From Prosthecobacter debontii (GTDB lineage Bacteria; Verrucomicrobiota; Verrucomicrobiia; Chthoniobacterales; Chthoniobacteraceae), in assembly GCA_945905735.1 (NCBI GenBank), contig CAMDQC010000029.1, forward strand, positions 1 through 42,087: a stretch of 42,087 nucleotides of DNA, given 5' to 3'. Of this stretch, positions 1 through 42,087 are shown in pieces. The notes under the pieces are model-generated. The model worked only from the letters and a program-made list of their open reading frames with translations, searched no databases and was not told where the DNA came from. The first letter of the stretch is position 1. The number at the start of each line of letters is the position of its first letter. A program made the translations under genes and the position numbers.

Positions 1-146
1 TCGCCCTCACGGCTTGACCGTGCCCGCATCGCACCAAAACGGGGCAAAAACAGCAATTTCTCGATGACTTTCCGCCTCAGAACCCCACTCACTACCACCC
101 TGCCTCGCGCTTCTCTGCTCAACTCGCTTTATTCAGCGTTTCCCTA
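1..146. repeat. Terminal inverted repeat, left copy
   Basis: Bases 1-146 are the exact reverse complement of 41940-42085; I compared them base by base and found no mismatch, and identity stops at base 147. No transposase is encoded in or beside the repeat. The simplest reading is a multicopy genomic repeat at which the contig ended on both sides. A true element end or an assembly fold-back is also possible. Confidence 0.95.
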
Positions 147-219
147 AGCTCATTCGCGCTACGCGCCTGCCTGCCTGCGTATCGCGAACCCGTCTCGCAG
201 GCACTCACTTTTCCGTTTT

Positions 220-1821
220 ATGAAAACTCTCGCCATCATCTTTCTCACTCTCGCGCTCGCGGTGCCCGTGACTTGGCATTTCGCGCATCCTTCAGCCGCT
301 ACAGCGACTTCAACTGGACGCAAAGTCCTCTTCTACCAAAGCGCCATGCACCCTTGGGTGAAGAGCGACAAACCGGGGCGCTGCACGATCTGCGGCATGG
401 AACTCACGCCCGTCTATGATGGCGAAAAGAGCTTCGTCGCGGATGGCGAGATCGTCTCTCTCAGTGAAAGCGCGGCGCGTGTACTCCATGTGCAGACTGC
501 GGAAGCGACGAAGCGCCCGTTGGCAAAAACGCTCGTCTTTGGAGGCACAGTGGACGACGACGCACGGCAGCACCGGATCATCTCCGCAACCGTGGATGGC
601 CGGATCGAGAAATTATTCGTCAACTACAGCGGCGCGGAGATCTCCGAAGGAAAGCCGCTCTACGAAATCTATAGCCCCACACTCCTCCGCTCGGAGCGCG
701 AGTATGCCCTCGTAAGCGCCGAATCACGCCCGACTCTAGCCCAGCGACTACGCCAACTCGGGCTTTCCGCCGAACAAATCAACGCGCTCCAGCGCAAGCC
801 GCCCGAGTCCCTTACAAGCGAGATTGTCTCGCCCATCAGCGGCATTGTGGTGAGTGACGACATCTACTCCGGCCAGTCCGTCACCGCCGGGCAGAAGCTC
901 TTTGAAATCGCGGACTTCTCGACGATGTGGTTTGTCTTTCCCGTCTATGAGCAAGACCTACCGTGGCTAAAAGTCGGTCAACCCATCGAGGTCGCGACGC
1001 CCTCCGTGCCAGACCGTAAGTTCACCGGCAGCATCAGTTTCATCGATCCGAATTTCGACGAACTTACGCGCACCACGAAGGTGCGCGTCGAACTCCTCAA
1101 CCCACTCGTCGATGGCAAGCGCGCCTTGATGCATCGGCTCACTGGCGAGGCAGTAGTGCAACTCGACGCTCCCGAAGTCCTCACCGTTCCGCGCCCGGCA
1201 ATCATCCAGACCGGCGCGGAAGCCGTGGCGTATGTCGAGCAACCCGGCGGCAACTACGAACGCCGGATCGTGAAGCTTGGCCGACGCGGAGACACGCTCG
1301 TGGAGATTCTCGACGGCATTAAAGCGGGCGAGAAAGTAGTGACCAACGGCAACCTACTGCTCGACGGCCAAGCGGAGATGAATCGATCATTTTCCGCACC
1401 GCCACCGCTGCCACACTCCCCGCCGGTTGCGGCGTTCGTCCGAGTCGCAGACGCCCTCGCAGCGGCACTGGCAAAGGACGATTTCGCCGCGTTCCAGACC
1501 GCGGCAAAAGAGGCGCACGCCGCGACAAAAACACTCGCGGACACATTTCCCGCATTCACGTCATCGCTTAAAACCGCCGACCAACTCCACACAGCCCACG
1601 ATCTCGCAGCTGCCCGGAAGCTCTTTCACGCATTCTCCGTTGCCTCGCTTGCAAAGCTCCCAGCGGACAAGAGCTTCGACATTTTCGAGTGTCCGATGGT
1701 GGACCAAATCATCCCCGGCGTCCCACCTAAAGGCCGATGGCTGCAAGCATCCGGCACCACCATCCGCAACCCATACTTCGGCAGCGAGATGCTGGAGTGC
1801 GGGGTGAAAATTCAGCCATGA
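220..1821 (+). CDS. cusB: CusB-like RND efflux periplasmic adaptor with heavy-metal-binding domain
   Basis: Membrane-fusion (adaptor) subunit that would link an inner-membrane RND pump to an outer-membrane channel and hand over Cu(I)/Ag(I). It has 533 residues, with a hydrophobic N-terminal signal or anchor at about 4-22. A heavy-metal-binding domain follows at about 36-66, with MHP at 43-45 and CTICGM at 55-60. The HlyD-type barrel-sandwich and beta-barrel core follows. The C-terminus (about 489-533) resembles the DUF3347 cap, with ECPM, KGRWLQ and NPYFG motifs. CusB proteins are usually about 400 residues, so the C-terminal cap accounts for the extra length. There is no clear ribosome-binding site before the ATG. 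Its partner cusA lies 694 bp downstream, separated by an opposite-strand toxin-antitoxin module. No CusC-type channel gene is seen; it could lie beyond the left edge. The 3' end overlaps the convergent vapC-like gene by 10 bp. Confidence 0.9.
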   Translation: MKTLAIIFLTLALAVPVTWHFAHPSAATATSTGRKVLFYQSAMHPWVKSDKPGRCTICGMELTPVYDGEKSFVADGEIVSLSESAARVLHVQTAEATKRPLAKTLVFGGTVDDDARQHRIISATVDGRIEKLFVNYSGAEISEGKPLYEIYSPTLLRSEREYALVSAESRPTLAQRLRQLGLSAEQINALQRKPPESLTSEIVSPISGIVVSDDIYSGQSVTAGQKLFEIADFSTMWFVFPVYEQDLPWLKVGQPIEVATPSVPDRKFTGSISFIDPNFDELTRTTKVRVELLNPLVDGKRALMHRLTGEAVVQLDAPEVLTVPRPAIIQTGAEAVAYVEQPGGNYERRIVKLGRRGDTLVEILDGIKAGEKVVTNGNLLLDGQAEMNRSFSAPPPLPHSPPVAAFVRVADALAAALAKDDFAAFQTAAKEAHAATKTLADTFPAFTSSLKTADQLHTAHDLAAARKLFHAFSVASLAKLPADKSFDIFECPMVDQIIPGVPPKGRWLQASGTTIRNPYFGSEMLECGVKIQP

Positions 1822-2246
1822 GCCAAAACCGACCAATCCTCAACCCGCAGGTTTCGCACACGTCGGAACTCGCTGACGTTGCTCGTCACCACGGTCAAAT
1901 CGTGAACCAGCGCGATGGCGGCAATTTGCATGTCGAACGGGCCAATGACATTTCCCGACCGCTCAAGCTCATCGCGGATGCGGCCATAGACATCGGCGGC
2001 GCGGTCATCGAATGGAAGGGAATCGAATTTCCCGAGCAATATCTCAACTTTCGCAATTCTCTTCGCTGGGTCTTCATACTTCCATGCACCGTGGATAAGC
2101 TCGGCGCGGACCGTAGCGCAGCCAGCGACTTCAGAAGGCGGGGTAAGCGCAACGCGATAGGCAATCAAACGATCCGATGCTCGCGGTTTGTTTGCCCGCA
2201 AGACCTGAATCCAGACGTTACTATCGAGCAAATAGCGTTTCACCAT
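1812..2246 (-). CDS. vapC: PIN-domain ribonuclease toxin (VapC family)
   Basis: A 144-residue PIN-domain protein, the normal size for a VapC toxin, which in this family is a Mg2+-dependent RNase. The acidic site is visible: D8 in LLDSNVWI, E49 in AELIHG, D105 in GPFDMQIAA, and the terminal TSN (N123) before EF. It starts inside the end of the upstream antitoxin gene with a 7-bp overlap, the usual coupled antitoxin-toxin arrangement. It runs against cusB and overlaps its last 10 bases. The RNA target cannot be told from sequence. Confidence 0.88.
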   Translation of the reverse strand: MVKRYLLDSNVWIQVLRANKPRASDRLIAYRVALTPPSEVAGCATVRAELIHGAWKYEDPAKRIAKVEILLGKFDSLPFDDRAADVYGRIRDELERSGNVIGPFDMQIAAIALVHDLTVVTSNVSEFRRVRNLRVEDWSVLAHG

Positions 2247-2467
2247 GTCCTCGCAGGTGGTAGCGGCAACTCAGGAGCTATCTCAAACTCAACGTCTGCA
2301 AGACATCCAATGAGGTCCGCCAAGTCAGGACGGAGCCTCTTTATTTCCTCCAAGGACGGAATTTCCGCCTCGGCCATAATCAGACTTACGCGGTCTTCTA
2401 CCTCTTTCGCTCTCTCTGCATCGAGCCGACTCAGTAGTTCCGTCAGTTGCTTCGGTATCTTGCTCAT
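2240..2467 (-). CDS. VapB-like antitoxin (75 aa)
   Basis: Small acidic protein of 75 residues starting MSKIPKQLTELL and ending PPARTW. An open frame continues further upstream, but the ATG at 2467 is preferred because it gives a protein of antitoxin size, avoids overlapping cusA and leaves a 48-bp divergent promoter gap. A mostly helical, charged N-terminal half (LSRLDAERAKEVEDR) and a Pro-rich C-terminal tail fit an antitoxin that wraps a PIN toxin with its tail. The stop overlaps the toxin start by 7 bp. No classical AbrB or ribbon-helix-helix signature is clear, so assignment rests on position, size and partner. Confidence 0.7.
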   Translation of the reverse strand: MSKIPKQLTELLSRLDAERAKEVEDRVSLIMAEAEIPSLEEIKRLRPDLADLIGCLADVEFEIAPELPLPPARTW

Positions 2468-2515
2468 GCCCGCATCCTGCCACGCTCCCCGCCCCGCTTC
2501 AACCTCACTCTTACT

Positions 2516-5500
2516 ATGATCGAACGCATTATCGAATGGAGCCTCCGCAACCGTTTCCTCGTCGCTTGCGGCGTGCTCATGCTGGTCGCGCTCGGCATCC
2601 GCGCCGTGCGGACCACGCCGGTAGATGCGATCCCGGACCTCACGGAGAACCAGGTGCTCGTCTATGCGGACTTCATGGGGCGCGGGCCGCAGGAGGTAGA
2701 AGATCAAGTCACATACCCGCTCACCACCGGTCTCCAAGGATTGAGCGGTGTGAAGGATGTGCGGGCGACTTCGATGTTCGGGTTCTCGCTCATCACGGTC
2801 ATTTTCAATGATGAGGTCGATCCCTACTTCGCGCGTGCTCGAGTGCTGGAGCGGCTCAATTACTTGCAAGGCACGATGCCCGAAGGCGTGAAGCCACAGC
2901 TCGGGCCAGACGCCACGGGGCTCGGCTGGGTGTATCAGTATTACCTCGACGTGGACCCGGCGGCGGAAGGCTACGACCTCGCTCGACTGCGGTCGTTACA
3001 GGACTGGCACATCCGCTACCAGCTCGCCAGCGTCGAGGGCGTAGCCGAGGTCGCGAGCATCGGCGGCTTTGTGAAGCAGTATCAGATCGAACTTTCCTCC
3101 GCGAAGATGCGCGCCGTGGGCGTCTCGCTCATGGACGTGACGACCGCCGTGCAAGCCGCGAACCTCAATGTCGGCGGCAAAGTCGTCGAGGAAAACGGCG
3201 CGGAGTTCGTCCTGCGCGGCATCGGGCTCATCGAGGGCACGGAGGACTTGGAGCTTGTCGCCATCAAAGCAAAGGACGGCGTGCCTATTTATCTAAAAGA
3301 CGTGGCGACTGTGCAAATCGGCGGCGACTTCCGGCGCGGCGCACTCGATGTAAACGGGCGCGAAGTCGTCGGCGGCACGGTCGTCATGCGCAACGGCGAA
3401 AACGCCAAAGCCGTCATCGAGCGCGTGAAAGCGCGCATCGTCCAACTCGCCCCCAGCCTGCCGCCAGGCGTGACGATTCGCCCGTTCTACGACCGCAGCG
3501 AACTCATCGACCGCACGATCGACACGCTCAAGCACGCGCTCATGGAGGAGATCATTCTCGTTACGCTGGCGCATGTGATTTTCCTGTGGCACTTCCGCAG
3601 CATCCTCATCGTCACGCTGCCCCTGCCGGTGAGTATCCTCATCTCGTTTTTGCTGATGAAGCAGTTCGGCATTTCCTCGAACATCATGTCGCTCACCGGC
3701 ATCGCAATCGCCATCGGCGTGCTGGTGGATGCCGCCATCGTCGTCACGGAAAACGTCATCCGCCACTGCGAGCGCGAGACGGCAGAAAAGGGGCGCGAGC
3801 TGACGGCGCAAGAGACGGGGCAGACCGCGCTCGCCGCGTGCCGCCAAGTCGGGCGACCCATCTTTTTCGCAATGGCGATCATCATCCTCGCGTTCGTGCC
3901 CGTCTTCGCGCTCACGGGTCAGGAGGGGAAACTGTTTCACCCGCTCGCCTTCACGAAAACATTCGCAATGCTCGGCTCCACGCTGCTCGCCGTCACCATC
4001 GTGCCCGTGCTCTGCGCATGGCTCGTGCGCGGGCCGTTTCATGCGGCGGAAAATAACTGGGTGATGCGCGTGCTCCTCCGTATTTACACCCCGACGCTCG
4101 ACTGGGCGCTGCGCCACCGCGCTGCCGTCATCTGCACCGCGATGATGATTCTCGCCAGCGCGCTGCTCGTCGCATTCGGACTGCCGCGGGCCACGGTGAA
4201 AAAGCTGCACGATGCAGGCTGGGAGCGCACGGCCACGCTCACTGCGGGCTTCGGAAAAGAGTTCATGCCGCCACTCAACGAAGGCAGCCTTCTTTTCATG
4301 CCCGTGCTTTTGCCAAAGACCGGACTCACCGAAATCCAACGCGTCATGTCGTGGCAAGACACCGTCATCGCGGCGACGCCGGAGGTCGCCAGTGTCGCGG
4401 GAAAGCTGGGCCGCTTCGAGAGCGCCACCGACCCCGCGCCCACGGAAATGCTGGAGACGACCATCATGCTCAAGCCCGAGTTTATCCCCGACGGACGCTT
4501 CTCCGTGAAGCGCAACCCCGCGTGGCGCGACGGCATGACCGTGGAAAAACTGAAGGCCGAGCTGACCGAAAAAATGAAGCTCGTCCCCGGCTACGTGCCC
4601 GCGTTTTTGCAGCCGATAGAAAACCGCATCCTCATGCTCTACACCGGCATCCGCGCACAAGTCGGCGTCAAGATTTACGGCGACAGCCTCGATAAAATTC
4701 AGCGCAAAGCCTACGAGGTCGAAGCCGTCATCAAGCGCATCGAAGGAGCCGCCGGAGTCTCGCCATCCCGCGTGCAGGGAAAGCCGTATCTCAACGTCAA
4801 AGTGGATCGCCGTGCGATGGCCCGCTACGGCCTCAGCGCCCGCGATGTGCTCGACGCCGTGGAGGTGGCCATCGGCGGCAAAAACGTCGGCGTCACCATC
4901 GAAGGCCGCGAGCGTTACCCCATCCAAATCCGCATCCAGCGCAGTGAGCGCGACGACCTCGAAGAACTAGGCCGCATCCTCATCGCCACAAAGCCCGGCA
5001 TGACTCCGCCCGCTCCCACCGCCGGAGCCATGAGCGCCAGCAGCGACGCCACATACATCCCCCTCGGCATGGTCGCGAAGCTCACACGCGAAGTCGGCGC
5101 AAACGAAATCTCCAGCGAGAACGGCAAGCTCCGCGCCTACGTGCAAGCCAACGTCCAAGACCGCGACCTCGGCGGCTTCGTCGCCGATGTGGAGAAGGCA
5201 CTCGCCGCGATGAATTGGGACGGCATGACCTTCCAAATGACCGGCGAATACGAGAACCAGCGCCGCTTCGTCCAGACGATGACGGTCGTCTTTCCCATCG
5301 TTCTGCTCATCATTTTCGTCCTCCTCTACATGGTCTATCACAGCGCCCTAGAAGCCGCGCACGTCATGCTCGCCGTCCCCTTCGCGCTCAGCGGCGGCGT
5401 CTTTCTGCAATTCCTGCTCGGCTATAATTTCAACGGCGCAGTCTGGGTCGGCTACATCGCCCTCTTCGGCACCGCCGTGCAGACCGGCGTCGTCATGGTC

Positions 5501-5800
5501 GTCTATCTCGAAGAAACCGTCCGCGAGCGTCAAGCCAAGCTCGGCGCCGCCTTCGACTACGCCGCCCTCGTGCAAGCCGTGAAAGACGGAGCCCGCCTCC
5601 GCCTTCGCCCAAAAGTCATGACCGTCGCCACCATCGTCGCCTCGCTGCTGCCCATCATGTGGAGCCATCGCCAAGGTGCCGAGGTGATGAAACCCCTCGC
5701 CGCCCCCGTCATCGGAGGGATGCTCTCCAGCCTCGTTCACATCCTCATCGTGACCCCCGTCATCTTCCTCTGGCTGCGCAGTCGGGAGTTGAAGAAATGA
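2516..5800 (+). CDS. cusA: CusA-like Cu(I)/Ag(I) RND efflux pump
   Basis: Inner-membrane proton-driven RND transporter of the heavy-metal (HME) type, 1094 residues from MIERIIEW. The frame is open 23 codons further upstream but that segment is not RND-like, so the ATG at 2516 is chosen. The methionine triad that defines Cu(I)/Ag(I) binding in CusA is conserved: M595 (LLFMP), M645 (TEMLETT) and M707 (ILMLYTG). The spacing 645-707 is about a dozen residues longer than in E. coli CusA because of an insertion around PDGRFSVKRNP. Proton-relay residues are present in the TM4 motif GVLVDAAIVV, in VVYLEETVRE and in RLRPKVMTV. The first and second halves each contain the expected large periplasmic loop and membrane bundle. 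It is presumably co-functional with cusB upstream despite the intervening opposite-strand toxin-antitoxin genes. Confidence 0.93.
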   Translation: MIERIIEWSLRNRFLVACGVLMLVALGIRAVRTTPVDAIPDLTENQVLVYADFMGRGPQEVEDQVTYPLTTGLQGLSGVKDVRATSMFGFSLITVIFNDEVDPYFARARVLERLNYLQGTMPEGVKPQLGPDATGLGWVYQYYLDVDPAAEGYDLARLRSLQDWHIRYQLASVEGVAEVASIGGFVKQYQIELSSAKMRAVGVSLMDVTTAVQAANLNVGGKVVEENGAEFVLRGIGLIEGTEDLELVAIKAKDGVPIYLKDVATVQIGGDFRRGALDVNGREVVGGTVVMRNGENAKAVIERVKARIVQLAPSLPPGVTIRPFYDRSELIDRTIDTLKHALMEEIILVTLAHVIFLWHFRSILIVTLPLPVSILISFLLMKQFGISSNIMSLTGIAIAIGVLVDAAIVVTENVIRHCERETAEKGRELTAQETGQTALAACRQVGRPIFFAMAIIILAFVPVFALTGQEGKLFHPLAFTKTFAMLGSTLLAVTIVPVLCAWLVRGPFHAAENNWVMRVLLRIYTPTLDWALRHRAAVICTAMMILASALLVAFGLPRATVKKLHDAGWERTATLTAGFGKEFMPPLNEGSLLFMPVLLPKTGLTEIQRVMSWQDTVIAATPEVASVAGKLGRFESATDPAPTEMLETTIMLKPEFIPDGRFSVKRNPAWRDGMTVEKLKAELTEKMKLVPGYVPAFLQPIENRILMLYTGIRAQVGVKIYGDSLDKIQRKAYEVEAVIKRIEGAAGVSPSRVQGKPYLNVKVDRRAMARYGLSARDVLDAVEVAIGGKNVGVTIEGRERYPIQIRIQRSERDDLEELGRILIATKPGMTPPAPTAGAMSASSDATYIPLGMVAKLTREVGANEISSENGKLRAYVQANVQDRDLGGFVADVEKALAAMNWDGMTFQMTGEYENQRRFVQTMTVVFPIVLLIIFVLLYMVYHSALEAAHVMLAVPFALSGGVFLQFLLGYNFNGAVWVGYIALFGTAVQTGVVMVVYLEETVRERQAKLGAAFDYAALVQAVKDGARLRLRPKVMTVATIVASLLPIMWSHRQGAEVMKPLAAPVIGGMLSSLVHILIVTPVIFLWLRSRELKK

Positions 5801-5925
5801 GACGAAGATTTATTGATGCTGAAGAAGAAATTTCTACAAACATCCAAGTTAAAAATCACCACCCAGCGCACCAACCAAGACTTGGCCCTTACCCGCTCGC
5901 ATTAGTCGAAGAATACGTGACCTAA
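5797..5925 (+). CDS. Possible 42-aa protein coupled to cusA
   Basis: An ATG overlapping the cusA stop (ATGA) opens 42 codons reading MRRRFIDAEEEISTNIQV through to LVEEYVT. The coupling is the only positive sign. No family is recognised and base composition is less GC-rich than cusA. It could equally be chance. Confidence 0.2.
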   Translation: MRRRFIDAEEEISTNIQVKNHHPAHQPRLGPYPLALVEEYVT

Positions 5926-6813
5926 GGCAGCATTCCACACCATCTACAACACCTTCGACTGGGGCATCGTCGGCCTCGGCAGTTCATTCGTGAGCGTAGT
6001 CCTCCTGAGCACTTATCTGGCAAACGTTCAGCAGATGCAGCGAAAGCTCGCAGCGCCGTAATCAATGAGCCTCAAACGCCGCCGGAAACAATCTGCACCC
6101 CACATATCTGGTGTGTTTCCTTGGCGAACTTATCGAATTCAGACGCGGCGGTATATCGCCCTTACTTGTGGTTTTGTTCTATTTAAATATGGGTATGATG
6201 GGTGCCCTCTTCTCGGGAATCTCCGCCCGGTTATTACAGTGGATGTATGAAAACGCTTCGCCCGCGAACGATGAGAAATTGCGGATTCACGAACTGCACC
6301 ATTGCTCCTAGCAATTTGCTTTCGACTGCTTTCGCGCCCACTGTTCCGGGGACGGTAAGAACGCGGAGTGATGTTTGGGAGTGAGGGGTCTGCTGCGACG
6401 CGCGAAGGTAGTCTTCCAAGTCCACACGCTGAAGTCCGCAGGGGTCCAACGGACGTTTCTCCGCGATTCCTCGATGCGGGCCAGCGCCGCATTCGCGAGT
6501 CCGCTGCCCTCCGCCCAGCGGTGCGCGAACTATTCCCAAGCCCCGGCGGGAGTCAAATAGGAGTCCCGGATTCCGTGGACAGCGACCTCGTCAATGAACG
6601 AATCCAGGACGATAAAATCTAGCTGCAACCAGGCGAGCGAGTCCTCGACTCGGCACTCAATCCTCGGGAAATGCTTTTCCGCGAAGGGGAGCGCATCGTC
6701 CAGGCGCTCTCGGATGCGGAACTGTCGGCGACGGATTGAAAACTCCAGCCCGACCTGCCCGCCGAGCATCGTCCCCGCTGCTTGGCACGGAGGCAGCTTT
6801 CCCCGGCACGCAG
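5926..6813. other. Poorly coding gap with short membrane-like open stretches
   Basis: No complete gene is convincing here. Bases 5927-6061 are open on the plus strand without a start codon and would encode a piece with a hydrophobic stretch (FDWGIVGLGSSFVSVVLLS). Bases 6069-6311 are open in another frame with a second hydrophobic stretch. An AT-rich patch sits around 6170-6200. The rest of the gap is discussed under the minus-strand remnant. It may be a graveyard of one or two small genes broken by frameshifts. Confidence 0.4.
6111..6311 (+). CDS. Possible small membrane protein or gene remnant (66 aa)
   Basis: A GTG-initiated frame of 66 codons with one predicted membrane helix (LLVVLFYLNMGMMGALFSG) followed by a charged tail ending HELHHCS. 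The frame is open back to 6069 with no ATG. No family is recognised. It could be the C-terminus of a larger decayed membrane protein whose earlier part is the open stretch 5927-6061 in a neighbouring frame. Confidence 0.22.
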   Translation: MCFLGELIEFRRGGISPLLVVLFYLNMGMMGALFSGISARLLQWMYENASPANDEKLRIHELHHCS

Positions 6814-6850
6814 ATGACTCACGCCCAACCGTCCCTTGAAGGGATCGCAA
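6308..6850 (-). pseudogene. Possible decayed minus-strand gene
   Basis: Reading right to left, a frame is open from 6850 to a TAG at 6530-6532 and resumes in the same frame to 6308. The text on both sides of the stop looks protein-like (LDSFIDEVAVHGIRDSYL before it, FAHRWAEGSGLANAALARIE after it), which suggests one gene split by a nonsense mutation. No family is recognised. The upstream end would overlap the PKS-like start, so its true start is unknown. GC-rich DNA can produce such frames by chance. Confidence 0.22.
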
Positions 6851-9800
6851 TTATAGGATTGGCAGGCCGCTTTCCGGGGGCGCGGAATGTCGCGGACTTT
6901 TGGCGCAATCTGTTGGCGGGCGAGGATTCGCGGCGCGCGGCGCTGGAAAAGCCGGAGTGGTTTGACGCGGCATTCTTCGGCATCTCGCCGGGCGATGCGG
7001 AGGCGATGGACCCGCAGCACCGCGTCTTCCTCGAAGAATGCTGGACGGCGCTGGAGGATGCGGCGTGCGACCCGGCGAAGTTCGCAGGAGCCATCGGCGT
7101 CTTCGGCGGGTGCAGCCGCGGGACTTACCCGGTGGAAAATGGGAAGGATGCAGACGAGTTCGCCTCGCACGTGGCGTCGCGGCTGAATCTGCGAGGCCCG
7201 GCAGTGACCGTGCAAACGGCGTGCTCCACTTCGCTGACCGCCGTGTGCCAAGCGGTGCAGAGCCTCCGCTGCTACGGCTGCGATATAGCGCTGGCGGGCG
7301 GCGCTTCGATTGTCTTCCCGCAGGCGGCAGGCGGCGTCGGCGTCGTGGCGCTCAAGCGGCTCTCGGATGCAGTGGAAGCGGGCGACCACATTTACGCGGT
7401 GATCCAAGCCGCCGCGCTGAACCACGACGGGGCCAACCCGAGCGCGAGCAGCCACGCGGAGGTCATCGCCGCTGCGCACACGCTCGCGGGCATCTCTGCG
7501 GGGAGCGTCACTTTTATCGAGGCCGATGCGGCGGAGCTGGACGCTCTCAAGCGCGCTTTCCGCTCCACGACGGCGGAGAAGAACTTCTGCGCGCTCGGCT
7601 CGGTGAAGACGAATCTCGGGAACCTCGGCGCGGCGGGTGGCATCGCCGGACTGATTAAGACTGCGCTGGCACTGCGCTACCAGACGATACCTGCGAGCCT
7701 CGATCTTCCGCATTCTCAGACGACGGAGACGCCGTTCTTTCACATCGGGCACCGGATGGAGTGGCCTACAGGCGAGACGCCGCGCCGCGCTGGAGTGTGC
7801 TCGTTTGGCATCGGCGGGACGAATGCCCACGTCGTCCTCGAAGAGCCGCCCGCGCGAATCGCCGTCGAGACGGGGCGCACGGAAAATCTGATCCTCCTCT
7901 CGGGCAAGTCGGAAGGCACGCTGGCCCAGCGCGCCAGCGAGCTCGCCGACTGCATCGAGGCCCGCCCAGAGTCCTCCTTGGCGGACATCGCCTACACGCT
8001 GCAAGCGGGGCGGAGGCACTTCGAGCACCGCCGCGCCGTCGTCTGCCCGACGCGCGAAGTCGCCATCTCGGCGCTGCGCGGCCTCGATCCGAAGCGCACC
8101 ATCAGCGGTAAAGCGGAGACGAAACGGGTGGCGTTCCTTTTCCCCGGACAAGGCGCGCAGTTCATCGGGATGGGAGCCGAGCTTTATGAATACGAGCCAG
8201 TGTTCCGCGATACGCTGGACGAGGTCTGCGCCGTCCTCCAGCCGCATGTCGGCAAGAACCTCCGCGCACTCATCCATCCTGCCGATGAGGACCGCGAGGA
8301 AGCCGGACGGGTGCTGGGCGAGACGCGCTATTCCGGGCCCGCAATTTTTGCCGTGAGCCTCGCGCTGGCGAGGTTCTGGATGTCGCTCGGCGTCCAGCCT
8401 GTCGCGCTGCTCGGGCACGGCTCCGGAGAGTATGCCGCTGCCGCGCTCGCGGGAGTGTTCTCGCTGGAAAATGCGGCGGCGCTCGTCGCCACGCACGCTC
8501 GCCTCATGCACGAGCAACCGCCGGGATGTATGCTCACCGTGAGCCTTCCGGAATCGGAAGTGACTCCACTCCTCGGGCAACGACTCTGCATCGCAGCGCT
8601 CAACAGTCCCAACGCCACGGTGATCGCCGGCACGGAGGAAGCAGCCGCCAGCCTCGAAGCTCGCCTCGCGGTGAACGGCATCGGGTGCAAGCGGCTGGAG
8701 ACCTCGCGCGCTTTCCAATCGGAACTTTGCGACCCTTTGATCGAGCCGCTGATGGAAGCCATCCGGCTGGTCCCCAGCAACGCGCCGACGATCCCGATGT
8801 TGTCGTGCATCACCGGCGAATCGCTCACGACCAAGCAGACGACCGACCCTCACTACTGGGCCACACACGCACGGGAAACCGTCCGCTTTTCCTCCGCGAT
8901 AAAGACTCTGCTCAACGAGCCCGACATGATCTTCATCGAATGCGGACCGGGCCACATGCTCTCGCAACTCACCCGCCAGCATGACACCTCGCGGATCGCG
9001 GCGACTTCGCTGCGAGAGAGCGCGAGTGATATTCGGACGGTCTATATCGCCCTCTCGCAGTTGTGGTCGTCCGGTCGCGACATCAAGTGGGAAGCCCTCC
9101 ACAGCGGCGAAGTGCGCACGCGCATTCCGCTGCCGACATACCCGTTTGAGCGCCGCCGCTTTTGGCCGACTCCCGCAGGCACGGTGCTCCCGCCACCCCT
9201 CACAGCATACCAGCGCGAACACCTCGATGCGCTCGCGGCACGCTACACGCGCATCACTGCGGAATCCAAACGCTTCGCCGCCGAGAACCGCGATTTCCTT
9301 ACCGCTGAGAACTGCTGCGTCGAATGGCAATCGCTCGCGTACCCGATCGTCGCCGAGCGCTCACACGGCAACCGAGTGCGGGACATCGACGGGAATGAAT
9401 ACATCGACTTCACGCGCGGTCACGGGCAGATCCGAGGGGTATCCGCGACGCACGACAGCGAGCCCGCTCAAGCACCCGACCTCAGCGAGCGAGCGTCCGC
9501 ACTCGTAGCCCGGATGAACACGCACCTCCCCCATTGCTGGAAGGCGGAATCGTTTCAATTCACGATGCAACTCCCGGCGGGATTCCCGCACGCCGCGCTC
9601 CTCATTTTCCACATGCGTATGCGCGGAGTGTTCATCTGGCACTCCCGCTCGAACTCACTCAACGTAGGGCACACGGACGACGACATCGCTCGCCTCGCCG
9701 ACGCATTCGAGGAGAGTGTGCGTGCGCTCATCCAATCCGATCTCCTGCCCGGCAAACCCCAGCCAACCGTCGAACTCGCGCCCCGGCAAACGCCCGCGCC

Positions 9801-10698
9801 TTCGGCGAAAGAAGAACATGCGGACACCTCGACCAGCGCGCCTCCGTTGGGGAGATTCCTCATTCAAATCCAGCCGGGCTCGGCACAATTGCCGCCGCTC
9901 TTCCTCATCCCCGGCGGCTGGGGCGGCGAGATCGAGTTCCGCGAATACACAGAGTTTGTGCGCCAACTCGGGCCGGAGCTTCCCATCTATGGACTTAAAG
10001 CACGCGGCGCAGGAACCGGAGAACCGCCGCACATGACGGTGCTAGAAATGGCCGCCGACTACATCCGTGAGATTCGTGCGCTTTGGCCGCACGGCCCCTA
10101 TCGCATCGTCGGCGAAAGCACCCGCGGCATCTGCGCCTACGAAATCGCCAGACAGCTCCGGGAAGCCGGCGAACCCGTTGACTTTCTCGCGCTCCTCAAT
10201 ACTCGCCCGCCAAGCCGGGACAATCTCCGTGACTACTTGCACCAGCAGCTTTTGAAGGAATCAGAAACGCAACCCACCGACTCTTTTATCAACCGCATCC
10301 GCCACCACATGAACGCCATCAAAGGCTACACCCTCGGGAAAAAGATCCGCTATCTGACGGGCAAGGCATCCACCCGCACCCGCCGCCGCAGCGCAGACCA
10401 TCGCTCTGGATACGAGCCCGCGCCTGATCAGGAACAGCATCCCCGTGGGCAAAAGGATTACCCCATCACGATGTTCAAACACCGACTGCGGACCTACAAA
10501 GGAAAGCTCACGCTGCTCGTGGACGAGACGACCCACAATGAGTGCGACAAGCTCGGCTGGGATAAATCGCATCCCGGCGAGCTTGAACTTCACACGCTTC
10601 CCGGCGACCACATCACCTACATCCGCGAACACGCTGGCACCGCTGCTGCTAAAGTTCGCGAGATTCTCGACCGACTCTCACTAGCCCAAAAACCATGA
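6814..10698 (+). CDS. PKS-like megaprotein with degenerate KS, AT, aminotransferase remnant and thioesterase
   Basis: 1294 residues from the ATG at 6814 (MTHAQPSLEGIAIIGLAGRF); the frame is open 26 codons further up but the ketosynthase begins here. KS at about 8-350: catalytic C137 is present (QTACSTSL), but the HGTGT position reads EADAAEL (D238) and the usual NIGH reads NLGN (N270). Blocks normally found between GGxSI and GVGVV and after the first His site are missing. AT at about 439-784: GHSxGE reads GHGSGE (G536 at the Ser position) and HAFH reads RAFQ (Q635). At 800-870 and 901-985 lie the first and last parts of a class III aminotransferase of the MycA/iturin-synthase type, with the PLP-lysine core absent. 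No acyl-carrier motif is seen. Thioesterase at about 1030-1290 has S1102 in GESTRG, N1129 where Asp is expected, and H1266. Catalysis by KS and AT looks unlikely. The gene opens the glycan operon and overlaps the PPTase start (ATGA). Confidence 0.85.
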   Translation: MTHAQPSLEGIAIIGLAGRFPGARNVADFWRNLLAGEDSRRAALEKPEWFDAAFFGISPGDAEAMDPQHRVFLEECWTALEDAACDPAKFAGAIGVFGGCSRGTYPVENGKDADEFASHVASRLNLRGPAVTVQTACSTSLTAVCQAVQSLRCYGCDIALAGGASIVFPQAAGGVGVVALKRLSDAVEAGDHIYAVIQAAALNHDGANPSASSHAEVIAAAHTLAGISAGSVTFIEADAAELDALKRAFRSTTAEKNFCALGSVKTNLGNLGAAGGIAGLIKTALALRYQTIPASLDLPHSQTTETPFFHIGHRMEWPTGETPRRAGVCSFGIGGTNAHVVLEEPPARIAVETGRTENLILLSGKSEGTLAQRASELADCIEARPESSLADIAYTLQAGRRHFEHRRAVVCPTREVAISALRGLDPKRTISGKAETKRVAFLFPGQGAQFIGMGAELYEYEPVFRDTLDEVCAVLQPHVGKNLRALIHPADEDREEAGRVLGETRYSGPAIFAVSLALARFWMSLGVQPVALLGHGSGEYAAAALAGVFSLENAAALVATHARLMHEQPPGCMLTVSLPESEVTPLLGQRLCIAALNSPNATVIAGTEEAAASLEARLAVNGIGCKRLETSRAFQSELCDPLIEPLMEAIRLVPSNAPTIPMLSCITGESLTTKQTTDPHYWATHARETVRFSSAIKTLLNEPDMIFIECGPGHMLSQLTRQHDTSRIAATSLRESASDIRTVYIALSQLWSSGRDIKWEALHSGEVRTRIPLPTYPFERRRFWPTPAGTVLPPPLTAYQREHLDALAARYTRITAESKRFAAENRDFLTAENCCVEWQSLAYPIVAERSHGNRVRDIDGNEYIDFTRGHGQIRGVSATHDSEPAQAPDLSERASALVARMNTHLPHCWKAESFQFTMQLPAGFPHAALLIFHMRMRGVFIWHSRSNSLNVGHTDDDIARLADAFEESVRALIQSDLLPGKPQPTVELAPRQTPAPSAKEEHADTSTSAPPLGRFLIQIQPGSAQLPPLFLIPGGWGGEIEFREYTEFVRQLGPELPIYGLKARGAGTGEPPHMTVLEMAADYIREIRALWPHGPYRIVGESTRGICAYEIARQLREAGEPVDFLALLNTRPPSRDNLRDYLHQQLLKESETQPTDSFINRIRHHMNAIKGYTLGKKIRYLTGKASTRTRRRSADHRSGYEPAPDQEQHPRGQKDYPITMFKHRLRTYKGKLTLLVDETTHNECDKLGWDKSHPGELELHTLPGDHITYIREHAGTAAAKVREILDRLSLAQKP

Positions 10699-11369
10699 TT
10701 CAAACACAGCCCAACTGGCCTGCGGCTCCAAGCCGCACCGTCCTCCATGCCGGTGAAATCCACCTCTGGCGCGCGAAGATTTCCCGCTCGGCGAAGCTCG
10801 CCCGATGCAGCTCCGTCCTGTCGCCGGATGAACTCGTGCGTGCGGCGCGCTTTCATTTCCCCGAAGACAGCAATCGGTTCATCGCCACACGCGGCGCTGT
10901 CCGTATGATTCTCTCGCGTTACCTCGGCGTAGAGCCGTCGGCGCTGGAATTCGGCACGGGCAGCCACGGCAAGCCGTTCGTCGTGAATCCGTTCATGGAC
11001 ATTCGCTTCAACGTCAGCCACTCGCGCGACCTCGCCATGGTCGCGGTTTCGCGTGGGCGCGAAGTCGGCGTGGATGTGGAGTGGGTGCAGCCGGACATCG
11101 AGTTCGAGCCCATCGCCGACCACTACTTCGAGCCGCAGGAGAACTGGAGCCTCCGCACCGCGCCAAAAGACGAACGCGCCTCGCGGTTCTTCGACCTATG
11201 GACTCAGAAAGAAGCGCGGCTCAAAGCGGAAGGCGTCGGGCTTGTCGGCGAGCCGACCCACGATTCTGCATAGACCGTACGCACACTCACCCCGGCGGAA
11301 GGCTACGCCGGAGCCGTCGCGAGCGAGGGCAGAGATTGGGAACTCGCCTATTGGGAATGGAGTCTATAA
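10695..11369 (+). pseudogene. Sfp-type 4'-phosphopantetheinyl transferase interrupted by an amber codon
   Basis: This family primes carrier domains of PKS, NRPS or fatty-acid synthases with the phosphopantetheine arm of CoA. The first 192 codons carry FNVSHSRD, the Mg2+-binding GVDVE (D127, E129) and WTQKEARLKA (W169, K172, E173). A TAG at 11271-11273 then ends the frame. Reading on in the same frame gives TVRTLTPAEGYAGAVAS and DWELAYWEW, which is the expected C-terminal sheet of this family, and ends at a TAA at 11367-11369 immediately before the permease ATG at 11370. The full gene would be 224 residues, normal for the family. The stretch just before the amber codon is also shorter than usual, so a small deletion is possible. 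The product as encoded is a 192-residue protein lacking its C-terminus. TAG is used as a normal stop elsewhere in the window (for example at 21650-21652), so recoding is not indicated. Confidence 0.85.
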
Positions 11370-12275
11370 ATGCCCGCGACTGAATTATCTATGGCCGAAC
11401 CAAGCACGCAGCCCGAACCAACCGGGAACTACGAAATCATCATCGAACCGAGCAAAAGTTGGCTCCGGATCAACTGGCGAGAGATGTGGGAATACCGCGA
11501 CCTGCTCTCCATCCTCATCCGCCGCGACTTCCTCGCGAAATACAAACAGACCGTGCTCGGCCCGATCTGGTTCGTGCTCCAGCCACTGCTCACTGCGGTG
11601 GTGATGAGCATCGCGTTTAACAAAATCGGCGGCATAGACACGGATGGAATCCCCTCGCTGATCTTCAATCTCTGCGCGCTCCTATCGTGGAGCTACTTCT
11701 CGCAAAACATCACCACGGGGGCCGCGACCTTCACGGCGAACTCGCACCTTTTTGGGAAGGTCTATTTCCCACGCCTCGTCGTCCCGGCGGCGGCGGCTAT
11801 TTCCAATTTGTTCGCACTCGGATTGCAGCTCATCGTCTTCCTCGCGTTCTTCGCTTGGTATGCGGCGACGGGCTCCAATGTTCACATCGGCTTAAGCGCG
11901 CTGCTGGCGATTCCGCTGTTTCTGATCACCGGGATCTTCAGTCTCGGCGTCAGCCTTTTGCTCGCGGCATCCACGGCAAAATATCGCGACCTCTCCCACC
12001 TCACGCCTGTCTTGCTCCAGCTCTGGATGTTCGCTTCGCCCGTTTTCTACCCGATGAAAAAGATCACCGAAAACGCCACGTTCGGCTGGCTGGCTTGGGC
12101 GAACCCGATGGCCGCCGTCGTGGAAGCCACGCGCGATGTTCTGCTCAAAGGCGGGCAGATGAGCCCCGAGTTGCCCACCATGCTCGGCATCTCCACGCTG
12201 GCCGCTGTGCTGGCGCTGGTCTTGGGCGTCATCGCCTTCAACCGCGCCGAGCGCACCGTAGTGGATAGCGTGTAA
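11370..12275 (+). CDS. wzm: Wzm-like ABC-2 polysaccharide export permease
   Basis: Inner-membrane permease of the O-antigen/teichoic-acid ABC exporter family (Wzm/TagG), 301 residues, usual size about 260-300. After a soluble N-terminus comes the family motif LIRRDFLAKYKQTVLGPIWF, followed by about six membrane helices. These include LLTAVVMSIAF, a Pro-rich LLSWSYFSQNI loop and the conserved LQLWMFASPVFYP segment. The start abuts the TAA that originally ended the PPTase frame, and the stop abuts the next ATG at 12276, so it is translationally linked on both sides. It would form the channel with one or both of the Wzt-type ATPases downstream. Confidence 0.93.
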   Translation: MPATELSMAEPSTQPEPTGNYEIIIEPSKSWLRINWREMWEYRDLLSILIRRDFLAKYKQTVLGPIWFVLQPLLTAVVMSIAFNKIGGIDTDGIPSLIFNLCALLSWSYFSQNITTGAATFTANSHLFGKVYFPRLVVPAAAAISNLFALGLQLIVFLAFFAWYAATGSNVHIGLSALLAIPLFLITGIFSLGVSLLLAASTAKYRDLSHLTPVLLQLWMFASPVFYPMKKITENATFGWLAWANPMAAVVEATRDVLLKGGQMSPELPTMLGISTLAAVLALVLGVIAFNRAERTVVDSV

Positions 12276-13565
12276 ATGACGGCCATAAACGCCAACCGCC
12301 CCATCGTCGAAATCGAGAACGTCTCGAAGCGCTACCGCGTCGACACGCTCGGGCCGACTTCGCTCGCCGAAGCCTTTCGCGCCATGTTGCCGGGCCGGAA
12401 ACAACCTGCCACACCGAACGATTTCGGCGTGCGGAATGGCGATATTCCGGGGACGTTTTGGAGTCTGCGCGATGTGAATTTCTCCGTGCAGCGTGGAGAG
12501 ATCGTCGGGCTCATCGGCAAAAACGGTGCGGGAAAATCCACGCTGCTGAAGCTCATCTCGCGCATCACCGAGCCGACGAAAGGGCGCATCACGCTCCGAG
12601 GTCGCATCGCCTCTTTGCTGGAAGTCGGCACGGGCTTCCACCCCGAACTCACAGGCCGCGAGAACATCTTTCTGAACGGCGCAATCCTCGGCATGAAACG
12701 CTGGGAGATTCAGGCGAAGTTCGCCGAGATCGTCGAGTTCGCTGAGGTCGGCAGCTTCCTCGATACGCCCGTGAAGCGCTACTCCAGCGGCATGTTCGTG
12801 CGCCTCGCCTTTGCGGTGGCCGCGCACCTGGATCCGGAGATTTTGCTCATTGATGAAGTGCTCGCCGTGGGCGACGCGGGCTTTCAGCAAAAGTGTCTCG
12901 GCAAGATGAGCGAAGTCGCCTCGCAAGGTGGACGGACGATCTTTTTCGTGAGCCACAACCTCACCGCCATCCGCGCACTCTGCACGCGCGCCGTGCTCAT
13001 CGAAGACGGCACCGCGAAACTGAGCGGCGCACCCGAAGAAGTCATCACGCATTACCTCGCAGCGACCACGCCCACGAGTGAAGGCGAGGCAGGCCGCATC
13101 GTCTATAAAGAGGACGCTCCCAGCGTGGACGAACTCCGTCTCACTTCGCTCACGCTGAGGAACTCCCGCGACGAAGTCTGCGCGATTTTCGATGCGAACG
13201 AACCCATCCACGTCGAACTCCGATACCGCGTCACCGAGCGCCTCCGAGGCGCACGGATGCTCGTCTCGCTCTACACGACGGAAGGCGACCTCGTGCTCAC
13301 GATGACCGACCACGAGCTTCATAAACCGACGCTGGAGCCCGGCGAATACTGCACGCGATTTGCCGTGCCCGGCGGGCTCCTAAACCGGCGCGCATACTCG
13401 TTCTGCGCAAGCAGCGACGCGCCCGGCATCCGCTACCTCATCTCCGGCGGCAAGCACCTTCCCTTCACCGTCGTCGGCGCTGGAAATCACCTCTCGCAGT
13501 TCCCTGAACGCTGGCCCGGCGCCGTCTGCCCGCGCATCACCACCACTGTCGAACTCAACCCATGA
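12276..13565 (+). CDS. wzt: Wzt-like ABC ATPase with C-terminal carbohydrate-binding domain (copy 1)
   Basis: 429 residues. An N-terminal ATPase domain carries Walker A GKNGAGKST (81-89), a signature region around RYSSGMFVRLAFA and Walker B ILLIDEVLAVGDAG. A beta-rich C-terminal domain from about 285 onward resembles Wzt_C, which in O-antigen exporters recognises the glycan's non-reducing end. It follows the permease without a gap and overlaps the acyltransferase by ATGA. It is a paralogue of the ATPase at 15621-16904; the two share a 59-bp identical run in the ATPase half but have diverged C-terminal domains. Confidence 0.93.
   Translation: MTAINANRPIVEIENVSKRYRVDTLGPTSLAEAFRAMLPGRKQPATPNDFGVRNGDIPGTFWSLRDVNFSVQRGEIVGLIGKNGAGKSTLLKLISRITEPTKGRITLRGRIASLLEVGTGFHPELTGRENIFLNGAILGMKRWEIQAKFAEIVEFAEVGSFLDTPVKRYSSGMFVRLAFAVAAHLDPEILLIDEVLAVGDAGFQQKCLGKMSEVASQGGRTIFFVSHNLTAIRALCTRAVLIEDGTAKLSGAPEEVITHYLAATTPTSEGEAGRIVYKEDAPSVDELRLTSLTLRNSRDEVCAIFDANEPIHVELRYRVTERLRGARMLVSLYTTEGDLVLTMTDHELHKPTLEPGEYCTRFAVPGGLLNRRAYSFCASSDAPGIRYLISGGKHLPFTVVGAGNHLSQFPERWPGAVCPRITTTVELNP
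12639..12697 (+). repeat. 59-bp direct repeat shared by the two wzt genes
   Basis: Bases 12639-12697 are identical to 15972-16030 and encode the Q-loop-following segment HPELTGRENIFLNGAILGMK in both ATPases. Identity drops on both sides to ordinary paralogue levels. This points to recent duplication or gene conversion. Confidence 0.85.
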
Positions 13566-14713
13566 GCACGCCCACCGCCAAGACTGACACCCGACTGCCC
13601 GGCCTCGACGGCCTGCGCGGCATCGCGTGCTTCATGGTCTTCTTTTACCACCTCCGCTGGAGCGCGCAGCCGAGCGACACCGCCCCACTCGTGCTCCCGA
13701 TTGGCGGGCTGAATCTGGAGTTCCTCCTGCGCAAGTTCGACATCGGTGTGGCGATCTTTTTCGTCCTCTCCGGCTTACTGCTTTCACTGCCGTTTTGGCG
13801 GGCGATTCTGGAAAGCCAGCCAGCCCCGCAAATGGGCAGGTACTTGTGGCGGCGGGCGTGCCGCATCGTCCCGGCATACTTCGCAGTCCTCGTCGCCGTG
13901 TATCTTCTGCGCGGCGATACTTACACGTTCTACGGGGCGCTCGACTTCCTGCTGCACGTTACTTTTCTCCACAATTTCGCCGACTACGCCTACCTCGGGC
14001 CGCATCGGGATTTGTGGACGATTGGGATCGAGTTTCAGTTCTATCTGCTCCTCCCGCTCATCATGGCTGCGGTCGCCAGCGTCTTTCGGAAATGCGGCGC
14101 GGCAGTCGCGCTGCTCGCGCTCCTCGTCGGCTGCTGGCTCGCGGATGTGGCGGCGACTTCGGCGCTACGGATGGCGGAGCCGTTCATCCCCGACCGCTTT
14201 GTTTCCGCGACGGGCGATATCGTCGTGGGCACCGTGTTCTCTTACTTGAAGCTCTTCGCCTTCGGCATCGCTGCCGCGTTTGCCGTGCTCCGAGTCCGCT
14301 GCTCGGAACGCTCGGCAGACATCGCGTGTGTCGCGTGCATCGTGGCGACGGCTGCGCTTGTGACCTTTGGCGATGAAGCTGGCTGGCGGCACACCGCCGC
14401 GCTCGGCTGGCCGCTGAATGCGCTCGTGCTCGGCACTCTCGCGGCTTCCGTGGCGCGCTCGGGGTTCTTTGCGCGGGCGCTTTCTACGAAGTGGATGGCA
14501 GCTGCGGGCACGATTTCCTACGGCATCTATTTGTGGCACGACCTCGTGCTGCACGCTGCATTTGCCGGCACGCTGCGGGGGAATCTCTCCGGCTTTCCGC
14601 TCTTCTTTATTGGCGGAGCCATCGCGTTGGCGGTGACGCTCATCATAGCCACACTGTCATGGTGTTTTATCGAGCGCGGCACTCTCCGTGCGCCATATCC
14701 TTTCGCCCGATGA
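13562..14713 (+). CDS. Acyltransferase 3 family membrane O-acyltransferase
   Basis: Integral-membrane acyltransferase of the OafA/YrhL (Acyl_transf_3) type, 383 residues with about ten helices. The N-terminal motif LPGLDGLRGIA followed by FFYHLRW supplies the conserved His. The mid-protein motif LWTIGIEFQFYLLLPL and the late motif ISYGIYLWHDLVL are typical. Such enzymes move acetyl or other short acyl groups onto sugars at the membrane, so here it most likely decorates the glycan made by the neighbouring transferases. It overlaps both neighbours by ATGA. Confidence 0.92.
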   Translation: MSTPTAKTDTRLPGLDGLRGIACFMVFFYHLRWSAQPSDTAPLVLPIGGLNLEFLLRKFDIGVAIFFVLSGLLLSLPFWRAILESQPAPQMGRYLWRRACRIVPAYFAVLVAVYLLRGDTYTFYGALDFLLHVTFLHNFADYAYLGPHRDLWTIGIEFQFYLLLPLIMAAVASVFRKCGAAVALLALLVGCWLADVAATSALRMAEPFIPDRFVSATGDIVVGTVFSYLKLFAFGIAAAFAVLRVRCSERSADIACVACIVATAALVTFGDEAGWRHTAALGWPLNALVLGTLAASVARSGFFARALSTKWMAAAGTISYGIYLWHDLVLHAAFAGTLRGNLSGFPLFFIGGAIALAVTLIIATLSWCFIERGTLRAPYPFAR

Positions 14714-15624
14714 ACGCACCGCGCATCTCCATCATCACTCCTTCGTATAACCAAGGAGCCTATATCGAAGAAACCATCCGCTCCGTAATCGAGCAGGATT
14801 ACCCGAACATCGAACTCATCGTCATGGACGGCGGCAGCACCGACAACACGGTGGACATCCTCAAGAAATACGGCGACCGCATCAGCCATTGGGAGAGCGA
14901 GAAGGACCGTGGCCAAACGCACGCCATCAACAAGGGACTCGCCCGCGCCACCGGCGAAATCTGGGCCTACCTGAACAGCGACGACCTCATCACACCCGGC
15001 GCATTCCAGCGCGTCGCGGAAATCTTCGCCGACCCTGCGGTGAACTGGATCGGCGGCATCACCGACATCTTCGACACGCAAGGCTCGCGCGACACCGTGA
15101 CGCCGCAGAAGCCCGCGCGGACAATCGAATACCTCACCCCGTGGCAACGCTCCGTGCAGCACGTCTTCTCCTGCTCCAACGTCACGTATATGCGCCGCCG
15201 CGTGTATGAAAAAATCGGCGCGTTCGACGAGGCTTACCACTACTCGATGGACATGGAATACTACGCGCGCGCCATGTTCTCCGGCTTCGAGTTTCACCGC
15301 GTGCCGGAGGTGCTGGGACGCTGGCGCTGGCACGATGAGTGCAAGACCGTCCGAGACGGAAACTCCTACCGATTTACCGGCGAGGAAATCCTCATCGCCG
15401 AGGCACATCTCCGCTCCCTGCCTGCCGAGGAGCAGACCGAACTTGCCCGCGAACTGCGCCACCAGCGCCAGTGGTTCGCCATCCGCAAAATCGTCGTCGG
15501 CGATGCGACTTCCTCCCGCCTCTCCCGCCTCGCCAGCCTGTTCAAGGCAGCCGCTGTAAACCCTAGCTTGTTCTGCTTCCGTCCGTGGATTGGAGCCGTC
15601 CGGCAGCAAATTTCTCTTTCATGA
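14710..15624 (+). CDS. Family 2 glycosyltransferase
   Basis: 304 residues from the ATG at 14710, which overlaps the acyltransferase stop; a longer upstream frame lies inside that gene and is not used. The GT-A fold shows ISIITPSYNQGAYIEETI at the N-terminus, MDGGSTDNT for the nucleotide-sugar pocket, and the acidic metal-binding motif LNSDD (residues 88-92). An acceptor-side YSMDMEYYARA motif and a late GRWRWHDECKT follow. It is soluble or peripheral, with no membrane helix. Donor and acceptor sugars cannot be predicted. It overlaps the second wzt by ATGA. Confidence 0.92.
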   Translation: MNAPRISIITPSYNQGAYIEETIRSVIEQDYPNIELIVMDGGSTDNTVDILKKYGDRISHWESEKDRGQTHAINKGLARATGEIWAYLNSDDLITPGAFQRVAEIFADPAVNWIGGITDIFDTQGSRDTVTPQKPARTIEYLTPWQRSVQHVFSCSNVTYMRRRVYEKIGAFDEAYHYSMDMEYYARAMFSGFEFHRVPEVLGRWRWHDECKTVRDGNSYRFTGEEILIAEAHLRSLPAEEQTELARELRHQRQWFAIRKIVVGDATSSRLSRLASLFKAAAVNPSLFCFRPWIGAVRQQISLS

Positions 15625-16904
15625 AGCCCGTCGTCGAAGTTCAAAATCTTTCCAAACTCTTCCATCTCGGGACCATCGGGGCCACCAGTCTCCGCGACTC
15701 GATGGAGCGCGTGCTCGGCAAGCGCAAACCCGCGCCCAAGGAAGACTCCCGCGTCGCCGCAGACCGGCGCGGCCCAGTGCCGAATTCCTTTTGGGGGCTC
15801 AAGGACGTTTCCTTCTCCGTGAACCCCGGCGAGATCGTCGGAATCGTCGGCAGAAACGGCGCGGGGAAATCCACGCTGCTCAAGATCCTCTCGCGCATCA
15901 CGGAGCCTACATCGGGGCGCGCGATCCTACGCGGACGGCTCGCCTCCTTGCTGGAGGTTGGCACGGGCTTTCACCCCGAACTCACAGGCCGCGAGAACAT
16001 CTTTCTGAACGGCGCAATCCTCGGCATGAAGCGCTGGGAAATCGCCGCGAAATTCGACGAGATCGTCGAGTTCGCCGAAGTCGGGCAATTCCTCGATACG
16101 CCCGTGAAACGCTACTCCAGCGGCATGTTCGTGCGCCTCGCGTTTGCCGTCGCCGCGCATTTGGAGCCGGAGATTCTTTTCATCGATGAAGTGCTGGCAG
16201 TCGGCGATGCGGGCTTCCAGAAAAAGTGCCTCGGCAAGATGGGCGATGTCGCCAACCGACAGGGCCGCACGGTCTTCTTCGTCAGCCATAATATGTCGGC
16301 CATCCGTGCGCTGTGCCGCGATGCGATCCTCATCGAAAACGGAACCGTCGCCTACACCGGCACGCCCGCCGAAGTCATCTCGCGCTACCTCGCCGCCACT
16401 GTCCCAGACCACGCCAGCGTGGACGGCGACCTCGACTGGCGACAGCACCCCGAGAAGCCCGGCTGCGACGAAATGCGCATCCAGCGTATCCGCCTGCTCG
16501 ACCATCTGGGCGAGCCGCAGACGACCTTTGAAGCGCAGAATTTCATTGATGTAGAAATCACCTACCAAGTCCACAGCCCGGTCCGCGATTTGCGCTTCCG
16601 CGTCCAGCTCACCACGCAGGAAGGCGAGCTGGCATTCCAAGCCACCGACCACATTTTCCAGCGCGAGCACCACGAGGTCGGCACGTATCGCACGACTTGC
16701 CGAATCCCCGGCGAGTTGCTGAACCGGCGCATGTATTCGCTCGGCGTGCAGGCTGATTTGGCGGGCGTCCGCTACCTCATGCACATGACGGACTTCATCA
16801 ATTTCGTCGTCTCGGGCGCGGGGAATCAGTCTTCCCATTTCCCCGAATCATGGCCCGGCGTCGTGTGCCCACGCATCGCGTGGACAACCTCCAATCCCGC
16901 ATGA
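15621..16904 (+). CDS. wzt: Wzt-like ABC ATPase with C-terminal carbohydrate-binding domain (copy 2)
   Basis: 427 residues starting MKPVVEVQNLSKLF. Walker A is GRNGAGKST (77-85) and Walker B is ILFIDEVLAVGDAG, with a Wzt_C-like beta domain after about residue 285. It closely resembles copy 1 in the ATPase half, including an identical 59-bp run, but differs in the sugar-binding half. Only one permease is present in the window, so the two ATPases may form a heterodimer or give the same channel two glycan specificities. Both ends overlap neighbours by ATGA. Confidence 0.92.
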   Translation: MKPVVEVQNLSKLFHLGTIGATSLRDSMERVLGKRKPAPKEDSRVAADRRGPVPNSFWGLKDVSFSVNPGEIVGIVGRNGAGKSTLLKILSRITEPTSGRAILRGRLASLLEVGTGFHPELTGRENIFLNGAILGMKRWEIAAKFDEIVEFAEVGQFLDTPVKRYSSGMFVRLAFAVAAHLEPEILFIDEVLAVGDAGFQKKCLGKMGDVANRQGRTVFFVSHNMSAIRALCRDAILIENGTVAYTGTPAEVISRYLAATVPDHASVDGDLDWRQHPEKPGCDEMRIQRIRLLDHLGEPQTTFEAQNFIDVEITYQVHSPVRDLRFRVQLTTQEGELAFQATDHIFQREHHEVGTYRTTCRIPGELLNRRMYSLGVQADLAGVRYLMHMTDFINFVVSGAGNQSSHFPESWPGVVCPRIAWTTSNPA

Positions 16905-17821
16905 GCAACGGCCCGCTTGTTCTTGCTGTGCCGGTTTACAATGCCGAGCGATACCTCGGCGCGACGCTCGATTCGCTCAATGCGGAAGGCGACGCTCTGC
17001 GCTGGTGGCTGCAAGACGGTGGCTCGAACGACAAGACGCTCGACATCGCCCAAGCCGCCGCGCGGCCAGGCGACAGCATCCACTCGGCGCTCGACCGGGG
17101 ACAATCCGACGCGATCAACACCGCGATGCACGCGATGGGCGGAGAGATCATCGGCTTTATCAACGGCGACGACATTCTCATACCCGGCACCGCGCGCTGT
17201 GTGCTCGATTATTTCGCGGCGCATCCCGACGTGGACCTCGTCTATGGCTCGATAGAATGGATCAACGAAAGCGGTTCGACGACCGGGCGGCACACCGGGC
17301 GAATTAACAGCGTGAGCGACATCCTGAACATCTACCGCGTGTGGTGGGGCAAGCGTCAGTGGGTGCAGCCGGAAGTCTTCTTTCGCCGGTCCTTGTTTGA
17401 AAAAGTCGGCGGGTTCGACATTGGCTACCATCTCGCGTTCGACTTCGACTTCTGGGCGCGCTGCTTCATCGCTGGTGCGCGCGTCGCCCACATCCCGCAA
17501 GTCTTCGCAAAGTTTCGCAAACACTCCGGGCAAAAATCCAGCGCAGCCGCCGAGGCCGCCGCTGAGATACGAAGCATTGTGCGGAAGCACATCGCCGCCG
17601 GGGCGCCGCTCAACCTATGGATGCGCTGGTGCCTGAATGCGCAACTCGACTACGACTGCTACCAGCGCGGCGAGACCTCTGACCCAACCGGCGCACGCCC
17701 ATCTTTCACGCGCGCGATCCTGATGCATCCTCACTGGTTCCTCAGCCCTGCCGTCCGCATTCGTACGCAGTCGAGCCTTGCCAAGTGGCTCGGAATCAGA
17801 AAACCGTCTTCACACAAATGA
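16901..17821 (+). CDS. Family 2 glycosyltransferase
   Basis: 306 residues from the ATG at 16901 (MSNGPLVLAVPVYNAERYL). The GT-A features are LQDGGSNDKT and the metal site INGDD (D90, D91). A WVQPEVFFRRSLFEKVGGFD motif and YHLAFDFDFWARC, where the catalytic acid usually lies, follow. There is no membrane helix. It overlaps wzt copy 2 and the next gene by ATGA. The substrate is unknown; context says glycan-chain assembly. Confidence 0.9.
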   Translation: MSNGPLVLAVPVYNAERYLGATLDSLNAEGDALRWWLQDGGSNDKTLDIAQAAARPGDSIHSALDRGQSDAINTAMHAMGGEIIGFINGDDILIPGTARCVLDYFAAHPDVDLVYGSIEWINESGSTTGRHTGRINSVSDILNIYRVWWGKRQWVQPEVFFRRSLFEKVGGFDIGYHLAFDFDFWARCFIAGARVAHIPQVFAKFRKHSGQKSSAAAEAAAEIRSIVRKHIAAGAPLNLWMRWCLNAQLDYDCYQRGETSDPTGARPSFTRAILMHPHWFLSPAVRIRTQSSLAKWLGIRKPSSHK

Positions 17822-18729
17822 TTTCACTTGGACGCCTTTGGCTGAACCTCCGACGCGACATGAAGCGCGGTTGGTCCGCGAGCTACCACGACCGGCATAC
17901 CAAGCCACGCATCGCGACTTGGAACTGGCCGTATTGGAACGAGTCGCCCATGCCCGTGCCCGTCCACGTGCTCACCGGCGCGAACGATTGGGAGCTTTGC
18001 GCATGGATGCTGGCCAGTTGGTTCACCGTCACCGAAGAGACGTGGCGCGTCGTCATCCACGACGATGGCACACTGCCCCCCCACGCCCGTACGACCCTCA
18101 GCACGCTGTTCAAAACCTGCCGCTTTGTTTCCCGCACGGACGCCGACCCTGCGATGGAAAAACTCCTGCGCCCATTCCCATTTTGCCACGAATACCGCAC
18201 CAAGCACCCGCTCTCGCAGAAGATTTTCGACATCCCGCACTTCTGTGATTCCGACCGCCTTATCATCCTCGATAGCGACATTTTATTCTACCGCTACCCG
18301 AGCGAAATCATGGCGTGGGTGAACGGCTCGACCAACGATTGCTGGTTCAACGAAGACTGCGCGGAGGCAAGTATCATCTCCGCCGAAAATGCTTGGGAAG
18401 ACCTCGGCGTGAAGCTCTGGCCGCGCGTAAATAGCGGCTGCTGCCTGCTGCAAAAATCCGCCATAGACCTTGAGTTTTGCGAGCGCGCGCTCGGCGAGAC
18501 GAGCATCACCAAAGGCCACATCTGGCGCATCGAGCAGACCCTCATCGCCCTCTGCGCATCGCGCCACGGGCACGGCGGACTGCTGCCAAAAACTTACGAA
18601 GTCTCCCTCGGGAAAACGGCGTCCAGCGACGCCATCATGCGCCACTACGTCGGTGCGGTGCGCGACTACTTTTACAGCGAGGGACTGGCGAAGCTCGCGC
18701 CCATCCTACTGCCAAAGGAGGAGTTCTAA
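17818..18729 (+). CDS. Putative GT-A nucleotide-sugar transferase with DSD motif
   Basis: 303 residues starting MISLGRLWLNLRRDMKRGW. The most informative segment is RLIILDSDILFYRYPSEI, where D152-S153-D154 form a DxD-type metal/nucleotide-sugar site after a hydrophobic strand, as in GT8-like and related GT-A enzymes. Later VNSGCCLLQ resembles the acceptor-loop strand of such folds, and the C-terminus has RHYVGAVRDYFYSEG. I cannot assign a CAZy family with certainty. It overlaps the preceding gene by ATGA and ends two bases before the next ATG. Its last codons contain an AAGGAGGAG stretch that serves as ribosome-binding site for the downstream gene. Confidence 0.75.
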   Translation: MISLGRLWLNLRRDMKRGWSASYHDRHTKPRIATWNWPYWNESPMPVPVHVLTGANDWELCAWMLASWFTVTEETWRVVIHDDGTLPPHARTTLSTLFKTCRFVSRTDADPAMEKLLRPFPFCHEYRTKHPLSQKIFDIPHFCDSDRLIILDSDILFYRYPSEIMAWVNGSTNDCWFNEDCAEASIISAENAWEDLGVKLWPRVNSGCCLLQKSAIDLEFCERALGETSITKGHIWRIEQTLIALCASRHGHGGLLPKTYEVSLGKTASSDAIMRHYVGAVRDYFYSEGLAKLAPILLPKEEF

Positions 18730-18731
18730 GT

Positions 18732-19775
18732 ATGGATGTCGTCTTCGCACCCGACTGGCGGGAAGGAGTCCCCTACCAGCGCCTCCTCTCGGAAGCACTG
18801 GAGCGGCAAGGCGTCCACGTCCACTTTCTCTACGGCTACAAGCGGCTGCTCCCACTCTCCCGCGCTATGCGGGAGAAGAACGCCGACATCCTCCACCTCC
18901 ACTGGCCCGAGGCATACTACCCGCCGAGGCGAGACGGGCACGATTGGTTCCGCCGTGCGCGCTTCCAGCTCGATCTCCGCTTCGCCCTGCGCCGCTGCCG
19001 CCTCGCCACCACTGGCCACAACTTGGCCCCGCACAACCGCAGCCACGAATCATTCGCCGTCGCCAATCTCCGCGACGCCTACCGCCGCTCGCGGGTCGTC
19101 TTTGCACACTCCATCCTCGCAAAAACGCGGATGGTGGAACTGTTCGACATCCGCCCCGAGCGCATCGCCGTCATCCCCCACGGCGATCTCTCCGTCACAC
19201 TCGGCGCGCCCATTTCTCAAGCCGACGCCCGAGCGAAACTGAACCTCCCACCTACGGGAAAAATCGCCCTCATCTTCGGCATGGTAGAGCCCTACAAAGG
19301 GCAGGAAGAAGTCATCGAATGGTGGCGCACCGCCAATACCGACGCCACCCTCGCCATCGTCGGCAAGCCCTCCAACGCCGCATACCGCGAGCACCTCACC
19401 AGCCGCATCGGCGGGGCGAAAAACATCATCGCACGCTTCGAGTGGCTCCCCGACGCCGCCCTCCGCGACTGGCTCTGCGCCGTGGATTGCACCATTTTCA
19501 ACTACCGGAAAATCTTCACCTCTGGCGCGGCAAACCTCGCCCGCTCTTGGGGGCTCCCCATGATTCTCCCCGAGCGACTCGACACCGTCGTGCTCGACGA
19601 GCCCTCGCCCATCATCCACCGATTCACCAGCCTCGACTCTGACTTCGCCCAGCAACTCCAGCGCGCACTCTCCGTGCCGCCCGACTTCGCCGGAGCCGCC
19701 GCATGGCGCGCAGACACGAGCTGGGACCACGTCGCAAAACTCACCTTGGAGGGCTACAACCGAGCTCGCGCATAG
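18732..19775 (+). CDS. GT-B fold glycosyltransferase (GT4-like)
   Basis: 347 residues from the ATG at 18732, preceded by a good Shine-Dalgarno at 18716-18724. The N-terminal half has ADILHLHWPEAYY and a TTGHNLAPHNRSH loop. The linker has VIPHGDLSV, and the C-terminal Rossmann half has KIALIFGMVEPYKGQEEVIE and TLAIVGKP. This two-domain layout is typical of GT-B enzymes; the family's usual EX7E motif is not obvious, and FTSGAANLARSWGLP occupies the nucleotide-binding region. It resembles glycosyltransferases of polysaccharide clusters that move mannose or similar sugars, but the donor is not predictable. It is followed by a 20-bp gap before the amidotransferase. Confidence 0.85.
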   Translation: MDVVFAPDWREGVPYQRLLSEALERQGVHVHFLYGYKRLLPLSRAMREKNADILHLHWPEAYYPPRRDGHDWFRRARFQLDLRFALRRCRLATTGHNLAPHNRSHESFAVANLRDAYRRSRVVFAHSILAKTRMVELFDIRPERIAVIPHGDLSVTLGAPISQADARAKLNLPPTGKIALIFGMVEPYKGQEEVIEWWRTANTDATLAIVGKPSNAAYREHLTSRIGGAKNIIARFEWLPDAALRDWLCAVDCTIFNYRKIFTSGAANLARSWGLPMILPERLDTVVLDEPSPIIHRFTSLDSDFAQQLQRALSVPPDFAGAAAWRADTSWDHVAKLTLEGYNRARA

Positions 19776-19795
19776 CGGCCTCGCCTTACAACACC

Positions 19796-21652
19796 ATGTG
19801 CGGAATTGCAGGATTCATAGAACGCGCCACCCCCATAGATGAAGCCGCCGACCGGCTCCACCGGATGCTGGGCCGCATCGCCCATCGCGGTCCCGACGGC
19901 GAAGGGCTCCACGTCGAGCCCGGCGTCGCCATCGGGATGCGCCGCCTCTCCATCATAGACCTCGCGGGCGGCGACCAGCCCATCTGGAACGAAGACCACA
20001 CCATCGCCATCGTCTTCAACGGCGAAATCTACAACTACCTCGAACTCCGCGCCGAACTCCAATCGCGCGGTCATATTTTCAAAACGAGCAGCGACACAGA
20101 AGTCCTCGTCCACCTCTACGAAGACGCAGGCGAGCGCATGTTCGAGCGCCTCCGCGGCATGTTCGGCTTTGCCATCTTCGACCGCGCCCGCCGCTCCGTC
20201 CTCATCGCCCGCGATCACTTCGGCCAAAAGCCGCTCTACTACGCCAGCCAAGACGGAGCCTTCGCCTTCGCCTCCGAGATGAAGGCCCTCTTGGACATCC
20301 CGTGGCTCCGCCGCGACCTCGATCCAGACGCCTTTCTCGACTACGCCGCATGGCTCTCACTCCCCTCCCCGCGCACCCATTTCCGCCACATCCATAAACT
20401 CCCCGCTGGCTCCTACATCCGCATCGCCCTCGATGCACCCGAGCGCGCCCAGCCAGTCAAATACTGGCGCTACGACCTCACCCAAGAGCCCGACCTCCTC
20501 GAAGAACCCGCCGCCATAGACGCCCTCGACGCCGCCCTCCACGAAAGTATGCGCCTCCACCTCCGCGCCGACGTGCCCCTCGGCGTCCTCCTCAGCAGCG
20601 GCCTCAACAGCCGCGTCGTAGTCACCTACGCCCAAGAAATCCTCGGCGGCACCATTCAGACCTTCACCGTCGGCTTCGGCGCAGACGACTCCGAGCTTAC
20701 CGGCGCAGCCGAGACCGCACGCGAAATCCGCTCCCACCACCACCCGCTCGAAATCAACGCCCAAGACTTCGCAGCCAGCATCGGCCAAATCGCCCACCAC
20801 CTCGACGAACCCATCGGCGACCCCGCCTGCTTCGCCGTCTTCAACATCTGCAAATTCGCCCGCCAACACGTCAAAGTCCTCCTCTCCGGCGAAGGCAGCG
20901 ACGAACTCTTCGGCGGCTACGGGCGCTACGGCGGGATGCTCGACACCCTTGGCAAAACAGACCGCCTCCGCTGGCTCGGCAAGCTCTTCCCCGCCTCCGC
21001 CTTCTCCGACTCCCGCTGGCAACGCCTCAGCCAACGCATCAAAATCACCCGCGCCACCGAGGCCCTCATGCTCCGCCAAGAAGGGCTACCCGGCGACACC
21101 CGCAAACCTCGCGGCCTCACCCCCGCACAACTCACCCGCCTCTTCAACCGCGCCGCACAACTCTCCGGCATCTGCCGCCCGCAGCGCGACGCACTCAGCG
21201 CACTCCTCGCGCTCGACATTGATTGGCAGCTCGCCGAATCCCTCCTCCAAAAAGCCGACAAAATGAGCATGGGAGCCAGCATCGAACTCCGCACCCCCAT
21301 CCTCGACCTCGAAATCGCCAAAATCGCCGCCCGCATCCCCTCCTCCCTCAAACTCCACCACACCGGCATCGGCAAATACATCCTCCGCAAAACCATCGGG
21401 CGAAAACTCAACGAAGACCTCACACGCCCCAAAAAAGGCTTCCCCGTCCCCCTCGGCAAATGGTTCGCAGGCCCACTCCGCGAGCGCGTCGAAGCAGAAC
21501 TCTTCGCCTCCGACTCCGCCGTCTGCGAGCAACTCGAACGCCCACTCCTCCGCGCCGCGTGGGACGACTACCTCGCCGGGCGCTGGGAAGGCCACTACAC
21601 CCTCTTCGCACTTTGGCTCTACGAGACATGGCGGCGCACACTCCCCAAATAG
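19796..21652 (+). CDS. asnB: Asparagine-synthase-like glutamine amidotransferase
   Basis: 618 residues; the start is fixed at 19796 because Cys2 (MCGIAGF) must become the N-terminal nucleophile. The glutaminase half is intact: RLSIIDL, NGEIYN and SSDTEVL are present. The synthetase half has EGSDELFGGYGRY and LQKADKMSMGASIELRTP. Its ATP-pyrophosphatase loop, normally SGGxDS, reads SSGLNSR (267-273), so N271 replaces the expected Asp. In glycan loci this family usually amidates sugar acids or other carboxylates rather than making free asparagine. The loop change may reduce or alter ATP use. It ends one base before the next start. It could be an active variant or part of the same decay seen in the PKS-like gene. 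Confidence 0.9.
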   Translation: MCGIAGFIERATPIDEAADRLHRMLGRIAHRGPDGEGLHVEPGVAIGMRRLSIIDLAGGDQPIWNEDHTIAIVFNGEIYNYLELRAELQSRGHIFKTSSDTEVLVHLYEDAGERMFERLRGMFGFAIFDRARRSVLIARDHFGQKPLYYASQDGAFAFASEMKALLDIPWLRRDLDPDAFLDYAAWLSLPSPRTHFRHIHKLPAGSYIRIALDAPERAQPVKYWRYDLTQEPDLLEEPAAIDALDAALHESMRLHLRADVPLGVLLSSGLNSRVVVTYAQEILGGTIQTFTVGFGADDSELTGAAETAREIRSHHHPLEINAQDFAASIGQIAHHLDEPIGDPACFAVFNICKFARQHVKVLLSGEGSDELFGGYGRYGGMLDTLGKTDRLRWLGKLFPASAFSDSRWQRLSQRIKITRATEALMLRQEGLPGDTRKPRGLTPAQLTRLFNRAAQLSGICRPQRDALSALLALDIDWQLAESLLQKADKMSMGASIELRTPILDLEIAKIAARIPSSLKLHHTGIGKYILRKTIGRKLNEDLTRPKKGFPVPLGKWFAGPLRERVEAELFASDSAVCEQLERPLLRAAWDDYLAGRWEGHYTLFALWLYETWRRTLPK

Positions 21653-22567
21653 ATGAAAGTCACCATCTGCATCCCCTGCCACAACGCAGCAGCATGGGTC
21701 CGCCAAGCCATCCAAAGCGCCCTCGGCCAAACCGACATCCAGCCCGAAGTCATCATAGTAGATGACGGCTCCACCGACGGCTCCACAGACATCATCCGCG
21801 AATTTGGCGACCGCGTCACCCTCCTCACCGGCCCCAAGCGCGGAGCCACCCACGCCCGCAACCTCGCATGGCAGCACGGCACCGGAGAATGGGTCCAATT
21901 TCTCGACGCAGACGACTACCTAGAGCCCCACAAAATCGCCACCCAGCTCCGCGAAGCCCCCGACGCCGAAGTCATCTACAGCCCCGTCTGGATCGAGACC
22001 ACCACCGGCACCCACACCACCCGCGAACTCAGCCACACCGCCCCCGCCGAAGACATCTACACCCAATGGATCACTTGGCGCATCCCGCAAACCGGCGGCG
22101 CACTCTGGAAGCGCACCACCCTCGAAACCCTCGGCGGCTGGAAAGAAGACCAGCCCTGCTGCCAAGAACACGAACTCTACCTCCGCGCCATCCTCGCCCA
22201 AAAGCGCTTCGTCTTCGCCTCCACACCCGCCGCCATCTACCGCATCTGGAGCGAAGAAACCCTCTGCCGCAAAGACCCCCGCCTCGTCGCCCGAGTCCGC
22301 ACCAGCCTCATTGATACCCTCCTCGATTGGCTCCGCCAAAACCACAAACTCACCCCCGCACACACCGCCGCCGCAGGCCAAGTCTTCTTCGAGCAAGCCC
22401 GCACCTGGGCCCGCTACAACCTCCCCGAAGCCGCCGCCTACAGCGCCGAGCGCAATGCCCACGGCCCCTACCAAATCACCGGCCCCGCCGCCCCCCGCAC
22501 CTACCGCCTCATCCACAAACTCCTCGGCTTCACCGCCGCAGAAAAAATCGCGAACTTCCTCCGCTAA
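21653..22567 (+). CDS. Family 2 glycosyltransferase
   Basis: 304 residues starting MKVTICIPCHNAAAWVRQAI, abutting the amidotransferase stop. The GT-A fold has IIVDDGSTDGSTDII and the metal site LDADDYLEPHK (D85, D87, D88). A QTGGALWKRTTLETLGGW acceptor segment and CQEHELYLRAI follow, and late positions contain AIYRIWSEETLCRKD. It is soluble, with no membrane helix. It is the last gene of the long plus-strand operon; 58 bp follow before a gene of a different kind. Its donor and acceptor are unknown. Confidence 0.92.
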   Translation: MKVTICIPCHNAAAWVRQAIQSALGQTDIQPEVIIVDDGSTDGSTDIIREFGDRVTLLTGPKRGATHARNLAWQHGTGEWVQFLDADDYLEPHKIATQLREAPDAEVIYSPVWIETTTGTHTTRELSHTAPAEDIYTQWITWRIPQTGGALWKRTTLETLGGWKEDQPCCQEHELYLRAILAQKRFVFASTPAAIYRIWSEETLCRKDPRLVARVRTSLIDTLLDWLRQNHKLTPAHTAAAGQVFFEQARTWARYNLPEAAAYSAERNAHGPYQITGPAAPRTYRLIHKLLGFTAAEKIANFLR

Positions 22568-22625
22568 ACCTCCCACCAACGAGGGCTCGCTTTCTTGCTC
22601 TGCCGATGGCATTCCCGTGCTCGCT

Positions 22626-23867
22626 ATGAAGCTCTTCGTTTTCTCCGTCCTACTCACCGCCCTCACCGCTCACGCTGCAAATTGGCCCGCGTGGCGAGGG
22701 CCGCACCACGATGGGACTTGCGATGAGACGGGGCTGCCGACGACGTGGAGCGTGCCGGAGAAAAAGAACATCGCATGGTCTGTGGAGCTTCCCGACCGAG
22801 GCAATTCGACGCCTGTTGTGTGGGCCGGCAAAGTCTTCATCACTCAATTTATCGCGAAGGAAAACCGGCGCGAACTGCGGTGCTTCGATGCGAAGTCGGG
22901 AACGCTCCTGTGGGCAAGCGGCGTGACATTTACCGACAAGGAACCAACGCACGAGACGAACCCGCACTGCTCGGGCTCGCCAACGACGGACGGCGAGCGA
23001 GTGATCGTGAGCTTCGCGTCCGCTGGAGTTTATTGCTACGATTTTGCGGGGAAGGAATTGTGGCACCGCGACCTCGGGCCGCAGCACCACATCTGGGGCG
23101 GCGGGCCATCGCCGGTCATCGTAGGCGATACGTGCTTTCTCAATCACGGGCCGAGCAAGAGCACGCGCCTCGTGGCGATGGATAAAAAAACGGGCAAGGT
23201 GCTCTGGGAACGCGCGGAGCCAATCCGCACGGACTCGCTGCCGAGCAACCCAGACTTCTACGGCTCGTGGAGCGACCCGGTGCCGATAGCGGGCGGGAGG
23301 CTGCTGATGTCGTGGCCGTTTCGCGTGTGCGAGATCGAGGCGAACACCGGCAAAGAAGTGTGGACGTGCGAGGGGCTGAACCCGCTCGTGTACACCTCGC
23401 CGGTGCTGAGCGAAGGCATCGTCGTAAGCATGGGCGGCTTCAGCGGCAAGGCACTCGCAGTAAAAGTCGGCGGCTCCGGCGACGTGACTGCCACGCACCG
23501 CATCTGGCAGCAGCCGAAGAGCCCGCAGCGCATCGCCTCTGGCGCGATCTTCGCCGGACACCTCTACATTTTGAACGACCCCGGCATCGCCCAGTGCATC
23601 GACATCAAGACGGGCGAAGAGAAGTGGAGCCAGCGCCTCAAAGGCGGCGCAGCGAGCGGGCAAAACTGGTCGTCGGTCGTGATCAGCGAGGGCAACTGCT
23701 ATGCGGTGAACCAAGGCGGAGATGCGTTCGTCTTCAAAGCCAGCCCCACATTCGAGCTACTGGCGACAAACCCGATGGGCGAGAAAGTCATTGCGAGCGT
23801 CGCCGTGTCCGACGGGCGGCTGTTCATCCGAGGCCACCGGCACTTGTTTTGCGTGGAGGCGAAGTAG
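22626..23867 (+). CDS. Secreted PQQ-like beta-propeller protein
   Basis: 413 residues with a signal peptide (MKLFVFSVLLTALTAHA), then NWPAWRGPHHDGTCDETGLP, the usual opening of secreted PQQ-like (quinoprotein-fold) propellers common in Verrucomicrobiota and Planctomycetota. Blade motifs recur, for example LLWASGVTF, KELWHRDLG, GKVLWERAE, GKEVWTCEG and GEEKWSQRL. The quinone-binding residues of true dehydrogenases are not evident, so a scaffold or binding role is as likely as an oxidase. An ATG further upstream in frame lies inside the glycosyltransferase and has no signal peptide. The gene is convergent with the Uma2 gene, five bases apart. Confidence 0.88.
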   Translation: MKLFVFSVLLTALTAHAANWPAWRGPHHDGTCDETGLPTTWSVPEKKNIAWSVELPDRGNSTPVVWAGKVFITQFIAKENRRELRCFDAKSGTLLWASGVTFTDKEPTHETNPHCSGSPTTDGERVIVSFASAGVYCYDFAGKELWHRDLGPQHHIWGGGPSPVIVGDTCFLNHGPSKSTRLVAMDKKTGKVLWERAEPIRTDSLPSNPDFYGSWSDPVPIAGGRLLMSWPFRVCEIEANTGKEVWTCEGLNPLVYTSPVLSEGIVVSMGGFSGKALAVKVGGSGDVTATHRIWQQPKSPQRIASGAIFAGHLYILNDPGIAQCIDIKTGEEKWSQRLKGGAASGQNWSSVVISEGNCYAVNQGGDAFVFKASPTFELLATNPMGEKVIASVAVSDGRLFIRGHRHLFCVEAK

Positions 23868-23872
23868 CGCGG

Positions 23873-24523
23873 TCAGCCGAGAATCTTGCGCAGCGCAGCG
23901 AGGTTCGCCTTTGAGTCGAAGAACGCGGCCAGCGGTGCGCGGAACCCTTTCACGACGACGCTGGCGACTTCGCCCGTGCGCGATTTCATGCGGAGGACGT
24001 AGCTGCCTTTTTCCAGAATATACTGCTCCATCTCGCGGCGGTCGGGGCTCACGATCCAATACTCGCGGACGCCGTGTGCCTCAAAATCCTGAAACTTCAC
24101 GCCTCGGTCCCGCTTCTCCGTGGAGTCGGAGAGTATCTCGCAGACCATATCCGGGATGGGAAACTTGAGCGTCTTGCGGCGGAGCTTTGCAGCTTTCTCA
24201 GGCCCGAAGAACACCACATCCGGCTCGTAATCGTTGCGGGGAAAAACGCAGAGGGACTTCTCGCCGGTGACGACACCGAGGTCGTTGAGGTTCACGTAGT
24301 TGCCGAGTAGGCTTTCGATGAAGCCGCGTATCTGTGTGTGTTCGTAGGTTGCTGGTGAGTGCATGATGACTTGTCCGCTGATAAATTCCGCTTTCATCTC
24401 CGGCGTGATTTCGTCGTAGAAAAGCAGGCGACGTTGCCGCTCCTCGGCGAGAGTCGCAGCGAGCCGTGCGACCGTCTCGGGTAGCGTCGGTGAGGCGAGC
24501 AGTTCTTCGATTGCCGGTTTCAT
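23873..24523 (-). CDS. Uma2-family (DUF820) putative restriction-fold nuclease
   Basis: 216 residues of the Uma2/DUF820 family, which has a PD-(D/E)XK nuclease fold and is widespread in cyanobacteria and Planctomycetota/Verrucomicrobiota. Visible parts are EFISGQVIMHSP, the Asp in NDYEPDVVFFGP, the Glu in DMVCEILSDST and the Lys in RGVKFQDFEAHGVREYW, which together form the expected catalytic set. The biological role of the family is not settled. It is divergent from the secreted hydrolase, with about 80 bp between starts. Confidence 0.88.
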   Translation of the reverse strand: MKPAIEELLASPTLPETVARLAATLAEERQRRLLFYDEITPEMKAEFISGQVIMHSPATYEHTQIRGFIESLLGNYVNLNDLGVVTGEKSLCVFPRNDYEPDVVFFGPEKAAKLRRKTLKFPIPDMVCEILSDSTEKRDRGVKFQDFEAHGVREYWIVSPDRREMEQYILEKGSYVLRMKSRTGEVASVVVKGFRAPLAAFFDSKANLAALRKILG

Positions 24524-24602
24524 AATGCGCGGAGCATAGCCGCCCCAAGAAGTATCGGCAAGGGCTACGGTTCGTAAGTGGCGGGGGTTGTTCGTTCCGC
24601 TG

Positions 24603-26729
24603 ATGAAACGCTATTTTTTGCCAACGCTATTTCCTGTCCTCGCCTTCGCCGCGACCGCCTTCGCCCAAACACCCACCGACCCCGACGCGAACGCCCCCGC
24701 CGCCTCGCCCGCGCAGAATCGCCCGGCGAAACAACTGCCACCGCCGGGCGTCGCCATCCCGGATGCGGATCGTGCGGAACTGACCGCGGCGGCGGCGGAG
24801 CTGGGGAAAGAGATCGCCGTTTTGAAGCTCTCGAAGCTCGGCGGCGGAATGAGCGCGCTGATTCCCGATGTGGAGGTTTTCCACAAGGCCGTGGATTGGG
24901 CGCTGCGCTACGATGAGTTTTACAACGTGAAGGAAGTGGCGACCGCGCGCACGCTGCTCGCCGAGGGTAAGGCCCGCGCCGCCGCGTTGCGCGAGGGCAA
25001 GGCTCCGTGGACGACAGCGACGGGGCCGGCCGTGCGCGGGTATCGCTCGAAGATTGATGGCAGCGTGCAGCCCTTCGGCGTCGTCGTGCCCGCCACTTGG
25101 AAGGGCGCGGCAGACAAAGCGCCGCGTGCGACGTGGATTTGGAATCACGGACGCGGCGAGACGTTGAGCGAGCTTTCCTTCATCGCAGGCCGGATGAAAA
25201 GCGCGGGCGACTTCACCCCAGCCGACACGTTCGTCGTCCATCCCTACGGGCGCTACTGCAACGCCACGAAATTCGCCGGCGAAGTGGATGTCTTCGAGGC
25301 GCTCGACTCCGCACGCCGTGCGTATCCCGTGGATAACGACCGACTCGTGAACGCCGGTTTCTCGATGGGCGGTGCCAGCGCGTGGCACCTCGGCGCACAT
25401 CACTCCGGGCTGTGGGCCGCAAGCCACGCAGGCGCAGGCTTCGCCGAGACTGCGGAATACGCGGGCGTCTTCGCCGCAGGCAAAACGCCGCCGCCGTGGT
25501 GGGAGGTCATCCTTTATCGCTGGTACGACGCGACCGTCTGCGCCGCAAACTTCGCCAACCACCCGATGTTCGCCTACCACGGCAGCGAGGATAAACAGGG
25601 GCAGTCCACCGTGATAATGAAGCGCTTCGCGGAAAAGGAGGGCGTGAAAATCGAGGAATTCATCGGTCCGGGCGTGGGGCACAAATACGAGGCGAAGACG
25701 AAGGAGCAGATCGCGGGAAAAGTGACTGCGCTCTTGGAAAAAGGACGCAATCGATCACCTGACAAGTTCCACCTCACCACTTACACGTTGGCATACCCAA
25801 ATGCTGGCATCTTCCAGGTTGCGAAAATGGAGCGGCAATGGGAACGGGCAGACGTTGAGGTGAACAGGATAGACAACGCCTTTGATATCAAGACGAGAAA
25901 TGTATCGCGTCTGAAGATCGGCCCTATCAGAGCCGATGATCCTCAGTTCAAGATCTTCCAAGCGATATCCGAGATTATCGTTGATGGACAGAAGGTGAGC
26001 CATCCTTGGACGACATTTGCCATCGGAGGTGCCGGAAACAACTTTAGAGTAATGACGCCCCAGTTAATCGTCTGCCTCCTGACAAAAAGCGAAGGGAAAT
26101 GGGCTACAGAAACACCTGTTCGAGAAGAACTCGAAGAGAGACCAACGGAGCGAACTAACAAGCGTCCCGGTATTTGCGGCCCGATTGATCACGCCTTTAT
26201 GCAGCCTTTCATCTTCGTCAAACCCACCGGCACCCCGCTGAACGACAATCTCGGCGCGTGGACCCAGCGGGAGCTCACCCACGCGACGAAGCAATGGCGC
26301 GGCCTCTTCCGAGGCGATGCGCCGACGGTGGACGACACGCAACTCACCGACGCTCAGATTACATCGAGCAACCTCATCCTGTGGGGCGACCCGGCTTCAA
26401 ACGCTGTGCTGAAGCGCATCGCCGACAAGCTGCCGGTGAAGTGGACGGCGGAGGGCGTGGAGTTTGGCGGCAAGAAATACAGCGCGGATCACGTCCCCGT
26501 CCTCATTTTCTCCAACCCGCTGAACCCCACCAAATACGTCGTGCTCAACAGCGGCTTCACCTTCAGCCGCGCCGCGTGCAACGGCACCAACAGCCAGCAG
26601 ACGCCGAAGCTCCCCGACTGGGCCATCGTGGACATCACCGTGCCGCCCGACGACAAATACCCCGGCAAAATCGTGGACGCCGGGTTCTTCGACGAGCAGT
26701 GGAAGTTCACCACCGAGCGGCCCAAGTAG
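24603..26729 (+). CDS. Secreted alpha/beta-hydrolase (prolyl-oligopeptidase-like)
   Basis: 708 residues with a signal peptide (MKRYFLPTLFPVLAFAATAFA) and a Pro/Ala-rich spacer. The hydrolase domain has an oxyanion-type IWNHGRGET, the nucleophile S254 in GFSMGGASAW, a probable acid in HGSEDKQG and H360 in GVGHKYE. A long C-terminal part (about 390-708) resembles beta-rich tails of secreted peptidase/esterase proteins in Planctomycetota and Verrucomicrobiota. The ATG at 24603 is chosen because it gives the clean signal peptide. Base composition changes sharply inside the gene: 25861-26160 is 48 % GC by hand count, while sampled lines on either side are 68-73 %. The substrate is unknown. Confidence 0.82.
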   Translation: MKRYFLPTLFPVLAFAATAFAQTPTDPDANAPAASPAQNRPAKQLPPPGVAIPDADRAELTAAAAELGKEIAVLKLSKLGGGMSALIPDVEVFHKAVDWALRYDEFYNVKEVATARTLLAEGKARAAALREGKAPWTTATGPAVRGYRSKIDGSVQPFGVVVPATWKGAADKAPRATWIWNHGRGETLSELSFIAGRMKSAGDFTPADTFVVHPYGRYCNATKFAGEVDVFEALDSARRAYPVDNDRLVNAGFSMGGASAWHLGAHHSGLWAASHAGAGFAETAEYAGVFAAGKTPPPWWEVILYRWYDATVCAANFANHPMFAYHGSEDKQGQSTVIMKRFAEKEGVKIEEFIGPGVGHKYEAKTKEQIAGKVTALLEKGRNRSPDKFHLTTYTLAYPNAGIFQVAKMERQWERADVEVNRIDNAFDIKTRNVSRLKIGPIRADDPQFKIFQAISEIIVDGQKVSHPWTTFAIGGAGNNFRVMTPQLIVCLLTKSEGKWATETPVREELEERPTERTNKRPGICGPIDHAFMQPFIFVKPTGTPLNDNLGAWTQRELTHATKQWRGLFRGDAPTVDDTQLTDAQITSSNLILWGDPASNAVLKRIADKLPVKWTAEGVEFGGKKYSADHVPVLIFSNPLNPTKYVVLNSGFTFSRAACNGTNSQQTPKLPDWAIVDITVPPDDKYPGKIVDAGFFDEQWKFTTERPK

Positions 26730-26740
26730 GCGTGCGGGAT

Positions 26741-27271
26741 TCAGACAGGCCGCAGCACTTCCACGATACTCGCCAGCACCACGCCTTCCACTGAGAGCAG
26801 GCGATTGGATCGCCCAAAGAGCGACTGCGGCGAGGCCAGCCCAAACAGCTCCGCGAGGTGCGCGCACGGGGCAACGCGGAGGAACCCATTCGGCTCGCTG
26901 CGGTAGCGGACGGCGTGCGCGTTGAGCAGCCCGCCGAGCGGAAGGACGCCCGCGATGATTTCCGCGCGGAGCGGCTCGGGGAAAGCATCCAGCGCGATCT
27001 CGATGGCTCCGTATTCCACGGGCAATCCGGACTTTTCGCAAAAGAGCACGACCTCGCGGCGATACCGCTCCGACGTGTGCTCGCACTGGATGACGCGCAG
27101 CCGCATTTCGTCTTCAAAGTGCTCTTCCAGCTTGGAAGTCATGTCGCCCGAATGCACCAGCAACCGACGCGCAACCGCGTTCAACTCTTCCGGCGCGACT
27201 TTCTCAAACTGCGGCATCTCGCGCCCGGCTGCCGCGTAGAGCGCCGGAAGCGGGTGGAGGAAGTCGCTCAT
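26741..27271 (-). CDS. Chorismate-lyase-like (UbiC/DUF98 fold) protein
   Basis: 176 residues. The pattern resembles the chorismate pyruvate-lyase-like fold: an early MRLRVIQCEHTSERYRREV strand pair, VEYGAIEIALDAFP, then IIAGVLPLGGLLNAH, and a late LFGRSNRLLSVEGVVLASI followed by VEVLRP. Family members remove pyruvate from chorismate or bind related ligands. Whether the catalytic residues are kept cannot be judged without alignment. The start overlaps the stop of the HemW-like radical SAM gene by ATGA, so the two are co-translated. Context suggests a shared, unknown pathway. Confidence 0.6.
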   Translation of the reverse strand: MSDFLHPLPALYAAAGREMPQFEKVAPEELNAVARRLLVHSGDMTSKLEEHFEDEMRLRVIQCEHTSERYRREVVLFCEKSGLPVEYGAIEIALDAFPEPLRAEIIAGVLPLGGLLNAHAVRYRSEPNGFLRVAPCAHLAELFGLASPQSLFGRSNRLLSVEGVVLASIVEVLRPV

Positions 27272-28611
27272 GTGTAGCGGGCGTTTTGGTGCTGCGGCAA
27301 AAAGAAGGCGTGGAGGATGACATCAATCTTCAGCAGCGCCTCACGAGTCAGCACCAGCCAGCCGCCCTGCTCACTCATCAGCCCGCGCCGCGATAGCTCG
27401 CTGAACTGCGCGGAGAACCGCTCCAGCACATTCACGCCAAACTTCCCGGTGAAGTAATCCACCGACACGCGCCCGAGCTTGAGCTGCAAAATCAGCTCCC
27501 GGATGAACCGCTCATCCGCCGTCGTCTCCAGCGCGCGACCGATGGGCAGCTCGCCTTTCTCCACCGCCGCCGTGTAGCTCTCGAAGTCGGGCAGGTTTTG
27601 AAAATGCACGCCGCCGAGGTGGCTAAAACTCGCCACGCCGAGGCCGAGAAGGTCCGCGCCTTTCCACAGCTCATCGCGATAGACGAACTTCGTTTTCGCC
27701 GGGTCGCGCACTGCCGTCGTCGCGCTCGTGACCGTGTATCCAGCGGCCTCCAGCGCCGTGAAGGCTTCGTTCACCCAGCGCCGTTTCGTGTGCCAATCGG
27801 CGACGGGGGCGACGAGCTTCCCCTCGGCTTCCATCTGCTTAAAGATGCCCGTGTTGTACGGCACTTCCATTTGGTAAATCGTCACGCACTCGGGCTGAAG
27901 CTCCAGCAGTTTCGCGATGTTGCGCTGCCAGTTTTCATCCGTCTCCTCCACCATCCCGGCGATGAGGTCTATGTTGATTTGCGGGAAGCCGATCTTCCGC
28001 GCGTGGTTGTAGGCGCGGTAAATCTCATCCTCTTTGTGCGCGCGTCCGTTCACCTCCAAGATGTGCTTGTCAAAGTTCTCCACGCCGAGCGAAAGCCGCG
28101 TCACGCCCATCGCGCGAATGGCTTCCAGCTTTGATTCTGTGAGCGTTCCCGGCTCTGCCTCGAATGCGATTTCCTCCGCCTCATCCCACGGCAGCGCGGC
28201 CTTCATCCGCTCCGTGAGCATCGTGAGTTGGGACACGCTCAGATAGCTCGGCGTGCCTCCGCCAAAGTAGATAAACTTCGGCTTCCGCCCCGCGATGCGC
28301 GGCGTGCGCGCATACATCTCCAACTCCCGCATCCCGTTCTCGATGTAGCCCTTGATGTCCTCCGCATTTTTATCCGTATAGACGCGGAAATAGCAGAAGT
28401 GGCACCGCTTCCGGCAAAACGGGATGTGGAAATAAACGCCCAGCGCAGTATCCGGCGGCGCAGGCGATTCAATGACCTCGCGCACTCGCGGAATGAGCGT
28501 CGGCTTCCAAAATGAAAACGGCGGATAGTTGGCGACGAAATAGTTCCCAGCAGTCGTCTCGTCGCCATCGGCGAGTAAGCGGTCGAAAATCTCGGCAGGT
28601 GTAGCAGGCAT
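27268..28611 (-). CDS. HemW/coproporphyrinogen-III-oxidase-like radical SAM protein
   Basis: 447 residues from MPATPAEIF; an in-frame start 13 codons upstream is possible but less typical. The radical SAM cluster CxxxCxxC is C66, C70 and C73 (HIPFCRKRCHFCYF), followed by the SAM-binding FIYFGGGTPSYLS and the EAEPGTL strand. NIDLIAGMVEET and the C-terminal HemW-like domain (GVASFSHLGGVHFQN, then a winged-helix-like end) complete it. Relatives include HemW (haem chaperone), HemN and HutW (haem-degrading); sequence alone does not decide which. Translational coupling to a chorismate-lyase-like partner is unusual for HemW. A possible minus-strand -10 element (TATACT) lies at 28675-28670. Confidence 0.85.
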   Translation of the reverse strand: MPATPAEIFDRLLADGDETTAGNYFVANYPPFSFWKPTLIPRVREVIESPAPPDTALGVYFHIPFCRKRCHFCYFRVYTDKNAEDIKGYIENGMRELEMYARTPRIAGRKPKFIYFGGGTPSYLSVSQLTMLTERMKAALPWDEAEEIAFEAEPGTLTESKLEAIRAMGVTRLSLGVENFDKHILEVNGRAHKEDEIYRAYNHARKIGFPQINIDLIAGMVEETDENWQRNIAKLLELQPECVTIYQMEVPYNTGIFKQMEAEGKLVAPVADWHTKRRWVNEAFTALEAAGYTVTSATTAVRDPAKTKFVYRDELWKGADLLGLGVASFSHLGGVHFQNLPDFESYTAAVEKGELPIGRALETTADERFIRELILQLKLGRVSVDYFTGKFGVNVLERFSAQFSELSRRGLMSEQGGWLVLTREALLKIDVILHAFFLPQHQNARYT

Positions 28612-28682
28612 AGCGGCGTAGAGACTCGCGGAGGAAAAGGCGCGCGGCAACTAGATAGTATGTGTGCGTAGTATAATACTGC

Positions 28683-29627
28683 TCACGCCCGCACGAGCTG
28701 GCAGCGCGCTACGGCCTTGCTCCCTAGCCTCGCGATGCGCGCCATCACCCGACTTCGGCGCTTCTCGTGCTCCTGCGACGGAATCTTCGCGGCCTTATCA
28801 AATGAGCGCCGCACTTTTACCAGCGCCAGCTCCGACATGCGGCGCACCCATTCGTGGCTGAGCCCGAAGCGACGACCCAGTTCGCGGAAAGACACGGTGC
28901 CTTCGGGTTGTAGCCCGTATTTTGCGCTGATGACCTCTAGCTCCCGGTCGTCGAGGTCGTGGAGCGCGCTGATGAGCTCTTCTTTCAGCTCACGGTCACT
29001 GACTTGGCTGAAAGCGTCGGGCGTCGTCTCGTCAACCATGCGAGAGATGGTGCTTTCGGATGTCTCATCGCCCGCAACAATCGGCGCGTCGAGCGATGAG
29101 ACTTGCAGGCGGTCGCCCTGAAGCTCCGCAAACTCCTCCGGCGTGAGGCCGAGGCGCACGGCGAGTTCTTCCTCCGTGGCCGGGCGTCCGAGCTGGGCGC
29201 TCAGCTCTTCATTCATCCGCGCAACCTTGCGCAGACGCTGCGAGCGCCAGACGGGAATCTTCACCACGCGCGCCATTTTCGTTAGTGCGCGGTGGATGCG
29301 TTGCTTGATCCACACCGACGCATACGTGCCGAACTTGGTGCCGAACTTCGGGTCGTAAAGCTCCGCTGCGCGAATGAGCCCGATGTTCCCCTCCGAGATG
29401 ACATCTGCGAGCGGGAGCCCGTAGCCGCCGTATTGGTGGGCAATCGAGGCGACCAGCCGCAGGTGGCTGCGGACGAGCAGTTCCTGCGCGGCCACGTCGC
29501 CTTTTGCGGCGCGTCCGGCGGTTTCGACGAGCGATTCCTCGGTCAGCGTAGGCTGGCTGTGGATGTCCCGGAGATAGGCGTCCAGTGCGCTCCAGTCTCC
29601 CTTACGTGCTTCTGTAATGTGTTTCAT
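28683..29627 (-). CDS. Sigma-70 family RNA polymerase sigma factor
   Basis: 314 residues. It has a short N-terminal 1.2-like segment and region 2 with LRLVASIAHQYGGYGLPLAD, then SEGNIGLIRAAELYDP and FGTYASVWIKQRIHRAL. Region 3 (LSAQLGRPATEEELAVRLG) and region 4 follow, with SALHDLDDRELEVISAKYGL and a helix-turn-helix at FRELGRRFGLSHEWVRR. Size and layout fit a group 2/3 or RpoH-like factor rather than the housekeeping factor. A basic C-terminal tail of about 30 residues extends past region 4. It is divergent from the LysR gene across 89 bp. Confidence 0.92.
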   Translation of the reverse strand: MKHITEARKGDWSALDAYLRDIHSQPTLTEESLVETAGRAAKGDVAAQELLVRSHLRLVASIAHQYGGYGLPLADVISEGNIGLIRAAELYDPKFGTKFGTYASVWIKQRIHRALTKMARVVKIPVWRSQRLRKVARMNEELSAQLGRPATEEELAVRLGLTPEEFAELQGDRLQVSSLDAPIVAGDETSESTISRMVDETTPDAFSQVSDRELKEELISALHDLDDRELEVISAKYGLQPEGTVSFRELGRRFGLSHEWVRRMSELALVKVRRSFDKAAKIPSQEHEKRRSRVMARIARLGSKAVARCQLVRA

Positions 29628-29716
29628 ACGGGGGCGTTTGTAGGGCTTTGGGGAACTTTAGAATATGACTTCTTTTGGATGGTTCTCTTCGTTTTATCCG
29701 AAGTATCGTCTGCGGC
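29628..29716. promoter_or_regulatory. Divergent intergenic region between sigma factor and LysR regulator
   Basis: An 89-bp gap that must hold the promoters of both divergent genes. It is more AT-rich than its surroundings (29650-29695). LysR proteins commonly bind such shared regions to control themselves and the opposite gene. I see no clear T-N11-A box or confident -35/-10 pair, so only its location is supported. Confidence 0.35.
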
Positions 29717-30616
29717 ATGGAAACACTGAACTTTCACCATCTCCGATACTTCTGGGCCGTCGCTCGCGAGGGCACGCTCCGCGCTGCCGCTGAGAAATTG
29801 CACGTTTCTCAGCCCTCGGTGAGCGCGCAGATCAATCAAATAGAAGACTCGCTCGGCGTGGCGCTCTTTCAGCAAGTCGGGCGCGGACTCGTCCTCACCG
29901 ACGCCGGGCGGCTGGCGATGGAGTATGCCGACGACATCTTCTCCACCGCCCGCGAAATGGTGCGTGCACTCCAAGACCCATCCGGCGCGAAAGTGCCGGT
30001 ATTCGATGTAGGCGTGATGGATTCCTTGCCTAAGCTCCTCGCTCTCTCGCTGCTCAAACCCGCACTGGCGCTGAATCCAGCCGCGCGCTTGGTCTGCCAC
30101 GAGGGACAACTCCACGAACTCCTCCCGGAACTCGCCGCACACCGGCTCGACATGATCCTCGCCGACGAAGCGGCGAGCAGTGAGAACGAATTTCACCTAT
30201 TCAACACCGTGCTCGGCTCTTGCGGCACCACCTTCTGCGCGACCTCGAAACTCGCGAACAAACTGCGCAAAGGCTTCCCCGCTTCGCTCAACGGACAGCC
30301 CGTGCTTTTGCCCACCGAGTCGAACTCCTACCGGCGGCATCTGGAGGCGTGGTTCGACCGCAATAAGGTGAAACCCAAGGTCATCGCCGAGTTCGACGAC
30401 CTCGCGCTGATGGCGATGTTTGCAGGCGATGGACACGGCTTCATCCCCGTGTATTCCGTGGCGCTCGCGAACGCGAAGAAGACGTTCGGGTTATCGGAAA
30501 TCGGCGAGGCGCCCGACTGCCGGTGCCAGATTCACGCCATCACCGCCGAGCGAAAACTGAAGCACGCCGGAATTCGCGCCGTCACAGAGTCCGCACGGCG
30601 GGACATCTTCGGATAG
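29717..30616 (+). CDS. NhaR-like LysR-family transcriptional regulator
   Basis: 299 residues from METLNFHHLRYFWAV; an upstream in-frame start lies in the promoter gap and is not typical. The winged helix-turn-helix spans about 1-60 (GTLRAAAEKLHVSQPSVSAQ) and ends with RGLVLTDAGRLAMEYAD. The opening LNFHHLRYFWAVAREG is characteristic of the NhaR subgroup, which in E. coli responds to sodium. The effector-binding domain occupies about 90-299. It probably regulates its own promoter and perhaps the divergent sigma gene. No Na+/H+ antiporter is present nearby, so the NhaR role itself is not supported by context. Confidence 0.9.
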   Translation: METLNFHHLRYFWAVAREGTLRAAAEKLHVSQPSVSAQINQIEDSLGVALFQQVGRGLVLTDAGRLAMEYADDIFSTAREMVRALQDPSGAKVPVFDVGVMDSLPKLLALSLLKPALALNPAARLVCHEGQLHELLPELAAHRLDMILADEAASSENEFHLFNTVLGSCGTTFCATSKLANKLRKGFPASLNGQPVLLPTESNSYRRHLEAWFDRNKVKPKVIAEFDDLALMAMFAGDGHGFIPVYSVALANAKKTFGLSEIGEAPDCRCQIHAITAERKLKHAGIRAVTESARRDIFG

Positions 30617-30670
30617 GCCCGCGCGCCTTCGCGGTTGCATCGCGGGCGTCACTTCCGGCACGGTTGGGCG

Positions 30671-31267
30671 ATGCGTTTTCATGACTTTATCCACGACTCG
30701 GAGGGCTGGCGGTTGGTTGGCGACGAGGTGCTTTTTGCCAATCCTTACCTTGAGGTTCACCGTGTTCAGATTGCCACACCAACGAGGCCGGAACCTCTGA
30801 TGTGGACGGTGGCGCATCGAAAAGGGGCGGTCGTGGTGGTGCCGGTGACTCAGGACGGGAATTACCTTCTCGTCCGCCAGGAGCGCATCCCGATTCGCGC
30901 GACGATCTGGGAGTTTCCAGCGGGGCAGATCGACGACACGAGCGACCCCGATGCCGTGCGCGCCACTGGGCTCCGCGAGCTGCACGAGGAGGCCGGGCAC
31001 GAACTATCAGCGGACGGCGAACTCACCTCGCTCGGCATCTTCTTTCCCAGCTCCGGGTTCACCGATGAGCACAGCCATCTCCTGCTCGCTCGCGGCGTGG
31101 TCCCAGCGGAGGGTGGAGCGCGCCCGGATGCCGCCGAGGCCATCACGGAATGCCGCGCATTTTCCCTCGCGGAGCTGACGGCGATGGTCGCCAGCGGAGA
31201 AATTCGCGACGCCAATTCGCTCGCTGCGTATGCCCGGATGTCTGCACTGGGCCTAATGAATCCGTGA
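30671..31267 (+). CDS. Nudix hydrolase (ADP-ribose pyrophosphatase-like)
   Basis: 198 residues from MRFHDFIHDSEGW. The Nudix region reads EFPAGQIDD, then RELHEEAGHEL. The first Gly and the REL-EE-G core are present, but the gap between them is three residues longer than the textbook Gx5Ex7REUxEExGU box and the first Glu position is not conserved. VVVVPVTQDGNYLLVRQ and the E-rich strand are typical of ADP-ribose or nucleotide-sugar pyrophosphatases, which hydrolyse NDP-X to NMP and X-phosphate. It follows the LysR gene by 54 bp and may be co-transcribed. Confidence 0.88.
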   Translation: MRFHDFIHDSEGWRLVGDEVLFANPYLEVHRVQIATPTRPEPLMWTVAHRKGAVVVVPVTQDGNYLLVRQERIPIRATIWEFPAGQIDDTSDPDAVRATGLRELHEEAGHELSADGELTSLGIFFPSSGFTDEHSHLLLARGVVPAEGGARPDAAEAITECRAFSLAELTAMVASGEIRDANSLAAYARMSALGLMNP

Positions 31268-31355
31268 GTCTGCGGATGGACTGCGCGGGAATATTTTCGC
31301 CCATTCGCAATTTCATCCTTCATCCTTTGACGATCATCCATACTGTCCGCCGCCC

Positions 31356-32375
31356 ATGTTTCGGTTCCTGCTGACTAAACTATTTTCACAACGCGAGAAG
31401 ATGAAGGGAGACGACGTAAAGCCGTTTCTCGAACACCTTGAGGATTTGCGTGGGACGATCTTCAAGATGGCGGCCACGCTCGTCGTCGCGGTGTCCGTTT
31501 CGTTTATCTGGAACTCACAGATTTCTGACCTCCTCCAGTATCCGCTGAAGGTGAACGGGCTTGTCCCTGCGGATGTGCTTGTGGCGCAGGATGTCATCGG
31601 GCCGTTCATGTCTTCGCTCACGGTTTCATTCTACGTGGGCTTTGCTGCGGCGTTCCCGTTCCTTGCGTTTTTCCTCGGGCAGTTCGTCATCCCGGCGATG
31701 ACGGATCGGGAGAAAAAATATGCGCTTCCTGCGATCATTGTCGGCTTTGCGCTCTTCCTTGGCGGGGCGGCATTCTGTTTCTACGAGATCGTGCCGGGCG
31801 TCATAAAGTTCATGGCCGACTGGTCGGTGAAAGCGCACATCAAAGTCCAATACGCCGTGGGCAACTACTACAAGATCGTGTCGCTGATGTGCATTATCTT
31901 CGGGCTGCTGTGCCAGATTCCAGTCGTGATGATTTCGCTGCACGGCGTGGGGATCGTTACCTACAAATGGATTAGCAGCACTCGCACTTACGGCTACACC
32001 GGGATTCTGGTCCTGTGCGGAGTCGTCTCGCCAGCGCCGGACGTGCTCTCGATCGTGCTGATCACGATGCCCATCATCGTGCTCTACGAGATTTGTATCT
32101 GGGTCATCTACTTCCTCGAAAAGCGCAAGAAACCCGCCGAGCCAGCCGCCATAATCGCCGTCGCGCCGATCGCTACCTCGCCGTATGTAGAGCAATCCAT
32201 CGAGCATCATTACGACGACCCGAGCCACTACAACGACGACCATCATTACCACGATGATCACTACCATCGTGAGCACCCAGAACTCGCCGACGAACCGAAG
32301 CCCGAGCCCGAGGTGAAGCCCGAAATCCCGCCGCCCGCAACCGAGGGCGAGCCGCCGAAGACACCCGAGCTGTGA
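31356..32375 (+). CDS. tatC: TatC twin-arginine translocase subunit with His/Asp-rich tail
   Basis: Core receptor of the Tat pathway, which exports folded proteins with twin-arginine signals across the inner membrane. It has 339 residues, longer than the usual 240-280. Standard features are the cytoplasmic FLEHLEDLRG, six helices, IPAMTDREKKYALP and SSTRTYGYTG, where the conserved R is usually found, followed by SPAPDVLS. After the last helix (VIYFLEKRKKP) comes a soluble tail of about 75 residues. Residues 284-307 of that tail hold nine His and six Asp, followed by a Pro/Glu-rich end. No tatA or tatB is seen nearby. The stop overlaps the alkD-like start by GTGA. Confidence 0.93.
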   Translation: MFRFLLTKLFSQREKMKGDDVKPFLEHLEDLRGTIFKMAATLVVAVSVSFIWNSQISDLLQYPLKVNGLVPADVLVAQDVIGPFMSSLTVSFYVGFAAAFPFLAFFLGQFVIPAMTDREKKYALPAIIVGFALFLGGAAFCFYEIVPGVIKFMADWSVKAHIKVQYAVGNYYKIVSLMCIIFGLLCQIPVVMISLHGVGIVTYKWISSTRTYGYTGILVLCGVVSPAPDVLSIVLITMPIIVLYEICIWVIYFLEKRKKPAEPAAIIAVAPIATSPYVEQSIEHHYDDPSHYNDDHHYHDDHYHREHPELADEPKPEPEVKPEIPPPATEGEPPKTPEL

Positions 32376-33100
32376 GCGCGTGGACGGCTAAAAAAGCGCA
32401 AGCACGACTAGCCGCTCTCGCCGACACCGAGAAAGCAACGCACGCCCTGCGCTTCTTCAAAACCGGACCGGGCGAGTATGGAGAAGGCGACCAGTTTCTC
32501 GGCATCAGCATCCCCCAATTGCGCAGCGTCGCCAAAGAAGCTCACGGGATGTCCTTGCCGGAGATCGCGGTGCTCATCCGCTCGCCTTGGCACGAAGAAC
32601 GGATGCTCGCCCTCTTCGTCCTCACGCACGCCTTTTCCATCGGCAATGACACAGAGCGCGCGGAAGTCTTCGACTTCTACGTCGCACACCTCCCGTGGGT
32701 GAGCAATTGGGACTTAGTAGATGCCTCCGCGCACCTCATCGTCGGTCCATGGCTCGAAGGCCGCAGCCGCGCGCTCCTCACGAACTGGGCCCACTCCGCC
32801 GTCCTCTGGGAGCGGCGGGTTGCAGTCGTCGCCACGCTCCACTTCATCCGCAAGGGCGACTTCGCAGACATCCTCGCCCTCGCAGAACTCCTCCAAGACG
32901 ATCCCCACGACCTCATGCACAAAGCCGTCGGCTGGATGCTCCGCGAAGTCGGTAAGCGCGACCTCGCCTGCATGGAATCGTTTCTCAAAAAACACGCCGC
33001 CACCATGCCGCGAACCATGCTCCGCTACGCCATCGAGAAACTCCCCGAAGCCGCCCGCCAAGACTACCTCGCCGCTCGCCGCTTGATTCGAAGCCGGTAA
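32372..33100 (+). CDS. alkD: AlkD-like DNA alkylation repair protein
   Basis: 242 residues with a GTG start that overlaps the tatC stop (GTGA). It is an all-helical HEAT-like repeat protein of the AlkD family, a DNA glycosylase that removes alkylated bases such as 3-methyladenine and 7-methylguanine without flipping them. Visible motifs are FFKTGPGEYGEGDQFLGI near the N-terminus and NWDLVDASAH, in which W113 and D117 match the family's stacking Trp and catalytic Asp. KAVGWMLREVGKRD and PRTMLRYAIEKLP follow. The 3' side is a 252-bp gap with two hairpins. Confidence 0.92.
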   Translation: MSAWTAKKAQARLAALADTEKATHALRFFKTGPGEYGEGDQFLGISIPQLRSVAKEAHGMSLPEIAVLIRSPWHEERMLALFVLTHAFSIGNDTERAEVFDFYVAHLPWVSNWDLVDASAHLIVGPWLEGRSRALLTNWAHSAVLWERRVAVVATLHFIRKGDFADILALAELLQDDPHDLMHKAVGWMLREVGKRDLACMESFLKKHAATMPRTMLRYAIEKLPEAARQDYLAARRLIRSR

Positions 33101-33200
33101 AGACTTACGCCGCGGCGCGCCGCTGCCCTACGAGCGCGGAAGAAGCCCTCAGAACCATTTGCCGAGTCGCCGCCCGCGTCGCGCCCATGTTTCGCCGCAC

Positions 33201-33221
33201 ACGTGGGCAGGTTGCCCACGT
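33201..33221. repeat. Perfect 9-bp hairpin
   Basis: ACGTGGGCA (33201-33209), a 3-base loop, then TGCCCACGT (33213-33221). It lies in the gap after the alkD-like gene with no T-tract after it, so it is more like a dispersed palindromic repeat unit or protein site than a classical terminator. Confidence 0.6.
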
Positions 33222-33307
33222 CACATGCGCAAGGCGATTTTCGCTCCAGCCGAAAAAACTGTAGAAAAAAAACTTGATTCAGATCGCTGTTCTACTGTCT
33301 GCATCCG

Positions 33308-33333
33308 CCCCGCTTTTTTCCAACGAAGCGGGG
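33308..33333 (+). terminator. Stem-loop just upstream of the ABC operon
   Basis: CCCCGCTT (33308-33315) pairs with AAGCGGGG (33326-33333) across a 10-base loop, 19 bp before the ABC start at 33353. It could terminate transcripts from the alkD side or act as a leader structure for the ABC operon. The trailing sequence lacks a long T-run, so terminator function is uncertain. An A-rich stretch at 33251-33272 just upstream could belong to a promoter. Confidence 0.4.
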
Positions 33334-33352
33334 CATCTTAATTTCCAATCAC

Positions 33353-34318
33353 ATGATCCAAGTCCAAAACCTACGAAAGGAGTTCGGCCCGAAGGTCGCG
33401 GTGAACGGTATTTCGTTCACTGTCGAGAAGGGCGAAGTCCTCGGCTTCCTCGGGCCTAACGGCGCGGGGAAATCCACCAGTATGCGCATGATTACCGGCT
33501 TTATCCCGCCCACGGAGGGCTCGGTAAAAGTCGGCGAATTCGACATGCTCGAAAACCCCATCCCGGCCAAACGCCTCATCGGCTACTTGCCGGAGAACGC
33601 TCCGTCTTACGCCGATATGTCGGTGCGCGGATTTCTCGCCTTCACGGCAGAGTTACGCGGGCTGAGCGGCGACGCTGGGAAGAAGGCAGTGAACCGCGTG
33701 CTGGAGATGTGCTTTCTCGAAAATGTGCAGCATCAAAGCGTGGAGACGCTCTCGAAGGGCTATCGGCATCGCACATGTTTTGCGCAGTCGATCATCCACG
33801 ACCCCGAGGTGCTGATTCTCGATGAACCGACGGACGGGCTGGACCCAAACCAGAAGCACGAAGTCCGCACGCTGATTAAAAAGATGGGCGAGACGAAGGC
33901 GATCATCTTTTCCACGCACATCCTCGAAGAAGTCGAGGCGGTGTGCTCGCGGGCAATCATTATTGATCGCGGAACTATCGTGGCAAACGGGACGCCGCGT
34001 GATTTGAAAATGCGCAGCGACCAAGCAGGCGCGATCACCGTAAAGCTCGTGGACGGCAACGGCGAGGCGATCAAAGCAAAGCTCAGTCACCTCAACGGCG
34101 TGGACCGTGTGACGATTCTCTCGGAGCGCCCGCTGACGCTCCGCGTGTGGCCTCGCAAGGGTTCGGGCAGCGACGATGTTTCTCGCGGGATCGCCGATAT
34201 GGCGTTCCAAGAACGCTGGTCGCTGCAAGGACTGCAAGTGGAGGAAGGACGGCTCGATGAAGTCTTCCGCAGCATCACACTCCCCGACACAAAATCTACC
34301 AAGGAGGAAACGAAATGA
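33353..34318 (+). CDS. GldA-like ABC transporter ATPase
   Basis: 321 residues. ATPase of an ABC-2-type system with Walker A GPNGAGKST, the signature ETLSKGYRHR (usual SKGYRQR, with His for Gln), Walker B EVLILDEPTDGLDPNQ and the switch STHILEEVEAV. The extended C-terminal part ends LDEVFRSITL, typical of this family. It is first in a four-gene operon with a permease, a GldG-like protein and a DUF4340 protein. The homologous operon is widespread and was named for gliding in Flavobacterium, but its substrate elsewhere is unknown. A strong AAGGAGGA lies in its last codons and serves the permease. Confidence 0.9.
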   Translation: MIQVQNLRKEFGPKVAVNGISFTVEKGEVLGFLGPNGAGKSTSMRMITGFIPPTEGSVKVGEFDMLENPIPAKRLIGYLPENAPSYADMSVRGFLAFTAELRGLSGDAGKKAVNRVLEMCFLENVQHQSVETLSKGYRHRTCFAQSIIHDPEVLILDEPTDGLDPNQKHEVRTLIKKMGETKAIIFSTHILEEVEAVCSRAIIIDRGTIVANGTPRDLKMRSDQAGAITVKLVDGNGEAIKAKLSHLNGVDRVTILSERPLTLRVWPRKGSGSDDVSRGIADMAFQERWSLQGLQVEEGRLDEVFRSITLPDTKSTKEETK

Positions 34319-35049
34319 ACCCAACACTCACCATCGCACGACGCGAACTGAAGGGCTACTTTGCCTCGCCGGTCGCGTTCGTATTTATCGTCATATTCCT
34401 GCTGCTCGCAGCGTTCTTCACTTTCATGCTCGGCGGGTTGTTTGAGCGCGGAGAGGCGAATCTTCTTCCGTTCTTCACCTGGCACCCGTGGCTGTATCTG
34501 TTCCTCGTCCCGGCTGTGGGAATGCGGATGTGGTCGGAGGAACGGCGTCTCGGCACCATTGAGTTGCTGCTCACGATGCCGGTCACCCCGTGGCAGGCGA
34601 TTGTGGGGAAATTCCTCGCTTCTTGGGTAGTCGTCGGCATCGCGCTGGCGCTCACTTTCCCGGTGGTGATGACGGTGAACTATCTCGGCTCGCCCGATAA
34701 CGGCGTAATTTTCGCCGGGTATCTCGGAAGCCTTCTGATGGCGGGAGCCTACCTCGCGGTGAGTGCGATGACCTCAGCGATGACGCGCAATCAAGTGGTG
34801 AGTTTCATCGTCGCCGTGGTGATTTGCTTCTTCCTCATCCTCGTGGGTTATCCACCGGTGACGAGCCTACTGACAGGCTGGGCACCGACTTGGGCTGTCG
34901 AAGGCATTGCGGCCTTTAGCGTCATGACGCACTTCGAGAGCATTCAAAAGGGAGTGCTCGATTCGCGCGATGTCCTCTATTTTCTGTCGGTGATCGCCTT
35001 CTCGCTTTTCACCACCAGCGTCATCATCCGCGCGCATCGCGCCGGTTAA
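34315..35049 (+). CDS. ABC-2 permease (GldF-like)
   Basis: 244 residues, about six helices, starting MNPTLTIARRELKGYFASPVAF, a typical ABC-2 permease opening. The motif MRMWSEERRLGTIELLLTMP and the following TPWQAIVGKFLAS are diagnostic of the family. It overlaps the ATPase gene by ATGA and has a clear ribosome-binding site. It would carry out transport or membrane remodelling together with the ATPase and GldG-like subunit. The substrate is unknown. Confidence 0.9.
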   Translation: MNPTLTIARRELKGYFASPVAFVFIVIFLLLAAFFTFMLGGLFERGEANLLPFFTWHPWLYLFLVPAVGMRMWSEERRLGTIELLLTMPVTPWQAIVGKFLASWVVVGIALALTFPVVMTVNYLGSPDNGVIFAGYLGSLLMAGAYLAVSAMTSAMTRNQVVSFIVAVVICFFLILVGYPPVTSLLTGWAPTWAVEGIAAFSVMTHFESIQKGVLDSRDVLYFLSVIAFSLFTTSVIIRAHRAG

Positions 35050-35070
35050 ACCTCAACCCATTTCTCAACC

Positions 35071-36987
35071 ATGAAAAAAGGTCTCGAAACCTATCTTTAC
35101 ACTACGGTCGGCGTCGTCGCGTTTCTCGCGATTATTATTGGCGTCAACATCATCGGCAGCCGCGCGAAAGTGCGCGTCGATCTCACATCAGAGCGCGCAT
35201 ACACGCTCTCGGCGGGCACCCGCGCCATTCTCGCGAAGCTCGATACGCCGGTGCAGATTCGCTTCTATTGCACACGCGGAGAGAATTCGATGCCGGTCTT
35301 TTTGAAGAACTACGCGCAGAGCATTGAGGACTTGCTCGGGGAATTCCGGCAGGCGTCGAAAGGGCAGATTGAAATCCAAAAACTCGACCCATCGCCCGAT
35401 TCCGATGCCGAGGAATCTGCGAAACTAGACGGTGTGGAAGGGCGTCCGCTGGACCTTGGCTCCGACCCGATTTTCCTCGGGCTGAGCGTCACGATGCTCG
35501 ACCAAAAGGAAGTGATCCCGTTCTTCGATCCGAATCGCCAGAAGCAGTTGGAGTATGACATCGCGCGAGTGGTGTCCCGAGTCATCAATCCGACGAAACC
35601 GGTGGTCGGCGTGATGAGCGCGTTGCCTGTCAATGGAAGCGGCAACCCGATGATGATGCGCATGGGGCGCGGCGGAGAGCCCGCGTGGATGTTTGTCACG
35701 GAACTCAAAGGAGATTTCGCGGTGAAGACCGTGGAGATGGCGGTGGATAAGATTCCCGATGAAATCAAGGTGCTGTTCGTCGTTCATCCGAAAGGGATCA
35801 CCGAGGCCACCCAATACGCGATTGATCAGTTCGTCCTTCGTGGCGGCAAACTCATCGCCTGCTTAGACCCGCTCGCGTTTTTTGACCGCAGTGCAGGTGG
35901 ACCGATGGGGGGAGGAAGCAGTTCCACGATGGATAAACTGCTAAAGCAGTGGGGCCTATCTTTTGACCCGACGAAGACCGTCGCGGACATGAATTACGCG
36001 ACCCAAATCCAACCCGGAAAAGTCCCATCGCTGCTCTCCGTCATTGATAAGGGAATCAACAAAGACGACATCCTCACGGCCAACGCGGATCGACTGATGC
36101 TGGTTTGCCCCGGTAACTTTTCGGGCGCGGCAGCCGAGGGATTGCAGATGACGACCCTGCTGAAATCAACGGCCAACTCACAGCTCATCGATCCGATGAA
36201 CGCGCAGATGAGCTTCCAAGGCGGCGCTGGGCAGATCATCAAAGACTTCAAGGCATCCGGGACTGAATACGCGCTCGCCGTGCGCCTCACGGGCAAATTT
36301 AAAACCGCATTTCCCGAAGGCAAACCCAAGGCACCCGAGCCGAAGCCCGAAGACGGCAAACCGCCCGAAGAGAAAAAGCCAGACGCGCCCGCAGAGCCCG
36401 GACTGAAAGAATCGGCGGCTGACAATGTGGTGATCCTTATCGGAGACGCCGACTTTTTGAACGATCAAGTCGCGGCTGATGCAATCGGGATGGACCCACG
36501 GACCGGCCAGCGCGTCATGGGCGTCAAAGGCGGCAACATCCCGCTCGCCCAAGCGGCAGTGGAGCAACTCGCCGGCGACAGCAATCTCATCGAAGTCCGC
36601 AGCCGCGCATCCCGCGAACGCCCCTTCACGGTGGTGCGGAAGATGGAGGCCGAAGCGGAGGCTGCGTTCCAGAGTAAGATCAAGGAACTCGAAGGCAGTC
36701 TGCAAGAAACACAGACGAAGCTGAACGAACTTCAGCGTGCGAAAGGCAAAGAAGCGGGGCAACGCTTTATCCTCTCGCCTGAGCAGCAAGCCGAGATCGC
36801 GAACTTCCAAACGAAGGAAAAAGCGGTGTCCGTCCAGCTTCGCAAAGAGAGGAAGAACCTCAAACTCGGCGTCCAGTCCCTCGAAATGAAAACTAAGTGG
36901 ATGAACATTCTCGTGATGCCCGTGCTCGTCACCGCAGCCGGGATTTTCTTGGCGCTCAAGCGCCGCAAACTGCAAGCAGCCCGCTAA
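35071..36987 (+). CDS. GldG-like ABC-associated membrane protein
   Basis: 638 residues. An N-terminal membrane helix (TTVGVVAFLAIIIGVNIIG) is followed by RVDLTSERAYTLSAGT, the hallmark of the GldG/ABC-type uncharacterised domain. A large extracytoplasmic region has VVGVMSALP and GGKLIACLDP, and then a Pro/Lys/Glu linker around residues 415-450. VILIGDADFLND comes next, with a predicted coiled coil at about 530-610. A final helix (ILVMPVLVTAAGIFLAL) is followed by a basic tail. Such proteins are partners of ABC-2 permeases and share a fold with IFT52/GIFT proteins. Confidence 0.88.
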   Translation: MKKGLETYLYTTVGVVAFLAIIIGVNIIGSRAKVRVDLTSERAYTLSAGTRAILAKLDTPVQIRFYCTRGENSMPVFLKNYAQSIEDLLGEFRQASKGQIEIQKLDPSPDSDAEESAKLDGVEGRPLDLGSDPIFLGLSVTMLDQKEVIPFFDPNRQKQLEYDIARVVSRVINPTKPVVGVMSALPVNGSGNPMMMRMGRGGEPAWMFVTELKGDFAVKTVEMAVDKIPDEIKVLFVVHPKGITEATQYAIDQFVLRGGKLIACLDPLAFFDRSAGGPMGGGSSSTMDKLLKQWGLSFDPTKTVADMNYATQIQPGKVPSLLSVIDKGINKDDILTANADRLMLVCPGNFSGAAAEGLQMTTLLKSTANSQLIDPMNAQMSFQGGAGQIIKDFKASGTEYALAVRLTGKFKTAFPEGKPKAPEPKPEDGKPPEEKKPDAPAEPGLKESAADNVVILIGDADFLNDQVAADAIGMDPRTGQRVMGVKGGNIPLAQAAVEQLAGDSNLIEVRSRASRERPFTVVRKMEAEAEAAFQSKIKELEGSLQETQTKLNELQRAKGKEAGQRFILSPEQQAEIANFQTKEKAVSVQLRKERKNLKLGVQSLEMKTKWMNILVMPVLVTAAGIFLALKRRKLQAAR

Positions 36988-37000
36988 CCGAAATAACGCA

Positions 37001-38332
37001 ATGAAAGGCAAACAACTCGTATCACTTCTCGGACTCGTCGCTGTCGTCGGCGGGGCGGGATTTTATCTACTCAAAGATAACCAAAAATCGTGGAACGCCT
37101 CCGGCACCACTGCCGGCGGGAAAGTCCTCAATCTGCCCCTCAACGATGTCGCTCGAGTAACCGTGAAATCCGGAGATACCGCGATGAACCTCGTCAAAAA
37201 AGACGACGTATGGACCGTCGAAGAGCGTACGAATTATCCAGCGAACTTCGAGCAAGTGAGCGGACTCATCCGCAAAGTATGGGAGTTGAAAACGGTGCAG
37301 GACGTCAAAGTCGGTCCGTCGCAGTTTGCCCGCATGGAGCTCGTGGAGCCCGGCAAGGGCGAAGGCGCGGGCACGTTGCTGGAGTTCAAAGATAAAGACG
37401 GCAAGGCACTCGGCGCACTCATCCTCGGGAAAAAGCAGATGCGCAAGGGCGACGACGCGATGGAGATGTTTGGCGGCGGTGGCGCGGCCGTGGGGCGTCA
37501 CGTCCTACCAGTCGGCGGCACAAAAATCTCTCTCGTCTCGGAAGCTTTCGAAGACGTGAACACGAAGGCCGAGGGCTGGCTGAAACGGGATTTTTTCAAG
37601 GTGGAAAATGTCACCAGCATCACACTCGCTGGCGCGACGGATGCGCAGAAATGGAAGGTCTCTCGCGAGAACGCCACGAGCGATTGGAAACTCGACGGCG
37701 CGAAGCCCGAAGAAGCCCTCGACGCCGCGAAAGTGAACCCCATCGCCACCACGCTGGCCTTCGCAAGTTTCGCCGACGTGATGGCTCCCGACGCGAAGCT
37801 CGAGGACAACGCGACCGTGACTTTTGAGACGAGTGACAAGTTTACCTACGCCGTGAAAATCGGGAAGGCTGTGGGCGAAAACTACCCCATCACGGTCGCT
37901 ATCACCGCCGCCCTTCCAAAAGAACGCACGCCCGGCAAAGACGAAAAGCCCGAAGACAAAACGAAGCTCGATGCCGACTTCGCCTCTGCGCAAAAGAAGC
38001 TCGAAGAAAAGCTGGCCACCGAGAAGAAATTCGAATCGCGCCCTTACCTCATCGCGAAGGGCACCATCGACGGACTGATTAAGGACCGCACAGCACTCCT
38101 CGCTGAGAAAAAGCCCGAGACACCGCCAGCGGGCACTCCCGGCGCGGGGATCCCACCTGGAATTGCGCTACCTCCCGGCGCAACTCCTCCACCGAGGCCT
38201 TCCGAGCCTATCTCAGTGACCACGCCGCCGATTACAGTCCCGCCCGTGACCGCCACGACGCCGCCTGTTGCCGCGCCATTGCCACCGGAGAAAAAGCCCG
38301 CGCCTCCCGAGAGCAAACCGGCGGGGCAGTAA
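37001..38332 (+). CDS. DUF4340 protein of the Gld-type ABC operon
   Basis: 443 residues, anchored by an N-terminal helix (LVSLLGLVAVVGGAGFYLL). It contains repeated DUF4340-like strands such as VARVTVKSGDTAMNLVKKDD and VTSITLAGATDAQKWKVS. The C-terminal 80 residues are strongly Pro/Thr-rich and probably disordered in the envelope. DUF4340 genes regularly follow GldG in this operon type; function is unknown. It begins 13 bp after the GldG-like gene and is convergent with rlmH, with 8 bp between stops. Confidence 0.85.
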   Translation: MKGKQLVSLLGLVAVVGGAGFYLLKDNQKSWNASGTTAGGKVLNLPLNDVARVTVKSGDTAMNLVKKDDVWTVEERTNYPANFEQVSGLIRKVWELKTVQDVKVGPSQFARMELVEPGKGEGAGTLLEFKDKDGKALGALILGKKQMRKGDDAMEMFGGGGAAVGRHVLPVGGTKISLVSEAFEDVNTKAEGWLKRDFFKVENVTSITLAGATDAQKWKVSRENATSDWKLDGAKPEEALDAAKVNPIATTLAFASFADVMAPDAKLEDNATVTFETSDKFTYAVKIGKAVGENYPITVAITAALPKERTPGKDEKPEDKTKLDADFASAQKKLEEKLATEKKFESRPYLIAKGTIDGLIKDRTALLAEKKPETPPAGTPGAGIPPGIALPPGATPPPRPSEPISVTTPPITVPPVTATTPPVAAPLPPEKKPAPPESKPAGQ

Positions 38333-38340
38333 CCCCTCCC

Positions 38341-38781
38341 CTAATCTCGGTGATACGGCAGGCCCGCGAGGATACTCCGGGCGCGGTAGAGTTGCTCGCA
38401 TAGAACGACGAGCGCCAGTTCGTGCTGGAGCGTCAGCGCCGTGAGCGACCATACCCAATCGGCGCGCTTCCGCAGTTCCTCGGTGTGCCCATCGGCCCCG
38501 CCGATGAGGAAAGCGACTCCCTTCACACTGCGGAGTTCCCATTCAGAGATCCGTTTTGCCAGTGCGCGAGACGCCACTATTTCACCGCGCTCATCGAGCA
38601 CCACGCGGAAGAGCCCCTCGCTGCGGGCGAGCAGTGCAGCGCTCTCCTGCTCCCTCGTGCCCGCCTTGAGTTGTTCCCATTTCACGCCGCCCCAAGGGCT
38701 CATGCGCGACAAGTATTCCTCCACACCCGCGCGAGCGTAGGCCAGCTTGGGCTTGCCGATGGTGAGGATGACGGTGTGCAA
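38341..38781 (-). CDS. rlmH: RlmH, 23S rRNA pseudouridine-1915 N3-methyltransferase
   Basis: SPOUT-fold methyltransferase of 146 residues, close to the usual 155. The knot and SAM-binding region is visible as GVAFLIGGADGHTEEL, and the C-terminal family motif as QHELALVVLCEQLYRARSI followed by PYHR. It methylates pseudouridine 1915 of 23S rRNA on the assembled ribosome. The start is a TTG at 38781; no ATG or GTG in frame lies upstream before the repeat. It is read in the same direction as the sugar isomerase but separated from it by an inverted repeat. Confidence 0.93.
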   Translation of the reverse strand: MHTVILTIGKPKLAYARAGVEEYLSRMSPWGGVKWEQLKAGTREQESAALLARSEGLFRVVLDERGEIVASRALAKRISEWELRSVKGVAFLIGGADGHTEELRKRADWVWSLTALTLQHELALVVLCEQLYRARSILAGLPYHRD

Positions 38782-38788
38782 AGTTATC

Positions 38789-38861
38789 AGTAGATAGTGG
38801 GCAGTGGCGGTGCGTAGTAGTTCCGCCGACTGACCTACTGACCCACTGCTTACTGACTACT
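38789..38861. repeat. Imperfect inverted repeat with heptamer-like units
   Basis: Arms 38789-38807 and 38843-38861 pair at 15 of 19 positions. The right arm and the bases before it (from about 38830) are built of 7-8-base units related to ACTGACC/T, repeated about four times. It lies between the sugar isomerase stop and the rlmH start and may end the upstream transcript. It resembles short tandem repeat families seen in large bacterial genomes. Confidence 0.6.
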
Positions 38862-38866
38862 AAAAC

Positions 38867-39901
38867 TCACGCCCCCATGCCGTCTTCAAAGCTGCCCGCA
38901 GCCTGCGGGAAACACAAATTCTTCGCCACATATCCGATGCCTCCCGATGAGCAGAAATCCAACTCGATGTGCGCGCTCTCCACTTCCACGACGAGCGGTG
39001 CGGAGTCCGTCTTGTGCAGCTTGCAGTAGCGGTCTTTGTAGCCCACGGCCAGCAACAGTTCGGCGTAGCGGTGCATGTTCAAATCGCCCGAAGCAAGGTC
39101 CGTGAACTGCATCGCCCGGCGCGTCCAACTTGGTTCCATCGTGCGCAATGGGAAACCGCGACGCACCACGAAATTCTTCACGTGCGCGGCGTAAATGCGC
39201 TTGCCGACTTTCAGGAAGCGCGTCTCCCAGTCCTCGCCCTCCCAGCAGTGCGAAGGGTCAGCATTCACCGCCAGCGTCGCGTCGCCGTCGCAAATATCCA
39301 CCAGCATGTTAAAATCATCCGCCGTCGATGCCGCCGTGCCCGGATGGATCTCATGGCAGAGATAAATCCCGAGCTTCCGCGCATGGTCGCGCAGTTTCTT
39401 TGTCTTCTTCACAAAGCGCTCCTTTCCCTCGGCGAGCAAGTCGTAGCCGGGCCCAGCCCAGAAGCCCCACGGATACCCGGTCGCCAGTTCCCAGCCGAAC
39501 GCCACGCCCCAAAACATCGGCATGGATTTCACCCCGAGCTCCGCTGCGAGGTCCATCAGTTTCAGCAGATACTTCTCGTGCCACGCCTCGATCTTCTCCG
39601 GCGAGAGTTTCGCCACGTCAGGCGCGATGAAAGGATGGCCCGACTTCGTCCCCGTCCAAATCGACGTATGAACCCAAAACGGGCAGTGCGCCGAGATGCC
39701 ATCGATCTTCATCCCGCGATCCTCAAACGTCGCGCGAATCTCCTTCGCCTTTTTCAGCCCGCCCTTCCCATCGCCGAGCATGTAGTTGCTCGGTTGCACG
39801 CCTGCGGCACCTGCGGCCTTGGCGTAGTCGATAAATTGAGCGAGCGATTTGGAGCCGTGTTGGGCACCTTCAATGGAAGCGTGATAAGCGTTTTTTGGCA
39901 T
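38867..39901 (-). CDS. TIM-barrel sugar phosphate isomerase/epimerase
   Basis: 344 residues of the xylose-isomerase-like AP endonuclease-2 family. Metal-ligand candidates are E in LCHEIHPGTAAST, D and H in NADPSHCWEGED, and H in YAAHVKNF, followed by the late E in PLVVEVESAH. These proteins isomerise or epimerise sugars, inositols or 3-keto sugars. A gene for a DUF1080 protein lies divergently next to it, and that pairing is common in Planctomycetota/Verrucomicrobiota carbohydrate loci. No signal peptide is seen. The exact substrate is not predictable. Confidence 0.88.
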   Translation of the reverse strand: MPKNAYHASIEGAQHGSKSLAQFIDYAKAAGAAGVQPSNYMLGDGKGGLKKAKEIRATFEDRGMKIDGISAHCPFWVHTSIWTGTKSGHPFIAPDVAKLSPEKIEAWHEKYLLKLMDLAAELGVKSMPMFWGVAFGWELATGYPWGFWAGPGYDLLAEGKERFVKKTKKLRDHARKLGIYLCHEIHPGTAASTADDFNMLVDICDGDATLAVNADPSHCWEGEDWETRFLKVGKRIYAAHVKNFVVRRGFPLRTMEPSWTRRAMQFTDLASGDLNMHRYAELLLAVGYKDRYCKLHKTDSAPLVVEVESAHIELDFCSSGGIGYVAKNLCFPQAAGSFEDGMGA

Positions 39902-40028
39902 AGCGTCTTGGCACTTACCGGGGCACCCGAATCATTGCAAATCCAAAGAGCGACGCCCGCGTGGGAATCGCTCGCCGCTTCATGCTGTCGGCTTGCCAAC
40001 GCGCTCCCGCCCGCCCACAACGCGTCCC

Positions 40029-40733
40029 ATGAAACTCGCCATTCTTTCCGCCATCGCCCTGGCTCTTGCACCGCTCGCTATTGCTCAGAGCACGCCCGCT
40101 TTCGCGGACATTTTGAAAACCGTCCCCGCAGCGGAAAAGCAGGTGCCGCTCTTCAACGGGAAAGATCTCTCGGGCTGGGATGGACTCCCCGGCATCTGGT
40201 CGGTGGAAGACGGCGTCATCAAAGGCGCGAACGACAAACCGCTCGCGTCGAGCACCTATCTTTTCACCAAGGACAGCTACCGCAATTTCCGCCTGCTTTT
40301 TGAAGTGAAGCAGACCATTTCACCGAAGCATTCCACGATGCACAGCGCAGTGTGCGTGCTCGGCGAGCGTTTCGCGGACAAAGGAGAAAACCCGTTTGGA
40401 TTCAAAGGTCCGCTGCTCATGTTTTGCCAGGACTGGGGCATCTGGGACGCGTATCGCCGCAACCGCACCGTGCCGCCCGGACATAACGGCACGCTCGCCA
40501 ATCCCACGGAACGAAAGGGCGACTGGAATCTCATCGAAGTGCTCGTCATCGGCGACCGCATTCGCTTCGCGGCGAATGGCGCACAGGTATTCGACTTCAC
40601 CGACAAGCCCGAGATGCTCAAAGAGTCGCCCATCGGCCTGCAAGTCCACGCAAACGGACAGCCCCAAGAGTGGCGGTTCCGCGGCCTTGTTCTGACGACG
40701 AATCCCGAGGACCGGCTTGTGACGGTAAAGTGA
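40029..40733 (+). CDS. DUF1080 secreted glycoside-processing protein (3-keto-glycoside hydrolase-like)
   Basis: 234 residues with a signal peptide (MKLAILSAIALALAPLAIA). The DUF1080 fold, a concanavalin-like sandwich, opens with VPLFNGKDLSGWDGLPGIWS and continues with EDGVIKGAN. FRLLFEVKQT and GDWNLIEVLVIGDRIRF are further family strands. The domain is annotated in databases as 3-keto-disaccharide hydrolase and is greatly expanded in Verrucomicrobiota and Planctomycetota. The upstream in-frame start at 39993 is rejected because it would push the signal peptide inward. It overlaps the AlkC-like gene by GTGA. Confidence 0.88.
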   Translation: MKLAILSAIALALAPLAIAQSTPAFADILKTVPAAEKQVPLFNGKDLSGWDGLPGIWSVEDGVIKGANDKPLASSTYLFTKDSYRNFRLLFEVKQTISPKHSTMHSAVCVLGERFADKGENPFGFKGPLLMFCQDWGIWDAYRRNRTVPPGHNGTLANPTERKGDWNLIEVLVIGDRIRFAANGAQVFDFTDKPEMLKESPIGLQVHANGQPQEWRFRGLVLTTNPEDRLVTVK

Positions 40734-41608
40734 GCGCCCAACTCCGCATCCCTGCCGCTCCCCGCTCCATCGCGAAAGGGAGCACCCTGAAAGACCTCCT
40801 CGACCGTGAAGCGGTCGATTGCCTCGCCGAAAATCTTTCGCTGGTGCATCCCGCATTTGATCCTCAGGCGTTTCGCAATACCGCGATGAATGGACTGCAA
40901 CCGCTGGGAATCATCGAGCGCGGAAGACACATCGCCAAGGCCCTGCGCACGCATCTCCCGTCCCGATTTGAGGAAGCGGTAAATATCCTGCTATCCTCGC
41001 TCACCCCGCCGCCCCCGGAAGATTCCGACCTCGGGCTTGCGGTGTTTTTCTACCTGCCACACAGCGCTTTCATCGCAGAGTATGGGCTCGATTGCGCAGG
41101 CAACGGAGGCGACGACCCGTTCGAGGTTTCCATGCGGGCCCAATACGAAATCACCCGGCGATTCACCGCAGAGTTTTCCATACGCCCATTCATCATCCGA
41201 TGGCCGGAGCGCACACTCTCACGGCTTATGGAATGGGTTCGCGACCCAGACCCAAACGTCCGCCGACTTTGCTCGGAGGGAACCCGCCCGCGACTCCCGT
41301 GGGCGACCCGGATCCCCGCCTTCATCAAAGACCCGCTCCCAGTCCTTTCCATTCTCGAAGCCCTCCGCGACGACCCTTCGCACTATGTCCAACGCAGCGT
41401 CGCAAACCATCTCGGCGACATCGCAAAAGACCATCCATCCCTCGCGTTCGAAATCTGCGAGCGATGGCTGGACGGTGCCGACAAAGCGCGGAAATGGCTC
41501 ATTCGGCACGCCGTTCGGCATCCGGCAAAGAAGGGCATCGCCGACGCGCTTCGCTTGCGGAAACTGGCAGCGGCGGAAGCGAACCGGAGCACCCGGCGCG
41601 GTGCGTAG
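40730..41608 (+). CDS. AlkC-like DNA alkylation repair protein
   Basis: 292 residues from a GTG at 40730 that overlaps the DUF1080 stop (GTGA). The helical HEAT-like sequence has GSTLKDLLDREAVDCLAENL, the Asp/Trp-containing ERTLSRLMEWVRDPDPNVRR and SEGTRPRLPW. YVQRSVANHLGDIAKDHP and KARKWLIRHAVRHPAKKG follow, a series matching the AlkC branch of the AlkC/AlkD superfamily. AlkC excises N3-alkylated adenine or cytosine from DNA. It is the second alkylation-repair gene in the window and is coupled to an unrelated upstream gene in the same GTGA manner as the first. Confidence 0.82.
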   Translation: MSAQLRIPAAPRSIAKGSTLKDLLDREAVDCLAENLSLVHPAFDPQAFRNTAMNGLQPLGIIERGRHIAKALRTHLPSRFEEAVNILLSSLTPPPPEDSDLGLAVFFYLPHSAFIAEYGLDCAGNGGDDPFEVSMRAQYEITRRFTAEFSIRPFIIRWPERTLSRLMEWVRDPDPNVRRLCSEGTRPRLPWATRIPAFIKDPLPVLSILEALRDDPSHYVQRSVANHLGDIAKDHPSLAFEICERWLDGADKARKWLIRHAVRHPAKKGIADALRLRKLAAAEANRSTRRGA

Positions 41609-41939
41609 ATAGACTGCCGCAGGCAGCCCGCTCTTCGATGACCTGCAACGTCGAGATGGCACGCTCAGCCGCAAAGGGGCGAGATATGCCAGCCCTGGGC
41701 AACGTGTGGTTTTTGGGGCTGGCGGCAAAGCCTGTGTCCCGGAGGGACTGCCCGAAGGTAGCCGGTGGTGACGCGAGGCACGAGCGGGAACCACCGGTTC
41801 AGCGCGTGGTGCGGAATGCGCCCCGGAGGGTGCGCGAGAACGGCCCGCTTACCGCCCGGTTCTTTCGCCCCTGCCGGGGCGACATCGCATACGGGGGCTG
41901 CGATCCGGTGGCCGCGCTCGTTCCTCGCTGACCACCGGC
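41609..41939. repeat. Hairpin-rich non-coding repeat region
   Basis: No gene is visible. Hairpins include 41614-41626 (CTGCC/GGCAG), 41736-41748 (GTCCC/GGGAC) and 41865-41882 (TCGCCCC/GGGGCGA). A larger inverted pair is formed by TAGCCGGTGGT near 41760 and ACCACCGGCTA ending at 41941. This layout resembles the long palindromic dispersed repeats common in Verrucomicrobiota and Planctomycetota genomes. The first hairpin lies six bases after the AlkC-like stop and could be its terminator. Confidence 0.7.
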
Positions 41940-42085
41940 TAGGGAAACGCTGAATAAAGCGAGTTGAGCAGAGAAGCGCGAGGCAGGGTGGTAGTGAGTG
42001 GGGTTCTGAGGCGGAAAGTCATCGAGAAATTGCTGTTTTTGCCCCGTTTTGGTGCGATGCGGGCACGGTCAAGCCGTGAGGGCGA
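41940..42085. repeat. Terminal inverted repeat, right copy
   Basis: Exact reverse complement of bases 1-146. It begins just after the hairpin-rich region. One frame is open across most of it on the plus strand and would read as an Arg/Val-rich peptide, but no family or start is recognisable. The last two bases of the window extend beyond the part matched at the left edge. Confidence 0.95.
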
Positions 42086-42087
42086 GC

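Follow-up and report, generated by a model that had tools for sequence, protein, structure and literature searches.

A synthase-derived gene ahead of the PPTase and glycan genes

The window, that is the whole stretch of 42,087 nucleotides analysed here, is contig 29 of a Prosthecobacter debontii assembly of 258 contigs and 5.19 Mb. Its positions 6814-10698 hold a single open frame of 1294 codons, running from the ATG at 6814 to the TGA at 10696-10698 with 0 internal stops. When the protein was searched with Pfam, both KS models (KS-N, 135 bits; KS-C, 71 bits), the AT model and the thioesterase (TE) model scored above their cut-offs, which bears out a preliminary description of this DNA as an uninterrupted frame with KS, AT and TE homology. 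That domain list was right as far as it went, but neither the remnant of a class III aminotransferase (about aa 795-975) nor the excision of ACP and C-A-PCP was noticed in it. Pfam gives a trace of the aminotransferase (PF00202 at aa 843-870, E 0.027, under the cut-off).

We compared the protein with full-length synthases. A relative encoded on contig 11 of the same genome contains, according to Pfam, KS, AT, two carrier proteins, a class III aminotransferase, condensation (C), adenylation (A) and TE domains, and its motifs are intact. Full-length relatives measure ~2800 aa, and more than half of that length is missing from the protein of the window, hereafter called hollow. In the alignment, it lacks the core of the aminotransferase and the active-site loops of the KS, together with ACP and C-A-PCP; the losses are in frame, six of them in the KS (26, 18, 29, 6, 8 and 4 aa). 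A carrier protein with its Ser was looked for in the hollow protein: no PP-binding match was obtained, and the ACP and PCP motifs are absent. The two remaining ends of the aminotransferase are presumably the small domain of that fold (Table 1).

Table 1. Parts of the hollow gene and the genes that follow it, with their positions in the window
Feature	Position	Strand	Basis and remarks
Leader, GGAGG within	6770..6813	+	44 bp; sole 5' stretch in common with the sister genome G002
KS remnant, aa 1-345	6814..7848	+	PF00109/PF02801 and alignments; Cys137 kept, first His block deleted, N270 at second His
KS-AT linker, aa 346-435	7849..8118	+	PF22621/PF22336 over aa 358-422; dN/dS 0.37
AT remnant, aa 436-740	8119..9033	+	PF00698, 157 bits; G536 (Ser in sister genome), Q635, H561
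Class III aminotransferase, N-terminal part, about aa 795-873	9196..9432	+	Alignment to full-length synthases; preceding ACP excised
Aminotransferase, C-terminal part, about aa 874-975	9433..9738	+	Alignment; PLP-binding core between both parts excised
TE, aa 1019-1294	9868..10695	+	PF00975, 81 bits; Ser1102 in GESTRG, N1129, His1266 kept; preceding C-A-PCP excised
PPTase, Sfp-like by two Pfam domains	10695..11273	+	PF01648, PF22624; start overlaps hollow gene stop as ATGA
Glycan operon	11370..22567	+	Pfam; ABC-2 permease, ABC ATPase, acyltransferase 3, GT2, Wzt-like ATPase, GT2, gene without Pfam match, GT4-like (below cut-off), AsnB-like, GT2

In related genomes, the place of the hollow gene is taken by a KS-AT-ACP-aminotransferase-C-A-PCP-TE synthase, located before the PPTase and the glycan operon. 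The full-length synthase of the same genus is homologous to the hollow protein over all that remains of it, with the same domain order and the same place before the PPTase, and differs from it by its intact motifs. In 10 genomes altogether, a synthase ends with its TE directly before the PPTase, which the ABC permease follows. G001, G008 and G028 have this synthase as a full-length single frame and G007, G004 and G024 as two frames, whereas in G003, G020, G031 and G033 the available stretch shows its C-terminal part only. Since the hollow gene occupies the place of the synthase and overlaps the PPTase start, we read it as a hollowed positional orthologue. The order of the glycan operon is kept in the sister genome and found whole or in part in relatives. 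An NRPS partner lies 5' of the synthase in G001 and G008, with a similar arrangement in G007, while in G000, G002 and G009 the partner and a full-length synthase are on a contig other than that of the PPTase operon. G009 (L102, L103, G009:C118) has the PPTase/glycan operon, and the 18 kb preceding it gave no match to a synthase; G014 has a PPTase and one operon gene, likewise without such a match in the 14 kb examined. The operon in general therefore does not need the synthase and, as in G009, can occur separately from an assembly line. Once a second synthase copy existed, the one beside the operon may have been freed.

Three observations concern the PPTase and its surroundings. The window PPTase ends at an in-frame TAG (11271-11273), 32 residues earlier than that of the sister; a recoded TAG was rejected as the cause, G002 and G009 having no stop at that place. 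One other PF01648 gene only, possibly AcpS, was found in the window genome. Finally, the G007 synthase (L029, G007:C2, 6683-13922) consists of two overlapping frames without the aminotransferase end and the start of the C domain, and the frame of the G007 PPTase, before 6683, also breaks early; this synthase is perhaps another one losing parts at the same operon.

On the 5' side, blastn of window positions 1-6900 against the 1138 bp preceding the G002 copy gave 95% identity over 44 bp, the rest being short chance-like matches. Positions 1-6769 are thus unrelated to the sister's 1138 bp, up to 44 bp before the start of the hollow gene, which indicates a rearrangement point there. In the window, a HlyD and RND efflux pair sits 5' of the hollow gene. 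A remnant of the NRPS partner was also considered and rejected: positions 5781-6813 and the 1138 bp of G002, compared with three partner proteins, gave weak matches at most, with best E values of 2.8 and 0.29.

Catalytic sites and predicted fold

In the catalytic columns of KS, AT and TE, the residues were altered as the preliminary description had it, with some refinements. The KS Cys is kept (C137 in TACSTS). The first His was removed by the 8-residue deletion and the second is replaced by Asn (N270), so that of the Cys-His-His of an active type I modular PKS only the Cys is present in both species. Both His had been reported as lost, with D238 and N270 at their sites, and both residues are found as placed; D238, though, is the next aligned residue after the deletion and not a substitution, and the KS Cys is intact. 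In the AT of both hollow copies, His is changed to Gln (Q635) and Arg to His (H561), a position that is Arg in 13/13 other aligned synthases and which we take to be their substrate-binding Arg. The change of the AT Ser to Gly (G536) is found in the window genome only, since the sister copy reads GHSSGE. The Ser, His and Arg set that an active type I modular PKS requires is therefore lacking in the hollow protein.

Contrary to the other aligned TEs, which all have a Cys nucleophile (GEC.GG in 12/12, e.g. L022:12484-13233), the two hollow copies carry Ser at that site. At the Asp place they have Asn, compared with 10/12 Asp and 2/12 Gly (L030, L111) in the others; these counts come from the TE rows, which align well, of an alignment with misplaced aminotransferase fragments. 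The TE His is kept in both copies, and the Arg of GESTRG, inside the GxSxG elbow, is specific to the window genome. G536 and Q635 in the AT, and N1129 and GESTRG in the TE, were thus located where they had been described, G536 and the elbow Arg being limited to the window genome. Homology to an enzyme together with loss of catalytic residues, as expected of a pseudoenzyme, is observed in the hollow protein.

An AlphaFold model of aa 1-800, built on a 15-row alignment, reached a pLDDT of 77.5 and a pTM of 0.73; 13 of the 15 rows contain a full KS, which may pull the model towards an intact fold. The AT is mostly at pLDDT 84-97, and the KS is lower with weak loops. Foldseek ranks KS-AT didomains first, the best PDB match being the ClbI KS-AT (TM 0.86). 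In the model, the joins of all six KS deletions fall in coil, which is only mildly unlikely by chance, as 52% of KS junctions touch coil anyway. According to this prediction, the KS-AT shell still folds. For the C-terminal part, the model is poor (pLDDT 59.1), although Foldseek still matches it to thioesterases.

Retention of the hollow gene in two species

The sister genome G002, from a congeneric species, also encodes the hollow protein. Its copy shares the deletions and is 89% identical, with one 2-codon indel and no stop. In a named genome collection, in which the window's own genome is perhaps not included, the sole confirmed locus belongs to a metagenome-assembled Chthoniobacteraceae bacterium (Verrucomicrobiota), which we take to be G002 itself, and is 89% identical. 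The full hollow form was found in 2/10 genus genomes and 2/213 order genomes; its C-terminal half has no match at all in 2/10 genus genomes. Both the window genome and G002 also carry, elsewhere, a full-length copy with intact motifs.

For the selection analysis, we compared the window with G002 over 1292 codons with one two-codon gap, and this single sequence pair carries the argument. The dN/dS of the hollow pair is 0.199 by NG86 (bootstrap 0.158-0.247), 0.162 by YN00 and 0.151 by ML, whereas that of the intact pair from the same two genomes is 0.104, 0.111 and 0.106, respectively. Ten neighbour genes gave dN/dS values of 0.03 to 0.30 and dS values of 0.07 to 0.34; the dS of the hollow gene (0.27) is inside this range, giving no sign of recent transfer. 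In 300 runs of neutral simulation at the dS of the pair, a mean of 21.4 stops (minimum 7) and 543 amino-acid changes accumulated, compared with 0 and 137 observed. Neither the neutral evolution nor the broken frame of a pseudogene is thus found for the hollow gene, and selective retention as a protein, the other mark of a pseudoenzyme, is indicated by this one sequence pair. A comparison with an orthologue had been proposed in the preliminary description: with a dN/dS of 0.15-0.20, and with the neutral simulation, it speaks for the retention part of its suggestion that the protein is kept for a non-catalytic role, such as binding or scaffolding in the glycan operon. Its other suggestion, very recent decay, has to be abandoned for the hollowing itself, which predates a split at dS about 0.27-0.33 and dN/dS has been 0.15-0.20 since then.

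An assembly or sequencing error could be suspected, as the sister record is a metagenome-assembled genome and each copy is on a single contig. We rejected it, and consider it next to impossible, on account of the same deletions being common to two genomes at 89% protein identity, with dS within the range of the neighbours. It could also be proposed that the frame is kept merely as a spacer, which translation needs in order to reach the overlapping start of the PPTase, its amino acids being of little importance. The ATGA overlap, the in-frame nature of the deletions and the position of the hollow gene as the first before the operon would fit. Such a spacer, however, predicts a dN/dS near 1 without stops instead of 0.15-0.20, and G009 has the PPTase operon without the hollow gene, which makes this reading very doubtful.

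The constraint is not uniform along the protein. By NG86, the hollow pair has a dN/dS of 0.16 in the KS (0.12 by ML), 0.37 in the linker, 0.22 in the AT, 0.28 after the AT, 0.22 in the aminotransferase remnants (0.14 over aa 793-974) and 0.13 in the TE; the intact pair has 0.04 in the KS, 0.11 in the AT and 0.09 in the TE. Constraint on the hollow copy is thus looser than on the intact pair, about fourfold in the KS, yet real. The TE value, the lowest of the six parts, and the TE Ser and His kept in both species raise the question of a reduced enzyme, in which a Ser-Asn-His TE would still be active, as a hydrolase or an acyltransferase, and would simply be carried by the shell of KS, AT and aminotransferase. 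As Asp is also absent in 2/12 other aligned TEs (Gly there), a TE without it is not necessarily dead. However, Asp is replaced by Asn in both copies, the Arg inside the elbow makes a working TE less likely in the window copy, and the KS remnant is nearly as constrained (0.16) as the TE, which is unexpected for mere packing. We consider a reduced enzyme unlikely.

Among the KS-AT columns invariant in 13 other synthases (n=188), 149 are kept in both hollow copies, 16 are deleted, 17 are changed in both and 6 in one. Trees were built from 16 KS-AT rows and 14 TE rows (G024b, under 180 aa, was dropped), leaving out rows without a match to the part. In the KS-AT tree, the hollow pair has a stem of 0.62 changes per site and tips of 0.06 and 0.05, and its stem is 0.61 in the TE tree. 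A long stem with short tips looks as if fast remodelling had been followed by constraint; long branches are found elsewhere in the KS-AT tree too (G004a, 0.95). The best tree groups the hollow pair with G008, G001 and G007, with a support of 89/86 that is not strong. In topology tests on 11 of the 16 KS-AT rows, one clade of the hollow pair with C11, C1 and G009 was not rejected (AU p 0.09), and the hollow pair with C11 and C1 alone was rejected (p 2e-5).

The remaining alternative is an ordinary pseudogene in slow decay, in which strong constraint acted for most of the interval and is now ending, or in which the low dN/dS is misleading. The window-only changes at the AT Ser, the TE elbow and the PPTase stop point in this direction, as does the absence of the hollow gene from G009, and an intact copy elsewhere makes the gene dispensable. 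However, neither copy has a stop or frameshift over a dS of about 0.3. Of the 85 KS-AT differences, 27 could be polarised and 58 were undecided; the window tip received 14 of the polarised ones and the G002 tip 13. We regard slow decay as quite unlikely.

A synthase shell probably kept without its chemistry

Altogether, most of the chemistry of the hollow protein is lost and the protein is kept. It is probably a pseudoenzyme of megasynthase origin whose role is structural or regulatory. The data show that a synthase gene heading the PPTase/glycan operon was hollowed in place, through substitutions and deletions in frame, before the split of the two congeneric species, and that its product has been under purifying selection since, with a full-length intact copy elsewhere in each of the two genomes. 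The hollow protein would then work without the chemistry of the synthase, and docking or regulation would be its most likely task; the PPTase, the intact synthase or an operon product are guesses at whom it may serve. A more specific version is that a whole PKS-NRPS synthase was turned in place into a non-catalytic scaffold: deletions would have removed the active-site loops of the KS, the PLP core and the carrier proteins and spared the structural shells, and the product would now dock to, or regulate, either the intact synthase or the machinery of glycan export. This is possible, and we put it forward tentatively. Several points speak against a retained pseudo-megasynthase: just 2/10 genus genomes carry it, G009 and G014 have the operon or part of it without a synthase match in the stretch examined, constraint is looser than on the intact pair, above all in the KS (0.16 against 0.04), and the window-only AT Ser change, the change beside the TE nucleophile and the premature end of the PPTase may be signs of renewed decay in this genome.

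The chain length factor, or KS-beta, of type II PKS is a known example of an inactive KS retained to partner an active one. The likeness is one of description: KS-beta is a separate KS-like subunit, whereas the hollow protein has deleted loops and further domains. Single dead domains inside working megasynthases are also known, as in PfaB of bacterial PUFA synthases, where a pseudo-KS (KS') is joined to an AT and a scaffold role is suggested for KS' (PMC12895367). By its description, PfaB resembles the hollow protein in that a KS without its triad is joined to an AT. It differs in that its AT is described there as active (PMC12895367), whereas the hollow protein has lost its AT residues and continues with aminotransferase and TE parts; the PfaB-type combination of an inactive KS with an active AT is thus not what we find. 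PKS/NRPS lines with embedded PLP domains include KS-AT-CP-PLP1-C-A-CP layouts (PMC3870968), which resemble the full-length relative, the PLP core being excised from the hollow protein. In the literature searched, which included Verrucomicrobia PKS/NRPS clusters and covered subscription journals thinly, no conserved dead megasynthase was recognised.

A plain family search labels the hollow gene a PKS, which is a warning. The intact copy in both genomes makes this a natural case for asking what role a KS-AT shell has without its chemistry. If our reading is true, nearly every domain is without its catalytic residues and yet the protein is conserved, which would indicate that assembly-line shells can be reused.
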